Assembly: GCF_003012935.1 (NCBI RefSeq)
Contig: NZ_PUDR01000006.1
Coordinates: 186,001 to 250,000, forward strand
Source of the DNA: Pannonibacter carbonis
Lineage (GTDB): Bacteria; Pseudomonadota; Alphaproteobacteria; Rhizobiales; Stappiaceae
Direction of reading: 5' to 3'
DNA length: 64,000 nucleotides
The notes under the pieces are model-generated. The model was not told the DNA's origin and did no database searches. It was given only the letters and a program-made list of their open reading frames with translations. Position 1 is the first letter of the stretch. Every line of letters starts with the position of its first letter. The position numbers and the translations under genes were made by a program. Shown in pieces: positions 1 through 64,000 of this stretch.

Positions 1-88
1 GTTCGCCATAGGCAACGGACCAGGACAGAAGCTTGTCCTGGAGCCCTTGCTGGATGTGCTCGCCGAGTTCCTTGAGCGTCTCGTCCAT
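1..88 (-). CDS. nuoC: NADH-quinone oxidoreductase subunit C (N-terminal fragment)
   Basis: Only the first 29 residues are inside the window; the gene runs off the left edge. The reading frame begins at ATG 88 (MDETLKELGEHIQ...) and stays open to base 1. NuoC is a peripheral-arm subunit of respiratory complex I. The assignment rests mainly on position, since it follows nuoA and nuoB on the same strand in the usual nuoA-B-C order, and on an N-terminus that fits alphaproteobacterial NuoC. The 126-bp gap to nuoB contains a small hairpin near 142-159 and no other gene. Confidence 0.8.
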   Translation of the reverse strand, partial: MDETLKELGEHIQQGLQDKLLSWSVAYGE

Positions 89-214
89 CGTATCGACCTC
101 GACAATGTCCCCGTGTGCGTCACGCGGGGCTCTCCCTCAAGGCACCGTCGCCGGTGCCGCTGGCAGGTTGCCCCCGCCCGTCCTGCCCGGCCAGACTTGC
201 GCCTGGCCCGAGCC

Positions 215-796
215 TTAGCGTTCGATCGTGCCGGTGCGGCGGATCTTCTTCTGCAGCATCAGCACGCCATAGAGCAGCGCTTCAGCCGTCGGCGGGCAGC
301 CCGGGACATAGATGTCGACCGGAACGATGCGGTCACAGCCGCGCACCACCGAGTAGGAATAGTGATAATAGCCGCCGCCGTTGGCGCAGGAGCCCATGGA
401 GATGACATAGCGCGGCTCCGGCATCTGGTCATAGACCTTGCGCAGGGCCGGGGCCATCTTGTTGGTCAGCGTGCCGGCGACGATCATCACGTCGGACTGG
501 CGTGGGCTGGCGCGCGGAGCAAAGCCGAACCGCTCGGCGTCATACCGCGGCATCGACATCTGCATCATTTCGACTGCGCAGCAGGCCAGACCAAAGGTCA
601 TCCACATCAGCGAGCCGGTGCGGGCCCACTGGATCAGGCTGTCGGTCGAGGTTACGAGAAAGCCCTTGTCGGCCAGTTCGTCATTCACCTGCGAGAAGAA
701 TGCATCGTTCGAGCCAATCGGCTTGCCGGTGGCAGGATCGATCAGGCCCTTGGGCTGCGGTGCCACAAGCGGGCCGGAAGATGTGGTCAGTCCCAT
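215..796 (-). CDS. nuoB: NADH-quinone oxidoreductase subunit B
   Basis: This is the 193-residue peripheral-arm subunit of complex I that ligates iron-sulfur cluster N2, the last centre before quinone. The expected cysteines are visible: a tandem pair in LACCAVEMM, one in GSCANGGG and one in VPGCPP. I chose the start at MGLTTSSG (796) rather than the upstream in-frame ATG at 817. This gives the normal family length and a 10-bp overlap with the end of nuoA, which suggests translational coupling. The frame is intact and it belongs to the same minus-strand operon as nuoA and nuoC. Confidence 0.97.
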
Positions 797-1152
797 TCCA
801 GAGCCCCCTTCTTCCATTCGTAGATGAAGCCGATCGTCAGCACGCCGAGGAAGACCATCATCGACCAGAAGCCGTACCAGCCCAGATCACCGAACACGAC
901 GGCCCAGGGGAACAGGAAGGCAACTTCCAGATCGAAGATGATGAAGAGGATCGAGACGAGGTAGAAGCGCACATCGAACTTCATGCGCGCGTCGTCAAAA
1001 GCATTGAATCCGCACTCATAGGCGGACAGCTTTTCAGGATCCGGCTTCGAATAGGCCAGCAAAAACGGCGACACCAGCAACGCCAGGCCGATGACCAGCG
1101 AGATGCCGATGAAGACGGCAATCGGGATGTAATCCCGCAACAGATCTTCCAT
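787..1152 (-). CDS. nuoA: NADH-quinone oxidoreductase subunit A
   Basis: This is the 121-residue membrane-arm subunit of complex I and the first gene of the nuo operon. It has three hydrophobic segments: near residues 8-30, a middle one with the conserved [20 protein letters not shown]-like block, and one near the C-terminus ([20 protein letters not shown]). The family-specific [15 protein letters not shown] loop lies between the first two. The start is the ATG at 1152 ([10 protein letters not shown]). The longer upstream frame has no membrane-protein character and is ignored. The stop overlaps the nuoB start. Confidence 0.97.
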
Positions 1153-1540
1153 GTCTTTCGCGTCCTTGCATCTGGCGGGCCGGATCGGGAGGAGATCCAG
1201 TCGCAACGGACAGGCGCGATGACGCGACTCATGCCCGCAGCGGCCCCGGTTTAACCAATATGCGAGCGCACGCTTAGCCCACGTACATGGGCAACGCAAG
1301 AGCCCAGACCGGTCAAACACAAGCACAATTCGTTCCGCCTGCTGCCTGGGGACGGCATTTTACGGCTCTGACGCCTTGCAAGCGGCTGAAATCCGCCCAC
1401 AAGCCGCCGCAATTCAAGCCCTGCCCTGCCCGGGCGCGGCGGCACCTCGACGCAGGACAGCTTGCGGCGATGGTTATTGGCTGGCAAACGAGAGGGAGAG
1501 AGGAAGCAAACGATCCGGCGCAGCGCAAACCGCCGGCGAT
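1153..1540. other. Gene-free stretch upstream of nuoA
   Basis: About 390 bp between the nuoA start and the tRNA-Asp terminator. It should contain the nuo operon promoter and leader, reading leftward. I see no convincing -35/-10 pair, no RNA gene and no protein-like frame here. Confidence 0.5.
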
Positions 1541-1567
1541 AAAGAAAAAGGCCCCACGAGGGGGCCT
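1541..1567 (-). terminator. Rho-independent terminator after the tRNA-Asp pair
   Basis: The stem AGGCCCC (1549-1555) pairs with GGGGCCT (1561-1567) around a 5-nt loop. Reading leftward, it is followed by a T-rich tail, the complement of the A-run at 1541-1549. It lies 15 bp beyond the 3' end of the left tRNA-Asp, as expected for the end of that transcript. Confidence 0.75.
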
Positions 1568-1581
1568 GTTCTTTTCGTGAG

Positions 1582-1658
1582 TGGCGCGAGTGACGGGGCT
1601 CGAACCCGCGACCTCCGGCGTGACAGGCCGGCACTCTAACCAACTGAGCTACACCCGC
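1582..1658 (-). tRNA. tRNA-Asp(GTC), copy 1
   Basis: A 77-nt cloverleaf on the minus strand. The acceptor arm is GCGGGTG at the 5' end and CACTCGC at the 3' end, followed by a discriminator base and an encoded CCA. The anticodon loop is CTGTCAC, with anticodon GTC. The T-arm GGTTCGA is canonical. The sequence is identical to the second copy 45 bp away, and both are probably on one transcript ending at the hairpin at 1541-1567. Confidence 0.97.
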
Positions 1659-1703
1659 ACATCTCACGAAGCGGTCGCCATATCCCCAAGAGACTTGAGA
1701 AAA

Positions 1704-1780
1704 TGGCGCGAGTGACGGGGCTCGAACCCGCGACCTCCGGCGTGACAGGCCGGCACTCTAACCAACTGAGCTACACCCGC
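1704..1780 (-). tRNA. tRNA-Asp(GTC), copy 2
   Basis: The second 77-nt tRNA-Asp, identical over its full length to copy 1, with anticodon GTC and encoded CCA. It is the promoter-proximal copy. A -35/-10 pair lies at 1821-1849, giving a leader of roughly 30 nt. Confidence 0.97.
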
Positions 1781-1820
1781 TTCGTTCCCGCAAGCCATGT
1801 GGCCCGCAAGAAGTGGGCGT

Positions 1821-1849
1821 GGTGTACGGCGCTGAGAGCGGGAAGTCAA
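1821..1849 (-). promoter_or_regulatory. Probable sigma-70 promoter of the tRNA-Asp operon
   Basis: Reading leftward, TTGACT (1844-1849) and TACACC (1821-1826) are separated by 17 bp, upstream of the tRNA-Asp pair. The -35 is a near match and the -10 is weak. The site was inferred from position and spacing. Confidence 0.45.
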
Positions 1850-2151
1850 GCACCTGAAACAGCCTTCCGTGCGGTTTTTCGGCGAGGGCAAAAACATGCG
1901 CCGATCCCCTGCGGAACCCCTCGTTTTCCCTTGTGAATAACCGTCGTTTCCGCAGCCAACTAAAAACTTCGACCGGCGAAAATCTCTTCTCCGGCAAAAG
2001 GTTATCCACAGCGAATGCGATATTGGGTGCCTAGGGGTCAGATGACGTGAAGTGCGTCAGACCCGGCGGATCGGCGCGCGCGTCCCTCACCAGCAACCTG
2101 TCTTGTGCCTTGCGGAAGACCGCCGGCAAAGCTTCAGGCATCGCAAGACAC
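1850..2151. other. Gene-free stretch between tRNA-Asp and tRNA-Val
   Basis: About 300 bp, AT-richer than its surroundings around 1920-2030. I see no RNA gene and no credible coding frame. It lies upstream of the tRNA-Asp promoter and downstream of the tRNA-Val terminator. Confidence 0.5.
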
Positions 2152-2180
2152 AAAAAAACCCGGCGACTTTCGTGCCAGGT
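2152..2180 (-). terminator. Terminator of tRNA-Val
   Basis: Reading leftward, the stem ACCTGGC pairs with GCCGGGT (one T-G wobble) and is followed by seven T residues, the complement of the A-run at 2152-2158. It lies 37 bp beyond the tRNA-Val 3' end. Confidence 0.65.
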
Positions 2181-2216
2181 TCGTCTCATCCGTTTGTCCG
2201 CGATCATCGTGCGGGA

Positions 2217-2292
2217 TGGTGGGCGGTGAGAGACTCGAACTCCCGACATCCTCGGTGTAAACGAGGCGCTCTACCAACTGAGCTAACCGCCC
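2217..2292 (-). tRNA. tRNA-Val(TAC)
   Basis: A 76-nt cloverleaf on the minus strand. It has acceptor GGGCGGT/ACCGCCC, discriminator A and encoded CCA. The D-arm AGCTCAGTTGGTAGAGC, the anticodon stem-loop with TAC (CCTCGTTTACACCGAGG) and the T-arm GAGTTCGAGTC are all present. Confidence 0.97.
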
Positions 2293-2306
2293 GCCGATGA
2301 ATGTGG

Positions 2307-2335
2307 CTCATAGGGGCTTCGCTCCAGCTTGGCAA
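2307..2335 (-). promoter_or_regulatory. Probable promoter of tRNA-Val
   Basis: Reading leftward, TTGCCA (2330-2335) and TATGAG (2307-2312) are 17 bp apart. The -10 lies 14 bp before the tRNA 5' end, so transcription would start a few bases ahead of the mature tRNA, as is common for tRNA genes. Confidence 0.55.
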
Positions 2336-2500
2336 GAGGCAATTAAAGAAGCGCTTGTTTTTCAGCTGTGGCCTGTGGGCAATTTTCAGTGCCCTGCCCG
2401 CTCGGCTACGGACTTCCTTCGATTGCTGCTTGCTACTAGATGGGGATAACACGCTTCCTCGCGAACAGCGTTTGAAAGAGAGCAGCAAGCTGAAACCGGA

Positions 2501-2541
2501 GACAGGCTGCGTTTAAGCCGCTTTTTAAACGTCGACGCTGT
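2501..2541. repeat. Interrupted inverted repeat downstream of the HxlR-type gene
   Basis: GACAG (2501-2505) and GTTTAA (2511-2516) on the left mirror TTAAAC (2525-2530) and CTGTC on the right. It could be an imperfect terminator for the leftward HxlR-type gene ending at 2574, but it lacks a clean T-run. Nothing else is visible in 2336-2573. Confidence 0.35.
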
Positions 2542-2573
2542 CTCAAGTGATCTATGGAGCGGCTTCAGCACCT

Positions 2574-3113
2574 TCAGCGCACAAGCATTGTGTTTGTAAC
2601 ACTGCTGATCATCGCCCCGTTGTTTATGGCAGAGTAGAACGGCCTTGGCGGCCGCGTCGCTTCGTCAACGCGCCTGTGGATCCAGGTTCTTTGCTCCATA
2701 CACCGCAACGACTGAGACAAGGCCCGGTCCGAGATGGACGACAAGCTCCGCCTTATTTCACCAAACTGTTGTGGCGTCTGCAACGTCGTCAACACCGGTA
2801 AGGTCCAGGAGAGACGCAGGAGGTCCTGCTCGTCTGCCTTGACGATATTCAGAACCTCATTGGCCATTCTGGCAGCCACCTCCCCCGCCGGCGTCAGCCG
2901 GAATTCCGGGCGCAGTGGGTGGCCGTGGCCGGGATTTCGCTCTAGCAGCCCAATCATCAGGAGGTGATCAAGGCTTTGCAGAAAAGCCGTCCTGCCGGCC
3001 CCCGTGGCTGCCAGCAGCGTAGCCTGCCGCCCCGGAATACCGAGATGGAGCTTGTCGAGAATAGGCAGCGCCCAGGCTCGCGAGGTGATCTTGACAATGA
3101 GATTTATGTCCAT
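2574..3113 (-). CDS. HxlR-family transcriptional regulator with two winged-helix domains
   Basis: A 179-residue protein of two consecutive HxlR-like winged-helix units. The first is at about residues 8-80 (ITSRAWALPILDKL... ending in the wing FRLTPAGE). The second is at about 95-165 (LLRLSWTLPVLTTL..., ISDRALSQSLRCME). Classical HxlR proteins have one such domain of 100-130 residues and dimerise, so a tandem protein could act as a built-in dimer (inference). It is divergent from the VOC gene, and the 13-bp palindrome at 3118-3130 lies 4 bp before its ATG. There is no Shine-Dalgarno in front of that ATG, so the message is leaderless or the true start is downstream. It probably controls itself and the VOC gene; the ligand is unknown. 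Confidence 0.8.
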   Translation of the reverse strand: MDINLIVKITSRAWALPILDKLHLGIPGRQATLLAATGAGRTAFLQSLDHLLMIGLLERNPGHGHPLRPEFRLTPAGEVAARMANEVLNIVKADEQDLLRLSWTLPVLTTLQTPQQFGEIRRSLSSISDRALSQSLRCMEQRTWIHRRVDEATRPPRPFYSAINNGAMISSVTNTMLVR

Positions 3114-3117
3114 AAAG

Positions 3118-3130
3118 TATAGTTACTATA
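3118..3130. promoter_or_regulatory. Perfect 13-bp palindrome, likely operator
   Basis: TATAGTTACTATA is a perfect inverted repeat about a central T. It sits in the 39-bp AT-rich gap between the divergent HxlR-type and VOC genes. HxlR-family operators are typically AT-rich palindromes containing GTA/TAC-type half sites, so this is the natural binding site for the neighbouring regulator (inference). Confidence 0.6.
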
Positions 3131-3152
3131 TTTTGGTATGGAAGGACAGCCC

Positions 3153-3533
3153 GTGGCACTCATCACATTGGATCAAACAATCACCATCGCCATGTCCGTC
3201 AAGGACCGGCACAAAAGCGCAGACTGGTACAAGGAGATGCTGGGCTTCGAGACGATCTTCCATATCGATGACGCCGGCTGGTCAGAGCTGCAGACGAACA
3301 CCCAGAATGTAACTCTTGGCCTTGGGGAGCATGTAGAGCCGGTGCCAGGGAATTGCGTTCCGGTCTTCGGCATTGCCGATCTCGATGCGGCGCGTGCCAG
3401 CATGGAACAGGTCGGCGTCCAGTTTGATGGTCCGACAGTCGTCGTCGAAGGCATGGTCAAGACCGCGACCTTTTATGATCCCGACGGCAATGCCCTGATG
3501 CTTGCACAAAACCTGATGGCCGCCGCCTCGTGA
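3153..3533 (+). CDS. VOC-family (glyoxalase/bleomycin-resistance fold) protein
   Basis: A 126-residue single-unit VOC protein built of two beta-alpha-beta-beta-beta modules. The first contains MSVKDRHKSADWYKEMLGFE. The second contains FGIADLDAARASMEQVGV and ends in the family signature FYDPDGNALMLAQN. Such proteins are usually metal-dependent lyases, dioxygenases or drug-binding proteins; the substrate cannot be read here. I prefer GTG 3153, because GAAGGA at 3141-3146 is a good ribosome-binding site 6 bp away. The upstream ATG at 3138, which adds five residues, has none. It is divergent from the HxlR-type regulator and likely repressed by it. Confidence 0.8.
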   Translation: MALITLDQTITIAMSVKDRHKSADWYKEMLGFETIFHIDDAGWSELQTNTQNVTLGLGEHVEPVPGNCVPVFGIADLDAARASMEQVGVQFDGPTVVVEGMVKTATFYDPDGNALMLAQNLMAAAS

Positions 3534-3720
3534 TGCATCGCTGTTGGTGCAGGGCGTCGTTGACTGCTTGATCAGGGCTTTCGACTGGAGGAAGTGAGCG
3601 CCCCTCACCACAGGTCGCCCCTTCATTCGAACAGCGCCTGCGTCGTTTTATGTCGCGTATTCCCGGTCACCAAGTCACTGCATGCACCCGCAGTTAATGT
3701 CGCACCCAAGCAAGGACACA

Positions 3721-3759
3721 AAAAAACCCGCGCATTCCATCGAATGCGCGGGAAATTTT
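3721..3759. terminator. Bidirectional terminator between the VOC gene and hupB
   Basis: A perfect 11-bp stem, CCCGCGCATTC (3727-3737) with GAATGCGCGGG (3742-3752), has a 4-nt loop. It is flanked by an A-run on the left and a T-run on the right, so it can stop hupB leftward and any VOC readthrough rightward. The 187 bp between the VOC stop and this hairpin hold no gene. Confidence 0.85.
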
Positions 3760-3780
3760 TTGTCCTGACGGACCGCCAAA

Positions 3781-4056
3781 TCAAGCGTTAACGGAGTCCT
3801 TGAGGCCCTTGCCGGCCTTGAACTTCGGCGTCTTGGAGGCCGGGATCTGGATCGTCTCGCCGGTGCGCGGGTTGCGACCTTCGGTGGCGGCGCGCTCGGA
3901 TACCGAGAAGTTGCCGAAGCCGATGATGCGGACTTCATCACCGCCCTTGAGCGCCTGGGTCACGGCTTCAAAGGTCGCATCAACAGCTTCACCAGCCTGC
4001 GCCTTGGTCAGGCCGGTCTTCTCGGCCACAGCCGCGATCAGATCGTTCTTGTTCAT
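3781..4056 (-). CDS. hupB: DNA-binding protein HU
   Basis: A 91-residue histone-like nucleoid protein that binds and bends DNA as a dimer. It begins [20 protein letters not shown] and carries the conserved arm [28 protein letters not shown]. Length and sequence are typical for alphaproteobacterial HU. It lies downstream of lon on the same strand, but lon has its own terminator at 4191-4218, so hupB is probably transcribed separately from the 4057-4190 gap. The strong hairpin at 3721-3759 ends the transcript. Confidence 0.97.
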
Positions 4057-4190
4057 AGCAGTCCCTTTCTACAAAACGGCGAAAAGCAGGCGATTCACGC
4101 CAAAAGCCGCTGGCCGGAAATTCGTGGGAAACGCCCCTCAAATCAAGCCATTTCTCGCAGAAATCCGCCATTTTCACGCGATTCAGATGC

Positions 4191-4218
4191 AAAAAGCCCC
4201 GGTGGAGACCGGGGCTTT
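4191..4218 (-). terminator. Terminator of lon
   Basis: A perfect 11-bp stem, AAAGCCCCGGT (4193-4203) with ACCGGGGCTTT (4208-4218), with loop GGAG. Reading leftward, it ends in a T-run (complement of 4191-4195). It lies 26 bp after the lon stop codon. Confidence 0.85.
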
Positions 4219-4244
4219 CGCTCGTCTAGACAAATTTTGCCGTA

Positions 4245-6674
4245 TCAGTGGGCCACGACACCCGATGCATCATCGTCAGCGGGGCGTTTGTCGGCCGCCG
4301 CAGCAGTGCGTGCCTCGTCCCATTCGATGGCTTCCGGCATGCGCAGAAGGGCGTTTTTCAGCACTTCCTCCATGCTCGAGACCGGGATGATGTCGAGCGC
4401 GTTCTTCACGCTGTCCGGGATATCCGCCAGGTCCTTGGCGTTGTCTTCCGGGATCATCACGGTCTTGATGCCACCACGCAGGGCTGCAAGAAGCTTCTCC
4501 TTGAGGCCGCCGATGGGCAGGATGCGACCACGCAGGGTGATCTCGCCGGTCATGGCAACATCGCGGCGGACCGGGATGCCGGTCATGACCGAGATCACGG
4601 CCGTGGCCATCGCGATGCCGGCTGACGGTCCATCCTTTGGCGTCGCGCCTTCCGGCACGTGCACGTGGATGTCGCGCTTGTCGAACAGCGGCGGCTCGAT
4701 GCCGAAATCGATGGCACGGGAGCGGACATAGGATGCCGCCGCCGAAATCGATTCCTTCATCACATCACGCAGGTTGCCCGTGACCGTCATCTTGCCCTTG
4801 CCGGGCATCATGACGCCTTCGATGGTCAGCAATTCGCCGCCCACTTCCGTCCAGGCAAGGCCCGTGACCACACCGACCTGATCCTCAAGCTCGGCCTCGC
4901 CATAGCGGTAGCGCGGCACGCCGAGATATTTCTCGACCATGTCGCTGTCCACATGCACCGTCTTGACGCCGGTCATCAGGATGTCCTTCACGGCCTTGCG
5001 GGCCAGTGTCGCCATCTCGCGCTCAAGGTTACGCACGCCCGCTTCGCGGGTGTAGCGGCGGATGACCTTGCGCAGGGCTTCCTGATCGACGGAGAACTCA
5101 CCATCGCGCAGGCCATGGTCCTTCTCCGCCTTCGGCAACAGGTGACGGCGGGAGATCTCGACCTTTTCATCCTCGGTATAACCGGCGATGCGAATGATCT
5201 CCATGCGGTCCATCAGAGGCGCCGGGATGTTCAGCGTGTTGGCCGTCGTCACGAACATCACGTCCGACAGGTCATATTCGACCTCCAGATAGTGATCCAT
5301 GAAGGCGTTGTTCTGTTCCGGATCGAGCACCTCGAGCAGGGCAGCCGACGGATCGCCGCGGAAGTCCATGCCCATCTTGTCGATCTCGTCGAGAAGGAAC
5401 AACGGGTTCGACTTCTTCGCCTTCTTCATCGACTGGATGACCTTGCCGGGCATCGAGCCAATGTAGGTCCGGCGATGGCCACGAATCTCGGCCTCGTCGC
5501 GCACACCGCCGAGCGACATGCGCACGAACTCACGGCCTGTCGCCTTGGCAATCGACTTGCCAAGCGAGGTCTTGCCGACGCCCGGAGGGCCGACGAGGCA
5601 GAGGATCGGCCCCTTCAGCTTGTTGGCACGGGCCAGCACCGCGAGATACTCGACGATGCGTTCCTTGACCTTGTCGAGGCCGTAGTGATCAGTGTCCAGC
5701 ACCTGCTCGGCAAGCGCCAGGTCATTCTTGACCTTGCTCTTCTTGCCCCACGGAATCCCGAGGATCCAGTCCAGATAGTTGCGCACCACGGTGGCTTCCG
5801 CCGACATGGGGCTCATCTGCTTGAGCTTCTTGACCTCGGCATGAGCGCGTTCGCGCGCTTCCTTGCTGAGCTTGGTCTTCTTGATGCGCTCTTCCAGTTC
5901 AGCCAGTTCGTCGCGGCCGTCCTCACCGTCGCCGAGTTCCTTCTGGATCGCCTTCATCTGCTCGTTGAGATAGTACTCGCGCTGGGTCTTCTCCATCTGG
6001 CGCTTGACGCGCGAGCGGATGCGCTTTTCCACCTGCAAGACCGAGATCTCGCTTTCCATCAGACCCAGCACGCGCTCAAGGCGTTCGGCGACGGAGTCGA
6101 TGGCAAGGATGTCCTGCTTTTCCGGGATCTTGATCGCCAGATGCGAGGCAATGGTGTCGGCCAGCTTCGAGTGATCCTCGATCTGGTTGACCGCCCCCAG
6201 AACCTCGGGCGAGACCTTCTTGTTCAGCTTGACGTAATTCTCGAACTCGGCGACCACCGAGCGGGCCAGCGCCTCGACCTCGATGTTCTCGCCATCCTTC
6301 TCCGGCAGCACTTCCGCTTCGGCTTCATAGAAGTCAGTGAGGTCGGTGTACTGGGTGATCCGAGCACGGGCACCGCCCTCGACCAGCACCTTGACGGTGT
6401 TGTCCGGCAGTTTCAAAAGCTGGAGAACGGTCGCCAGCGTGCCGATCTCGTAGATGTCATCCGAGGCCGGATCATCATCCGCAGCATTCTTCTGGGTAGC
6501 AAGCAGGATGTGCTTGTCGGAAGTCATGACCTCTTCGAGGGCGCGGATGGATTTCTCACGCCCGACGAACAGCGGGACAATCATGTGCGGGAACACAACG
6601 ATGTCGCGCAGCGGGAGCACCGGATAGACGCTCTTTCCGGCCTCGTCGAGGGAGCGCGTTTCGATTTCGCTCAT
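4245..6674 (-). CDS. lon: ATP-dependent protease Lon
   Basis: An 809-residue cytoplasmic AAA+ protease that degrades misfolded and regulatory proteins. The N-terminal substrate domain starts [23 protein letters not shown]. The AAA+ module has Walker A GPPGVGKT (about residue 360) and Walker B FLLDEIDK. The C-terminal protease domain carries the catalytic serine in PKDGPSAG and the lysine in the following GGLKEK block. I take ATG 6674 (MSEIET) as the start: AAGGA sits 7 bp upstream, whereas the alternative ATG at 6680 directly abuts it. A GC-rich inverted repeat (6699-6706 with 6717-6724) lies in the leader. It sits in the tig-clpP-clpX-lon-hupB block. Confidence 0.98.
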
Positions 6675-6939
6675 GTCCATTCCTTTCTGCGGGCCCATGG
6701 CACCCCGGGGAGGAAGGGGGTGCCTGCGGCTCTCCTTGGATGGTCTTCCGCCCCGGAAGTGGTGCGGATCCTGGCCGGCTCCGGACGTCCCCACTGGGCA
6801 ACGACGCTGAACCGCCGAACCATCGTTCTGTCTATTAGGTGGACACCGGGGGGCAAGGTGTCAAGGCAGCGCCGAAAGATGGGTGGCCTAGGCTGTTGAA
6901 GACGACAGCCTTCCCACCGCTTCCTGCAGAAATAGTATC

Positions 6940-6975
6940 AAAAAAGCAAAATGCCGCCCGAAAACCGGGCGGCAT
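6940..6975 (-). terminator. Terminator of clpX
   Basis: The stem ATGCCGCCCG (6951-6960) pairs with CGGGCGGCAT (6966-6975) around a 5-nt loop. Reading leftward, it is followed by a T-rich tail (complement of 6940-6950). It lies 26 bp after the clpX stop. Confidence 0.85.
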
Positions 6976-7001
6976 ATGATGCATTCGGCAAGTCTGCCTG
7001 A

Positions 7002-8264
7002 TCAGGCCGAGGTGGCTGTCTCGGCGCGGTCTTCGTAGATGTAGAGCGGGCGAGCCTTGCCCTCCACCACATCCGGCGAGATCACGACTTCCTTCACGCC
7101 CTTGAGACCCGGCAACTCGTACATGGTGTCGAGCAGGATCGATTCCAGGATCGACCGCAGGCCACGCGCACCGGTCTTGCGCTCGATGGCGCGGCGGGCG
7201 ATGGCCTTGAGCGCATCCTCATGGAAGGACAGCTCGACGTTCTCCATCTCGAACAGGCGCTGGTACTGCTTGACCAGAGCGTTCTTCGGCTCGGTCAGGA
7301 TCGTCATCAGGGCTTCTTCGTCGAGATCCTCAAGCGTCGCGATGACCGGCAGACGGCCCACGAACTCCGGGATCAGACCGAACTTCAGCAGATCTTCGGG
7401 CTCAAGTTCCGAGAACAATTCACCGATTCGGCGGTCATCGGGACCGACCACGTCGGCCTTGAAGCCCATCGACGACTTGCGACCACGATCGGAAATGATC
7501 TTGTCGAGGCCGGCAAAGGCTCCGCCGCAGATGAACAGGATGTTGGTCGTGTCCACCTGCAGGAATTCCTGCTGCGGATGCTTGCGCCCGCCCTGGGGGG
7601 GAACGGAAGCCACGGTGCCTTCCATGATCTTCAGCAGGGCCTGCTGCACGCCTTCACCCGAAACGTCACGGGTGATCGACGGGTTGTCGGCCTTGCGCGA
7701 AATCTTGTCGACTTCGTCGATGTAGACGATGCCGCGCTGTGCCCGCTCGACATTGTAGTCGGCGGCCTGCAGCAGCTTGAGGATGATGTTCTCGACATCC
7801 TCGCCGACGTAGCCGGCTTCGGTCAGCGTCGTGGCATCAGCCATTGTGAACGGCACATCCAGGATGCGTGCCAGGGTCTGGGCAAGAAGCGTCTTGCCGC
7901 AACCGGTCGGGCCGCAGAGCAGGATGTTCGACTTCGCCAGTTCAACGTCGTTGTTCTTCGACGCGTGGTTCAGGCGCTTGTAGTGGTTGTGCACGGCCAC
8001 CGACAGCACCTTCTTGGCGCTGTTCTGACCGATCACATAATCATCCAGGACATGGCGAATTTCCTGCGGCGTGGGGATGCCATCGCGCGATTTCACCAGC
8101 GAGGACTTGTTCTCCTCGCGTATGATGTCCATGCACAGCTCGACACATTCATCGCAGATGAAAACAGTCGGGCCGGCGATCAGCTTGCGAACTTCGTGTT
8201 GGCTCTTGCCGCAAAAGGAGCAGTAGAGCGTATTCTTGGAGTCGCTGCCGCTGGCCTTTGTCAT
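7002..8264 (-). CDS. clpX: ATP-dependent Clp protease ATP-binding subunit ClpX
   Basis: A 420-residue AAA+ unfoldase that feeds substrates to ClpP. The N-terminal zinc-binding domain has Cys15, Cys18, Cys37 and Cys40 (CSFC, CDEC). It is followed by Walker A GPTGCGKT near residue 120, Walker [11 protein letters not shown], the GYVG pore loop and the IGF-type tripeptide that docks ClpP. Length matches the family. It lies 207 bp downstream of clpP on the same strand. The gap is long enough for a separate promoter and includes a weak 7-bp hairpin (8433-8452). Confidence 0.98.
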
Positions 8265-8471
8265 CTAATCAACCCCGCAGGTTCCGAGAGGGCATATGCC
8301 CTTCCCCTTGTCGTTCCGGACCGGGCGTTGCCCGCCTGATCCGACAATCGGTCCATGACCGCTTTTCTGGCGACTTCCACGGACGATGATCGTTTCATGC
8401 TTCGCCCGTAAAAATCAATATTCGTTTAAGCGGGCCAGACAAAGCTGGCCCTTTTGCTTTGTCAGCCTGCG

Positions 8472-9107
8472 TCAGGTTGCCGGCGTCGCCGACAGGCTGG
8501 CGCGGTCGGTGATCACGGCATCGACAATACCGAAGGACTTCGCCACCTCGGCAGTCATGAAGTTGTCACGTTCCAGCGCTTCTTCCACCTGGTCAAGCGA
8601 CTGACCGGTGTGCTTCACGTAGATTTCATTCAGCCGGCGCTTCAGGCTCAGGATTTCCTGGGCATGCAGCATGATGTCGGCGGCCTGGCCACGGAACCCG
8701 CCGGAGGGCTGATGCACCATCACGCGGGCATTGGGCAGCGAGAAGCGGCTGCCCTTGTGGCCGGCGGCCAGCAACAGCGAGCCCATCGAGGCGGCCTGGC
8801 CGATGCACAGCGTCGACACTTCCGGCCGGATGAATTGCATCGTGTCATAGATCGCAAGGCCAGCCGTCACGAGGCCGCCGGGCGAATTGATGTAGATTGC
8901 AATTTCCTTGGTCGGGTTTTCCGATTCCAGGAACAGCAACTGGGCGCAGACGAGCGTCGCCAGATGATCCTCGATCGGACCGGTCAGGAAAATGATCCGC
9001 TCCTTCAGGAGGCGGGAATAGATATCGAAGGCCCGCTCACCCCGGTTCGTCTGCTCGACAACCATCGGCACGAGCGTGTTCGTGTAGAATTCGACGGGAT
9101 CCTTCAT
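8472..9107 (-). CDS. clpP: ATP-dependent Clp protease proteolytic subunit
   Basis: A 211-residue serine peptidase that forms the double-heptamer chamber of ClpXP and ClpAP. The catalytic triad is visible: Ser107 in GQAASMGS, His132 in MVHQPSGG and Asp181 in the RDNFMTA block. The N-terminus contains [20 protein letters not shown], normal for the family. It is flanked by tig upstream and clpX downstream on the same strand. The 210-bp gap to tig suggests its own promoter. No second clpP copy lies in the window. Confidence 0.98.
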
Positions 9108-9317
9108 ACCTTATCCATTTGCTGGCGCGTGCCGGACCGGGGGATGCCGGCCGACAGGCGAAGACACGCGATGTTCGAGTTCACAGCGGCACTCTGGCCC
9201 CATGAGTCGAAAAGAGCGACACCCATACATAGGGGATGCCGCCCAGATCGCAAGATTGTGGTCGATGCGGCGTGAAGGCAAGGTTAAAGCCATCACGCCG
9301 CAGGAGCAATGAAACGG

Positions 9318-10688
9318 TCAGCCGGCGGCTGCCTCGTCCTTTTCCTCGTCCTCAGCCACGAGCTTCTGCAGCTCTTCCTTGGTCACGGTCTTGTCGGTGA
9401 CCTTGGCAAGGGACAGGATGAAATCGACAACCTTCTCTTCGTAGATCGGAGCGCGCAGGGTTGCGAGCGCCTGCGGGTTGTTCTTGTAGAACTCGAACAC
9501 CTGACGCTCCTGGCCCGGGAACTGGCGCACGCGGTCGAACAGCGCGCGCTGGACTTCCTCGTCGGTCACCTGGACAGAGTTCTTCTCGCCGACTTCCGAC
9601 AGCACCAGACCCAGGCGCACGCGGCGCTCGGCAATCTTGCGGTAGTCAGCCTTGGCGGCTTCTTCCGTGGTGCCTTCGTCTTCGAAGGTCTTGCCGTTGC
9701 GGGTCATGTCGTTCTCGACCTGGTTCCAGATGTTCTGGAATTCGGTGTCGAGCAGCTTGGACGGCAGGTCGAAGGTGTAGACCGCATCGAGCTTGTCGAG
9801 CAGCTGACGCTTGACGCGCTGGCGGGTCATGGCGCCGAACTGGCTCTCGATCTGGCCGCGGATGATGTCCTTCAGGCTGTCGAGCGACTCAAGGCCAAGG
9901 CTCTTGGCGAACTCGTCATCGATCGTGACTTCACCCGCTGCAGCCACGTCCTTGAGGACGATGTCGAAGGTGACTTCCTTGCCGGCAAGATGCTCGGCCT
10001 GGTAGTCGGCCGGGAAGGAGACGGTGATGACCTTCTCTTCGCCCTGCTTCATGCCGACAACAGCTTCTTCGAAGCCCGGAATGAACTGGTTCGAGCCGAG
10101 GACCAGCTGGCCGTTCTCGTCGGCGCCGCCATCGAACGGAACGCCGTCGAGCTTGCCAAGGTAGGACATGGTGACGCGGTCGCCGTTCTCGGCAACGGCG
10201 CCATCGCCCTTGCTGACGAACGGACGGTTGTTGGCGGCAATCGCCTCGACCTGTTCCATCACGCCGGCTTCGGAGACCTCGACGATCTCACGTTCCAGCT
10301 CGATCGTGGAAAAGTCGACGATGTCGAAGGTCGGCAGCAGGTCATAGATGACCTTGAAGGCCAGATCTGCGGTGCCTTCGATGATGGCTTCCGCCTGGTC
10401 ATCAGCCAGATCGATATCCGGCTGCAGCGCCGGGCGCTCCGAGCGGTCCTCAATTGCCTTCAGGCTGGATTCCTGGATGGTCGTGGAGACGATTTCCGCC
10501 ATCGCCTGACGACCGTACATGCGCTTCATGTGCGCAGCCGGAACCTTGCCCGGACGGAAGCCGTTGATCCGGACCTTGTCCTTCAGTTCATCGAGGTACG
10601 AATCAAGCTTGGACGCCAGCTCGGTTGCCGGGATGACGATCTTCAGTTCGCGCTTGAGGCCCTCGGAAAGGGTTTCGGTCACCTGCAT
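9318..10688 (-). CDS. tig: Trigger factor (ribosome-associated chaperone)
   Basis: A 456-residue chaperone that binds the ribosome near the exit tunnel and meets nascent chains. Three domains can be read. The N-terminal ribosome-binding domain has the signature GFRPGKVPAAHMKRMYG near residues 43-59. The FKBP-like peptidyl-prolyl isomerase domain is at about 150-250 (GDRVTMSYLGKLDGVPFDGG). The long helical C-terminal arm domain ends in an acidic tail (VAEDEEKDEAAAG). It is first in the minus-strand tig-clpP-clpX-lon block, so folding and degradation functions are grouped. Confidence 0.97.
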   Translation of the reverse strand: MQVTETLSEGLKRELKIVIPATELASKLDSYLDELKDKVRINGFRPGKVPAAHMKRMYGRQAMAEIVSTTIQESSLKAIEDRSERPALQPDIDLADDQAEAIIEGTADLAFKVIYDLLPTFDIVDFSTIELEREIVEVSEAGVMEQVEAIAANNRPFVSKGDGAVAENGDRVTMSYLGKLDGVPFDGGADENGQLVLGSNQFIPGFEEAVVGMKQGEEKVITVSFPADYQAEHLAGKEVTFDIVLKDVAAAGEVTIDDEFAKSLGLESLDSLKDIIRGQIESQFGAMTRQRVKRQLLDKLDAVYTFDLPSKLLDTEFQNIWNQVENDMTRNGKTFEDEGTTEEAAKADYRKIAERRVRLGLVLSEVGEKNSVQVTDEEVQRALFDRVRQFPGQERQVFEFYKNNPQALATLRAPIYEEKVVDFILSLAKVTDKTVTKEELQKLVAEDEEKDEAAAG

Positions 10689-10902
10689 GATAGTGTGCTT
10701 CGTCCTTGGTGTGGAACCCGGCTGGATCCCAACTCATGTTTTCAATCGACCCCGGAGGGCCCTCATCAGGGCGATCGCGACGCTCAGGATCCACATGACT
10801 GCCTGCAATCTCGACGAAGTATCTGTCGGATCTTAGGAAGATGGGGACCGGCGCGCAGTCGACCGGTTCAGCCTCGGCTGGCGGATCCGGGCCATATCGC
10901 CA

Positions 10903-10987
10903 TGGTGCGGGCGGAGGGACTTGAACCCCCACGGCTTACGCCACCAGAACCTAAATCTGGCGTGTCTACCAGTTCCACCACGCCCGC
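10903..10987 (-). tRNA. tRNA-Leu(TAG)
   Basis: An 85-nt class II tRNA with an extended variable arm on the minus strand. It has acceptor GCGGGCG/CGCCCGC, encoded CCA, anticodon loop TTTAGGT (anticodon TAG) and T-arm GGTTCAAGTCC. It lies between nnr and tig, 214 bp upstream of tig. Confidence 0.97.
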
Positions 10988-11021
10988 GACGGCTTAGGAC
11001 GCCCGAAGCCAGGGCGCGGCC

Positions 11022-11049
11022 TCTATAACACCCGACCTTGCCGCATCAA
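11022..11049 (-). promoter_or_regulatory. Probable promoter of tRNA-Leu
   Basis: Reading leftward, TTGATG (11044-11049) and TATAGA (11022-11027) are 16 bp apart, and the -10 lies 34 bp before the tRNA 5' end. This is a good sigma-70-type match. Confidence 0.5.
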
Positions 11050-11085
11050 AGCAAAAATGCCGCGCACGGCTAAAACACGCAGCCT

Positions 11086-13410
<2,325 letters not shown>

Positions 13411-13530
13411 TCCTTTTTGCGGGCTTCGCCCGCTCCCCCTTTCGGTCCTGATGGATCCGGCGCCCTCGAGCGCCATCCCGGGCCCGAGAACAAGCCCAAG
13501 TGACAACCAGAACACCAGGGAAGTGAATAC

Positions 13531-14940
13531 ATGACCACCGCTGCTGAGATCCTCAAGGATATCAAGGACAAGGACATCAAGTTCGTCGACCTGCGCTTTA
13601 CCGATCCGCGCGGCAAGATGCACCATGTCACGATGGATGCCGGCCTTGTCGACGAAGACATGTTCGCTGAAGGCGTGGCCTTTGACGGCTCGTCGATCGC
13701 GGGCTGGAAGGCCATCGACGCCTCGGACATGACGCTGGTCCTCGATCCGGCCACCGTGCACATGGACCCGTTCTTCGCCCAGTCCACGATGGTGATCCTC
13801 TGCGACATCGTCGACCCGCGCACCGGCGAGACCTACAACCGCGACCCGCGCACCATCGCCAAGAAGGCCGAAGCCTATGTGAAGGCTGGCGGTTTCGGCG
13901 ACACCATCGTGTTCGGCCCGGAAGCTGAATTCTTCATCTTCGACGACGTGCGTTTTGCCTCGGAGCCGTTCAACACGGGCTTCAAGCTGGACTGCTCGGA
14001 ACTGCCGACCAACCTCGACACCGAGTACGAGGCCGGCAACATGGGTCACCGCCCGCGCATCAAGGGCGGCTACTTCCCGGTTCCGCCGATCGACAGCGCC
14101 CAGGACATCCGCTCCGAGATGCTGTCCGTCATGTCCGAAATGGGTGTGGTCGTTGAGAAGCATCACCACGAAGTGGCTGCTGCCCAGCATGAACTTGGCA
14201 TCAAGTTCAACACCATGACCACCTGCGCCGACCACATGCAGATCTACAAGTACGTGGTGCACCAGGTCGCCCATGCCTACGGCAAGACCGCAACCTTCAT
14301 GCCGAAGCCGGTGTTCGGCGACAACGGCTCGGGCATGCACTGCCACCAGTCGATCTGGAAAGACGGCAAGCCGATGTTCGCCGGCAACCTCTATGCTGAC
14401 CTCAGCGAGATGTGCCTGTACTACATCGGTGGCATCCTGAAGCACGCCAAGGCCCTGAACGCCTTCACCAACCCGTCGACCAACTCCTACAAGCGTCTGG
14501 TCCCGGGCTATGAGGCTCCGGTGCTGCTGGCCTACTCCTCGGGCAACCGTTCGGCCTCCTGCCGCATCCCCTACACCTCGTCGCCGAAGGCCAAGCGCGT
14601 TGAAGTCCGCTTCCCGGATCCGGCTGCGAACCCGTACCTGGCCTTCGCTGCCCAGCTGATGGCCGGTCTTGATGGTATCAAGAACAAGATCCATCCGGGC
14701 GATGCCATGGACAAGAACCTCTACGACCTGCCGCCGGAAGAGCTGGCCGAGATCCCGACCGTTGCCGGCTCGCTGCGCGAAGCCCTGCAGTCGCTGGACA
14801 TCGACCGCGAGTTCCTGAAGGCCGGCGGCGTGTTCGACGACGACTTCATCGACAGCTACATCGAGCTGAAGATGGAAGAGAACATGCGCTACGAAATGAC
14901 CCCGCATCCGGTCGAGTTCGACATGTACTACTCCGTCTGA
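13531..14940 (+). CDS. glnA: Glutamine synthetase type I
   Basis: A 469-residue dodecameric enzyme that makes glutamine from glutamate, ammonia and ATP, the main ammonium-assimilation step. The active-site blocks are present: [13 protein letters not shown], the [10 protein letters not shown] loop, [17 protein letters not shown] and the SRIP-like ASCRIPY. Near residue 397, the tyrosine in [10 protein letters not shown] is the adenylylation site, so this is the GlnE-regulated GSI-beta form. The start at ATG 13531 is preceded by GGGAAG with 7-bp spacing. It is cotranscribed with glnB and ended by the hairpin at 14963-14989. Confidence 0.98.
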
Positions 14941-14962
14941 TCCTCACCGGGATTGGAACAGG

Positions 14963-14989
14963 AAAGGCCGGGCAATCGCCCGGCCTTTT
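14963..14989 (+). terminator. Terminator of glnBA
   Basis: A perfect 11-bp stem AAAGGCCGGGC (14963-14973) with GCCCGGCCTTT (14978-14988), loop AATC, followed by T-rich sequence. It begins 22 bp after the glnA stop. Confidence 0.9.
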
Positions 14990-15011
14990 CGTTTTTGTGG
15001 TCTTGCATTCA

Positions 15012-15142
15012 CGTCATCCCGGCCGAGCAACGCGAGAGCCGGGACCGGGGAGCCGAGGCGAAACTTGATCAATGAACGCGATACGGACGAGCCAGGGTTC
15101 TCCGGTCCCGGGTCTTCGCTTTGCTGCTCCCTGGAAGACGAT
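15012..15142. repeat. Intergenic palindromic repeat, copy A
   Basis: The left arm begins TCATCCCGGCC and carries GCCGGGACCGGGGAGCC. The right arm carries TTCTCCGGTCCCGGGTCTTCGC. The arms are inverted copies around a unique centre. It is the most degraded of four related elements (see B, C, D). It begins 49 bp after the start of the glnA terminator and ends before the convergent hydrolase-like gene. Confidence 0.7.
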
Positions 15143-15204
15143 GAAGCGCTTGTCAGCCAACTCCTGACGGTCGTCCACGCTGCAAATTTCGTGTGATCCG
15201 CAAA

Positions 15205-16443
15205 CTATTCCGGCATCACGACCGCCCGTTGCCGATCCCGTTCTGGAGCCCAGGCGACAAGCATCTCCCGCGCCGGGTTGGGACCGAGCGTCAGTCTGTG
15301 GAAGTCAAACGTGTCTTCCCGCTGCGAGGCGAAGAAGTAGCAGAAATGCAGCGCGAAGAAGCGCCAGCGCAGACGGTTGAAGCGGTCCCGCCCCAGTGCG
15401 TCCGGTGCCCTGCCACTGTAGCTGCGCGGTGCCAGCATCGGCGTCTCGCTCCATCGCCGGCCATAGTCGGCGACCGGATTGGCGCGGCCGCAACAAAGCG
15501 CATCCTGCGGGACATAAATGTCGCTCCAGTCGATGCCGGGAGCCGCCCCCACACGGGCAACCGCGCGCTCGAACGCGCCGCCCGCATGGTATCCGCCGAT
15601 GTATCCGAATGCCGAGCCGAGCGTTGCCAGCGCAATGCCGCCGCGCGAGACACCGAGGTCCGGCTTATGCTCCAGTGCCCTGGCCAGCGCCAGGATGAAT
15701 ACAAAAGTGCCGGAGCTATGGGCACAAAGCAGGATGTCGTCATCCGCCCCCGCCTCACGTTCCACCCGGAGGATTTCGCTGGCGAACTGCGCGATGCGTC
15801 CGGTCATGTCCGGATCACGGTCGAAGGCAAGCTGGCGGATCGCATGCCAGTCATTGACCAGATACCAGAAGTAGGTCGACGGCTCGACGAGGCGGGACAG
15901 GCCATGCACTGTGAACGCCCAGATCCCCCATCCGGCCAGCCAGACCGGCCAGGCGACAAGCTCCGGCAAGCCGGCACTGTCCATCGCCCCTCGCACCGGC
16001 TCAAGCATGACGGCGGGCGCACACAGGAGCATCAGATAGATCAGCAGGAGGATGACCGGGTAGACATGGAAGATCCCGTTCGGCCAATGACGGCGAAAGC
16101 TGTCGATGTATCCGCCGCTGCGCGCAAATCCGGCAAAGCTCGCAAAGGCTCCCAGCATCCGCTTCGGCCACGAGCGCTGGAAATCGCGCTTGGCAAGATC
16201 ACGCCAGCCCAGGAGATGAAAGACCGTACGAGTCTCGCCTTCCGGCCATGCGGCCCGGCCGCTCCAGGTCGCCGACGCACCGCCCGGCCCCTGGCCATCC
16301 GCAAAGCCGGCAAGTTCCGCATCAACGCCCCGGATCCGGCCCATCGCCTCGGCTTCTTCAGCCATCACCGACTGGAGGAAAGATGGCCGGCGCAGGTCAT
16401 AGCCGGGAATGAAAACGATATGTCGCAGCAAAGGGATCGGCAC
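15205..16443 (-). CDS. Alpha/beta-hydrolase-like membrane protein, function unknown
   Basis: About 412 residues if started at GTG 16443. An ATG at 16365 is the next option but would remove the conserved-looking first strand HIVFIPGYDLRRP, so I prefer the GTG although no clear ribosome-binding site precedes it. Two hydrophobic segments lie roughly at residues 120-145 (VYPVILLLIYLMLLCAPAVML) and 160-180 (PVWLAGWGIWAFTV). They are followed by a nucleophile-elbow-like LLCAHSSGTFVF, where AHSSG replaces the usual GxSxG. A membrane-anchored hydrolase domain facing the cytoplasm is plausible. I do not recognise the family by name and the substrate is unknown. It is convergent with glnA and divergent from tyrS. 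Confidence 0.7.
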   Translation of the reverse strand: MPIPLLRHIVFIPGYDLRRPSFLQSVMAEEAEAMGRIRGVDAELAGFADGQGPGGASATWSGRAAWPEGETRTVFHLLGWRDLAKRDFQRSWPKRMLGAFASFAGFARSGGYIDSFRRHWPNGIFHVYPVILLLIYLMLLCAPAVMLEPVRGAMDSAGLPELVAWPVWLAGWGIWAFTVHGLSRLVEPSTYFWYLVNDWHAIRQLAFDRDPDMTGRIAQFASEILRVEREAGADDDILLCAHSSGTFVFILALARALEHKPDLGVSRGGIALATLGSAFGYIGGYHAGGAFERAVARVGAAPGIDWSDIYVPQDALCCGRANPVADYGRRWSETPMLAPRSYSGRAPDALGRDRFNRLRWRFFALHFCYFFASQREDTFDFHRLTLGPNPAREMLVAWAPERDRQRAVVMPE

Positions 16444-16614
16444 CGTTGGGGAATGAGAGATGCGGCTTATGCCAGAGCTTGCGGCGCGGATCAGGATTTT
16501 TGCTGCTGAACCGGTGAAATCACCACAGACTTCCGATATAGCGGACTCAATCAGTTTCAGACCAGGGTCAAGCCTCGACGCCTGTACCCGCTTTTGACAT
16601 GGAATGCGCGAAAG

Positions 16615-17868
16615 ATGACCGAATACAAGTCGGAGTTCCTGAAAACGCTCGCCGAGCGCGGTTTCATCCATCAGGTGTCGGATCATGAGGCGCTGGACAA
16701 GCTCCTCACCACGGAAACCGTGACCGCCTATATCGGCTTCGACTGCACCGCGCCGAGCCTCCATGCCGGGTCGCTGGTCACCATCATGATGCTCTACTGG
16801 TTGCAGCAGACCGGTCACCGGCCGATCGCGCTGATGGGCTCCGGCACCACGCGCGTCGGCGATCCGACCGGCAAGGACGAGAGCCGCAAGATCCTCTCCG
16901 ACGAGGACATCGAGGCCAACAAGGCCGGCATCCGCAAGGTCTTCGAGAAGCTGCTGACCTTCGGCGACGGTCCGCGCGACGCCGTCATGCTCGACAATGC
17001 TGACTGGCTGATGAAGCTCAACTATGTCGAGTTCCTGCGTGACATCGGCCGGCATTTCTCGGTCAACCAGATGATCCAGCGCGACAGCGTGCGCCTGCGT
17101 CTTGAGCGCGAGCAGCACCTGTCGTTCCTGGAATTCAACTACATGCTGCTGCAGGGCTACGACTTCCTGGAGATCTACCAGCAGACCGGCTGCCGCCTGC
17201 AGATGGGTGGCTCCGACCAGTGGTCGAACATCCTGTCCGGCGTCGACCTGATCCGCCGCAAGGCCGGCGTCGAGGCCTTCGCGCTCACCGCCCCGCTGCT
17301 GACGACCTCTTCGGGCGCGAAGATGGGCAAGACCGCCGCCGGCGCCGTCTGGCTCAATCCGGAGCAGCTGTCGGCCTATGACTACTGGCAGTACTGGCGC
17401 AACACCGAGGATGCCGACGTCGAGCGCTTCCTGAAGCTGTTCACCGTCCTGCCGCTCGCCGAAATCGCCCGGCTTGCTGCGCTGGAAGGCGCAGGGATCA
17501 ACGAAGCCAAGAAGGTGCTTGCGACCGAAGCAACCGCCATGGTCCATGGCCGCGAGGCAGCGGAAGCGGCCGCCGAGACCGCCCGTCGTGCCTTCGAGGA
17601 AGGCGCCATGGCTGAAGGCCTGCCGACCGTCGAGATCGCTGCTGCCGACCTTGCCGCCGGTATCGGTGTCCTGGCCGCCTTCGTGACCGCAGGCCTGTCC
17701 GCTTCCAATGGCGAGGCCCGGCGCAACATTGCCGGCGGCGCGCTGAAGATCAACGACGTCTCTGTCACCGACGACAAGCGCGTGCTCGGCACCGCCGATC
17801 TCACCGGTGAAGGCGTCATCAAGCTGTCGATGGGCAAGAAGAAGCACGTGCTGCTGAAGCCGCTCTGA
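16615..17868 (+). CDS. tyrS: Tyrosyl-tRNA synthetase
   Basis: A 417-residue class I synthetase charging tRNA-Tyr. The HIGH-type motif is HAGSL after FDCTAPSL. The KMSKS-type motif is KMGKT in [12 protein letters not shown]. Tyrosine-binding residues lie in [26 protein letters not shown]-terminal S4-like RNA-binding domain (about residues 345-415) ends [11 protein letters not shown] chose ATG 16615 (MTEYKSEF), which matches the normal N-terminus. An in-frame TTG at 16594 would add seven residues. It stands alone on plus, and hairpins at 17897-17913 and 18101-18131 follow it. Confidence 0.97.
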
Positions 17869-17895
17869 GCCTTCAGCTCTCGATCAAGTTCAGGA

Positions 17896-17916
17896 GCCCG
17901 GCCTTGTGCCGGGTTC
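17896..17916 (+). terminator. Hairpin left of repeat B, probable tyrS terminator
   Basis: CCCGGC (17897-17902) pairs with GCCGGG (17908-17913) around CTTGT, followed by TTCTT. It lies 29 bp after the tyrS stop. A near copy of this hairpin lies 205 bp to the right at 18101, on the other side of the palindromic repeat. Confidence 0.6.
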
Positions 17917-17926
17917 TTCGACAGCA

Positions 17927-18089
17927 GACAACTAGGTTTTCGCCACCCCGGGCGCAGCGAAGCGGAGACCCGGGACCGGAGGGCCGGGCCTCTCCGAGAC
18001 GCACTCGTTGCCCTGTCGACACCTCAGCTCTCCGGTCCCGGCTCAGCGCTTCGCTTGGCCGGGATGACGTCGGAGAGGTCGAGGTTGTC
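17927..18089. repeat. Intergenic palindromic repeat, copy B
   Basis: About 163 bp, bounded by GACAAC (17927-17932) and its inverse GTTGTC (18084-18089). The left arm has CGCAGCGAAGCGGAGA then CCGGGACCGGA. The right arm has CTCTCCGGTCCCGGCTCAG, then GCGCTTCGCTTGGCCGGGA. The unique centre is about 50 bp. It lies between convergent tyrS and the AsmA-like gene and is flanked by two similar terminator hairpins. Confidence 0.85.
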
Positions 18090-18100
18090 ATCATCCTCCG

Positions 18101-18131
18101 AGCCCGGCCCTATGCCGGGCTTTCTCGTTTT
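18101..18131. terminator. Hairpin right of repeat B
   Basis: AGCCCGGC (18101-18108) pairs with GCCGGGCT (18114-18121) around CCTAT, followed on plus by TTTCTCGTTTT. It is nearly the same hairpin as the one at 17896. On plus it is the stronger terminator for tyrS readthrough; on minus it may also end the AsmA-like gene 15 bp away. Confidence 0.65.
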
Positions 18132-18145
18132 CGCCGGCGTGGAGC

Positions 18146-21100
18146 TTAACGGAACTCGAACATCTTGCGGAAGATGCCCGGCGCGATGGCTGACACCGGA
18201 TTGACGGTCAGGACCGGCGCACTGATCGGGCCAGACAGGCGATAGGTCACGCCGATCAGCCCTTCCTGGCTGCCGCCTCCCAAGGCAAAGCCAAGCAGGG
18301 GGATCTTGGCGAACAGGTTGTTGAGCGCAAAGATCGGCACGAAGGTCCCCGTCAGGGACATCTCGCGGCTGCCCAGATCGACAGTGCCGCCGACGGTACC
18401 GCCGACCACCGCCCCCTGAAGAATTCCTTCCTCAAGGGTCAGTGTGTCGCCTTTCCTGGAAAACCGGATATCCATCCGGTCAAAGGAGGCTTCTCCACTT
18501 CCGCTCATGATTGCATTGCCGGACACAGGCCGGTTGTCGGGGCCAGGGGCCGAGACCTGAGGCAACTCGGCCAGCTTGCGCAATGCCGGATCCTCGGTGA
18601 TGGAGAATCCACGCACGCCGAGGGTACCGAACCAGGATTTGTCCGAGGGCAAGGAGACCAGCAGGCGGCCAGTTCCGCCGCGCATACGTTCATAGAGGTC
18701 GAGAAAGCGCAGGAGGGCACCGGTGTCCGAAAACTCACCGCTTGCGGCCCGCGCGTCGCCCTCGCCGGTGATCTCGAACCGGAAGGCGCCGCGATTGTTG
18801 GTGGCACCTGTCACTTTCAAACGAGACAGTTCCCCCTTCTCCGCCTGAATCTCCCCGGTGATATCTGTCGCAAAAACACCCTGAAAGCCCTGAAGGCGGC
18901 CGAGTTTCAGGCTGATACGATAGGACGACGTGCCGGTTGCCTTGTCACTTTCTTCGGGTTTCTTGTCCCGTACCTGCTTGATCAGCCCGCGCCCGTCGAA
19001 CTGGGCTCCGGACAGGGACACGCGATAGCGGCCGGTGCCTTCCCGCGTAATCTTGAGAGCCGCGGAATCACCTGGCCGGATCTGGAATGTCCCGAAGTCG
19101 GCCTCCCGGAATTCACCGGACTTGGTCAGGAGAATTGATCCTTCGAGCGCGACCCCTTCCGAGCGCAGCGAGAAATTCTTCAGGCGCCGCTCCGTCGCTG
19201 TCTCAGTCAGGAGAAAGGAGGCGCTGGCCGGAACGCCCGGGGTCTTCTCCCACCCGATTTCAGCAAGTCGCAGGCTCGCGTCCTTCAGATCAATCTCGAA
19301 CCGCTGGCCTTCCGGGGTGTCGCCAAGCTTCAGGGCCAGCGCCCCACCAACCAGCGTCCCAAGGTCGATGCCACGCCTGGCGAGTTCTGCTGCCGTTACT
19401 TTCAGCTCGACATCCTGCCGCGCAACGACATCACTGTTGTCCAGGGGATAGATAATGTCGAGATTGGCCAGCAGGCCATCGATACGACCACGTCCCTTGA
19501 TGTCCACCTGCGTCGGATCCGCGGTCAGCTGGATTGCGGCATCCGTGATCTTGTGGCCGCGTATCGGCTTGTCTGCAGAAAAGCCAGAGAGCTTGGCTCG
19601 CGCGGCCCACCCCACTTCATCAACGGACAAGGCAAGTTTCAGCGGCAGCTTCGCTGTGACGTCGATGTCACCAGATCCCTTCAACTCGACGCCGCCAAGA
19701 TCCGCCTTGTCGAGGATCCGGAACGGCACGGAATTGGCGATCTCGGCAAGAGGACCAAGCCCGCCCTGCAGTTTCAGATCCAATGTGCCGATCTTGATGC
19801 CGCGGTCTGCAAGATGGGGGATGTCAAACCGCCCCGCCGGGACCGCAACCGAGCCGCCCGAAGGCACGACAATGCTGCCGGACCGCAAGTCAACTGACAG
19901 CCGTTCATTCTCGATCTTCACGGTGCCGGCAAGATCGCTGATCGCTGGAAGAGTGGTCAGCGGCGCGATCTCGGTGTTGACCAGGCTGATCTCAAGCTTG
20001 AGATCATCCCCGCCCCAGCCCGGATCGGGATGGGCCTCATCAAAGGCTGGCGGACGGACCGAGGCATCGACACGGGCGCTCTGGATCAGCCCGCCCTTCA
20101 AATGTTCGATAACCCAACGCCTCGCCGGCGGCGCCAGCGTGATCGGCCAGATCTGCTTCAGCATCGAGACTGGCATGGCTTCCGCGTCCGCAGCCAGCGC
20201 AAGGTAAGGCCCGTCATCGCGCAGGTCGAGTGAGCCGATTGCGCGAAACAGTGCAGATCCGGAATGCAGTTGCAGCCGGTCGAGGAACAGAACCTTCGCA
20301 GCAAGGTCAACGCGACCGTCAAGACTGAGGTAATCGGCGACGACAGGCGGCTCCGGCACATCAGCGGAGCCGAACCGCGCCCGGTCGGCGTCGATTTCAT
20401 ATGTCCAGTCGGCCCCGTCGTTCGCAGGTGGCCGCACGGCTCCTGTGAAAAAGATTTCCGTATCCCCGCGAATGACATGCGACTTGCCAATGATCACACC
20501 TGGATGCCCCGCCCCCCAGCCGAGCGCCAGCGCCACATCATCGAAGCGGATCACGGTCTGGCCGGACCTGAACCAGCCATCCTGTCCGCGAGCCACAAGA
20601 TTGGCCGCCTCAAACCTGCCGTCGGCACCGAGATTGGCGTTGAACTGGATCTCCAGAGGCAAGCCCAGTCCCTTGCCGCTGTCGACCTGCTCGTTGGCGG
20701 GAAACAACTCCGCCAGCGCCATGTCGCGAATGTAGAGACCGATCTGGCGTTGGCCGTGTTCAGGGTTTACGGCTCGGCGCAGGCCAAGATCCCAAAGCCC
20801 CATGCGACCGGCAATCTCGGCTTCTGCCAGAATGCCACCCTGGCCGTCGCGTCGAAGAACAGCGTCGATCTCGTTGATCCGCCTGGGGACCGGGCCAACG
20901 ACATCGACCCGGCCGTTGTGCAGGCGAACCTCGGCGAGATCGCGCTTGCGGAACTCCTCGTCGACGATGGTGGCGATCCGGTCAACGGCTTCCATCATCT
21001 CGCCCATCGACAGGATGTCAGCCTCGGCATCATCGGGTCTGAGGCGAAGATGCGGGCGATCAATGTCGAGAGCGGTGAAGCGCAAAGCGCCGGACAGCAG

Positions 21101-21508
21101 TGGCTCCAGTTCAAGAACGGCCACAACCCGCGGCAACGTCAGGTCGATGCGGGCTTCTCCGGGGACGGTCAACTCGGCAGTCTCGATGATCACCCGGCTG
21201 CCGCCGTCCGCGAAGAGATCGAGCAGCACAGTGCCAACGGTCAAGCGGGCGCCCTCCCCCCTCGCCTGCTGCTCGATAAGGCTCGCAACACCAGGGATCG
21301 GCGTCGCGCCATTCGCCAAGAGCAGCGCCAGGCCACCGACACCAGCCAGGACGACCAGCACCAGGGCAATCAGCACCCGGCGCAGCCAACGCAATCCGGC
21401 GCGACCCGATGTTCGTATGGCTGGCAGGTCCGACGTGGTCTGGAGCTGGGGCTGTGTCAGCGCGTTTTGTCCTTTTGCAGTTTGGCCAATGATCGAGTCG
21501 GCTTGCAA
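18146..21508 (-). CDS. AsmA/YhdP-like large envelope protein (DUF3971 type)
   Basis: About 1,120 residues. An N-terminal membrane anchor (LRWLRRVLIALVLVVLAGVGGLALLLANG) follows a short basic region. A very long periplasmic portion of repetitive beta-strand sequence follows, and it ends in an AsmA-like C-terminal region (GTVDLGSREMSLTGTFVPIFALNNLFAKIPLLG). Proteins of this group are thought to bridge inner and outer membranes and move lipids. The start is uncertain. The ATGs at 21616 and 21706 overlap the divergent peroxiredoxin gene and give a non-conserved N-terminus. TTG 21508 is my choice for the boundary, and CTG 21460 has a better AAGGA upstream. It stands alone, convergent with tyrS. 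Confidence 0.85.
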   Translation of the reverse strand: MQADSIIGQTAKGQNALTQPQLQTTSDLPAIRTSGRAGLRWLRRVLIALVLVVLAGVGGLALLLANGATPIPGVASLIEQQARGEGARLTVGTVLLDLFADGGSRVIIETAELTVPGEARIDLTLPRVVAVLELEPLLSGALRFTALDIDRPHLRLRPDDAEADILSMGEMMEAVDRIATIVDEEFRKRDLAEVRLHNGRVDVVGPVPRRINEIDAVLRRDGQGGILAEAEIAGRMGLWDLGLRRAVNPEHGQRQIGLYIRDMALAELFPANEQVDSGKGLGLPLEIQFNANLGADGRFEAANLVARGQDGWFRSGQTVIRFDDVALALGWGAGHPGVIIGKSHVIRGDTEIFFTGAVRPPANDGADWTYEIDADRARFGSADVPEPPVVADYLSLDGRVDLAAKVLFLDRLQLHSGSALFRAIGSLDLRDDGPYLALAADAEAMPVSMLKQIWPITLAPPARRWVIEHLKGGLIQSARVDASVRPPAFDEAHPDPGWGGDDLKLEISLVNTEIAPLTTLPAISDLAGTVKIENERLSVDLRSGSIVVPSGGSVAVPAGRFDIPHLADRGIKIGTLDLKLQGGLGPLAEIANSVPFRILDKADLGGVELKGSGDIDVTAKLPLKLALSVDEVGWAARAKLSGFSADKPIRGHKITDAAIQLTADPTQVDIKGRGRIDGLLANLDIIYPLDNSDVVARQDVELKVTAAELARRGIDLGTLVGGALALKLGDTPEGQRFEIDLKDASLRLAEIGWEKTPGVPASASFLLTETATERRLKNFSLRSEGVALEGSILLTKSGEFREADFGTFQIRPGDSAALKITREGTGRYRVSLSGAQFDGRGLIKQVRDKKPEESDKATGTSSYRISLKLGRLQGFQGVFATDITGEIQAEKGELSRLKVTGATNNRGAFRFEITGEGDARAASGEFSDTGALLRFLDLYERMRGGTGRLLVSLPSDKSWFGTLGVRGFSITEDPALRKLAELPQVSAPGPDNRPVSGNAIMSGSGEASFDRMDIRFSRKGDTLTLEEGILQGAVVGGTVGGTVDLGSREMSLTGTFVPIFALNNLFAKIPLLGFALGGGSQEGLIGVTYRLSGPISAPVLTVNPVSAIAPGIFRKMFEFR

Positions 21509-21614
21509 ACTATGATAATTCAGCCCGGCCAAAAACCGGAACCTCTGTCGCAGAGGCCGGTCGGACCTTTTAGGTGCCGGATAAACCGGTGCAGTATGAC
21601 GGAAGGAAGGCAGC

Positions 21615-22082
21615 ATGAGCGAATTGCAGATTGGCGACACCGCCCCGACGATCGACCTCACCCTCGGCGAGGACCGGTCCGTGTCCTTGTCCTCGCTCCA
21701 GGGCAAGTCCGTTGTCCTTTATTTCTACCCCAAGGCCGACACGCCGGCCTGTACGCAGGAATGCATTGCCTTCAGCCAGATGAAGGGGGAGTTCACTGCT
21801 GCCGGCGCGGAAGTAATCGGCATTTCTCCCGATGAGGCCAAGAAGAATGCCCGGTTCAAGGCCAAGCACGATCTGACGGTCGATCTCGCGTCGGATCCCG
21901 CCAATGCCATCTGTGAAGCCTTCGGCGTCTGGGTGGAAAAGGCCATGTACGGCAAAAAATACATGGGCGTAGAACGCAGTACCTTCCTGATCGGGCCGGA
22001 TGGCAAGATCGCCGCAATCTGGCGCAAGGTAAAGGTTCCTGGCCACGCAGAGGCTGTCCTGCAGACCGTCAAGTCACTCTGA
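21615..22082 (+). CDS. bcp: Thioredoxin-dependent peroxiredoxin, Bcp/PrxQ type
   Basis: A 155-residue thiol peroxidase that reduces hydrogen peroxide and organic hydroperoxides. The peroxidatic Cys46 and resolving Cys50 are four residues apart in ADTPACTQECIAF, the PrxQ arrangement. FYPKADTPACT and the later ERSTFLIGPDGKI block are family hallmarks. ATG 21615 has a strong GGAAGGAAGG ribosome-binding site. It is divergent from the AsmA-like gene and is followed after 32 bp by the DUF455 gene, probably in one operon. Confidence 0.96.
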   Translation: MSELQIGDTAPTIDLTLGEDRSVSLSSLQGKSVVLYFYPKADTPACTQECIAFSQMKGEFTAAGAEVIGISPDEAKKNARFKAKHDLTVDLASDPANAICEAFGVWVEKAMYGKKYMGVERSTFLIGPDGKIAAIWRKVKVPGHAEAVLQTVKSL

Positions 22083-22114
22083 GCCCTTCCCTCCGTCTCC
22101 GGTTCCCCACCCTT

Positions 22115-22951
22115 ATGTCCCTGTCCACAGAAACCGATCGCGCGGACACGCTCGTTGCCCGCGCCAATGCCATCGTCAGCACCGCCGACACGGCCGAGAA
22201 GGTCCGCCTCGCCTATGACACGGCAAAAGCCTGGTTTTCCCGGCGGATGGCTCTCGGCAGTCCGTCGCTCAGCGGGCCGATGCCAGACCGGCCCGGGCGG
22301 CCGGAGCACCCGGTTCTGCTGGCGCCACGCGACATGCCCAAGCGGGCGCTCGGAGGGGAAGCGGGCAGGATCGCACTTCTGCACTCCCTTGCCCATATCG
22401 AACTGAATGCGGTCGACCTGACCTGGGACCTGATTGGCCGCTTTGCCGACACGCGCCTGCCGCGGTCCTACTATGATGATTGGGTGCGGGTGGGGCTGGA
22501 GGAAGCCAAGCACTTCTCGATGCTGGAAGACCGGCTGGCGGAGCTTGGTTCGTTCTATGGCGCCCTTCCGGCCCATGACGGACTGTGGCAAGCCGCGCAG
22601 GCGACAGGACGCGATCTCGCGGCCCGGCTTGCGATCATTCCGCTGGTGCTCGAGGCACGCGGCCTCGACATCACGCCACCGATGATCGCCAAGGCAGAGG
22701 CCCTCGGCGACCATGCCACCGCCCGGGTGATGGGCGTCATCTACCGCGACGAAAAGAATCACGTGGCGTTCGGGGCGAAATGGTTCCGGTTCCTGTGCGA
22801 CCGCACCGGTGAACGGCCAGAACCGAAATTCCACGAACTGGTCCGGACCCATTTTCGCGGCCCCTTGAAGCCGCCCTTCAACGATCGCGCCCGATCCGAA
22901 GCCGGCCTGACGCCCGGGTTTTACCGGCCACTGGCGAAGCTCGTCGGATGA
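22115..22951 (+). CDS. DUF455 ferritin-like domain protein
   Basis: A 278-residue protein with the four-helix diiron-type pattern of DUF455. The candidate metal ligands are HIELNAVDL (about residue 95), EEAKHF (about 130), LEARGLD (about 180) and DEKNHV (about 212). This arrangement resembles ferritin/ribonucleotide-reductase-like proteins and the tRNA hydroxylase MiaE, but the reaction is unknown. It follows the peroxiredoxin gene closely, which would fit a role in oxidative or iron stress (inference). The start at ATG 22115 gives the usual length. Confidence 0.88.
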   Translation: MSLSTETDRADTLVARANAIVSTADTAEKVRLAYDTAKAWFSRRMALGSPSLSGPMPDRPGRPEHPVLLAPRDMPKRALGGEAGRIALLHSLAHIELNAVDLTWDLIGRFADTRLPRSYYDDWVRVGLEEAKHFSMLEDRLAELGSFYGALPAHDGLWQAAQATGRDLAARLAIIPLVLEARGLDITPPMIAKAEALGDHATARVMGVIYRDEKNHVAFGAKWFRFLCDRTGERPEPKFHELVRTHFRGPLKPPFNDRARSEAGLTPGFYRPLAKLVG

Positions 22952-23065
22952 GGCTGGCCGGGCGCTTCCGTTTCGTCAATCCGCAAGGGCTTTGTTAACC
23001 TTACCGCTTTCTAATCACCTCAAGTGGCAGGCATGAAGCTTGCCTTGAGGATGACGGCAAGCGAC

Positions 23066-24400
23066 ATGTCCGACACCACAGCCAGTTCCCGCCATGGCTT
23101 CGGAAAACGTAAGTCCCTGCACCATGTCACCATAACCACAGGTGACCGAAGCCGGACCTTCACGTTCCGCCCTTGGGTTCTTGGCTCTGTTGTTGGGTGT
23201 GTCGGGGTCTTTGCACTCGGCTATCTGTCCGCCACGGCTTATCTTTTCTGGCGCGATGATATTCTTGCAGCCCGGGCGAGCGAGCGGTACCAGATCGAGG
23301 CGTCCTACGAGAACCGCATTGCCTACCTGCGGGCCGAGATCGACCGGCTGGCCAGCTCGCAGGTGTTCGAGCGGCGGTCGGTTGAAACAATGGTCGATTC
23401 GCTGATCGAGCGGCAGAACAGCCTCTCCGACAAGCATGCCCGTGTTCGCGCCGTCCTGGACAAGGCCGCAGCCACCGGGCTGACAGCTGGGCTTGCCACC
23501 CCGGTTCCGGCCGAAAAGCCGTCGCTGCCCTCCAGCGCCCTGTCCTTCCTGCCAACCGGCGACGGCCAAGCCATTGGCGGCGAGCCTGCGCCGCTGCCCT
23601 CAGGCCCCCTCCCCTCGCTTGGGCTGCGCGGGTCTTCGTCCGATGTCGGCGCCGACGATGCCGCTGCCCCGGCAACCGGTTCGGGTCCATCGGCCGTCGC
23701 CCCGCAGGCACGCGCCGATGACCTCCTTGGGCTTGGCGCAACACTGGATCAGATGAACTTTGAAAGCGAACGGGCCCTTGATGCCCTTGCCTTCAATGCA
23801 GAACGCAACATTCGCACGCTTGCGGCAACTCTGCAGCCGCTCGGCCTCGACCTGAAAGACCTTGCGCCAGAAGCTGTCGGCGGCCCATTCGTACCACTGG
23901 CGACAAATTTTGACGATCGGCTGCGGCGTGCCGAACGGGCAATTGCAGCCTATGACGTGTTGCGTGGAACGGCCCGGCGCCTGCCGCTTGCCCGGCCGAT
24001 CCGCAATGTCGAGGTCTCCAGCGATTTCGGCCCCCGGCTGGATCCGTTCCTCGGCACGCTGGCCATGCACACCGGCATCGACTTCAAGGCTGACTATGGC
24101 ACGGCCATTCGCGCTGCCGGCGCTGGACGCGTGGTCACCGCCTCGTACCAGGGCGGTTATGGCAACATGGTCGAGATCGAACATCCCGGCGGTTATCTCA
24201 CCCGCTATGCGCATATGAGCCGGATCATGGTCAGCGAGGGCGAGGAGATCCTTGCAGGCGAGATGGTGGGCCGTGTCGGCAGCACCGGGCGGTCAACTGG
24301 TCCGCATCTGCATTACGAGCTGCGGCGTGGTGCAACCCCGCTTGATCCCTCGAACTTTGTCATCGCCGGCGACCGGCTCGCAGCCCTTCTGCAACGTTGA
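23066..24400 (+). CDS. M23-family metallopeptidase (LytM/EnvC-like)
   Basis: About 444 residues. A short cytoplasmic N-terminus is followed by a membrane segment (PWVLGSVVGCVGVFALGYL), a coiled-coil stretch (about residues 70-125), a proline- and alanine-rich linker, and a C-terminal LytM domain. The zinc site is complete: HTGIDFKAD (H...D) and HLHYE. Such proteins cut, or help activate cutting of, peptidoglycan cross-links during growth and division. No clear ribosome-binding site decides the start: GTG 23024, ATG 23033 and ATG 23066 are in frame, and the last best fits the family N-terminus. It is convergent with prfB. Confidence 0.92.
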   Translation: MSDTTASSRHGFGKRKSLHHVTITTGDRSRTFTFRPWVLGSVVGCVGVFALGYLSATAYLFWRDDILAARASERYQIEASYENRIAYLRAEIDRLASSQVFERRSVETMVDSLIERQNSLSDKHARVRAVLDKAAATGLTAGLATPVPAEKPSLPSSALSFLPTGDGQAIGGEPAPLPSGPLPSLGLRGSSSDVGADDAAAPATGSGPSAVAPQARADDLLGLGATLDQMNFESERALDALAFNAERNIRTLAATLQPLGLDLKDLAPEAVGGPFVPLATNFDDRLRRAERAIAAYDVLRGTARRLPLARPIRNVEVSSDFGPRLDPFLGTLAMHTGIDFKADYGTAIRAAGAGRVVTASYQGGYGNMVEIEHPGGYLTRYAHMSRIMVSEGEEILAGEMVGRVGSTGRSTGPHLHYELRRGATPLDPSNFVIAGDRLAALLQR

Positions 24401-24420
24401 CGTCCAAAGTCTGATATTCA

Positions 24421-24447
24421 AAAAGCCGCCCGGTTGCCTGGGCGGCT
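24421..24447 (+). terminator. Hairpin left of repeat C, probable terminator of the M23 gene
   Basis: AGCCGCCC... (24424-24447) forms a stem of about 10 bp with one mismatch, 24 bp after the M23 stop. The same 24-nt hairpin, differing at one base, recurs at 24631-24654 on the far side of the palindromic repeat. Confidence 0.6.
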
Positions 24448-24455
24448 CAGACTGC

Positions 24456-24622
24456 TGACAAACCCTCTATGGTCATCCCGAACGCAGCGAAGCGGAGATC
24501 CGGGACCGGAGAGCAAAGGTCTTTCCGGGCTTAACTCATTGAATTATAGAGGCCTGAACTCTCCGGTCCCGGCTCGGCGCTGCGCTTGGCCGGGATGACT
24601 TCGGAGAGGTCGAGGTTTGTCA
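24456..24622. repeat. Intergenic palindromic repeat, copy C
   Basis: 167 bp bounded by the perfect inverted pair TGACAAACC (24456-24464) and GGTTTGTCA (24614-24622). The left arm has TCATCCCGAACGCAGCGAAG and CCGGGACCGGAGAGC. The right arm has CTCTCCGGTCCCGGCTCGGC and GCCGGGATGAC. The centre is about 50 bp and AT-richer. It is the cleanest of the four copies and lies between convergent genes. Confidence 0.88.
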
Positions 24623-24630
24623 TCAACCAC

Positions 24631-24656
24631 AGCCGCCCGGTTGCCCGGGCGGCTTC
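24631..24656. terminator. Hairpin right of repeat C, probable terminator of prfB
   Basis: A perfect AGCCGCCCGG...CCGGGCGGCT stem (24631-24654), 33 bp after the prfB stop reading leftward. It is a one-mismatch copy of the hairpin at 24424-24447. Confidence 0.6.
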
Positions 24657-24686
24657 TGTCATGTCTAGGACCTGATTCGCGCGGAC

Positions 24687-25821
24687 TTACTCGACGTCGC
24701 GAATCTCGGTTCCCTCGTCCTTGCCGTAGACACGCTGGGCGAGCGCTGCCTCCATGAAGACGTCGACGTCACCGTCCAGCACATCACTCGGCGCAGTGCT
24801 TTCCACGCCTGTGCGCAAGTCCTTGACCAACTGGTAGGGCTGCAGAACGTAGGAACGGATCTGATGCCCCCAGCCGATTGCCGTCTTGGAGGCCGCTTCG
24901 GAGTTGGCCGCTTCCTCGCGCTTCTGCAGTTCCGCCTCATACATACGCGCCTTCAGCATCGACCATGCAGTGGCCCGGTTCTTGTGCTGCGAGCGGTCGT
25001 TCTGGCACTGCACGACAATGCCGGTCGGAATATGCGTGATGCGGACGGCCGAGTCGGTCGTGTTGACGTGCTGGCCACCGGCACCAGAGGCACGATAGGT
25101 GTCGATGCGGCAGTCGCTTTCATTGACTTCAATGTCAATCGAATCATCGATCACCGGATAGACCCAGGCGCTGGCAAAGGACGTGTGGCGGCGGGCCTGA
25201 CTGTCATAGGGCGAGATGCGCACCAGGCGGTGCACGCCAGACTCGGTCTTGAGCCAGCCATAGGCGTTCTCGCCCTTGATCAGCAGCGTGGCAGACTTGA
25301 TGCCGGCTTCTTCGCCGTCATGATATTCGAGCAACTCGACCTTGTAGCCGCGCTTTTCCGCCCAGCGGCGGTACATGCGCAGCAGCATCGACGCCCAGTC
25401 CTGGCTCTCCGTGCCACCGGCGCCGGAGTTGATTTCCAGATAGGTGTCGTTGCCATCGGCTTCGCCGGACAGCAGCGAGGCAAGCTGCAGCTTGTTGACC
25501 TCGGCCTTCAGGCTGCGCATGGCGGCCTCGGCCTCCTCGACGACCGACTTGTCACCCTCGTCGGTGCCCATTTCGATCAATTCGATGTTGTCGGCAAGTT
25601 CGCCCTCAAGCCGGCGAACGCCGGTGATGCCGTCCTCGAGCTGCTGGCGTTCGCGCATCAGCTTCTGAGCTTTGGAGGGGTCATTCCAGAGGCTTGGATC
25701 TTCTGAGAGGGCGTTCAGTTCGTCCAGCCGGACAAGGGCCTGATCCCAGTCAAAGATGCCTCCTCAGCAGGCTGAGGGCCTGCTTGATCTCGTCGACGAC
25801 GGCTTCCATTTCGGCGCGCAT
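24687..25821 (-). CDS. prfB: Peptide chain release factor 2 (programmed +1 frameshift)
   Basis: RF2 releases chains at UGA and UAA. The gene is in two overlapping frames. ATG 25821 opens 23 codons ending CTT, then an in-frame TGA at 25750-25752. A +1 slip at CTTTGAC enters the main frame ([13 protein letters not shown]...) to the stop at 24687, for 377 residues in all. The slip site is preceded by an internal AGGAGG (25759-25764) three bases before CTT, the classical autoregulatory signal: scarce RF2 favours the shift. The GGQ hydrolysis motif ([11 protein letters not shown]) is intact. The stop-codon recognition tripeptide reads SPY ([15 protein letters not shown]) instead of the textbook SPF, probably a lineage-typical variant. 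It is downstream of mrcA on minus. Confidence 0.97.
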
Positions 25822-25946
25822 CGGATACCTCGCTACGGGGTTGCCGGAAGGGTTGAATGAGCACCGGCCCGCCTTTGGGACGGGCCGGAACATTGGGGCG
25901 TGAACCTAACTGCGCAGGGCGCCCGTGTAAACTGCGGTCTCGGCGA

Positions 25947-28388
25947 TCAATAGAGGCCACCGGTTCCCGTCAGCACAGCCTCGCCCGCTTCCGGCGAAAC
26001 GGTGCGTGGAATGCCCATTTCATCCTGGAAGCCGATCACGGAATAGGTGTCCGGCGGCGCGGTGCCAGGCTTGAAGGCTTCGAGGATCGTGTCCGACCCG
26101 CCTGCCACTGCCCGCAAGCCTGTGCGGCGATTGATCGGGATCAACTGCAAGCCTTTCGGGACGCGAAACTCGACCGCCGGCTTGTCCTTGAGGGCCATGG
26201 ACAGGAACTCGGTGAAGATCGGGGCCGCCACCTGACCGCCCGTGCCACCACGCCCCATCGGCCGGGGCTGGTCAAAGCCGATGAAGACGCCAACCGCCAG
26301 GTCCGGGGTATAGCCGATGAACCAGGCGTCCTTCTCTTCGTTCGTGGTGCCGGTCTTGCCCGCGACAGGACGGCCGAGTGCCTTGACACTGGTCGCCGTA
26401 CCGCGCTGGACCACGCCTTCCATCATCGACGTGATCTGATAGGCGGTCATCGGGTCGAGCACCTGCTCGCGCTCGTCGATGAGTTCCGGCTCATCCTGGC
26501 CGCGCCAGTCGGCGTCGGAGCAGGTTTCGCAGATGCGGCTGTCATGCTTGTAGATGGTGCGCCCGTAGCGATCCTGGATGCGGTCGATCAGGGTCGGTGT
26601 GATCTTGCGCCCGCCATTGGCGAGGATCGAATAGGCCGTGACCATGCGCAGCACGGTGGTCTCGCCAGCCCCCAGCGACATCGACAGCACCGGCAACATA
26701 TTGTCATAGATGCCAAAGCGCTTGGAGTACTCGGCGACCAGTGGCATGCCCATGTCCTGCGCAAGCCGGATGGTCATCAGGTTCCGCGACAGCTCGATGC
26801 CCGTACGCAGGGTCGACGGACCATAGAACTTGCCGCCATAGTTCTGCGGACGCCAGACAGCCTGCCCCGGAACGGCCAGTTCCAGCGGCGCATCCATCAC
26901 CACGCTTGACGGGGTATAGCCATTGTCGAGCGCGGCGGCATAGAGGAACGGCTTGAACGAGGAGCCCGGCTGACGCATCGCCTGCGTCGCCCGGTTGAAC
27001 TCGCTCTGAGCAAAGCTGAACCCGCCAACCATCGCCTGGACACGGCCGGTAAACGGATCCATGGCCACCAGCGCCCCCGATATTCTCGGAACCTGGCGCA
27101 GCTGATACTCGCCTTTCACGGCCTCAACATAGACAACATCGCCCTGTTTCAGGACATCGCTGACGGCAGCCGGTGCGCGGCTGTTGACCCTTGCCCATTT
27201 CATGTCGGCGAGTTTCAGCGTCGCGGTCTGGCGGTCGGGAGCGAGCTGGCCGCTGACAAGGCGCCCCGGCTGCAGACCGACATCCGCCTCGTCCTTACCG
27301 ACCGAAAGAACGACGGCCAGGCGCCATTCCGGCAGGTCGGACAGGGCCTCGACCTTGCCAAGATCGACGCCCCAATCTGCACTCAGCGCAAGCTCCGCAA
27401 CCGGACCACGCCAGCTGCCGCGCTTCTGGTCAAAGTCAAGCAGACCATCCATCAGCGCCTTGCGAGCCATCATCTGCATCTTGGGATCCAGCGTCGAGCG
27501 AACCGACAGGCCGCCCTCATAGAGGCTGTTCTCGCCATAGATATTGGCGACCTCACGCCGGACTTCCTCGGTGAAATACTCACCGAAAACTAGCTGGGAG
27601 CCGGTTTCGCGCGGGGTGACTTCCAGCGGGCGCGCCTTGGCGCTCTCCCCATCGGCAGCCAATACGTAGCCGTTCTCGACCATGCGGTCGATCACCCAGT
27701 TGCGGCGTTCGATGGCGCGTTCGCGGCCTCGGAACGGATGATAGTTGTTCGGTGCTTTCGGCAGGGCAGCAAGATAGGCGACCTCGTCCAGCGTCAGTTC
27801 ATGCACGGACTTGTCGAAATAGACCAGCGAGGCCGCCGCGACGCCATAGGCACCAAGCCCGAGATAGATCTCGTTCAGGTACAGCTCGAGGATCTCGTCC
27901 TTGGTATAAGCCTGCTCGATGCGCAGCGACAGGATCGCTTCCTTGATCTTGCGATCGATCGACACTTCGTTGGTCAGAAGGAAGTTCTTGGCGACCTGCT
28001 GGGTGATGGTCGAGGCACCTTCCGGGCGGCGGCCTGAGCCGTAGTTCTGGACAAAACGGACAGTGGCGCGGGCAATCCCCTCCGGGTCAATGCCAACGTG
28101 GCTGTAAAAATTCTTGTCTTCTGAGGAGATATAAGCCTGCTTCAGCAAATCCGGGATTGCCTGGATCGGCAGAAACATGCGTCGCTGCTTGGCATATTCG
28201 GCCATCAGGCTGCCATCGGACGCATGAACGCGGGTCATCACCGGCGGCTCGTAATTCTTGAGCGCAGTGTAGTCCGGCAGATCCGTGGAAAGGTTGTCGA
28301 GATAGACCCAGACACCGGCGGCCACCAGCAGCGCAAGAACGGCGCCGATGCCAAACAGATACCCGAAAAACTTGATCAGAAACTTCAT
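25947..28388 (-). CDS. mrcA: Penicillin-binding protein 1A
   Basis: An 813-residue bifunctional cell-wall synthase anchored in the inner membrane by a segment at residues 7-29 (FGYLFGIGAVLALLVAAGVWVYL). The glycosyltransferase (GT51) domain covers about residues 55-230, with catalytic Glu in SSEDKNFYSHVGID. A middle OB-like region follows. The transpeptidase has the serine in PGSSFKPF, an SxN-type element and the KTGTTNE box. Length and domain order are typical. It is cotranscribed direction-wise with the amidase gene 169 bp upstream. The 125 bp downstream, before prfB, hold an 8-bp GC hairpin (25864-25888) with no T-run. Confidence 0.97.
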   Translation of the reverse strand: MKFLIKFFGYLFGIGAVLALLVAAGVWVYLDNLSTDLPDYTALKNYEPPVMTRVHASDGSLMAEYAKQRRMFLPIQAIPDLLKQAYISSEDKNFYSHVGIDPEGIARATVRFVQNYGSGRRPEGASTITQQVAKNFLLTNEVSIDRKIKEAILSLRIEQAYTKDEILELYLNEIYLGLGAYGVAAASLVYFDKSVHELTLDEVAYLAALPKAPNNYHPFRGRERAIERRNWVIDRMVENGYVLAADGESAKARPLEVTPRETGSQLVFGEYFTEEVRREVANIYGENSLYEGGLSVRSTLDPKMQMMARKALMDGLLDFDQKRGSWRGPVAELALSADWGVDLGKVEALSDLPEWRLAVVLSVGKDEADVGLQPGRLVSGQLAPDRQTATLKLADMKWARVNSRAPAAVSDVLKQGDVVYVEAVKGEYQLRQVPRISGALVAMDPFTGRVQAMVGGFSFAQSEFNRATQAMRQPGSSFKPFLYAAALDNGYTPSSVVMDAPLELAVPGQAVWRPQNYGGKFYGPSTLRTGIELSRNLMTIRLAQDMGMPLVAEYSKRFGIYDNMLPVLSMSLGAGETTVLRMVTAYSILANGGRKITPTLIDRIQDRYGRTIYKHDSRICETCSDADWRGQDEPELIDEREQVLDPMTAYQITSMMEGVVQRGTATSVKALGRPVAGKTGTTNEEKDAWFIGYTPDLAVGVFIGFDQPRPMGRGGTGGQVAAPIFTEFLSMALKDKPAVEFRVPKGLQLIPINRRTGLRAVAGGSDTILEAFKPGTAPPDTYSVIGFQDEMGIPRTVSPEAGEAVLTGTGGLY

Positions 28389-28557
28389 GCGTCCGGCTCG
28401 CCCTAAATCCAGGCCTCAGGTCATCAGGCGCCCCACCTAACACACTCGTGACGGAGCGGCACCGGTTTTCGGTGCGGGCGCGACCCTACGCTCCTTAGTC
28501 CTTGAGCAATATGGCGATGCTGAGGCATCACCGGCACATCATCTTGCAGATGCACGC

Positions 28558-29868
28558 CTATTGCGCTGTGGCCTGCGCTGCGGCCGGCTTTTCCATCGCA
28601 AACCGCGGCTGGAAGAACGCGTCGACCGCCTCGGCCACGGCTGTGGCGGTCCGTTCCCGCCATTCTGGAGAGATCAGCAGCTTCTCGTCATGCTCATTCG
28701 ACAGATATCCGAGTTCGATCAGCACCGACGGCACATCATGGGCCTTCAGCACAAGGAAGCCGGCCGAGCGGTGCGGATTGTTGATCAGCTTGACCGCGCT
28801 CTTCAGTTCCTCGACCAGGGTGCGGGCAAAGTGGATCGAGAACACCTTTGTCTCACGCCGGGCAAGGTCGATGAGAATATCCGTGACCTCTGCCGGTTCG
28901 GCGCTGAGTTCCACGCCTGCGATGACGTCCGACAGGTTTTCAGACTCGGCAATCTGCGCAGCAATGTCGTCCGAAGCCCGGTCGGAAAGGGTATAGACGG
29001 TCGCACCACGGACAATGTCCTTGCCGCTGCGCACAGAATCGGCGTGAACGGAAATGAACAGGTCAGCGTTCTTTTCGCGGCCGATGGTCACGCGCTTGCG
29101 CAGGGGAACGAACGTGTCGCTGTCGCGTGTCATATGGATTGTGTAACGGCCAGTCGCCTCGAGCTTGCGTTGCAACTCCCGGGTGAACTCGAGCACAACC
29201 GCCTTCTCCAGCGTCCCATGGACGCCAACAGCCCCGGTGTCGAGGCCACCATGCCCGGCATCCAGTACGATCACGGGTTTCGTCTTGGCGCCCGTATCGA
29301 GACGATCACCTTTCGGGGCCGCAACGGGATCAGCGCCGGCAGCCGGCTGGCGCGTCGCCTCTACAGCGGCAAGGAATGCCGCACGGTCCGACTTGACCAG
29401 ATCCAGAACCAGCCGCGCCGGCTGATCCTCGACAGCCGGAAGCACGAAACTCTTGTCGAGTTCGACCGGCTCGCCGACATCCAGCACGATGCGGGACTTG
29501 CCCGGAGCAAAGGAGCCGTAGCGCCAGGCCTTGATCAGGCCTCGCCCCTCTTCCCCGGCGCGCGGCGGCAGGCGGAAGTCCATCGCCGGCAGATCGATGA
29601 TCAGGCGGTAGGGATCGGCCAGCTTTGAGACGGAAAATGCGATCGGCGCATCAAGGTCAAGAACGAACCGCGTCCGCGTTTCGTCCCCGGCGATTCGCGC
29701 ATCGGTCGCTGCTGCAACCGGTTGGGAGGCCGCATCAACCGGCTGGGGAGAAAAAGCAAGTGTAAACAGCAAGGCGGCAAACATCATTGCAAATGCGCCG
29801 TACCGCCCGGCGAACGGACGCGGCACGGACACTTCTGGATGTGTCAGCGGGCGGCGGCGGCGATACAT
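28558..29868 (-). CDS. amiC: N-acetylmuramoyl-L-alanine amidase with AMIN domain
   Basis: A 436-residue periplasmic zinc amidase that removes stem peptides from peptidoglycan during septum splitting. The N-terminal signal segment is AMMFAALLFTLAFSPQPVDA. The AMIN targeting domain covers about residues 60-170 (RFVLDLDAPIAFSVSKLADPYRLIIDL). The Amidase_3 catalytic domain covers about 225-425, with zinc/catalytic residues in VLDAGHGGLDTGAVG, the SVHAD block and the glutamate of VLIELGYLSN. I take ATG 29868 (MYRRRRP): the longer frame upstream lacks export-signal character. It neighbours mrcA on the same strand, so synthesis and hydrolysis functions sit together. The symbol is by domain architecture only. 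Confidence 0.93.
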   Translation of the reverse strand: MYRRRRPLTHPEVSVPRPFAGRYGAFAMMFAALLFTLAFSPQPVDAASQPVAAATDARIAGDETRTRFVLDLDAPIAFSVSKLADPYRLIIDLPAMDFRLPPRAGEEGRGLIKAWRYGSFAPGKSRIVLDVGEPVELDKSFVLPAVEDQPARLVLDLVKSDRAAFLAAVEATRQPAAGADPVAAPKGDRLDTGAKTKPVIVLDAGHGGLDTGAVGVHGTLEKAVVLEFTRELQRKLEATGRYTIHMTRDSDTFVPLRKRVTIGREKNADLFISVHADSVRSGKDIVRGATVYTLSDRASDDIAAQIAESENLSDVIAGVELSAEPAEVTDILIDLARRETKVFSIHFARTLVEELKSAVKLINNPHRSAGFLVLKAHDVPSVLIELGYLSNEHDEKLLISPEWRERTATAVAEAVDAFFQPRFAMEKPAAAQATAQ

Positions 29869-30647
29869 TCCGTGAAGCTCCAACTCTGCCAACAGGCCAG
29901 CGGCGGCTTTTGAAGCCTCGCGATGGCCGGTTTCCAGCCGTTTCTGCCCTTGCGGCACCACAAGCGAAGACCGGCATCCACAGACACAAACTTTCGCCAG
30001 TTCGCCGGATTGATTGCCCGACAAGGCTGCCCTTCTCAGGTTAACCTTTCGCTAACGCTTGACATCGTTCGATGCAAGCGCACCTCCACCATTTCCATTG
30101 CTTGCCAAGGCGCGCAACGGACCGTAAAAGGGACTTTACGGATTTCGGTTTGCAACCGATACCGGTTAGACAGATGGAACAGCATGGCTTTCCACATGTC
30201 ATCGCAGGTTTGACCGGACGCACGGCAGGGGGAGAGGCCAAATCATCCCCGCCTTCTGCGGCCCGACCGGATGGCGAAACAACCGGCAGCGTGTTGCAGG
30301 CTTCACGGGAATGCCCGCCTTTTTGACGTGGTTGCTTGCCGGGAGTGCGGCCCGGATCCGGATCATCAGAGACAGGGTGCAAAGGCAAGGGCCGGCGCAC
30401 CAGGCCTCATAGCGTAACACCAGTTCAACGACGGCAGGCACTGCCTTGACGATTTTCGCGATGCAGGCGGGGACAAGACAAACGGCGGATCATCCCTTCA
30501 GGGCCCGCCGGTCCGCAGGTATCAGCGCGCGCAGGCCCGCCTTTTTCATCTTCACATCAAGCGACAAGAAAACGATCAGCCGTGCCCTCAGAGATGGAGC
30601 GCGTTCGCCGCGCCCAGAGGGATCGGTGATCGTGGAGATCCCAGTCT
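29869..30647. other. 779-bp gap between divergent amidase and RNase E genes
   Basis: No credible gene is seen. The right part is probably the rne promoter and a long structured leader. Visible elements are a perfect 7-bp hairpin CCGTAAA/TTTACGG (30122-30141), GGTTTGCAACC just after it, and several GC-rich stems. TTAACCTTTCGCTAA at 30041-30055 resembles the CtrA pattern TTAA-N7-TTAA with one mismatch and lies upstream of the amidase gene. Long 5' leaders that mediate RNase E self-control are established in enterobacteria; whether it applies here is inference. Confidence 0.45.
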
Positions 30648-33347
30648 ATGGCAAACAAGATGCTGATCGACGCGGCGCACCCGGAAGAGACCCGGGTCGT
30701 CGTGGTCCGTGGCAATCGGGTTGAAGAATTCGACTTCGAGGCGGCTAATCGCAAGCAGTTACGCGGAAACATCTATCTGGCCAAAGTGACGCGTGTCGAA
30801 CCGTCCCTGCAGGCCGCCTTTGTGGAATATGGCGGCAATCGCCACGGCTTTCTCGCCTTCAGCGAAATCCACCCGGATTATTACCAGATCCCGATGGCTG
30901 ACCGGCAGGCGCTGATCGACGACGAACGCGCCGAGGACGAACGCCGCGAGGCGGCTGAGCGCGCTGCCCAGGCCCGCCGGGGCGAGGACGATCATTCCGA
31001 CGAAGAAGGCGACAGCGAAGCCAACGGCGACAGCGAGAACGGCCACGACAGCCACGGCGATGACGACGCGGATCACGTTGAATCCGTCGGCGCCGAGGAC
31101 GCCATGGAAGAGGTGCCGGAACGCCGTCAGCGCCAGCGCCGGCAGTACAAGATCCAGGAAGTGATCAAGCGCCGCCAGGTGCTGCTGGTCCAGGTCGTCA
31201 AGGAAGAGCGTGGCAACAAGGGCGCGGCCCTCACCACCTATCTGTCGCTCGCCGGCCGCTACTCCGTGCTGATGCCCAACACCGGTCGCGGTGGCGGCAT
31301 TTCCCGCAAGATCACCCAGCTGACCGACCGCAAGCGCCTGAAGAAGATCGCCTCGGAGCTGGACGTGCCGGAGGGCATGGGCGTCATCCTGCGCACCGCA
31401 GGCGCCAGCCGCACCAAGGCCGAGATCAAGCGCGACTTCGAATATCTGATGCGCCTGTGGGAGAACGTTCGCGACCTGACGCTGAAGTCGTCGGCGCCCT
31501 GCCTCGTCTATGAGGAAGGCAGCCTGATCAAGCGCTCGATCCGCGATCTCTACAACAAGGACATCGACGAGGTTCTCGTTGCAGGCGAAGACGGCTACCG
31601 CGAGGCCAAGGACTTCATGCGCATGCTCATGCCGAGCCATGCCAAGAACGTCCAGCCCTACCGCGATGCGACTCCGATCTTCACCCGCTTCGGCGTCGAG
31701 CCGCAGCTGGACGCGATGTTCTCGCCGCAGGTCACCCTGCGCTCGGGCGGCTACATCGTCATCAACCAGACCGAAGCGCTGGTCTCCATCGACGTCAACT
31801 CGGGCAAGTCAACGCGCGAGCACAACATCGAGGACACCGCCCTCCAGACCAACCTTGAAGCCGCCGAAGAGATCACCCGCCAGTTGCGCCTGCGCGATCT
31901 GGCCGGCCTCATCGTCATCGACTTCATCGACATGGAGGAGAACAAGAACAACCGGTCCGTCGAGCGCAAGCTCAAGGATTGCCTGAAGAACGATCGCGCC
32001 CGCATCCAGGTCGGCCGCATCTCGCACTTCGGCCTGCTGGAAATGTCGCGTCAGCGCATCCGCACCGGTGTTTTGGAAAGCTCGACCACCGTCTGCCCGC
32101 ATTGCCATGGCACCGGCATGATCCGCTCCGTGGAGTCGGTTGCCCTGCATGTGCTGCGGTCGCTGGAAGACTTCCTGCTGAAGGGCGTAACGCACAACAT
32201 CATCGTGCGCACCAATGCCTCGGTAGCCCTCTACATCCTCAACCAGAAGCGCAAGCATCTGGGCGATCTGGAGGCCCGCTTCGGCCTCGAGATCAGCGTC
32301 CTGGCAGAGGACATCGGCCATGGCCAGCATTATGTGCTGGAGCGCTCGACCCTGATCGACCGCGAACGCATTCCCCTGCCGCCCCCGCCGATGGTCCAGC
32401 CGCACACGATCACCATCGATGAGATGGATGACATCGTCGAGGAGATCGAGGACGAAGAAGAGGACGACGAGGAAGAGGTCGCCACGCCTGATGCCAAGCG
32501 GTCCCGTGGCCCGAAGGCTGCCGAGGACGGTGACAACGAAAGCGAGGGTGAACGCAACCGCCGCCGCCGCCGCCGCAAGCGCCGGCGCAGCCCTGAAGCC
32601 GGCCAGGCCGGCGAACAGGATGATACCCGCTCCGCCCCCCGGGCCGCAGGCGACTCGGAGACTTCCGACGACCAGGACGGCGACGAGGACAGCGACGGGG
32701 ATGACAATGGCGACGAACAGTCGGCCATTGGTGCCGATGGCGAAACCAAGCGCAAGCGGCGCCGGGGCCGACGTGGCGGTCGCCGTGGCCGCCGCAATGG
32801 CGATCGCGAAGGCGGTCTGGACGACGAGGGATCCGAGGACGGCGAAGTTCAGGCGCTGAACGACAATGCCGATGCGTCCGATACCCCGGCCGCCGATCAG
32901 GACACCTCCGATGCATCGGAAGCAACTGACGTGAGCGGGGCATTGACGACCGAACCGGGCGCCGTGACTGCCGAGGTCGAGATCCTCGCAGGGGCAACTG
33001 AGCCGGTTGTAGCTGCAACGGATGGTGCGGCAGCCGACGCATCCGCGGACGTTGAAACGCCGGCCGTAGCGGAAGCTGAAGGGTCCGACAGGGCCGAAGC
33101 TACCTCTGACACTGACGGCGAGGCATCTGCCGAGACGGTCGCTGACCAGGCAGAGGCTGCGGAGCCTGAGGTTGTCGCTGCGGCCCCGGTTGCTGACGCG
33201 GCTCCGGCCGAACCGGTTGTCGAGGCCCCTGCCCGGCCCCGCGCCCCGCTGACGCCGGTCGTGACCAGCGAAGGCAACGGCCAGGGTGACGGCGACGATG
33301 ACAAGCCGAAGCGTTCCGGCTGGTGGCAGCGCCGCTCGTTCTTCTGA
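30648..33347 (+). CDS. rne: Ribonuclease E
   Basis: An 899-residue single-strand endoribonuclease for mRNA decay and RNA processing. The N-terminal S1 domain (about 35-215) is split by an acidic insertion (about residues 85-160: DDERAEDERRE..., EEGDSEANGDSENGHDS...), as in alphaproteobacterial RNase E. It is followed by the 5'-sensor and DNase I-like catalytic region with SIDVNSGKST and VIDFIDMEENKN. The zinc-link is CPHC in TTVCPHCHGTGM. From about residue 590 the tail is disordered: an acidic run, arginine-rich patches (RNRRRRRRKRRR, RKRRRGRRGGRRGRRNG) for RNA and degradosome binding, then a long Ala/Glu/Thr-rich stretch. The frame is intact, ending at the 33368 hairpin. Confidence 0.96.
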   Translation: MANKMLIDAAHPEETRVVVVRGNRVEEFDFEAANRKQLRGNIYLAKVTRVEPSLQAAFVEYGGNRHGFLAFSEIHPDYYQIPMADRQALIDDERAEDERREAAERAAQARRGEDDHSDEEGDSEANGDSENGHDSHGDDDADHVESVGAEDAMEEVPERRQRQRRQYKIQEVIKRRQVLLVQVVKEERGNKGAALTTYLSLAGRYSVLMPNTGRGGGISRKITQLTDRKRLKKIASELDVPEGMGVILRTAGASRTKAEIKRDFEYLMRLWENVRDLTLKSSAPCLVYEEGSLIKRSIRDLYNKDIDEVLVAGEDGYREAKDFMRMLMPSHAKNVQPYRDATPIFTRFGVEPQLDAMFSPQVTLRSGGYIVINQTEALVSIDVNSGKSTREHNIEDTALQTNLEAAEEITRQLRLRDLAGLIVIDFIDMEENKNNRSVERKLKDCLKNDRARIQVGRISHFGLLEMSRQRIRTGVLESSTTVCPHCHGTGMIRSVESVALHVLRSLEDFLLKGVTHNIIVRTNASVALYILNQKRKHLGDLEARFGLEISVLAEDIGHGQHYVLERSTLIDRERIPLPPPPMVQPHTITIDEMDDIVEEIEDEEEDDEEEVATPDAKRSRGPKAAEDGDNESEGERNRRRRRRKRRRSPEAGQAGEQDDTRSAPRAAGDSETSDDQDGDEDSDGDDNGDEQSAIGADGETKRKRRRGRRGGRRGRRNGDREGGLDDEGSEDGEVQALNDNADASDTPAADQDTSDASEATDVSGALTTEPGAVTAEVEILAGATEPVVAATDGAAADASADVETPAVAEAEGSDRAEATSDTDGEASAETVADQAEAAEPEVVAAAPVADAAPAEPVVEAPARPRAPLTPVVTSEGNGQGDGDDDKPKRSGWWQRRSFF

Positions 33348-33367
33348 GCCGCGTGACACCTGAAACT

Positions 33368-33403
33368 GAAAACACCTCCGGGATCGCTCCCGGAGGTGTT
33401 TTC
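33368..33403. terminator. Strong bidirectional terminator after rne
   Basis: A perfect 16-bp stem from GAAAACACCTCCGGGA (33368-33383) to its inverse (33388-33403) with loop TCGC. The stem base is A-rich on the left and T-rich on the right, so it can end rne rightward and the secreted-protein gene leftward (23 bp away). Confidence 0.92.
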
Positions 33404-33426
33404 ATTTCAGCCCCTTGCCCTGCCTC

Positions 33427-34239
33427 TCAGGGACAGGCAACGCCATTGGCCGTGCCGCATTGGAAGAACTCCTCGCCTCCGGTGTTCCACTGGATCAGCA
33501 GACCGTAGTTGTGGCTCTCGCCGATCGGATAGACCGGCGCATTGAGAAACGTCGCCTGGACCGCGAGCCGGAACGCTTCGAGACCGGCCATGTCTGCATC
33601 ATCAGCGAACTGCCTGCAGGCCGTTTCCCAGGGCTGGCCTGTGCCCGCGTAATCCCCATTCTGCCAGATCTCCATGATGTTGCCGGCAACCGCGTCGAAC
33701 TGGTTCTCCGGCAGCAGGTCCGCGTTATAGCGACTGACGGCCGTGGCAAGGTCTGGGTTGCCGTTGCCGACAATCTTGCAAAGGCCTGCAGGCCCAAAGA
33801 TCTCCGGAACCAGATTGCCATAGGCGGCATTGGTCAGCGCCAGCACCGTATCGGCGCCAAGTGCCGTATTGCAGCTGTCGAAATAGACCGTGTCCGGCCG
33901 GCTCGGATGTGCCGCATGGAAGTTCGCGGCAAAATCCGCCTTCGGGAACGGCCCGACATCGTCTTCATTGCCATGCGAGACAACATAGATGTCTGTGTAG
34001 GTGTCGAACCCGTCAGCCGCGTTCATGGCAATGACCGCACCGGTGTCTTCCCGCATGAAAAAGACATCCGTTGCCCCGTGATGCAGGGCGAACCATTGGC
34101 TGTCGATGGAATCCCGAGGGTTGTCGCAGATGGCCGAGGTCATCAGCACCGCACTGTCGGCAAGGGCTGCGGAAACCTGCGCAGCCGCGAGGGCAGCCCC
34201 GATAATCAGACGTTTCAGGATGGAGAATTGGAACGACAT
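33427..34239 (-). CDS. Secreted protein with caspase-like (clan CD) His/Cys motif, function unknown
   Basis: A 270-residue protein with a clear signal peptide (LKRLIIGAALAAAQVSAALA, cut after about Ala27). ATG 34239 is chosen because GGGAG sits 7 bp upstream; the ATG at 34245 abuts it. Two blocks recall clan CD cysteine peptidases (caspase, gingipain, CHAT types): a hydrophobic strand ending in His-Gly (TDIYVVSHGNEDD, His89) and a second strand ending in Asp-x-Cys (DTVYFDSCNTALG, Cys123), about 34 residues apart. Cys38, Cys162, Cys211 or others could form disulfides. I do not recognise a named family; peptidase activity is a hypothesis. It is alone, between the rne terminator and an aminotransferase gene on the same strand. 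Confidence 0.75.
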   Translation of the reverse strand: MSFQFSILKRLIIGAALAAAQVSAALADSAVLMTSAICDNPRDSIDSQWFALHHGATDVFFMREDTGAVIAMNAADGFDTYTDIYVVSHGNEDDVGPFPKADFAANFHAAHPSRPDTVYFDSCNTALGADTVLALTNAAYGNLVPEIFGPAGLCKIVGNGNPDLATAVSRYNADLLPENQFDAVAGNIMEIWQNGDYAGTGQPWETACRQFADDADMAGLEAFRLAVQATFLNAPVYPIGESHNYGLLIQWNTGGEEFFQCGTANGVACP

Positions 34240-34298
34240 TGGCATCTCCCGGAGGTTGGTCACACCGGGAGAGACGCCGGACAGGACGATCCGTGAGT

Positions 34299-35471
34299 TC
34301 AGCCGCGCCGCTGCATCCAGACGCCCAGACGATCCAGCGCTTCTGCGATGTCGCTTGTCGCCCCGGCGAAGGAGAACCGCATGAAACTGGCACCGTGCAC
34401 CGGATCAAAATCCGCGCCAGGCGTGGCCGCTACGCCGGCCTCGGTCAACATGGCCCGGGTAAAGCCGAGCGAATCGTCACAGAAACCGCCGATGTCCGCG
34501 TAGACGTAAAACGCCCCATCCACGGGCAGCAGCCGGTCGAAGCCGATGCGCGGGAGACGATCGAGCAGCATGGCCCTGTTGGCGGCATAGCCGGCCTTGA
34601 CCAGTTCCAGCTCGGCTGTCGCGTCAAAAGCGGCCATGGCGGCGATCTGGGACAGTTCCGGCGGCGAGATGTAGAGCGACTGGGCAATGCGCTCGGCCGG
34701 ACGCATCAGGCATTCCGGCAGGATCATCCAGCCGATGCGCCAGCCGGTCATGCAATAGTATTTCGAGAAGCTGTTGATCAGGATCACGGTGTCGGAGGTG
34801 GACAGTGCCGTCGCCTGCTGCCCCTCGTAGACGAGCCCGTGGTAAATCTCGTCGGAGATGAACCAGATGCCTTCCTCCTCGCAATATCGCACCAGATCCG
34901 CCAGGGCCTCAGGGGCCATCATGGTCCCGGTCGGATTGGCCGGACTTGCAACGAGGACGCCCTTGACCGGACCATTTGCGCGGGCAGCCTCGATCAACTC
35001 CGGGGTCAGGCTCCAGCGGGTTTCCGGCCCGACCTCGATCTCGACCGGCACAAGCCCCAAAGCCCGGATGATATTGCGATAGGCCGGATAGCCCGGTGCC
35101 GTTAGGACAATCCGGTCGCCCGGATCAAACGCTGCCAGAAACGCGAGGTTGAAACCTGCCGAAGAACCGGTGGTCACCATGACGCGGTTCTCGGGCACGT
35201 CTACACCGTAAGTGTCGAGGTAATGCCTGGATATGCGCTTGCGCAGAGGCTGGATGCCGGCGGCTTCCGTGTAGCCAAGGCGTCCGCTCTCCAGCGCCTG
35301 GCGTGCAGCCTGCAGAACCAGAGCCGGAGCCGGTGCACCGGGCTGCCCCACTTCCATGTGGATGATGCTGCGCCCTTCAGCCTCGAGCTTGCGGGCTGCT
35401 GCCAGGATGTCCATCGCGATGAAAGGGTGAACAGAACTGCGGCGGGAGGGGGCGAACTGGGACGAGGACAC
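34299..35471 (-). CDS. PLP-dependent class I/II aminotransferase
   Basis: A 390-residue fold-type I aminotransferase. The cofactor lysine is in INSFSKYYCMTGWRIGW (about residue 235). The conserved NPTG (ASPANPTGTM), the SDEIYHGLVYEG aspartate/tyrosine block and the terminal FMRFSFAGA arginine that binds the substrate carboxylate are present. It resembles the aspartate/aromatic aminotransferase group; the precise amino acid cannot be told. The 59-bp spacing from the upstream end of the secreted-protein gene on the same strand allows cotranscription, but no functional link is evident. Confidence 0.9.
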   Translation of the reverse strand: MSSSQFAPSRRSSVHPFIAMDILAAARKLEAEGRSIIHMEVGQPGAPAPALVLQAARQALESGRLGYTEAAGIQPLRKRISRHYLDTYGVDVPENRVMVTTGSSAGFNLAFLAAFDPGDRIVLTAPGYPAYRNIIRALGLVPVEIEVGPETRWSLTPELIEAARANGPVKGVLVASPANPTGTMMAPEALADLVRYCEEEGIWFISDEIYHGLVYEGQQATALSTSDTVILINSFSKYYCMTGWRIGWMILPECLMRPAERIAQSLYISPPELSQIAAMAAFDATAELELVKAGYAANRAMLLDRLPRIGFDRLLPVDGAFYVYADIGGFCDDSLGFTRAMLTEAGVAATPGADFDPVHGASFMRFSFAGATSDIAEALDRLGVWMQRRG

Positions 35472-35716
35472 GGAAATACTCCACGAACTTGGGCATCGGC
35501 ATCAGGGGCAAGTCCGCCGCAACGCGGACCCCGGCCGCTTCCCTACTCCATCATTGTCGCGCTGTCGCCTCATTCCATGGGTTGAGTAGGCATGTCGGGG
35601 TGAGGTTGACCTGCCGGACGGTCCTGCCTACCTTTTCAGGCAGCATTCCCCAGACGGAGCGGGTGTCGCCCGATCGCCGAAGTCTGTTCCGGTTGACAAC
35701 GAGACCAGAGGTGCGC

Positions 35717-37156
35717 GTGCCCGTGAGCGACAAGACACTGCAGCCGACCGATCGTCGCCCCCCCGGGACCTGGGCGCCCTGCCGCCGTTTTCTGGCGCTT
35801 GCGCTTGCCTGTGCCCTAGCCTTCTCCCTTGCCTTCTCCGGCCCTATGGCGAGTGCCAAGGCTCAGGGACGCAAGATCCCGCTGGTGCGCGACGCGGAAA
35901 CCGAAGAACTGCTGCGCGACTATGCCCGTCCGATCTTCAAGGCAGCTGGCATCGCACAGGGGCAGGTCGAGATCATTCTGGTCAATGACAAGGACTTCAA
36001 CGCCTTCGTTCCGGATGCCCGGCGCATGTTCATCAACATCGGCGTCATCATGGATGCTGAAACGCCCGGCGAAGTGATCGGAGTGATCGCGCATGAATCC
36101 GGTCACATCGCCGGCCGCCATCTGGTGCGCCTGCGCGAGGCTCTGGCCAATGCGCAGATAATGTCCGTAATCGGCACGGTTCTGGGCGCCGGCGCAGTCG
36201 TCGCCGGTGCGTCCCAGGGGGCCGGCGGCATCGATGGCCGGGGCGCTGCCATGGCGCTGAGCGCCGGCAGCATCGGTCAGCGCTCGCTGCTGGCCTATCA
36301 GCGCGGCGAGGAAGCCGCCGCCGACAAGGCCGCGCTTCGGTATCTCGAGATGACCGGGCAGTCCGCAAAGGGCATGCTGAAGACTTTCGAGCGCTTCGCC
36401 GACCAGCAACTCGTCGCCTCGAAATATGCCGACCCTTACGCCCTCAGCCATCCGATGGCCCGCGAGCGGTATGCGGCGCTTGCGGAGGCTGCGGCCAAGA
36501 GCAAGTTTTTTGACACGCCTGCACCGCCAGCCCTCCAGGCCCGGCATGACATGGTACGGGCCAAGTTGATTGCCTTCTCCAGCCATCCCAATGCTGTGGC
36601 CCGTGCCTATTCCAGTTCAAACACCAGCCTGCCGGCACAGTATGCCCGCGCCATTGCTGCGATGAAGTCGCGTGGCAAGGGGGCATTGAAGGAGATCGAC
36701 GCGCTGATCCGGCAGCAGCCGGACAATCCGTATTTCCATGAGCTCAAAGGCCAGACCCTGCTCGAATCAGGCAGCCCGCGCGAGGCAATCCCTTCGTTCC
36801 AGCGCGCGCTTGCCCTGCGCCCGAACGAAGGCCAGTTTCATATCTGGCTTGGCTATGCTCTCGTGGGCGCGAATGACATGTCGCTGCTACCGGAGGCCGA
36901 GCGAGTGCTGCGGGCCGGGATCCAGCGCGATCCGAATTCCGGCATTGCTTACAGCCAGCTCGCCATTGCCCTCGGACGCCAGGGCAAGCAGGCCGAGGCG
37001 GATGTTGCCACCGCGCAGGGTCTGTCAATGTCCGGCGACTTGGAGGGCGCGCGACGCTATGCCGCCCGGGCTCAAAAGAATTTGAAGCGCGGTTCACCCG
37101 CATGGCTGCAAGCCGATGATATTGTCGCGTATAAGCCCCCCAAGCTCGGGCGGTGA
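35717..37156 (+). CDS. M48-family zinc metalloprotease with TPR repeats (BepA-like)
   Basis: 479 residues from GTG 35717 (AGAGG lies 5 bp upstream; GTG 35723 is an alternative). The longer frame from 35489 lacks support. A signal peptide (FLALALACALAFSLAFSG..., cut near Ala47-Ala49) sends it to the periplasm. The zinc site HESGHIAGRH is at residues 126-135, with the third ligand in GEEAAADKAALRYL. C-terminal TPR-like repeats (about 330-460: NPYFHELKGQTLLESGSPREA...) match the BepA/YfgC layout. BepA assists or degrades outer-membrane proteins such as LptD. It is followed after 53 bp by a DsbA-like gene, so an envelope folding role is likely. Confidence 0.93.
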   Translation: MPVSDKTLQPTDRRPPGTWAPCRRFLALALACALAFSLAFSGPMASAKAQGRKIPLVRDAETEELLRDYARPIFKAAGIAQGQVEIILVNDKDFNAFVPDARRMFINIGVIMDAETPGEVIGVIAHESGHIAGRHLVRLREALANAQIMSVIGTVLGAGAVVAGASQGAGGIDGRGAAMALSAGSIGQRSLLAYQRGEEAAADKAALRYLEMTGQSAKGMLKTFERFADQQLVASKYADPYALSHPMARERYAALAEAAAKSKFFDTPAPPALQARHDMVRAKLIAFSSHPNAVARAYSSSNTSLPAQYARAIAAMKSRGKGALKEIDALIRQQPDNPYFHELKGQTLLESGSPREAIPSFQRALALRPNEGQFHIWLGYALVGANDMSLLPEAERVLRAGIQRDPNSGIAYSQLAIALGRQGKQAEADVATAQGLSMSGDLEGARRYAARAQKNLKRGSPAWLQADDIVAYKPPKLGR

Positions 37157-37209
37157 TGTTCGCCCCTGAAAACTACGGACCCGGCTGTCGGGTCCCGCCG
37201 GAGACGACG

Positions 37210-37968
37210 ATGAACCGCCTGCTTTCTGCCGCTCTTGGCACCTTGATGCTCCTCACCCTTCCGTTGCTGCCTGCCGAGGCCAATGACAAGCCGCTGGACA
37301 AGGCTGCTGTCGAAGCGATTGTGAAGGAGTATCTCCTCAACAATCCAGAGATTGTCCGCGATGCCCTGGTCGAACTGGATCGCCGCGAAAAGGCTGAGGC
37401 TGAAGCTGCGACCGCGAAGCTGGTGAGCGACAGCTCCGGCATCCTGTTCAACTCCACCCGGCAGGTGGTTCTGGGCAACCCGAAGGGCGATGTCACCTTG
37501 GTCGAGTTCTTCGACTACAACTGCGGCTACTGCAAGCGCGCCATGTCCGACATGGAGCGGCTGATCGAGGAAGACCCGAACCTGCGGGTTGTGCTGAAGG
37601 AGTTCCCTGTGCTCGGCCAGGCATCCATCGAGGCCGCGCAGGTTGCCATCGCCGTGAACGCAGTTGCTCCGGACAAATACGGCGTGTTCCATTCTGCCCT
37701 GATGAGCAATCGCGGCAAGGCAGACCGGTCTGTCGCCCTGGAGCTGGCCAAGGACGCCGGCGTTCCCGTCAAGGACCTTGAAGCGGCCATCCGCTCCGAC
37801 GAGATCCTGGCCACGCTGGAGGAGGTCTATGGCCTTGCCAACCAGCTCGGCCTGTCCGGCACACCCGCCTATGTGGTCGGCTCGGAGGTCATTCCCGGCG
37901 CCGTCGGCTACGACAGCTTGAAAACGGCGATTGCCTCGGTCCGCAAATGCGGTCAATCAAGCTGCTGA
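37210..37968 (+). CDS. DsbA-family periplasmic thiol oxidoreductase (ScsC-like)
   Basis: 252 residues from ATG 37210, preceded by GGAG at 7 bp. The signal peptide is at residues 1-24. An N-terminal helical segment (about 28-75, rich in Leu, Glu and Lys) resembles the oligomerisation stalk of ScsC-type proteins. A thioredoxin fold follows, with the active site CGYC (Cys105, Cys108 in FDYNCGYCKRAM) and the cis-proline in SGTPAYVVG. A further pair of cysteines lies at the very C-terminus (RKCGQSSC). It could form or isomerise disulfides. It is an operon partner of the M48 protease upstream. Confidence 0.92.
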   Translation: MNRLLSAALGTLMLLTLPLLPAEANDKPLDKAAVEAIVKEYLLNNPEIVRDALVELDRREKAEAEAATAKLVSDSSGILFNSTRQVVLGNPKGDVTLVEFFDYNCGYCKRAMSDMERLIEEDPNLRVVLKEFPVLGQASIEAAQVAIAVNAVAPDKYGVFHSALMSNRGKADRSVALELAKDAGVPVKDLEAAIRSDEILATLEEVYGLANQLGLSGTPAYVVGSEVIPGAVGYDSLKTAIASVRKCGQSSC

Positions 37969-38002
37969 CCCAGACGCCATTCATCTTGTCGTTACACTTC
38001 CT

Positions 38003-38036
38003 GGGGGCATGAAGGTCATGCCCCCTGATCTGGGCT
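38003..38036 (+). terminator. Probable terminator after the DsbA-like gene
   Basis: A perfect 10-bp stem GGGGGCATGA (38003-38012) with TCATGCCCCC (38016-38025), 3-nt loop, 34 bp after the stop. The T-run (38036) is short and displaced, so it may instead be a processing hairpin. Confidence 0.5.
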
Positions 38037-38093
38037 TTTCCTGACGCCTGCAAGTCCCTATAAGAGAGCGGACTTCGCGGCCCTGGAGACGGA

Positions 38094-38534
38094 ATGCCCG
38101 CAACCCTGTTCATTCTGAACGGCCCCAATCTCAACCGGCTCGGCACGCGCGAGCCGGAGACCTATGGCCGGACCACACTTGCGGATATCGAGGCCCAGTG
38201 CCGTGCGACTGGCGCGCGCCATGGCTTCGACATCGTCTTCCGCCAGTCCAACAGCGAAGGCACCCTGGTCGACTGGATTCAGGAGGCAGGCGACATCGCG
38301 CGCGGCCTCATCATCAATCCGGCGGCCTATACCCACACCTCGGTGGCCCTGCACGATGCGATCCGCACGGCGGCCATTCCGACGGTGGAAGTGCATCTGT
38401 CCAATGTCTTCGCCCGTGAGGCGTTCCGGCACCATTCCTATGTGTCGCCGGTCGCCCTGGGCGTGATCTGCGGCTTTGGCGCCAAGGGCTATGACCTGGC
38501 GATCGAGGCCCTGGCACACAAGATCGGCGCTTGA
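38094..38534 (+). CDS. aroQ: 3-dehydroquinate dehydratase, type II
   Basis: A 146-residue dodecameric shikimate-pathway enzyme that dehydrates 3-dehydroquinate. The type II hallmarks are [20 protein letters not shown], with catalytic Arg19 and Tyr24, then [15 protein letters not shown] and EVHLSN. It heads the plus-strand run aroQ-accB-accC-aat, a common alphaproteobacterial order, with 24 bp to accB. ATG 38094 has GGAG nine bases upstream. Confidence 0.97.
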
Positions 38535-38558
38535 CGCCAGAACCGAAAGAACTCCGTG

Positions 38559-39029
38559 ATGACCAAAGAAAACAACGGTTTCGACAAGAATCTCATCCGT
38601 GAGCTGGCTCTTCTCCTCGATGAGACCAACCTGTCCGAAATCGAGCTGGAGCAGAAGGATTTCCGCATCCGGGTCGCGCGCCAGCTGCGCATCGAGGCCT
38701 CTGTCCCGACCTATGCCGCCCCGGCCCCAGTCGCGGCAGCTGCCTCCGCAGTTCCGGTCGCAGCAGTGGTCGAAGTTTCGGATCCGGCCAAGCATCCCGG
38801 CGTCGTTCCCTCGCCGATGGTTGGCACGGCCTATCTCTCGCCGGAGCCCGGTGCACGGGCCTATGTCGAAGTCGGCGAGCGCGTCAACGAGGGCCAGACG
38901 GTGCTGATCGTCGAGGCCATGAAGACCATGAACCAGATCCCGGCTCCGCGCAGCGGCGTGCTGAAGCAGGTCCTCGTCAAGGACGCGCAGCCGGTTGAAT
39001 ACGGCGAGCCGCTCTTCATCATCGAATAA
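38559..39029 (+). CDS. accB: Biotin carboxyl carrier protein of acetyl-CoA carboxylase
   Basis: A 156-residue carrier whose biotinylated Lys122 ([10 protein letters not shown]) moves CO2 from biotin carboxylase to the carboxyltransferase, the first committed step of fatty-acid synthesis. The N-terminal helical region (about 8-45) is followed by a flexible Ala/Pro/Val-rich linker (about 50-75) and the biotinyl domain (about 80-156). I use ATG 38559; the GTG at 38556 just ahead is also in frame. It is tightly coupled to accC, 11 bp downstream. Confidence 0.97.
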
Positions 39030-39040
39030 GGGGCGACCTC

Positions 39041-40387
39041 ATGTTCACCAAGATCCTGATCGCCAACCGCGGCGAGATTGCCCTCCGGGTGCTTCGCGCC
39101 TGCAAGGAGCTCGGCATCTCCACCGTTGCGGTACATTCGACGGCGGATGCCGACGCGATGCATGTGCGCCTTGCCGACGAGAGCGTCTGCATCGGTCCGG
39201 CCCCGGCGCGCGACAGCTACCTCAACATCCCCTCGCTGCTCGCTGCCTGCGAGATCACCGGCGCGGATGCGGTACACCCCGGCTACGGATTCCTGTCGGA
39301 AAACGCCCGCTTTGCCGAGATCCTCGAAGCGCACAACATCACCTTCATTGGCCCGACGTCGGACCATATCCGCATCATGGGTGACAAGATCGAGGCCAAG
39401 CAGACTGCCAAGCGCCTCGGCATTCCGGTGGTGCCCGGGTCTGATGGCGCCGTCGGTCCCAAGGACGACGCCCACGCCATCGCCCGCGAGATCGGTTTCC
39501 CGGTGCTCGTGAAGGCTGCTGCCGGTGGTGGTGGCCGCGGCATGAAGGTCGCCCTCACCGCAGATGACCTCGACAACGCGCTGGCAACGGCCCGCGCCGA
39601 GGCCAAGGCTGCGTTTGGCGATGATGCGCTCTACATGGAAAAGTATCTCGCCAAGCCGCGCCATATCGAGATCCAGGTCCTTGGCGATGGGCAGGGCAAT
39701 GCCATCCATCTGGGCGAACGGGACTGCTCGCTGCAGCGCCGTCACCAGAAGGTGCTGGAAGAAGCGCCCTCCCCGTGCCTGAACGCCGAGCAGCGTTCCC
39801 AGATCGGCGAGATCGTCGCCGATGCCATGCGCAAGCTGAAGTATCGCGGTGTCGGCACGGTCGAGTTCCTCTACGAGGACGGCGAGTTCTACTTCATCGA
39901 GATGAACACCCGTCTGCAGGTGGAGCATCCGGTGACGGAAATGATCACCGGCATCGACCTCGTCAACGAGCAGATCCGCATTGCCGCCGGCGGCACACTT
40001 GGCCTGCGCCAGGAAGATATCCTGTTCGAAGGCCATGCCATCGAATGCCGCATCAATGCCGAGAACCCGCGCACCTTCGCGCCCTCTCCCGGCATGATCA
40101 CCTACTACCATCCGCCCGGTGGCCTTGGCGTACGCGTCGATTCCGGCGTCTATCAGGGCTACAAGATCCCGCCCTATTACGACAGCCTCATCGGCAAGCT
40201 CATCGTGCATGGCCGCAACCGCGTCGAATGCATGATGCGCCTGCGCCGCTGCCTCGACGAGTTTGTCGTGGACGGCGTGCTGACGACGATCCCGTTGTTC
40301 CGCGACCTCGTCGACAACCAGGACATCGCCAACGGCCAGTATGACATCCACTGGCTGGAGAAGTACCTGGCGGAAGACAAGGCCTGA
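39041..40387 (+). CDS. accC: Biotin carboxylase subunit of acetyl-CoA carboxylase
   Basis: A 448-residue ATP-grasp enzyme that carboxylates the biotin of AccB. It begins [20 protein letters not shown]. The glycine-rich ATP loop [12 protein letters not shown], the [15 protein letters not shown] block and the catalytic [17 protein letters not shown] are intact. Length equals the family norm. It is cotranscribed with accB, and aat follows 28 bp later. Confidence 0.98.
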
Positions 40388-40415
40388 ACGGGGGCCTGAG
40401 GCCCCGGAAACGGTC

Positions 40416-41114
40416 ATGGCAAAGCGCAAGAACAAGAACGGCGACCTGCCCGAGATCACGCCGCAGCTGGTGCTCCGCGCCTATGCCTGCGGCATCTTCC
40501 CGATGGCAGAGTCTGCCGAGGATCCGGACCTGTTCTGGGTCGAACCCGAGCGGCGGGGTCTCCTGCCGCTCGAGACGTTTCATGTGCCCCGGCGTCTCGC
40601 CCGCACCGTCCGCGCCGATCTGTTCGAGATCCGCATCGACAGCACGTTCCAGGGCGTCATTGACGGCTGCGCCACGCCGGCGCCGGGCCGGCGCAAGACC
40701 TGGATCAATAGCGAAATCCGCCGCCTCTACGGCGACCTCTTCGACCTTGGCCATTGCCACACGGTGGAAGCCTGGCGCGAGGGCAAACTGGTCGGCGGGC
40801 TCTATGGCATCAGCCTGGGCGGCGCATTCTTCGGGGAAAGCATGTTTTCCTTCGAGCGCGATGCCTCGAAGGTTGCGCTCGTGCACCTTGCCGCCCGGCT
40901 CATGGCCGGTGGTTATCGTTTGCTCGACACGCAGTTTGTCACCGAGCACCTCGCCCGCTTTGGTGCGGTCGAGGTCGACAAGCAGGACTACGAGATCCTG
41001 CTGCAGGCCGCGCTGCCGCATGAAGGCAACTACACCGCCCTCCCTGCCGCTGCGACAGGCGCGATGGTCATGGATATCCTGGACCGTTGCTCAGAGGCTC
41101 CAGTCACGGCCTGA
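40416..41114 (+). CDS. aat: Leucyl/phenylalanyl-tRNA-protein transferase
   Basis: A 232-residue N-end-rule enzyme that adds Leu or Phe to proteins with N-terminal Arg or Lys, marking them for ClpAPS. Diagnostic blocks are [32 protein letters not shown], and [13 protein letters not shown]. These are followed by [20 protein letters not shown] 40416 follows GGAAACGG. It is last in the aroQ-accB-accC-aat run. The next 243 bp hold no gene but contain palindromic repeat D; I see no clear terminator. Confidence 0.96.
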
Positions 41115-41173
41115 TCGAGGCGTCAATCAGGATAGGGTGAGAGGCGAAAGCCGGCGGTCCTGATCGCATAGCT

Positions 41174-41324
41174 CGCCCTCTCCGACTCATCCCGGACGCA
41201 GCACAGCGAAGATCCGGGACCGGAAAGCCTAAGCCTCGCCGGTATTTGCTCATGGAACTATCGATACCGCTGCTCACCGGTCCCGGCTCGGCGCTTCGCT
41301 TGGCCGGGATGACGACAGAGGGCG
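41174..41324. repeat. Intergenic palindromic repeat, copy D
   Basis: 151 bp bounded by CGCCCTCT (41174-41181) and its inverse AGAGGGCG (41317-41324). The core arms are TCATCCCGGACGCAGC...GATCCGGGACCGGA and CCGGTCCCGGCTCGGC...GCTTGGCCGGGATGA. The centre is about 50 bp. It lies between convergent aat and the DUF2155 gene, and no duplicated hairpin flanks this copy. Confidence 0.85.
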
Positions 41325-41357
41325 TGTCAGAGATTTGATGAGCGCAGGCCGCCCTGC

Positions 41358-41909
41358 TCAGAACAGCGGCGGCTTGGGCCGGGGCACGGGCACCGCAACA
41401 GCATCCAGCGGCGCGGCTGCTGCATCGGGGGCAACCGGGGCTCCAGCGCCCAGCGTATCAGCGCTCTCCTCCACCACCTGAACCGGCGGGCCGGAGTAAC
41501 CTTCGGGCGGAGCGACCGTCGAGGTCTGGCTGCAGTCTGTCAGCCAGACGTCATAGACCGGGTGTTCAACCGCATGCAGGCCCGGGCTGGCCGCGAACAT
41601 CCAGCCAGAAAAGATTCGCCGGACCTCGTTGTTCAGCGTGATCTCATCGACCTGGACAAAGGATGTCGTCTGCGGGTTTTCCGTCTGCGGCCGGGTGTTG
41701 CAGACGCGCGGGGTGACCTGCAGCGCACCGAACTGCACCGTCTCTCCGATATAGACATCGAAGCTGGTGATCCGTCCGGTGATCTTGTCAAGACCGGCGA
41801 ACACTGCAACCGGGTTCTCGATCTTGTCGGCAAGGGCCGGCGACAGACACGGGCCCGCCAGAACGGCAAGGCCCAACCCGATCTGCATCATCCTGATAGA
41901 AAGCCGCAT
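41358..41909 (-). CDS. DUF2155 family secreted protein
   Basis: A 183-residue protein with an N-terminal signal peptide (MMQIGLGLAVLAGPCLSPALA, cut near Ala27). It has the DUF2155 core (VFAGLDKITGRITSFDVYIGETVQFGALQV ... IFSGWMFAASPGLHAVEHPVYDVWLTDC), with cysteines that may pair. It ends in a Pro/Ala-rich tail. The function is unknown; the family is almost confined to alphaproteobacteria. ATG 41909 is preceded by GAAGGA at 4-5 bp, which excludes the longer frame. It is downstream of valS on the same strand. Confidence 0.88.
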   Translation of the reverse strand: MRLSIRMMQIGLGLAVLAGPCLSPALADKIENPVAVFAGLDKITGRITSFDVYIGETVQFGALQVTPRVCNTRPQTENPQTTSFVQVDEITLNNEVRRIFSGWMFAASPGLHAVEHPVYDVWLTDCSQTSTVAPPEGYSGPPVQVVEESADTLGAGAPVAPDAAAAPLDAVAVPVPRPKPPLF

Positions 41910-42028
41910 GACATCCTTCGGCAATGAAATTGCTGCACGAAACCAACAGGGCAATTAACACCCGATTGCGGCCCCGAAAAGGCCAGCAAAGCAGTCGGAG
42001 CCCCGCAGAGTGCGAGGCCCCGGTTTTG

Positions 42029-44860
42029 TCAGCCAATCTGCGCCAGACGGCTCAGGGCCAGTTCTGTCTGGACCTTGCGGGCAGTGAGTTCGACGAGTTT
42101 CTCGCGTTCTCCCTCGACCACTTCTTCTTTCGCCTTTTCGATGAAGGCCGGGTTCGACAGCTTCTTCTCGATGCGACCGATCTCGTCGGTGACCTTGGCC
42201 AGTTCCTTGTTCAGGCGCGCCTGCTCCGCGGCCAGGTCAATGACGCCTGCCAGCGGCAGGCAGATCGTTGCCTCGCCATATATGATCTGCGCTGCGCCCT
42301 TCGGCAATTCATCTGCCTGGGTCAGGCTGTTTGCCCGGGCAAGCCGCTGGATGGCGCCGTCATGGGTCGCCAGGCGGCCTTGGCTAACAGCATCGGCGCC
42401 GACGACAACGATCGGAACCTGCGCACCTGCCGGTACATTCATCTCGGAGCGGACCGACCGGATCTCGCTGATCAGGCCGACCAGCCAGTTGATCTCGTCT
42501 GCAGCAACCGTGTCGGCCAGAGCCGGAGCCGGCCAACGGGTCAACATCAGGATCTGCTCGGGCTTGCCCGTCTCCTCGCCAAGACGCTCCCACAGCTCTT
42601 CGGTCAGGAAGGGCATGAAGGGGTGCAGGATCTTGAGGATCTCGTCCAGCGTCCAGGCAGCCGTGGCCCGCGTTTCCACTTTTGCCGCTTCATCATCGCC
42701 GTTGAACACAGGCTTGGCCAGTTCCAGGAACCAGTCACAATAAGTGTTCCAGACGAAACGGTAGACCGTGTTGGCTGCGTCGTTGAAGCGGTAGCCTTCG
42801 AGTGCTGCCGTGACCTCTTCAGCACAGCGGCCGACCTCTGTCGCGATCCAGCGGTTGAGTGTGTGGCTGGTACGGGCGGGATCAAAGCCGGCGACGCGCT
42901 TGCAGCCGTTCATCTCGGCGAAGCGGGCCGCGTTCCAGAGCTTGGTGGCGAAGTTGCGATAGCCGCCGACCCGGCTCGTCGCCAGCTTGATGTCGCGCCC
43001 CTGCGCCGCCATGGCAGCCAGCGTGAAGCGCAGCGCATCGGCACCGAATTCGTCGATCAGCTGCAGCGGATCGATGACGTTGCCCTTCGACTTCGACATC
43101 TTCTGCCCCTTCTCGTCACGGACGAGGGCATGGATGTAGACGGTCTCGAACGGCTCGGTCTTCATGAAATGCAGCGACATCATCATCATGCGGGCGACCC
43201 AGAAGAAGATGATGTCGAAGCCGGTGATGAGGACCGACGTCGGGAAGTAGCGGGCGAGCTCCGGTGTCTTGTCCGGCCAGCCGAGCGTGGAGAAGGGCCA
43301 CAGAGCGGAGGAGAACCAAGTGTCGAGCACGTCCTCGTCGCGGTGCATGAGGACCTTGTCTCCTGCCCCGGCTTCCCAGGAGGCAATGGCCGCTTCGGTG
43401 TCTGTCACCTCGACCGGCTTGCCGTAGAAAGCGCTGGCGGCGGCAAGTGCCTCGGCTTCCGACATCTCGACGAAGACCTTGCCGTCCGGCCCATACCAGG
43501 CCGGAATCTGATGTCCCCACCACAGCTGGCGCGAGACGCACCAGGGCTGGATGTTCTCCATCCACTCGTAATAGGTCTTGTCCCAGTTCGAGGGAACGAA
43601 CTTTGTGCGGCCTTCGCGGACGGAGGCAATCGCCGGCTTGGCGAGCGTTGCTGCATCGACATACCACTGGTCGGTCAGCATCGGCTCGATCGGCACGCCG
43701 CCGCGGTCTCCATGCGGCACCATGTGCGGGTGATCGTCGATCTTGTCGAGGAGGCCCAGCTCTTCCATGCGGGCAACCAGCGCCTTGCGGACGACGAAGC
43801 GGTCCTGGCCGTGGAAGGCCGCAATCGTCTCGTCAAGCATGGCCGAGGTGGCAACGCCTTCGAGGAACTCTGGATTGTCCTTGAGGACGACCGAGGCCTC
43901 GCGGTCGAGGATCGAGATCATCGCCAGATTGTGACGCTTGCCGACTTCGAAGTCGTTGAAGTCATGCGCCGGGGTGATCTTCACCGCGCCGGAGCCAGCG
44001 GTCGGGTCGGCGTAGTCGTCGCCGACGATCGGGATGCGCCGGCCGACGAGCGGCAGGATGACATGCTTGCCGATCAGGTCCTTGTAGCGCGGATCTTCCG
44101 GGTTCACGGCAACAGCCGTGTCACCCAGCATGGTTTCCGGACGCGTGGTGGCGACGACGATATAGTCACGGGTCTCGAACTCGGTCGGATTGCCCTCGTC
44201 GTCGAAGGCAATCGGCGCCTGATAGGTCGCCCCGCCCTCCAGTGGATAGCGGAAGTGCCAGAGGTTGCCCTTGACGTCCTGCTGCACGACTTCCAGGTCC
44301 GAAATCGCGGTCAGCAGCTTCGGGTCCCAGTTGACGAGCCGCTTGTCCTTGTAGATCAGATTGTCCTTGTAGAGCGAGACGAACACTTCCAGGACGGCGG
44401 CGGAGAGGCCCTCGTCCATGGTGAAGCGCTCGCGGCTCCAGTCACAGGAAGCGCCAAGGCGCTTCAGCTGATTGAAAATCATGCCGCCAGATTCGGCCTT
44501 CCAGTCCCAGATGCGCTGGACAAAGGCATCGCGGCCCATGTCGCGGCGGCCCGGCTCCTGTCGTTCCATCAACTGGCGCTCGACGACCATCTGCGTGGCG
44601 ATGCCGGCATGGTCCATGCCTGGCTGCCACAGCACATCCTTGCCGCGCATGCGTTCAAACCGGACCAGAATGTCCTGCAGCGTGTTGTTGAGCGCATGGC
44701 CCATGTGCAGGGAACCGGTGACATTCGGTGGCGGGATCACGATGGTGTAGGACGGTGCACCCGCATCGGCGCCGGCACCGGCGCGCGAGGCTCCTGCCTG
44801 TTCCCACATGTCGGTGATACGCGGCTCGACGCTTGCCGCGTCATAGGTCTTGTCCAGCAT
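42029..44860 (-). CDS. valS: Valyl-tRNA synthetase
   Basis: A 943-residue class I synthetase with editing domain. The HIGH motif appears as HMGH in PPPNVTGSLHMGHAL. The connective-peptide editing domain covers about residues 190-390. KMSKS is exact (GQKMSKSKGN, about residue 570). The anticodon-binding domain and a C-terminal coiled coil (about 880-943, LAAEQARLNKELAKVTDEIG...) follow. I start at ATG 44860 (MLDKTYDAASVEPR), the conserved N-terminus; the frame is open 21 codons further upstream with no supporting signal. Confidence 0.97.
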   Translation of the reverse strand: MLDKTYDAASVEPRITDMWEQAGASRAGAGADAGAPSYTIVIPPPNVTGSLHMGHALNNTLQDILVRFERMRGKDVLWQPGMDHAGIATQMVVERQLMERQEPGRRDMGRDAFVQRIWDWKAESGGMIFNQLKRLGASCDWSRERFTMDEGLSAAVLEVFVSLYKDNLIYKDKRLVNWDPKLLTAISDLEVVQQDVKGNLWHFRYPLEGGATYQAPIAFDDEGNPTEFETRDYIVVATTRPETMLGDTAVAVNPEDPRYKDLIGKHVILPLVGRRIPIVGDDYADPTAGSGAVKITPAHDFNDFEVGKRHNLAMISILDREASVVLKDNPEFLEGVATSAMLDETIAAFHGQDRFVVRKALVARMEELGLLDKIDDHPHMVPHGDRGGVPIEPMLTDQWYVDAATLAKPAIASVREGRTKFVPSNWDKTYYEWMENIQPWCVSRQLWWGHQIPAWYGPDGKVFVEMSEAEALAAASAFYGKPVEVTDTEAAIASWEAGAGDKVLMHRDEDVLDTWFSSALWPFSTLGWPDKTPELARYFPTSVLITGFDIIFFWVARMMMMSLHFMKTEPFETVYIHALVRDEKGQKMSKSKGNVIDPLQLIDEFGADALRFTLAAMAAQGRDIKLATSRVGGYRNFATKLWNAARFAEMNGCKRVAGFDPARTSHTLNRWIATEVGRCAEEVTAALEGYRFNDAANTVYRFVWNTYCDWFLELAKPVFNGDDEAAKVETRATAAWTLDEILKILHPFMPFLTEELWERLGEETGKPEQILMLTRWPAPALADTVAADEINWLVGLISEIRSVRSEMNVPAGAQVPIVVVGADAVSQGRLATHDGAIQRLARANSLTQADELPKGAAQIIYGEATICLPLAGVIDLAAEQARLNKELAKVTDEIGRIEKKLSNPAFIEKAKEEVVEGEREKLVELTARKVQTELALSRLAQIG

Positions 44861-44966
44861 GAAACTACTCGAAGCTCGAGGATATGTGATCCCGTGTAAA
44901 TCGGATGGCCGAAGCCGAGTCAACCGGCCACAGCGGGATAGACGGGACGGAAAGCCATAAACGCCA

Positions 44967-44987
44967 ACGCCGCCCGGCGGGCGGCGT
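44967..44987 (-). terminator. Hairpin after popZ
   Basis: A perfect 9-bp stem ACGCCGCCC/GGGCGGCGT with a 3-nt loop. Reading leftward, only a short T-stretch follows. It lies 31 bp after the DUF2497 gene stop. Confidence 0.55.
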
Positions 44988-45018
44988 CTCCAGATCGGTC
45001 GGCTCCGTCCGCGAACTG

Positions 45019-45738
45019 TCAGCGGCGGCGCGATACGCGCTCGATTTCCTGACGAACCAGCCGCTCGACCATCACCGGCAGGTTCTGGTCGAGCCAGTTC
45101 TTCAGCATCGGCCGCAGCATGTCGGTGACGAGATCCTCGAGGGTGCGTGCATTCGCTGACAGGATCGTCGTGGACAGGTTTTCGAAGGCGGCATGGACGG
45201 CGGCGCCAGCGTCGCCCGACACCAGAGGTTCCCCCTCGTCCACATCATCCAGTTGGCTCATGTCTACGGGCTTAGATGCCATCATGGCCGGCTTTGGCGC
45301 CGGCTTGGGCATCGGCATCTCGAAGGCGGCGTCCTCGTCTTCCTCGATGAAGGCAATGTCACCGCTGTCCCCGTCGACGCTTTCGGCAAGACCCTCGACC
45401 ATGTCGAAGTCATCCGCCTCCTCGTCCTCCACGGCCAGTTCTTCGGTCAGCTCAAGGACGTCCTCAGAGCTTTCCTCGGCAAAACCGATGTCGTCATCCA
45501 TCGAGACGTCATCGTCCGAACTGTCCATGTCGAACAGCTTGTCCAGGTCGTCCTGGGACATAGCGACGTCTTCCTCGGCCTCGGCGGCTTCGAAGGCATC
45601 GTCTATATCCAGCTCCTCCTCGACGAGCGCAGGCGCCGCATTTTTGGCAGCCGGAACTTCCTCGTCGGAAATGATCCGGCGGATCGACGCCAGAATTTCT
45701 TCCATCGAGGGTTCTTGGGCCTGACTCGCCTTCGACAT
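45019..45738 (-). CDS. popZ: PopZ-like polar organizing protein (DUF2497)
   Basis: A 239-residue protein with the three-part PopZ layout. There is a short N-terminal helix (EPSMEEILASIRRIISDEE). A long acidic, proline-containing disordered middle follows (about residues 30-165, over a third Asp/Glu). The C-terminal helical oligomerisation region is conserved (about 175-239, FENLSTTILSANARTLEDLVTDMLRPMLKNWLD...). In Caulobacter and rhizobia, PopZ forms a polar hub that anchors centromeres. ATG 45738 has GGGGGA 5 bp upstream. It lies directly upstream of valS, its usual neighbour. Confidence 0.88.
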   Translation of the reverse strand: MSKASQAQEPSMEEILASIRRIISDEEVPAAKNAAPALVEEELDIDDAFEAAEAEEDVAMSQDDLDKLFDMDSSDDDVSMDDDIGFAEESSEDVLELTEELAVEDEEADDFDMVEGLAESVDGDSGDIAFIEEDEDAAFEMPMPKPAPKPAMMASKPVDMSQLDDVDEGEPLVSGDAGAAVHAAFENLSTTILSANARTLEDLVTDMLRPMLKNWLDQNLPVMVERLVRQEIERVSRRR

Positions 45739-45991
45739 GAGTTCCCCCAGCACTTCAATCAGATACGCACCGTCGCAAGGACCAATCGTTACGATTCGGT
45801 TAAATCAATTATGAGGCGTCAAGTCCCCGCCGCATAGGACGCGCTGGGTCCCAATTCAGCCTTTTCCCCTTCAAAAGCCACAGCAGCATCAATGAGTGGT
45901 CACCGATGTCGGTCCTGTTTGAAGGAAACGAGCAAGCAACATGACACCGGACCCGATAAAACGCCAGGAACCAGCCGAAACTCAATGCAGA
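45739..45991. other. Gene-free stretch between tolC and popZ
   Basis: Together with the tolC terminator this gap is 307 bp. It should hold the leftward popZ promoter. I see no clear promoter hexamers, RNA gene or coding frame. Confidence 0.4.
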
Positions 45992-46016
45992 AAGGCCAGG
46001 CGCTTTGCCTGGCCTT
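45992..46016 (-). terminator. Terminator of tolC
   Basis: A perfect 10-bp stem AAGGCCAGGC (45992-46001) with GCCTGGCCTT (46007-46016), 5-nt loop. Reading leftward, a short T-run follows. It is 29 bp after the tolC stop. Confidence 0.7.
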
Positions 46017-46045
46017 GGTGATTCGTCTTGAAACTTGACCAGCCC

Positions 46046-47407
46046 TCAGCGGCCGTCCGGCGTGCGCATGCCGAACCACTTGTCACGCACCTTGTCGTAG
46101 TGCTCCTTCGGGTCGTAACGGGCGACCTTGAGGCCGAGATATTCGGCATCCAGCTTACCGGTTGCCGAGATCAGCTGGAACGCGGCGACAATGCGGTTGC
46201 GCTGCGCGGTCACAAGGTTGACCCGCTGGTCGACCAGTTCCCGCTGGGCGTCCAAGACATCCAGCGTGGTGCGCTGACCGACACGCTGCTCCTCGATGAC
46301 GCCTTCCAGCGCGAGTTGCTGCGCCTCGACTGCGGCCTGCGCGGCGCTGATCGATGCTTCGGCTGCCTGATACTGGCCCCAGGCGGAGATCACATTGGCG
46401 CGGATCCGGTCACGGACCACATCCAGCTGGATCTGAGTACGCCCCAGTTCCTCTTTCGCCTGACGCACGCGCGAGGAGGTGGTGCCACCCTGATAGATCG
46501 GCACCGAAACACGACCGAATACGGATGCAGAGTTCGAAACAGCCACATTCGACGACGGGTTCCATGACCGTTCGACCGATCCTTCAAGCGAGACGGTCGG
46601 CAGGGCTTCGCCTTCGATGGTCTTCACGGCAAACTGCGCCGCATCGACCAAGTGTTGTGCCTGGCGGATCAGCGGCTGGCTTTCCTCGCTGTTCCGCATG
46701 GCAACTTCGAGCGACTTAGGCACCAACTTGCCGACCGGCGTGCTTGCCGACAGGTTGCGCGCCTCAATGCCGACGATCTGGCGGTAGATCGCCCGGCTCG
46801 AATTGAGGTTAGCAATGGCGCTGTTCAGTCGGGCCTGGGCTTCTGCTCGACGGGCTTCTGCCTGCGACACATCGGTCCTGGTCCCCTCTCCGACCTCGAA
46901 GCGATCCCGGGCGGCCCGCACCTGCTCTGCGAGGAACTCGACATCCGAGCGCTGCAGCGAGACCAGGGCGGTGTCGCGAATGACGTTGACATAGATCTCG
47001 GCGGCTGACAGCAGGATGTCCTGCTCGGTGGCGCTGAGGCTTTCCCGTTGCGAACGGACAATCGCTTCGGCCTGACGGGTCGAATTGACCGTCCGGAAGC
47101 CACGGAAGAGCGCCTGCTGCACGGTCAGGGAGATCGAGGCGTTGTTGCGGTAGTTGCTGAAGCCAGACCCGCTTGACCGGATGCTGCCGACGCCGGCATT
47201 GGCGGTGATCGTCGGACGCCAGCCGGCAAGAGCCTGCGGGACGCGTTCATCGACACCGCGCAATTCGGCGCGCGCCGCGTTCAGCGTCGGGTTGTTGGCA
47301 TAGGCCAGAGCCAGCGCCTCGGCGATGGTTTCTGCCCGGCTGCCGGAGACCGAGGCCATCGCGGCAAGGCCTACGACTGCGGCAGTCAGAGATACGCGAA
47401 AATACAC
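46046..47407 (-). CDS. tolC: TolC-family outer-membrane channel protein
   Basis: A 453-residue trimeric outer-membrane duct for type I secretion and drug efflux. The signal peptide is MYFRVSLTAAVVGLAAMASVSGSRA. Two internally repeated halves of long helices and strands follow (ETIAEALALAYANNPTLNAARAELR; FGRVSVPIYQGGTTSSRVRQAKEELGRTQ). YQGG begins the second barrel strand. It lies downstream of pcm on the same strand with 261 bp between; tolC next to pcm is the usual rhizobial arrangement. There is no adjacent membrane-fusion or ABC gene. Confidence 0.95.
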   Translation of the reverse strand: MYFRVSLTAAVVGLAAMASVSGSRAETIAEALALAYANNPTLNAARAELRGVDERVPQALAGWRPTITANAGVGSIRSSGSGFSNYRNNASISLTVQQALFRGFRTVNSTRQAEAIVRSQRESLSATEQDILLSAAEIYVNVIRDTALVSLQRSDVEFLAEQVRAARDRFEVGEGTRTDVSQAEARRAEAQARLNSAIANLNSSRAIYRQIVGIEARNLSASTPVGKLVPKSLEVAMRNSEESQPLIRQAQHLVDAAQFAVKTIEGEALPTVSLEGSVERSWNPSSNVAVSNSASVFGRVSVPIYQGGTTSSRVRQAKEELGRTQIQLDVVRDRIRANVISAWGQYQAAEASISAAQAAVEAQQLALEGVIEEQRVGQRTTLDVLDAQRELVDQRVNLVTAQRNRIVAAFQLISATGKLDAEYLGLKVARYDPKEHYDKVRDKWFGMRTPDGR

Positions 47408-47668
47408 TGAAGTCAGCCCCTTATGTCACGGACCCCCACCCGTGCCGAAAGATGGTGGCAGTATAGCCACCGGAAACACCCTGCCTACCCAGAACGATCC
47501 GGACGGATCGTTATTCCGGCACCGTGCGGCACGGGAGCAACATGTTGCGAAACGGTTAACAAGTCAAAGACGAAAACCGGCTGGCTTGCACTCCGGTGCC
47601 GGAGTTCAAGGCTGCCGCCGACCCGCAGGCCCGGAAGGGTGCAGGTCACGGGTCTGAGTGGATCCAGT

Positions 47669-48331
47669 TCAGAAGACGAACTGATGCGCCTTTTCAAAAC
47701 CCGGCAACAGATGCGCATTGGCATTGAAGCCGAAGCGGGCACCGATTGTCTCGCCGGAATCCTGATAGAGGCGCGCGACGCCTGCGCGGCCAAGGCCTTC
47801 GATCGCCACGAGACGGCCACCCGACTTCAGCTGACCAACCAGCGCCTCAGGAAGCACCTCGACGGTGCCATCCAGGACGATCACGTCATAGGGCCCTTCC
47901 GAGGCGCAGCCGGCGGTGAGCTTGCCCTCGACCACAGCGGCATTCTCGATGCCCAGTTCGACAAGGGTTGCCGATGCGCGTGCTGCCAGTTCTGCGTCTT
48001 CCTCGACCATGACGACTGCACCGGCCAGGCTTGCCAGCACGGCCGCGCTGTAGCCCGTGGAGCCACCGACCACCAGAACCACATCCGTCGGCTTGACGAG
48101 TGCCAGCTGGACCAGCTTGCCGAACACATGCGGCTTCATCAGATAGCGGTCCGGCCCGAGGTCGGAAACCAGGATGTCCTCGTCGATATAGGCGACGGGG
48201 CGCTTGGAGGCAGCCACGAACAGCTCGCGCGGGATACGCTCCATCGCATCGAGGATCCGAAGGTCGGTCACATCATTGGTCCGAAGCTGGTTGTCGACCA
48301 TTTTCGTGCGGGACTTTGCATAATCAGCCAT
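47669..48331 (-). CDS. Protein-L-isoaspartate O-methyltransferase family protein
   Basis: A 220-residue SAM-dependent methyltransferase of the PCMT family. It has N-terminal MVDNQLRTNDVTDLRILDAMERIPRELFV, as in the repair enzyme Pcm. Its SAM motif I, however, reads VVGGSTGYSAAVLASL rather than the usual E-I-GTGSGY-Q-A. The Ser/Thr loop before it (GPDRYLMKPHVFGKL) is also changed from the canonical GQTIS.P. It may thus be a divergent paralogue with altered activity. ATG 48331 (MADYAKS) has GAGG 6 bp upstream, so the longer frame is rejected. It lies upstream of tolC. Confidence 0.88.
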   Translation of the reverse strand: MADYAKSRTKMVDNQLRTNDVTDLRILDAMERIPRELFVAASKRPVAYIDEDILVSDLGPDRYLMKPHVFGKLVQLALVKPTDVVLVVGGSTGYSAAVLASLAGAVVMVEEDAELAARASATLVELGIENAAVVEGKLTAGCASEGPYDVIVLDGTVEVLPEALVGQLKSGGRLVAIEGLGRAGVARLYQDSGETIGARFGFNANAHLLPGFEKAHQFVF

Positions 48332-48584
48332 GGCGAGCCTCATGCCTTGCGCGGCCGCGCGGTGCGACCGTCCTCTTTCACCCGTTCCCTTAACGAGGCT
48401 GACCCGTGCTGACAAGGCCCACATGCGCTGCAACGCGGCCTCGTCCCCGCGTCATCGCGCCCCGCATGTAGTTCTGGCGGGATAGAGCGCCGGGTTTTCG
48501 GACGTTTCTGGGGGCCAGCAGGCCTTGTTGCTCCCCTGTCACGAAGCATTTGTGCAAATTCGGTGACAGGGGCTGCGGCGGCTC

Positions 48585-48612
48585 TTGACAGGACGAAGCA
48601 ACTCATTGAAAA
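48585..48612 (+). promoter_or_regulatory. Probable promoter of tRNA-Cys
   Basis: TTGACA (48585-48590) is an exact -35, with TGAAAA (48607-48612) 16 bp downstream and 10 bp before the tRNA 5' end. The -10 is weak. The rest of the 291-bp gap upstream holds no gene. Confidence 0.45.
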
Positions 48613-48622
48613 GGCACGCATC

Positions 48623-48696
48623 GGCCTCGTGGCGGAGTGGTGACGCAGCGGATTGCAAATCCGTGAACCCCGGTTCGATTCCGGGCGAGGCCTCCA
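48623..48696 (+). tRNA. tRNA-Cys(GCA)
   Basis: A 74-nt cloverleaf on plus. It has acceptor GGCCTCG/CGAGGCC, encoded CCA, anticodon GCA in the loop between GGATT and AATCC, and T-arm CGGTTCGATTCCG. It is followed after 8 bp by a strong terminator. Confidence 0.97.
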
Positions 48697-48704
48697 AGAT
48701 CTTG

Positions 48705-48731
48705 AAAAGGCACCGGTTTCCGGTGCCTTTT
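48705..48731. terminator. Bidirectional terminator after tRNA-Cys and the GGDEF/EAL gene
   Basis: A perfect 12-bp stem AAAAGGCACCGG (48705-48716) with CCGGTGCCTTTT (48720-48731), loop TTT. It serves tRNA-Cys rightward and the GGDEF/EAL gene leftward (stop at 48737). Confidence 0.88.
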
Positions 48732-48736
48732 CTGAT

Positions 48737-51061
48737 TCAGGGGCCTGGGAACACGAAGGCCGTCCCGAGCCTGGCCGCCATATCCGACGGCGCCATCGGC
48801 CGTGCGATCAGGAAGCCCTGGGCTTCGTTGCAGCCTGCCTGACGCAGGAACGCCAGTTGCTCCGGTGTTTCCACCCCTTCGGCAATCACCCGCAGATGCA
48901 GTTTGTGCCCGAGCGAGACGATGGCCTCGGCAATGCCACGTCCGCTGCTGTCCTCGGCGACATCGCGAACAAAAGCCTGGTCGATCTTCAGGCGCGAGAC
49001 GGGGAAGGATCGCAGCGCACTCAGACTGGAATAGCCGGTGCCAAAGTCATCAATCGCAAAGCGAACGCCGATGCTGCACAGGTCGTTCATTGTCGCGATT
49101 GCCTGCTCGACGTTGCGCATCAGCATGCTTTCCGTCAGTTCCAGTTCCAGCGCATGGGGGTCAAGGCCGGTGCGATTGAGGATGCCCTTCACCTGCTCTG
49201 CCCAACCGCGCTGTGCGAACTGGCGGGCAGAGACATTCACGCTCATGGTCACGGGCGGCAGCCCCTGGAGTTTCCAGGCCTGCGCCTGCCGGCAGGCCAT
49301 CTTCAACACCTGCTTGCCGAGCGCGTTGATCAGGCCCCCCTCTTCCGCGACAGGGATAAACAGGTCCGGCGCCAGCAGGCCGCGATCGGGATGCTGCCAG
49401 CGCACCAGGGCCTCGACGCCACAGATCTCCCCGGTCTCCAGATCGATCTGGGGCTGATAGTGCAGTACGAACTCACGCCGGGCGAGACCGGCCCGGATCT
49501 CCTCCAGCAGGACGAGATTGGGCGCGCTCTCGTCGGCGCGAAGCGGGCTGTAGATTTCAAAGGTGTTTCGGCCGGCTTGCTTGGCGCCATACATGGCCGC
49601 ATCCGCGTGAACCAGCAGCGTATCCGCATCCTCGCCATTCTGCGGATAGATGGAGATGCCCATGCTGCAGGTGACGTGAAAGGCCTGGCCGAGAACTTCA
49701 ACCGGTTCCGAGATTGCAGCCCTGAGACGGACAAGCAAAGACTGCAGGTTTGCCGGTTCTGCCGCCTCCCCGGTCAACAGCAGCACGAACTCATCTCCGC
49801 CAAGACGCAGCACCACATCACTTGCCCGCAGATGTGCCTTCATCCGCTCTGCGGCAATGACCAGGAGCTGGTCTCCGGCGGCATGGCCAAAGCTGTCATT
49901 CACTGCCTTGAAATGGTCGATGTCGAGAAAGACGACGGCAACGCGCGGGGTCTGGGGCGTTACGAGGCGAATCGCCTTATCCAGGCACTTGGCCAGCTGG
50001 CTGCGATTCGGAAGTCCGGTCAGAGGGTCATGGTGTGCGAGGAAGCGGATCTGCTCTTCGGCCTGCTTGCGCTCGATCGCGATGGCCGCAATGCGTGCCG
50101 TGTCATTGATGAGGCGCAATTCCGCGGGATCCGGCGCCTTCGGAGCACGGGAATAGATCGCAAAGGTTCCCAGCACCTTGCCGGCCAGTGACTTGATCGG
50201 CGTCGACCAGCAGGCGCGAACTCCGCCCAACTCGGCCAGCGCATGAAAATCTGCCCAAAGCGGATCAGTGAAAATGTCGGAAACGATCACCTGTTCGCGC
50301 CGATAGGCCGCCGTGCCGCAGGATCCGACGCATGGCCCGATTTCGATACCGTCGACGAGCCGGGTGTACTCGGGATTGAGGCTCGGGGCTGCCCCGTGGC
50401 GCAGGTGAACCCCATCCTCATCCAGCAGCAAGATCGACCCGAGCAGTCCGTCGAGTTGATCCTCGAGGAGACGCACCAGGCAATCCAGCACCTCAGACAG
50501 GGGAGCGCTGGAGGAAATCATCTCCAGTACCTGAGCCTGACCGTCGCGCAGCCGGTCGGCCTTCTTTCGTTCAGTAATGTCGCGGGAAATGCCGAAAACG
50601 CCGATCAGTTCGCCTGTGGAGCCGCGCAACGGAAACTTCGACGAGGCAAGCCAGCGCTTGCTGCCATTGGGCAGGACGACAAACTCCTCCTGGTCGATAA
50701 TGGGCTTGTCGGTCCGCATCACCTGCTTGGCATCGCGGTAGAACGTCATGGCAATCGGAAAGGGATACAGTTCAAGGTCCGTGCGTCCGATCAGGTCTTC
50801 CGCACTCTCGAAGCCAAGATCGCTTGCCATGGCACGGTTCGCCATGATGAAACGACAGTTCGTATCCTTGACGAACATGTAGTCGGACACCTGGTCGACC
50901 ATCGTGCGAAGCCATGTCTTTTCTTCGCGTAGGACGCGCAGAAATGACGCTTCGTTTGCATCAGCCTCAGCCTGCACTGTGGTTCCCGCGGAGCCCGCAG
51001 GTGATCCGCGATCGTCGTCTTCGACGATATCGTCTCCATAGGGTGTCAAGCGAGCAGCCAT
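48737..51061 (-). CDS. PAS-GAF-GGDEF-EAL cyclic-di-GMP signalling protein
   Basis: 774 residues without membrane segments. A PAS domain covers about 45-165 ([26 protein letters not shown] ... [14 protein letters not shown]). A GAF domain covers about 175-325, with Cys residues in [18 protein letters not shown] covers about 340-500 ([11 protein letters not shown]-like start [11 protein letters not shown], signature [10 protein letters not shown]). EAL covers about 515-765 ([35 protein letters not shown]). Both catalytic signatures are intact, so it could make or break c-di-GMP, with the sensor domains setting the balance. It starts at ATG 51061. No partner gene lies beside it. Confidence 0.94.
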
Positions 51062-51369
51062 TCAACGGCCCCTGTAATAACTTTCGGGTTTTTCCTCATT
51101 CAATCCAGACTTGCCAAATGAAACATAATTTCACGTTAAATCAAAGTTCGAAGCCCGTTTGCTTTGGATCTTATAGATAATATTTCTTAGCATTTCGGTC
51201 GCAATTTCCTCCATCTGCGTAAGCAACTGATCCCACGTCAGTTTCGTTGCAACGCAAGGCATGTCGCTTTGAAGCAAGATCGACCCGCTTGCAGTCTCCT
51301 CATCCCGGCGCGGATCAGCTAGACAAGAGCAAAGACCCTCGATCAGGGTCAGGGAGGATCATTTTCATC
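51062..51369. other. 308-bp gap between the GGDEF/EAL gene and cobC
   Basis: Divergent promoter region, AT-rich around 51075-51200. I looked for cobalamin-riboswitch hallmarks before cobC and saw none. A short TCATCCCGGCGCGGATC (about 51300) resembles one arm of the palindromic repeat family, but no second arm follows. No gene is visible. Confidence 0.45.
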
Positions 51370-52371
51370 ATGCGGCATGGCGGCGATCTGGCGGAAGCCC
51401 GCGCAATTCATGGCGGCGAACGCCACGGCTGGCTTGATCTGTCGACGGGCATCAACCCGAATGCCTGGCCGGTCCCTGCACAACTGGAGCGCCGGTTCTG
51501 GACAGACCTGCCATCATCGGCGGATCTCGCCGACCTTTTGGCCGCAGCAAGGCTTGCCTATGCGGCGCCGTCTCATCTAGGACTGACTGCCGCTCCAGGC
51601 ACCCAGGCGATCCTGCCGCTATTACCCCGGCTGGCACCGGACGGACCTGTCGCCATCGTCAGTCCGACTTACTCCAGCCACGCAGACGCCTGGCGGCGCG
51701 CTGGACGAGACGTCCGGGAGATCCCGTCCGCCTATGATGCGCCACCGGACGCGAAGGTCCTGGTGCTGGTCAATCCGAACAATCCCGATGGCCGCCTGCT
51801 CGCGCCTTCGGCCCTGCTCCATCTTGCCCGCGAGATGCAGGCGCGCGGCGGCCTTGTCGTGGTGGACGAGGCCTTTGCCGATGTCGTTCCCGGCCTCAGC
51901 GTCCTGCCGCATCTGACCGACGAGCCGATCCTGGTGCTGCGGTCCTTCGGCAAGTTTTTCGGCCTTGCCGGGGTGCGACTTGGATTTCTATGCGGTGAGG
52001 CTGACCTGTGCGAAACGGCAAGCCAGATGCTGGAAAGCTGGGCAGTCAGCGGGCCGGCGCTGGCAGTGGGTCAGGCGGCCCTGTCGGACCTTGCCTGGCA
52101 GGACGCCATGCGGCGACAACTCGCCGACGAGATGGCCGACCTGACGCTCGCCCTGTCGATGGCCGGTCTCACCGTGTTCGGCGGAACTGCCCTCTATGCC
52201 CTTGCCGGCTTGCGCAAGGCCGAGGCGATGCATTCAGCCCTGGCCCGCCGCCACATCTGGACCCGGCGCTTCGATAATTCCCCGACCTGGCTGCGCTTCG
52301 GGTTGCCGGGCAGCCCCGCTGCACTGGCTCGGTTGACTGCAGCTCTGGCCGACGCCGTGAACGAGATCTGA
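51370..52371 (+). CDS. cobC: Threonine-phosphate decarboxylase (cobalamin aminopropanol arm)
   Basis: A 333-residue PLP enzyme of the class I/II aminotransferase fold. It decarboxylates L-threonine 3-phosphate to (R)-1-aminopropan-2-yl phosphate for cobalamin. Signatures are GWLDLSTGINPNAWP, LVNPNNPDGRLL, VVDEAFADV and the cofactor lysine in SFGKFFGLAGVRLGF. In alphaproteobacterial naming it is cobC (CobD of Salmonella). ATG 51370 is used, but the good GGGAGG lies 12 bp away, rather far. In-frame ATC/ATT codons are closer, so the start deserves caution. cobD follows after 3 bp. Confidence 0.93.
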   Translation: MRHGGDLAEARAIHGGERHGWLDLSTGINPNAWPVPAQLERRFWTDLPSSADLADLLAAARLAYAAPSHLGLTAAPGTQAILPLLPRLAPDGPVAIVSPTYSSHADAWRRAGRDVREIPSAYDAPPDAKVLVLVNPNNPDGRLLAPSALLHLAREMQARGGLVVVDEAFADVVPGLSVLPHLTDEPILVLRSFGKFFGLAGVRLGFLCGEADLCETASQMLESWAVSGPALAVGQAALSDLAWQDAMRRQLADEMADLTLALSMAGLTVFGGTALYALAGLRKAEAMHSALARRHIWTRRFDNSPTWLRFGLPGSPAALARLTAALADAVNEI

Positions 52372-52374
52372 CCC

Positions 52375-53349
52375 GTGCTGCTGGATCCCTTGCTGCTTTT
52401 CGTCCTGCTGGCGGCGCTTGCGGTCGATGCCCTTGTCGGCGACCCGGACTGGCTCTGGCGCCGGCTGCCGCATCCGGTGGTCTGGATTGGGAGGCTTATC
52501 TCCTGGCTCGACACCAGCCTGAACCGGCCCAACTGGACCGCTGGCCTGCGCAGGACAGCCGGTGTTGTGGCACTTCTGATTCTGGTCACGTTGGGACTGG
52601 CGCTCGGCTCGATGATCCAGTCCGCACTGCTCTCCATGCCATTCGGCTGGCTTGCCCTTGCCATCTTTGCAAGCATCCTGCTGGCGCAGAACAGCCTTTA
52701 CAGCCACGTCCGCGCGGTCGCTGATGGGCTCGAACGGGAGGGGCTGGCTGGTGGGCGGCGGACCGTTGCCATGATCGTCGGCCGGGATCCGGAGCAACTG
52801 GATACCGCCGGCGTTTCCCGTGCCGCCATCGAATCCTGCGCCGAGAATTTCTCCGACGGCGTTGTTGCCCCCGTCGTCTGGTTTGCCCTCCTCGGCTTGC
52901 CAGGCCTCATCGCCTACAAGGCCGTCAACACCGCCGATTCCATGATCGGCCACAAGACCGAGCGGCATCAGGCCTTCGGCTGGGCCTCCGCCCGCTTCGA
53001 CGACCTCATAAACCTGCCGGCCTCGCGCCTGTCTGCCATTTTCATAGCGCTGGCAGCGCCGCTCGCGGGCGGCTCGAGCGCACGTGCCCTCGCGTGTGTT
53101 GCCCGCGATGCCGGTCAGCATCGCTCCCCCAACGCCGGCTGGCCGGAAGCGGCCATGGCCGGGGCGCTGGGCATTGCCCTTGCTGGCCCCCGCGCCTATG
53201 CCACCTACAGGGTCGAGGATCCCTTCATGAACCCGACCGGCAACAAGGCGATCGGCGCAGGGGAAATTCGGCGCGCGCTTCGGGTGCTTGCAGGGGCTTG
53301 CGTCATCGAGGCAATGCTGGTTCTGATACTCGCCTTGGTGCTTTTCTGA
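52375..53349 (+). CDS. cobD: Adenosylcobinamide-phosphate synthase (CbiB/CobD)
   Basis: A 324-residue inner-membrane protein that joins the aminopropanol arm to adenosylcobyric acid, acting right after CobQ and CobC. There are several membrane segments (LLLFVLLAALAVDALV; AGVVALLILVTLGLALGSMI; ALAGACVIEAMLVLILALVLF). The CbiB blocks GDPDWLWRRLPHPVVWIGRLI, ESCAENFSDGVVAPVVWF and YKAVNTADSMIGHKTERH are present. GTG 52375 follows the cobC stop by three bases, so the two are translationally coupled. Confidence 0.95.
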   Translation: MLLDPLLLFVLLAALAVDALVGDPDWLWRRLPHPVVWIGRLISWLDTSLNRPNWTAGLRRTAGVVALLILVTLGLALGSMIQSALLSMPFGWLALAIFASILLAQNSLYSHVRAVADGLEREGLAGGRRTVAMIVGRDPEQLDTAGVSRAAIESCAENFSDGVVAPVVWFALLGLPGLIAYKAVNTADSMIGHKTERHQAFGWASARFDDLINLPASRLSAIFIALAAPLAGGSSARALACVARDAGQHRSPNAGWPEAAMAGALGIALAGPRAYATYRVEDPFMNPTGNKAIGAGEIRRALRVLAGACVIEAMLVLILALVLF

Positions 53350-53387
53350 AGGGCTGTCCCTTCGCTCCTCTCACCTGCGACCCGTCC

Positions 53388-53993
53388 ATGCTCCCCTTCT
53401 CTGCAGCCGCTGAAACGAACAAGACGCCGATCCTCACCATTCTCAAGAATGCCTTCGCCGATGTGGCCCGGGTGCTGGAAATCGCCAGCGGCACCGGCCA
53501 GCATGCGGTGCATTTCGCCAGCAACCTGCCGCATCTGACCTGGCAGCCGAGCGACATTCCCGAGCATCTGGCCGGCCTCGAACAGCGGATCATCGAGACC
53601 GATCTCGACAACCTGTTCGAGCCCATCGGCCTCGACGTGCGCGACCTGCCCTGGCCGACGCCCGACCGGGACGCCGACGATGCCTTCGACGGCATCTTTA
53701 CCGCAAACAGCCTGCACATCATGAGTTGGGCCGGTGTGGAGGCCTTCTTCGCCGGCGTGGATGAAACGCTCGCACCGGGCGGCACGCTCGCCATCTATGG
53801 CGCGATGAAATATGGCGGCGCCTTCACCACGCCGAGCAACGAGGCTTTCGACCAGAGCCTGCGCAAGAAGGATCCGGAGAGCGGCCTGCGCGACTTCGAG
53901 GCCATCGACGCGCTCGCCCGCGGCATCGGCCTGACGCTGGTTGCCGATCATGCCATGCCGGCGAACAACCAGTTGCTGGTGTACCGGCGCTGA
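53388..53993 (+). CDS. DUF938 family SAM-dependent methyltransferase-like protein
   Basis: A 201-residue protein of DUF938. A class I methyltransferase motif I is visible (VLEIASGTGQHAVHFAS, about residue 27), with later acidic and hydrophobic strands (DGIFTANSLHIMSW; LAPGGTLAIYGAMKYGG). The substrate is unknown. It follows cobD by 38 bp on plus, so it may be cotranscribed with cobC-cobD, but a cobalamin role is not established. Its TGA stop directly abuts the stop of the convergent membrane gene, sharing the palindrome TGATCA. Confidence 0.9.
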   Translation: MLPFSAAAETNKTPILTILKNAFADVARVLEIASGTGQHAVHFASNLPHLTWQPSDIPEHLAGLEQRIIETDLDNLFEPIGLDVRDLPWPTPDRDADDAFDGIFTANSLHIMSWAGVEAFFAGVDETLAPGGTLAIYGAMKYGGAFTTPSNEAFDQSLRKKDPESGLRDFEAIDALARGIGLTLVADHAMPANNQLLVYRR

Positions 53994-54563
53994 TCAGTTG
54001 GTTCCGGACGGATCGATATCCTTTACGTCCATCCCGGGACCGGCTGCAAACAACCGCAACTGGTCGATGCCCTTGGAGAGCGCTCCAGAACACGCAATCA
54101 GGATCAAGGAACAGATCACTGTTCCTGCATCCGCATAGACATCGATCATGACTTGGGGCGCCGGGCTGTAGAAACTATCAGAAGCCTCCCGCATCGTTCG
54201 GTCTAGAACGAAGGCGCTGACCAGATCGAGCATGGCGGAAAAACAGAAGTAAACGCCAATCAGGGCAATTCCAGCCGCCTGCCAGCGCTGGACGACATCG
54301 CCGCTATCCGATGCTTGTCCATGTGTCGTTAGTCCGACCAGAATGACCCTCGGGTAACAGAACAGAACCACTGCAATTGCCATGTTCAGGCATAGCAGCG
54401 AGAGATCCAGCCAGTTGGTTGCCAGATCATTGGTTTGATACTGGTAGAATGTCATGGGCAGGTAGCGCGCTTCCCAGAGGAACATGTAGACGGAGAAGAC
54501 ACGCACGATCACGATGTAAAATGTAGAGTTCATTGCAGGATGATCCGTGGATTGCTGTGTCAC
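53994..54563 (-). CDS. Four-helix membrane protein of unknown function, paralogue 1
   Basis: 189 residues from GTG 54563, which has AGGACGGATA just upstream. ATG 54533 would give 179 residues and an N-terminus aligning better with paralogue 2. Four hydrophobic segments (about 13-30, 50-72, 90-115, 140-162) are separated by short polar loops. It is recognisably related to the protein at 54777-55268: IVRVFSVY versus IVRLFSAY at the start, VLFCYPRVIL versus AVFIAFPHLAL, and a matching third helix after Q..G. I do not recognise the family. It lies at the end of the minus-strand cobalamin cluster. An inverted repeat CCTAAGC/GCTTAGG (54571-54598) precedes it. Confidence 0.72.
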   Translation of the reverse strand: MTQQSTDHPAMNSTFYIVIVRVFSVYMFLWEARYLPMTFYQYQTNDLATNWLDLSLLCLNMAIAVVLFCYPRVILVGLTTHGQASDSGDVVQRWQAAGIALIGVYFCFSAMLDLVSAFVLDRTMREASDSFYSPAPQVMIDVYADAGTVICSLILIACSGALSKGIDQLRLFAAGPGMDVKDIDPSGTN

Positions 54564-54698
54564 TATCCGTCCTAAGCGAGGGCGAAAGACGGCTTAGGGG
54601 ATTTTCCGCTGGCCAGATGCGGTTGGCGCGATTGGTGAGGCCGAAACCATGCGCGGCTTCGTTCTGTAACTTTATCTTGCAGCATTCGACCGACACAA

Positions 54699-54773
54699 TC
54701 AACGCGAACGGCTGGCAGCGATCGCCAGCAGCGTTTCAACATCCAGCACCACCTCCAGATGCCGGGCCAAGTC
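54699..54773 (-). pseudogene. Displaced remnant of the cobQ 3' end
   Basis: Bases 54714-54773 match 55302-55361, the last coding bases of cobQ, at 55 of 60 positions with no gap, offset exactly 588 bp. Read in the cobQ frame it gives [20 protein letters not shown] then SRSR and a stop at 54699. The intact cobQ ends ...[23 protein letters not shown]. It has no start and no upstream part, so it is a fragment, not a gene. It directly abuts the stop codon of the membrane gene at 54777. Confidence 0.85.
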
Positions 54774-54776
54774 ATG

Positions 54777-55268
54777 TTACCTTCGCATGCGGATCAGTAG
54801 CCGCGAGACGGATCCCGGGCCGGTCATCAGCAGCAGCCCGATCAGCAGCATGACAACGTCTGAAATGCATTGCGGGAACAGATCGAACAGAAACTTCGTC
54901 AATCTCGGAGCCCCAGGATTGCTCAGCTCAAAGCCGAAATAGGACGTGATCGCGATGATCAACGCCTTTGCAGAGTTCAAGAACAGGAACAGTCCAACCA
55001 GCGATACGCCGACGACCTGCAGCTGATCACCTGCGTTGGACCCTGCCGACTTCTCGTCGCGCGGGAAATCAATGCTCCGCAATGCAAGGTGCGGAAAGGC
55101 AATAAACACCGCACAAACAAAAATCACAGACAAAAGCGCGATCAGCTGGGCTGCCTTCACTACGTCCAGCCCATCCCACGTGAACGTGAAGAGGTATGGC
55201 AAGAACACAAGACAACTGTTGAGAATGTAAGCTGAAAAAAGTCGAACGATAAGCAAGGCCCACGCCAT
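54777..55268 (-). CDS. Four-helix membrane protein of unknown function, paralogue 2
   Basis: 163 residues from ATG 55268, with GAAAGAGA as ribosome-binding site. Four hydrophobic segments lie at about 2-28, 38-60, 85-110 and 128-152. It is a diverged paralogue of the next gene (53994-54563): similar length, helix spacing and scattered identities. It lies 24 bp after the cobQ stop and right before the displaced cobQ fragment, so it is enclosed by two copies of the cobQ 3' end. The family is not recognised. Codon use and the loops look less GC-rich than the cob genes, hinting at later arrival. Confidence 0.72.
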   Translation of the reverse strand: MAWALLIVRLFSAYILNSCLVFLPYLFTFTWDGLDVVKAAQLIALLSVIFVCAVFIAFPHLALRSIDFPRDEKSAGSNAGDQLQVVGVSLVGLFLFLNSAKALIIAITSYFGFELSNPGAPRLTKFLFDLFPQCISDVVMLLIGLLLMTGPGSVSRLLIRMRR

Positions 55269-55292
55269 AGAATCTCTTTCACTTTCTGAACG

Positions 55293-56792
55293 TCAGCTTC
55301 GGGCAGCGATCGCCAGCAGCGTTTCAACATTCAGCACCGCCTCCAGATGCCGGGACAGATCGTCCATAATCGCGTCGATCCGCTTGTTGTAGGCAAGATC
55401 CGACACGGCGCCAAAGCCCGACAGGAAGGCCGTGCGGTACGCGTCGTCCGTGAAAAGGCCGTGAAGATAGGTCCCTGTGACCCGCCCGTCGGTTGACGAT
55501 GCGCCGTCCACTCTGGGGGCTGCACCTTGCCCGTCGAGGCGGAACACCGGGCGAGCACAGTCCGCGCCCGTGGTGCGGCCGATGTGGATCTCGTAACCGC
55601 TGACGCTTGCCCCGCTTGCCAGATGCGTGCCCGTTGCCTTGACCAGCGACTTGTCAGCCGTCAGCACCGTCTCGACATCAAGGTATCCCAGCCCCTCGAC
55701 AGTCCCGGCCCTGCCCTCGATCCCCGCGGGATCAGAAATGGTTCGCCCGAGCATCTGGTAGCCGCCGCAGATCCCGAGCACGTGACCGCCGCGCCGGTGA
55801 TGCGCCTTCAGGTCGATATCCCAGCCCTGCGCCCGGAAGAACTCCAAATCACCGATGGTCGACTTGGACCCCGGCAGCAGGACCAGATCCGCATCCAGAG
55901 GAAGCGGCGACCCGGGAGGAACCAGTTCCAGCGTGACATCAGGCTCCAGCCGCAAAGGGTCGAGATCATCGAAATTGGCGATCCTGGAGATGATGGGGAC
56001 GACGACCTTGATCGGGCCATTGCCTTCCCCTCGCGCCAGATCCAGCGCATCCTCCGCCGGCAGCTTGCCTGCGTCCGCAAACCACGGCACGACACCAAGC
56101 CCCGTCCAGCCCGTACGCGTCACGATTTCCTGCATTCCCGCGTCGAACAGCGAGGGATCACCGCGAAACCGGTTGATGAAAAACGCCTTGATCCGCGCCC
56201 GCTCGGCCGCCTCCAGTACCGCGTGGGTGCCGACCACCGAGGCGATGACGCCGCCCCGGTCGATGTCGCCGCACAGGATCACGGGCAGGTCGGCCGCCTC
56301 GGCGAAACCCATGTTGGCGATATCGCCGGCCCGCAGGTTGATTTCGGCCGGGCTGCCGGCGCCTTCGACGATCACCAGATCCGCTGTTGCGGCAAGATGT
56401 GAAAAACTCTCCAGAACTTTCGGCAGAAGCTCGGCCTTGCGGGTGCCGTACTCCCGCGCGCGCATCGTTCCGAAGCGCTTGCCCTGCACGATCACCTGCG
56501 CCCCCGTATCGGTTTCCGGCTTCAGCAGCACCGGGTTCATGTGCACGCTCAAGGGCCTGCGGCACGCCATCGCCTGCAGGGCCTGAGCCCGGCCGATCTC
56601 GCCGCCATCGGCAGTGACAGCGGCGTTGTTCGACATGTTCTGCGGCTTGAACGGAGCCACAGCCATGCCCCGGTTGGCAAACAACCGGCACAGGCCTGCC
56701 ACGATCAGGCTCTTGCCGACATTCGAGCCTGTGCCCTGGATCATCAGGGCCGGTGTGCGGGATCGCTGGTCAACCACGGGCACTGTCTCCAA
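55293..56792 (-). CDS. cobQ: Cobyric acid synthase
   Basis: A 499-residue ATP-dependent amidotransferase that amidates four side chains of adenosylcobyrinic acid a,c-diamide. The N-terminal P-loop-like synthetase domain begins [22 protein letters not shown]. The C-terminal class I glutaminase-like domain has the nucleophile region [11 protein letters not shown] and later [11 protein letters not shown]. The start is TTG 56792 (METVPVV), with GTG 56783 and 56777 as alternatives. It lies 19 bp after cobO. Its last ~20 codons are duplicated 588 bp downstream. Confidence 0.96.
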
Positions 56793-56811
56793 GCCGGACC
56801 GGGGAACTTCC

Positions 56812-57501
56812 TCAGTACTCGATGCCGGACTGCGGCTTCACGCCGGAGCGGAACGGGTGCTTCACCTGTTCCATCTCGGTGACGAGATCCGCCACCTCGA
56901 TCAGCTCGTCCTTGGCGTTACGGCCGGTGATGACGACATGCACGTCCTCCGGCTTTTCGGTCTTCAGGAACTCCACCACTTCCTCGACCGGAAGATAGTC
57001 GTAGCGCAGCACGATGTTCAGCTCGTCGCAGAGCACCAGGTGATGCTCACCTGAGACGATCAGCTCCTTGGCCGCTTCCCAGGCCTCGCGGGCGGCGGCG
57101 ATGTCGCGCTGCCGGTCCTGGGTCTCCCAGGTGAAGCCCTCGCCCATGCGCCGCACGGTGACGAGGTCGCCGAACCGCTCCAGCGCATGGGTCTCGCCGG
57201 TGTCGAGCCGGCCCTTGACGAACTGCACCACGCCCACCTTGTAGCCATGGCCGAGCGAGCGGAACACCATGCCGAAGCCGGCGGTGGACTTGCCCTTGCC
57301 CTTGCCGGTGTGGACGATGATCAGGCCCTTGGCGATGGTCTTGGTGGCCATGATCTTGTCGCGCGCCGCCTTCTTCTTGCGCATCTTGTCGGCGTGGCGG
57401 GCGTTCAGCTCCTCCTCGGTCATGCTGCGCTCGGCTTCGTCAGACGTCGTTTCGGAGGGCGTCGTTTCGGAGGGCGTCGTGTCGGAAGTCGTATCTGTCA
57501 C
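56812..57501 (-). CDS. cobO: Cob(I)yrinic acid a,c-diamide adenosyltransferase
   Basis: 229 residues. CobO transfers the adenosyl group from ATP to the cobalt of the corrin. It is a P-loop protein with [16 protein letters not shown]. Further blocks are [27 protein letters not shown] and [10 protein letters not shown]. The first ~25 residues are low-complexity (Thr/Ser/Glu), coded by an imperfect tandem 15-bp repeat at about 57440-57485, and may vary between strains. ATG 57501 overlaps the cobN stop by 4 bp, indicating coupling. cobQ follows 19 bp later. Confidence 0.96.
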
Positions 57502-60500
57502 GGGATCAGTTCCTTGGTGGCGGCCTGTTTCAGGTCGGAAATCTCGGCGTGGACGGAATTGCGGCGCGGGATCCAGAAGCCGCGGCGGATGGCTTCGCTG
57601 AAGCGGTCCAGCATGGACGCAAGGGCGCCCGGATTGGCGTCCCGGATGAACTCGCGCACCGTTTCATTGCCAATGTAGGCATCGAACAGCTGGTCGAAGT
57701 GATGGTCGCCGACCGCACGCGTGGTGGCGGCGAAGGCATGCAGGTAGTCGAGCGTCGCCGCCATTTCGGACGCGCCCTTGTAGCCATGGCGCATGGCCCC
57801 GGCGATCCATTTCGGGTTGGCCGCCCGGCCCCGCACGACGCGCGAAATTTCTTCCGACAGCGCCCGCACCACGGGCCGCTCGGGACGGGAGTGGTCGGCG
57901 TGATAGCTCGTCGGCACCGCCCCGGTCAGGCTCTCGACCGCCGCCGCCAGCCCGCCCTCGAACTGGAAATAGTCGTCGCTGTCGAGAAGGTCATGCTCGC
58001 GGTTGTCCTGGTTCTGCAGCACGATGTCGACGCCAGACAGCCGGCTCTCGAACTGCCCCCGCGCCTCCTCGCCGCCGGCCCCGCCGCCATAGGCATGGCC
58101 GCCCCAGGCCAGGAACGCCTCGGCCAGATCGCCGCGCGTGTCCCACTGCCCGTCGTCCATCAGGCCCTGCAGGCCGGCGCCATAGGCTCCGGGCCTTGCC
58201 CCAAAGACGCGGAACGCCGCCTGCCGGGCCGCCTCGGCCGCCGCCAGACCATCGGCCGCAAGCCGTGCAGTCTCGGCGCGGACCCGCGCCGCAATCGGGT
58301 TCGCGCTCTCCGGCTCCTCAAACTCTGCGACGGCAGCCACCGCACTCTGGAACAGGTCGATCTGATGCGGGAAGGCATCGCGGAAGAAGCCGGAGACACG
58401 CAGCGTCACGTCGATGCGCGGCCGCTTCAGCGCCGACAGGGGCAGGATCTCGAAGCCGTTGACCCGGCCCGAGCCCGGTTCCCAGACAGGCCGCGTGCCG
58501 ATCAGCGCCAGCGCCTGCGCCACATCATCGCCGCCGGTGCGCATGTTGGCCGTGCCCCAGCAGGTGAGCACCAGAGCCTTGGGCCACTCGCCCTCCTCCT
58601 GGAAGTAGCGCTCGGCCACAAGCGCCGCCGAGGCCTCGCCGATACGCCAGGCGGTCTCGGTCGGCACGGTGCGCACATCGACGGAATAGAAGTTGCGCCC
58701 GGTCGGCAGCACGTCCGGCCGGCCCCGCGTCGGCGCGCCGGAGGGACCGGGCGGAACGAAGCGCCCGTCGAGCGCTGCCAGCACCGCCGCGAGCTCGGCC
58801 GGTCCCGAGCCGACCACCGCCGGCCTGATGCGCGTTTCAACCTCCTCGAGAACCGCGTGTGTCTCAGGCAGATGAAGCCCTTTCGTCTGACCTGAAACAA
58901 GCTGCGCCGCCAGCAGCTCCAGCCGCTCGACCGTATCGCCGCAGGTCCGCCAGGGCTGGTCCGTCAGCCCGGCCAGCAGCGCCGGCCTCGGCCCCTGCCA
59001 GGGGGCAGCATAGTCGCAGGCCAGAGGGTCGAAGGCTGCGACTTCCGATCGAGGAGCCGCTTCCCCCAGAAGGTCCCGCGCGAGCGCCCGCAGCAGGCTG
59101 TCGTCGGCGGAACGGGACCCGCGCGGCACCCGCGCCAGCGCCACCAGCAAATCCGTCAGCAGACGCCCCTTCGGCGACAGGCCCAGCACATGCAGTCCGT
59201 CACGGATCTGCAGTTCCTTGAGATCGCAAAGATGCGCATCGAGCCGCGCCAGCCGCGTCGTCTCGTCCATGTCCGGCGTCAGGCCGATGTCCCGGTCGAG
59301 GCCATGGGCAGCAGCCAAGTCGAGGATGTCGCGGGTCAGTTGCTTCAGCCGGCGCGGATCGACGCCGCTGGCGAGATAGTACTCGTCGAGCAGCGTTTCC
59401 ATTTCATTGGCAACGCCATGACTTTCCGCCCGGGTGAGCGGCGGCGTCAGGTGGTCGATGATGACTGCCGCCGTCCGGCGCTTGGCCTGCGCACCCTCGC
59501 CAGGGTCATTGACGATGAAGGGATAGATGTTGGGCGTCGGACCCAGGATGGCGTCGGGATAGCAGCCCTCGCTCAGCGCCAGCGCCTTGCCCGGCAGCCA
59601 TTCCAGATTGCCGTGTTTGCCCAGATGCACCACCGCATCAACGCCGGCCAGATGGCGCAGGAAGGCGTAGAAGGCGAAGTAGTTGTGCGGCGGCACCAGA
59701 TCCGGATCGTGATAGGTGGCCTTCGGGTCGATGTTGTAGCCGCGCGAGGGCTGGATGCCGACCAGCACCGCGCCGAAGCGGGCAAGCCCGAGGCGGAAGG
59801 CGTTGCCTGCGACAAACGGATCATCCTCCGGCGCGCCCCAGCGTTCGGTCACCGCCTGGCGCATCGGCTCGGGCAGCCCGTTGAAAAAGGCGAGATACTG
59901 CTCGAGCGGCAGGAAACTCTCACAAGTTCGCTCGTCGAGGGCGGCAATGGCGTTGGTCACGCCGCGCGTCAGCCGGGCGATCAGGGCCGCGCCGTCCTCC
60001 GGCGCGCCCTCGACCCCATAGCCGGCCGCTGCCATCGCCTGCAGGAGATGGGCGCAGGATGCCGGCGTGTCGAGGCCGACGCCATTGGCCAGCCGATCAT
60101 CGGCATTGGGGTAGTTCGCCAGGATCAGCGCCACCTTGCGCTCGGCCGGCGCCTTGCGGCCGAGCCGCGCCCAGGCAGCTGCAAGCCGGGCGACATGGCC
60201 CATGCGGTTGGCATCCGGCACGAAGCGCACTGAGCGGAACTGCGTCCGCTGGTCATAGACCCCTTCCTCCTTGAAGGAGACCGCACGGGTCATCAGCCGG
60301 CCGTCGATCTCCGGCAGGACCACATGCATCGCCAGATCGCGGATCGACAGTCCTTGCGGGCTCTCAAGCCAGCCCTCGCGGGAGGAGGACGAGAACACCA
60401 TCTGCAGCACCGGACGCCCCGGCCGGTCGAGCGGCGTCGGCTGGTGCGGCCCGCCCGTGCTGGAGACCGCAAAGGCGGTGGCGTTGAGGACCACCGAGGG

Positions 60501-61277
60501 CGGGCAGACCTCCATCAGCCCGCCGAGGATGGCGGCCGACTCGGCCTCTTTCAGCGAGGAGACGAAGATGGGGAGCGGGTTGAGCCCGTTTGCCGTCAGC
60601 TCCTTGCACAGGGCCTCCACCGGCGCGGTCTCGCCCGCCTGCACCAGCGCCCGGTAGAAGACGACCGCCGCAACGGGCCGGGCCGGATCAGCCCAGCTCG
60701 CGATGAGATCGGACAGGGCCGGAGCGGCATGGCCGGGCAGGAACAGGCCGGCACGCGGCAGCGGCGCGGGCGGGGCCGGCTCCGCGGCGAGGCCCGCCAG
60801 ATGGGCGCCGTAGCGCAGCACGTTGGCGTGGTTCTCCGGACCGCCCTCGAGGAAATAGCGGTAGAGCCGGCGCACCGCCTCGACCGGAACCGAGGAGCGG
60901 GCGGCCAGCGCCTCGTCCCACTTGTCGCAGCCGGACATGATCGCAAGCTTCGCCCCGCCCCGGTTGGCCTCCTCGCAAAGCCGCTCCACGCCATAGGGCC
61001 AGTAGCTCTCGCCGCCGAGCAGGCGCACGATCACCAGCTTGGAGCGCGACAGGGTCTTCTCGGCGTAAAGGTCAACCGAATAGGGGTGCCCGAGCGCCAT
61101 CAGGCTGGCGAGCCGCAGGCTGGCAAAGGCCTCGCCCAGCTTGCCCCGCGCCGCACAGAGGGCCGCCAGTTCCGTATCGGCCGCCGACAGCACGACGAGA
61201 TCGGCCGGATCCTGGGCGAGATCCACCGCGTCGTTGCCGTCTTCCACCCGTCGGGTCTGGCTTGCAAGAATATGCAT
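57498..61277 (-). CDS. cobN: Cobaltochelatase subunit CobN
   Basis: The 1,259-residue large subunit of the aerobic ATP-dependent cobaltochelatase (CobNST), which inserts cobalt into hydrogenobyrinic acid a,c-diamide. Family blocks include GGESYWPYGVERL, VHLGKHGNLEWLPGKALALS, IYPFIVNDPGEGAQAKRRTAAVIIDH and MRTGGDDVAQALALIGTRPVWEPGSGRV. They continue to the end (HGYKGASEMAATLDYLHAF). CobS and CobT are not in the window. I use ATG 61277; a GTG one codon earlier is also in frame. A 515-bp repeat-filled gap separates it from cobW. Confidence 0.96.
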   Translation of the reverse strand: MHILASQTRRVEDGNDAVDLAQDPADLVVLSAADTELAALCAARGKLGEAFASLRLASLMALGHPYSVDLYAEKTLSRSKLVIVRLLGGESYWPYGVERLCEEANRGGAKLAIMSGCDKWDEALAARSSVPVEAVRRLYRYFLEGGPENHANVLRYGAHLAGLAAEPAPPAPLPRAGLFLPGHAAPALSDLIASWADPARPVAAVVFYRALVQAGETAPVEALCKELTANGLNPLPIFVSSLKEAESAAILGGLMEVCPPSVVLNATAFAVSSTGGPHQPTPLDRPGRPVLQMVFSSSSREGWLESPQGLSIRDLAMHVVLPEIDGRLMTRAVSFKEEGVYDQRTQFRSVRFVPDANRMGHVARLAAAWARLGRKAPAERKVALILANYPNADDRLANGVGLDTPASCAHLLQAMAAAGYGVEGAPEDGAALIARLTRGVTNAIAALDERTCESFLPLEQYLAFFNGLPEPMRQAVTERWGAPEDDPFVAGNAFRLGLARFGAVLVGIQPSRGYNIDPKATYHDPDLVPPHNYFAFYAFLRHLAGVDAVVHLGKHGNLEWLPGKALALSEGCYPDAILGPTPNIYPFIVNDPGEGAQAKRRTAAVIIDHLTPPLTRAESHGVANEMETLLDEYYLASGVDPRRLKQLTRDILDLAAAHGLDRDIGLTPDMDETTRLARLDAHLCDLKELQIRDGLHVLGLSPKGRLLTDLLVALARVPRGSRSADDSLLRALARDLLGEAAPRSEVAAFDPLACDYAAPWQGPRPALLAGLTDQPWRTCGDTVERLELLAAQLVSGQTKGLHLPETHAVLEEVETRIRPAVVGSGPAELAAVLAALDGRFVPPGPSGAPTRGRPDVLPTGRNFYSVDVRTVPTETAWRIGEASAALVAERYFQEEGEWPKALVLTCWGTANMRTGGDDVAQALALIGTRPVWEPGSGRVNGFEILPLSALKRPRIDVTLRVSGFFRDAFPHQIDLFQSAVAAVAEFEEPESANPIAARVRAETARLAADGLAAAEAARQAAFRVFGARPGAYGAGLQGLMDDGQWDTRGDLAEAFLAWGGHAYGGGAGGEEARGQFESRLSGVDIVLQNQDNREHDLLDSDDYFQFEGGLAAAVESLTGAVPTSYHADHSRPERPVVRALSEEISRVVRGRAANPKWIAGAMRHGYKGASEMAATLDYLHAFAATTRAVGDHHFDQLFDAYIGNETVREFIRDANPGALASMLDRFSEAIRRGFWIPRRNSVHAEISDLKQAATKELIP

Positions 61278-61387
61278 CACTGGTCCATCTGCACGGACAT
61301 CCGGTGTCCGGTTCGGTTGGTCGGGTCAGGGTTAAGTCTCGGGGCCTGTCTCGGGGCCGGTCTTTGCGCCCCTGCACCGCCTCTCGA

Positions 61388-61559
61388 CCCCTCCCCCTCG
61401 TGGGGAGGGGTCAGGGGTGGGGGGCTGAGGGCAAAGACTGTCCATCCGAAGTAGAGCCAGGGCCCGGACTTGTCATCCCCATGGTCGGCAACCATTCGAG
61501 GCTGGCATTCGCTTCCCGGCCACAGCCCCCCACCCTACCCCTCCCCACGAGGGGGAGGG
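61388..61559. repeat. GC-rich intergenic palindrome 1 (cobW-cobN gap)
   Basis: A left arm of about 38 bp (61388-61427, beginning CCCCTCCCCCTCGTGGGGAG) recurs inverted at 61523-61559 with only a few differences. Each arm is itself partly self-complementary. The centre is about 95 bp of unique sequence. There is no coding frame with gene character. Confidence 0.8.
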
Positions 61560-61617
61560 ATGCTGAGAGGCCGCGTCCAACGAGACGAGGCATTTGCGGA
61601 CCCCGCACTTGCCGCAG

Positions 61618-61762
61618 CCCCCTCTCCCCCCTTGAGGGGGAGATGTCTGCGCGAGCAGACAGAGGGGGGTAAACCACCCGACGGCAAACTCGGAACCCGC
61701 TGAAACACGGCTGCCCCCCTCTGCCCCCTGTCGGGGGCATCTCCCCCTCAAGGGGGGAGAGG
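61618..61762. repeat. GC-rich intergenic palindrome 2 (cobW-cobN gap)
   Basis: The arm CCCTCTCCCCCCTTGAGGGG (61618-61648 region) recurs inverted near 61735-61762. A second inner inverted pair (GACAGAGGGGGG with CCCCCCTCTG) nests inside. It is similar in style but not in sequence to palindrome 1, 60 bp to the left. Together they fill the space where cobN transcription from cobW would have to pass. Confidence 0.8.
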
Positions 61763-61792
61763 CAAGCAGCGCCCTGCCCCTGGTCCCTGCCC

Positions 61793-62902
61793 TCAGGCCG
61801 CCTTCGCCTTGCCGAGGGCTTCGGTGATCGACGACAGGTCCAGCCCCTTCAGGCCGATGACGACGACATGGCCGGGCATCCTGGCCCCGGCGGCGAACCA
61901 GGTCTCGACGCGCGGGCCGACGGCCTGCACCAGCGCAGGCGCCGCCTTGCCCGTCACCGACACCGCGCCCTTGATGCGCAGCACGCCGGGCAGCGCCATC
62001 GCCCGGGCGACGGCCTGCTCCAGATCCTTCAGGCTTGCGAAGGCCGTGACAGGCAAAACGTGGCTCTCGAAGTCATCGTGATGATGGTCATGATCGTCGT
62101 CATCGTGATCGTGATCGTGATCATCATCGTGTTCATGGTCATCATCATGGTCGTGATGGTGGTGGTGATGCGCCCGGCGCGCGGCCAGATCGTCCTCGGC
62201 TGCGGCCGAACGGCCGAGCAGCACGTCGACCGGCAGGTTGCCCTTCTCGGCATGAATGATCTCGACGCCTGACCGGACATCCTCGGTGATGTGCTCGCGG
62301 ATATGGGCAAGCTGGTCAGCATCCACCAGATCGGCCTTGTTGAGCACGACGAGATCGGCGCAGGCGAGCTGGTCGTGGAACAGTTCCTCGACCGGATTGT
62401 CGTGGTCGAGCGAAGCATCGGCCGCCCGCTGCGCCTCCAGCGCCTCCTCGTCGAGCGCGATGCGGCCTTCCGCCAGAGCGGCGGCGTCCAGCACGGTGAT
62501 GACCCCGTCCACCGTCACGCGGGTCTTGACGCTCGGCCAGGAGAAGGCGCGCACCAGCGGCTGCGGCAGCGCGAGGCCCGAGGTCTCGATGACGATGTGA
62601 TCGGGCGGCGTCTCGCGCGCCAGCAGCATTTCCATGGTCGGCAGGAAGTCGTCGGCCACGGTGCAGCAGATGCAGCCGTTGGTCAGCTCGACCACATCAT
62701 CGGCGCTGCAGGACGGATCAACGCAGCCATCCAGCAGCGAGCCGTCGAAGCCCATGTCGCCGAACTCGTTGACGATGAGCGCGATGCGGCGGCCGCCGGC
62801 ATTGAGCAGCAGGTTGCGGATCAGCGTTGTCTTGCCGGCACCGAGGAAGCCGGTGACGATGGTGGCGGGGATCTTGCCGCCCTGAGAAAGCACGGTGGTC
62901 AT
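61793..62902 (-). CDS. cobW: CobW-family GTPase / metal chaperone
   Basis: 369 residues. It is a G3E-type P-loop GTPase required in the aerobic cobalamin pathway and thought to supply cobalt to CobN. Walker A is GFLGAGKT (residues 18-25). The metal-binding CxCC is at Cys77-Cys80 (NGCICC). NKAD (residues 188-191) reads the guanine base. Residues 245-277 are an unbroken run of 33 His/Asp/Glu, with 16 histidines, likely a cobalt/zinc store. The C-terminal CobW_C domain follows (about 280-360). ATG 62902 overlaps the cobP stop by 4 bp. Confidence 0.96.
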   Translation of the reverse strand: MTTVLSQGGKIPATIVTGFLGAGKTTLIRNLLLNAGGRRIALIVNEFGDMGFDGSLLDGCVDPSCSADDVVELTNGCICCTVADDFLPTMEMLLARETPPDHIVIETSGLALPQPLVRAFSWPSVKTRVTVDGVITVLDAAALAEGRIALDEEALEAQRAADASLDHDNPVEELFHDQLACADLVVLNKADLVDADQLAHIREHITEDVRSGVEIIHAEKGNLPVDVLLGRSAAAEDDLAARRAHHHHHHDHDDDHEHDDDHDHDHDDDDHDHHHDDFESHVLPVTAFASLKDLEQAVARAMALPGVLRIKGAVSVTGKAAPALVQAVGPRVETWFAAGARMPGHVVVIGLKGLDLSSITEALGKAKAA

Positions 62903-63465
62903 AACTGGATATCCGGACAGGAACTGGGTTTGAGAAGGAGCGGCAGCCCGCAGGCGACCAGCACGACGCGGTCGCAGACCCGGGCAAACTCCTGGTTGAG
63001 ACGGCCCTGCGCGTCGCGGAAGGCGCGCGCCATGGCGTTGTCGGGCACGATGCCGAGCCCCACCTCGTTGGTCACGAAGATCACCGGGCCGGCGAGACCG
63101 GGAACTGCAGCAGCAAGGTTTGCGGTTTCACCGGCGAGGTCCCGGTCGGCCAGCATCAGGTTGGTGAGCCAGAGCGTCAGGCAGTCGACGAGCACGACCT
63201 TGTCAGGGTTGCAGTGCTGCGCGAGCGTGCCGACCAGATCGAGCTGTTCCTCGACTGTCGTCCAGCGCTCGTCGCGCCGGGCCTTGTGATGACCGATGCG
63301 TTCGGCCATCTCCTGGTCCCAGGCGGCGGATGTGGCGACATAAACAGGCTCACGGCCGGCGCCAAGCGCCAGCCGTTCTGCAAAGCTGCTCTTTCCGGAC
63401 CGGGCCCCGCCGGTGACCAGCACCGAGCGTGGACAGTCGCCAGGAGTGCCTGGCTCGACCGACAT
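62899..63465 (-). CDS. cobP: Bifunctional adenosylcobinamide kinase / guanylyltransferase
   Basis: A 188-residue enzyme (CobP; CobU in Salmonella). It phosphorylates adenosylcobinamide and attaches GMP, preparing it for the lower ligand. Walker A is GGARSGKS (residues 19-26). The guanylyl-accepting histidine is at 59-60 in GHHKARRDERW. VDCLTLWLTNLM and FVTNEVGLGIVP are family blocks. It is joined to cobW by a 4-bp overlap and to the hupE-like gene by a 7-bp gap. Confidence 0.96.
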   Translation of the reverse strand: MSVEPGTPGDCPRSVLVTGGARSGKSSFAERLALGAGREPVYVATSAAWDQEMAERIGHHKARRDERWTTVEEQLDLVGTLAQHCNPDKVVLVDCLTLWLTNLMLADRDLAGETANLAAAVPGLAGPVIFVTNEVGLGIVPDNAMARAFRDAQGRLNQEFARVCDRVVLVACGLPLLLKPSSCPDIQL

Positions 63466-63472
63466 GGGTCAA

Positions 63473-64000
63473 TCAGCCGAACAGCTGCGATCCGATGGCG
63501 CTGAAGCCGACACCGACGATCCCGGCAGCAACCAGTCGCGCCGTCAACGGGGTCGAAACGGCAGCCGTCTTCGGGTTGGTCAGCATCATGGCGAGGCTGG
63601 CGATAGCAAACTGTATGACGGCAAAGCCGATGAAATAGGCGTAAAGCGGCGCCGGCTCGGCCCCGATGATGGATTCGCCATAAGCGTAGCCATGGAAAAG
63701 CCCGGCAATGGCGAACAATACAGCCCAGGCGCCGGCCGGAAGCTCGGTCTCAGAAACAATCAGCCCCCCGGCGATGACAACCGAGAGCGCGATCACCAGT
63801 TCGGCCAGCGGCAGATCAAAGGCTGCCATATGCACCAGCACACCGGCGATGGTGGCGAGCACGAAGGCAGCCGGCAAGACAAGGCTGCGGCCGACGAGAC
63901 CGGCGGCAAGGCCGACGGCGATGATGAAGGCAAGATGATCGAAACCGATCACCGGATGCCCCAGGCCCGACAGGAGGCCCTGGACGAAGGTCTGTGGCAT
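63473..64000 (-). CDS. HupE/UreJ-family metal permease (C-terminal part)
   Basis: 175 residues are inside the window. The frame is still open at the right edge, and the expected signal peptide and first metal-binding histidines lie outside it. The family signature HPVIGFDHLAFIIAVGLAAG is present at the visible N-terminus. At least five membrane segments follow, with a second histidine site in AGLFHGYAYGE. HupE/UreJ proteins carry nickel or cobalt. Placement 7 bp upstream of cobP in the cobalamin operon suggests cobalt import (inference). The operon promoter, and any cobalamin riboswitch, would lie beyond base 64000. Confidence 0.88.
   Translation of the reverse strand: MPQTFVQGLLSGLGHPVIGFDHLAFIIAVGLAAGLVGRSLVLPAAFVLATIAGVLVHMAAFDLPLAELVIALSVVIAGGLIVSETELPAGAWAVLFAIAGLFHGYAYGESIIGAEPAPLYAYFIGFAVIQFAIASLAMMLTNPKTAAVSTPLTARLVAAGIVGVGFSAIGSQLFG

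What the first reader, a model, noticed from the sequence alone, without database searches (positions are those of the whole stretch)
54699..55365. Cassette enclosed by two copies of the cobQ 3' end
The last 60 coding bases of cobQ (55302-55361) recur at 54714-54773 with 55 of 60 identical, no gaps, offset 588 bp, and still in frame to a different C-terminus (SRSR). Between the copies lies one small membrane-protein gene. This is the footprint expected when a cassette enters at the 3' end of a gene, restores it with its own copy of the end, and leaves the old end displaced. A tandem duplication of 'cobQ end plus membrane gene' is the other reading. The cobQ ends are ~92% identical while the two membrane proteins are far more diverged, which favours import of a diverged cassette over simple duplication. 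No integrase lies nearby, so the mechanism would be homologous recombination or a trans-acting enzyme.
Basis: partly seen in the sequence, partly recalled or inferred. Interest (0 to 1): 0.72.

Follow-up and report, generated by a model that had tools for sequence, protein, structure and literature searches.

The report
Imported gene displaced cobQ's old end
A small membrane-protein gene sits behind this bacterium's vitamin B12 gene cobQ together with a second copy of the end of cobQ, and a sister species has the same site without it, so this looks like a before-and-after pair of a gene gained or lost by ordinary DNA recombination.

Summary
The cobQ tail (H1, 55302-55361) recurs 588 bp downstream (H2, 54714-54773) at 55 of 60 bases. 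H2 reads in frame to SRSR and lies beyond a 163-aa membrane gene (p163). Congener G003 has the empty site: cobQ ends in SRSR and a 96%-identical copy of the 189-aa gene (p189) follows. Site by site, G003 matches H1 upstream and H2 downstream of one 7-bp stretch (55332-55338): one crossover between the copies separates the two genomes. The other 83 family cobQ loci read (of 87 genomes) show no tail copy. p163 and p189 fall in different clades of a fast-evolving, cobQ-linked family, so local duplication is very unlikely. The 3' half of cobQ in G000 and G003 is itself imported and groups with G083, another genus, which carries p163's nearest relative 23 nt after cobQ (24 nt here). Best reading: a donor cobQ tail plus p163 was added by homologous recombination, displacing the old tail and p189. 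It works like Rhs C-terminal displacement, but at a housekeeping gene. Not settled: whether p163 entered on the G000 branch, or entered earlier and G003 lost it through the copies. No donor haplotype was found.

The parts
55293..56792 (-). cobQ (cobyric acid synthase, 499 aa), ending ..[13 protein letters not shown]
   Evidence: NCBIfam NF001989 E 2.3e-186 and TIGR00313; Pfam GATase_3 and CbiA
55293..56075 (-). 3' half of cobQ (from about residue 240; edge approximate), of imported type, sister to G083 of another genus; shared with G003, not with G001
   Evidence: identity to G001 falls from 0.94 to 0.67 between the alignment windows 210-240 and 240-270; C-half tree 99/93 with G083; AU test
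55302..55361 (-). H1: first copy of the cobQ tail, part of the working cobQ
   Evidence: 55 of 60 with H2
55332..55338 (-). 7-bp identical stretch that holds the crossover separating G000 from G003 (H2 counterpart 54744-54750)
   Evidence: G003 matches H1 on one side and H2 on the other
54777..55268 (-). p163: small membrane-protein gene (163 aa, four hydrophobic segments), start 24 nt after the cobQ stop; no match in G003
   Evidence: nearest relative G083, 38%
54714..54773 (-). H2: displaced cobQ tail, in frame to ..AASRSR*, no longer part of cobQ; begins 3 nt after the p163 stop
   Evidence: its part downstream of the crossover stretch is identical to the working cobQ end of G003
54699..54713 (-). 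remaining codons and stop of the displaced tail (SRSR*)
   Evidence: same as the end of G003 cobQ
53994..54563 (-). p189: second small membrane-protein gene (189 aa), the cobQ-linked gene shared with G003 (96% identical)
   Evidence: 21% identical to p163
53349..53993 (+). DUF938 methyltransferase-like gene, right-hand conserved flank (its start was not determined)
   Evidence: Pfam DUF938 E 8.1e-67; about 95% identical in protein in G003 and G001

Best explanation
The stretch is a recombinational import at the 3' end of cobQ. A donor piece made of a diverged cobQ tail plus its native downstream membrane gene (p163) was added by homologous recombination in the cobQ tail. The working cobQ took the donor tail (..AARS*), and the recipient's old tail (..AASRSR*) and its linked gene p189 were pushed 588 bp downstream. 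Shown: the two copies; the empty site in G003; the single crossover within 7 bp that relates G003 to G000; that p163 and p189 are not recent duplicates; the mosaic cobQ. Inferred: that the donor carried cobQ-p163 as a unit; that the join was one crossover with a small circle (or an equivalent repeated donor) carrying one cobQ tail; and that host RecA-type recombination, not an integrase, did it. The same crossover run backwards removes p163 and restores cobQ, so the unit is in principle excisable. The timing, G000 branch or earlier with loss in G003, is open.
For: Empty site in G003 with cobQ end SRSR followed by p189; flanks 0.95-0.98 identical per 250 bp in the nearest kilobase. In the stretch compared (to 55411), every site upstream of 55338 where H1 and H2 differ has the H1 base in G003, save 55367 where G003 has a base of its own; from 55331 to the H2 stop every differing site has the H2 base. 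Of 84 family loci read (87 genomes searched), only G000 has a tail copy and only G000 has two members of the membrane family; 20 of 84 have at least one within 1.5 kb. p163 is 38% identical to the G083 gene and 21% to p189, and groups with cobQ-linked genes of G083, G028, G025, G106 and G108 (100/99). Spacing from cobQ stop to p163 start is 24 nt, 23 nt in G083. The cobQ C-half of G000 and G003 groups with G083 (99/93), the N-half with G001. p163 and p189 are 53.5% GC, cobQ 65.1%. Of five integrase-family places in the genome (one under the cut-off), none is on contig C30.
Against: Five genomes in the genus do not fix the direction of the G000/G003 difference. No donor haplotype (cobQ-p163 without p189, of this species' cobQ type) was found. 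p163 is only 38% identical to its nearest relative found, so the donor is not close to any genome searched. The tree tool warned that long branches meet where p163 joins G083 and where the two p clades part. The AU test for the N-half is borderline (p 0.048), the tested groups were chosen after trees had been seen, and the 30-row N-half tree does not recover the genus as one clade. Only two of the differing sites (55339, 55331) lie in the middle of the shared tail, so the exact 7-bp placing would fail if one of them were a later point mutation. Raw reads were not available, so a misassembly cannot be formally excluded.
Confidence: 0.66

Rival explanations
1. Earlier entry and later loss: p163 with its cobQ 3' half entered the common ancestor of G000 and G003 upstream of the old tail H2 and p189, by homology at one end and illegitimate joining at the other. 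G003 then lost p163 by recombination between H1 and H2.
For: The imported cobQ 3' half is shared by G000 and G003 and groups with G083, whose linked gene is p163-type, so p163 could have come with it. H2 keeps the alanine (DLA) seen in 17 of 20 aligned tails, where H1 and G003 have serine, as expected if H1 and H2 were two separate alleles. No circle is needed.
Against: It needs one more event than entry on the G000 branch. H1 and H2 are closer to each other (55 of 60) than H1 is to G083, its nearest relative outside G003 (0.64 in the last alignment window), which would need a close donor or later gene conversion.
Confidence: 0.36
2. Local tandem duplication of 'cobQ end plus membrane gene', followed by divergence of one membrane gene.
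For: The two proteins are distant relatives in tandem.
Against: p163 is closer to a gene of another genus (38% with G083) than to p189 (21%), and the two clades are separated at 100/99. The tails are 92% identical while the genes are not.
Confidence: 0.03
3. Integrase-driven element using the cobQ tail as its attachment site.
For: The layout equals attL-cargo-attR with a short crossover stretch.
Against: No integrase-family match on the contig. No recurrent tail copies in the other 83 family loci read. No relative of p163 in the plasmid and phage collections and none confirmed in a scan of viral contigs for close relatives.
Confidence: 0.05
4. Assembly artefact or chance similarity.
For: Reads could not be checked.
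Against: The place lies inside a 267-kb contig (position, length). G003 independently carries the SRSR tail and p189. Chance matches reach only 32 of 60 in 83 other loci.
Confidence: 0.02

Closest known systems
Rhs C-terminal displacement (Jackson et al. 2009, PMC2935791; passages read)
   Same: A new gene end with its downstream gene is added, the old end is shunted downstream as a dissociated piece, homology lies in the shared part of the gene, and a circular intermediate with a single crossover is proposed there.
   Different: Here the gene is a housekeeping enzyme, the tail hardly changes in protein sequence, one displaced piece is seen and not an array, and a pair of genomes places the crossover in 7 bp.
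Sequential displacement of T6SS effector-immunity modules in Vibrio cholerae (Kirchberger et al. 2017, PMC5361080; passages read)
   Same: The incoming module displaces the old end and keeps the old downstream gene. Homology-facilitated illegitimate recombination is proposed there.
   Different: No toxin-immunity pair is recognised here. The cargo is a small membrane protein of unknown role.
Minimal mobile elements of Neisseria (search listing only; definition recalled)
   Same: Different cargo genes between conserved neighbours, exchanged through flanking homology, without mobility genes.
   Different: Exchange there replaces the cargo. Here new cargo was added and a gene end is present twice.
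Homology-facilitated illegitimate recombination and small variable segments (PMC2884548, passages; PMC3240628, search listing with start of abstract)
   Same: One homologous end and one illegitimate end can add foreign DNA.
   Different: The G000/G003 pair fits one reciprocal crossover and by itself needs no illegitimate join.

Membership tests
C-terminal displacement (Rhs type) | working gene has a new 3' end; the old 3' end is displaced downstream and still recognisable | tested here: met
   H1/H2 and G003; which end is older rests on the unsettled direction of the event
C-terminal displacement (Rhs type) | ends and downstream genes have different ancestry from the core | tested here: met
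   N-half and C-half trees conflict; p163 and p189 in different clades (N-half AU test borderline)
C-terminal displacement (Rhs type) | rhs gene or polymorphic toxin with a variable tip and arrays of dissociated tips | tested here: not met
   the gene is cobQ, with a single displaced piece
C-terminal displacement (Rhs type) | circular intermediate | not testable with these tools
   the single-crossover pattern is compatible but no circle can be seen
Minimal mobile element | variable cargo between conserved flanking genes among relatives (definition recalled) | tested here: met
   cobQ to DUF938/cbiB holds a membrane gene, a phosphatase-like gene, a DMT-type transporter-like gene or nothing (the last two gene labels by eye)
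Minimal mobile element | cargo exchange through homologous flanks (definition recalled) | tested here: met
   G000 vs G001: 0.92-0.99 up to about residue 240 of cobQ, 0.47-0.83 after it, 0.95-0.97 again in the two 250-bp windows of 53501-54000, inside DUF938
Minimal mobile element | replacement, not addition with a duplicated gene end (definition recalled) | tested here: not met
   both p163 and p189 are present with two tails
Integrase-driven island | integrase gene in or near the element | tested here: not met
   five PF00589 places in the genome, none on contig C30
Integron gene cassette | attC site and integron integrase | not tested
   attC was not searched for; no integrase-family match on this contig
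Transposon | transposase, terminal inverted repeats, short target duplication | tested here: not met
   p163 has no transposase match in Pfam or NCBIfam; none of the four inverted-repeat pairs of at least 20 nt in 53000-57500 has its arms at the two ends of the unit; the repeated stretch is about 60 bp

The most novel reading that the evidence does not exclude
The cobQ tail serves as a reloadable, integrase-free docking site. Fast-evolving membrane genes circulate in this family as units of about 0.6 kb, each with its own cobQ tail, and enter or leave by single crossovers that always leave cobQ whole.
Probability: 0.13. Interest if true: 0.62.

Novelty: new variant of a known kind. Interest (0 to 1): 0.42.

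Why it matters
End displacement is described for Rhs and T6SS toxin loci. Here the same footprint sits at a housekeeping vitamin B12 gene, with a pair of genomes that places the crossover in 7 bp. It offers a clean example of how bacteria can add, and not merely swap, small genes behind conserved ones without mobile-element machinery nearby, and it marks the interval between cobQ and cbiB in this family as a variable-gene site.

Tried and rejected
Local tandem duplication: contradicted by identities and tree. Common repeat: rejected. Regulatory RNA in the repeat: at gathering thresholds Rfam found only a tRNA at 48623-48693 in 44000-64000. Carriage of p163 by plasmids or phages: no match; viral contigs: 22 pattern matches, none confirmed as a relative, in a scan for close relatives only. 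Wider spread: 3 of 397 genomes drawn from the order match p163 (own genome included), all of the same family; within the family 16 of 87 match p163 and 17 of 87 match p189, one of the p163 matches (G009) not near cobQ and with a stop inside. Co-import test, comparing p-gene identity with cobQ C-half identity between genomes: not decisive; within the p189 clade, p genes at 0.82-0.85 cobQ identity range from 0.32 to 0.77, and the G000-G083 pair (0.38 at 0.83) lies inside that range. Function of p163: only a sub-threshold Pfam hit to Jiraiya (19.5 bits, cut-off 27) and no NCBIfam hit. No structure was predicted, because only the two window proteins could have served as its alignment. The genus was not named by any search. 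The family is inferred to be Stappiaceae: G021 and the record of Labrenzia sp. OB1 share a contig length of 267671 and overlapping coordinates, and the family name is recalled. A paper search with a guessed genus name listed nothing on this locus. PMC3784515 (merodiploids): outline and abstract seen, not used.

Full report
What is there. cobQ (55293-56792, minus strand) is followed by p163 (54777-55268), a second copy of the cobQ tail H2 (54714-54773, running in frame to SRSR and a stop that ends at 54699), p189 (53994-54563) and, on the other strand, a DUF938 gene. H1 (55302-55361) and H2 share 55 of 60 bases at an offset of 588. In the 64-kb window the only other direct repeat of at least 40 nt within 5 kb reported is a pair of tRNA-like stretches.

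The empty site. A whole-genome search placed the window in a genome (G000) with four congeners, G001-G004. G003, with cobQ 99% identical in protein, has cobQ ending in ..[15 protein letters not shown], then p189 (96%), then DUF938, and no match to p163 in its genome. The alignment shows a clean absence of the unit, with flanks 0.95-0.98 identical per 250 bp in the nearest kilobase. Site by site, G003 carries the H1 base at the differing positions 55339, 55355, 55358, 55359 and 55362 and at those further upstream as far as compared (55411), except 55367 where it has a base of its own. It carries the H2 base at 55331, 55301 and every differing position down to the H2 stop. In the further 75 bases beyond the stop it follows H2 except at three sites, one of which happens to equal the base on the p163 side. 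The switch lies in a 7-bp stretch identical in both copies, 55332-55338. The two genomes therefore differ here by one crossover between H1 and H2. The 7-bp placing rests on two sites inside the shared tail, 55339 and 55331; if one were a later point mutation, the stretch would be wider.

How unusual. I read the region downstream of cobQ in 84 of 87 family genomes (one had no cobQ match, two were not fetched). G000 scores 52 of 60; the other 83 have no copy of their own cobQ tail above 32 of 60 in up to 3.5 kb (in three of them the cobQ end is irregular). Members of the p163/p189 family lie within 1.5 kb behind cobQ in 20 of the 84 genomes, one each, except two in G000. In other genomes the interval between cobQ and DUF938 or cbiB holds a phosphatase-like gene, a DMT-type transporter-like gene, or nothing (gene labels by eye).

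Ancestry. p163 groups with cobQ-linked genes of G083, G028, G025, G106 and G108 (support 100/99); p189 groups with the rest. The tool warned of long branches at these joins, so the identities matter: p163 is 38% identical to the G083 gene and 21% to p189. The start of p163 lies 24 nt after the cobQ stop, 23 nt in G083. The cobQ gene is a mosaic: against G001 the DNA identity is 0.92-0.99 up to about residue 240, then 0.47-0.83, and DUF938 is again 0.95-0.97. The 81-row N-half tree places G000, G003 and G001 together and with G002 and G004; the C-half tree places G000 and G003 with G083 (99/93) and G001 with G002, G004 and G006 (97/93). AU tests on 30 of the 81 rows reject G000+G001+G003 for the C-half (p 0.0115), reject the whole genus as one clade for the C-half (p 0.022), and are borderline against G000+G003+G083 for the N-half (p 0.048). 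These groups were chosen after trees had been seen, and the 30-row N-half tree does not itself hold the genus together, though it keeps G000, G001 and G003 as one clade.

Mechanism. The tail copies, the empty site and the single crossover are shown. I infer that a donor cobQ tail with its native neighbour p163 was added by homologous recombination, so that the old tail and p189 were displaced. A circle carrying one tail plus p163, integrating by one crossover, gives exactly the G000 arrangement from a G003-like recipient. The alternative is that the unit arose earlier, by homology at one end and illegitimate joining at the other, and that G003 lost p163 by the reverse crossover. H2 keeps the alanine found in 17 of 20 aligned tails, where H1 and G003 have serine, which fits either a diverged donor or an old allele. 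No integrase-family match lies on the contig. A ComEC-type competence gene is present elsewhere on the contig, outside the window, so DNA uptake is conceivable, but untested.

Comparison. The nearest described process is Rhs C-terminal displacement with circular intermediates (PMC2935791, passages), followed by the displacement of T6SS effector-immunity modules in V. cholerae (PMC5361080, passages). The footprint is alike; the gene class is not. It is therefore filed as working like them, not as a member. Neisseria minimal mobile elements (listing only; definition recalled) share the variable cargo between conserved neighbours but replace and do not add.

Verdict. A real recombination footprint with an unusually clean pair of filled and empty sites, of moderate interest. 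The direction of the G000/G003 difference, the donor and the role of the membrane proteins remain open.

Noticed in passing
51247-53349 (aminotransferase-like gene and cbiB): G000 differs strongly from both G003 and G001 here (about 0.61-0.91 identity per 250 bp), although DUF938 next to it is 0.93-0.97 identical: a second likely recombination tract in the cob cluster.
   Followed up: partly
L032, cbiB of G003: cbiB of G003 matches in two overlapping pieces that do not form one frame, suggesting a frameshift or a sequencing error.
   Followed up: no
1582-1658 and 1704-1780: Two identical 77-nt copies that look like tandem tRNA genes, 122 nt apart (tRNA identity by eye).
   Followed up: no
L167, L168, L169 (G084, G072, G096), between cobQ and the membrane gene: In G084 a reading frame between cobQ and the membrane gene carries a cysteine-phosphatase-like motif (HCRAGIGRSG, by eye); G072 and G096 have a gap of about the same size at the same place.
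   Followed up: no
L164 and L226 (G109): The p163-type gene lies beside DUF938 but about 19 kb from cobQ on the same contig: a case where the pair has been separated.
   Followed up: no
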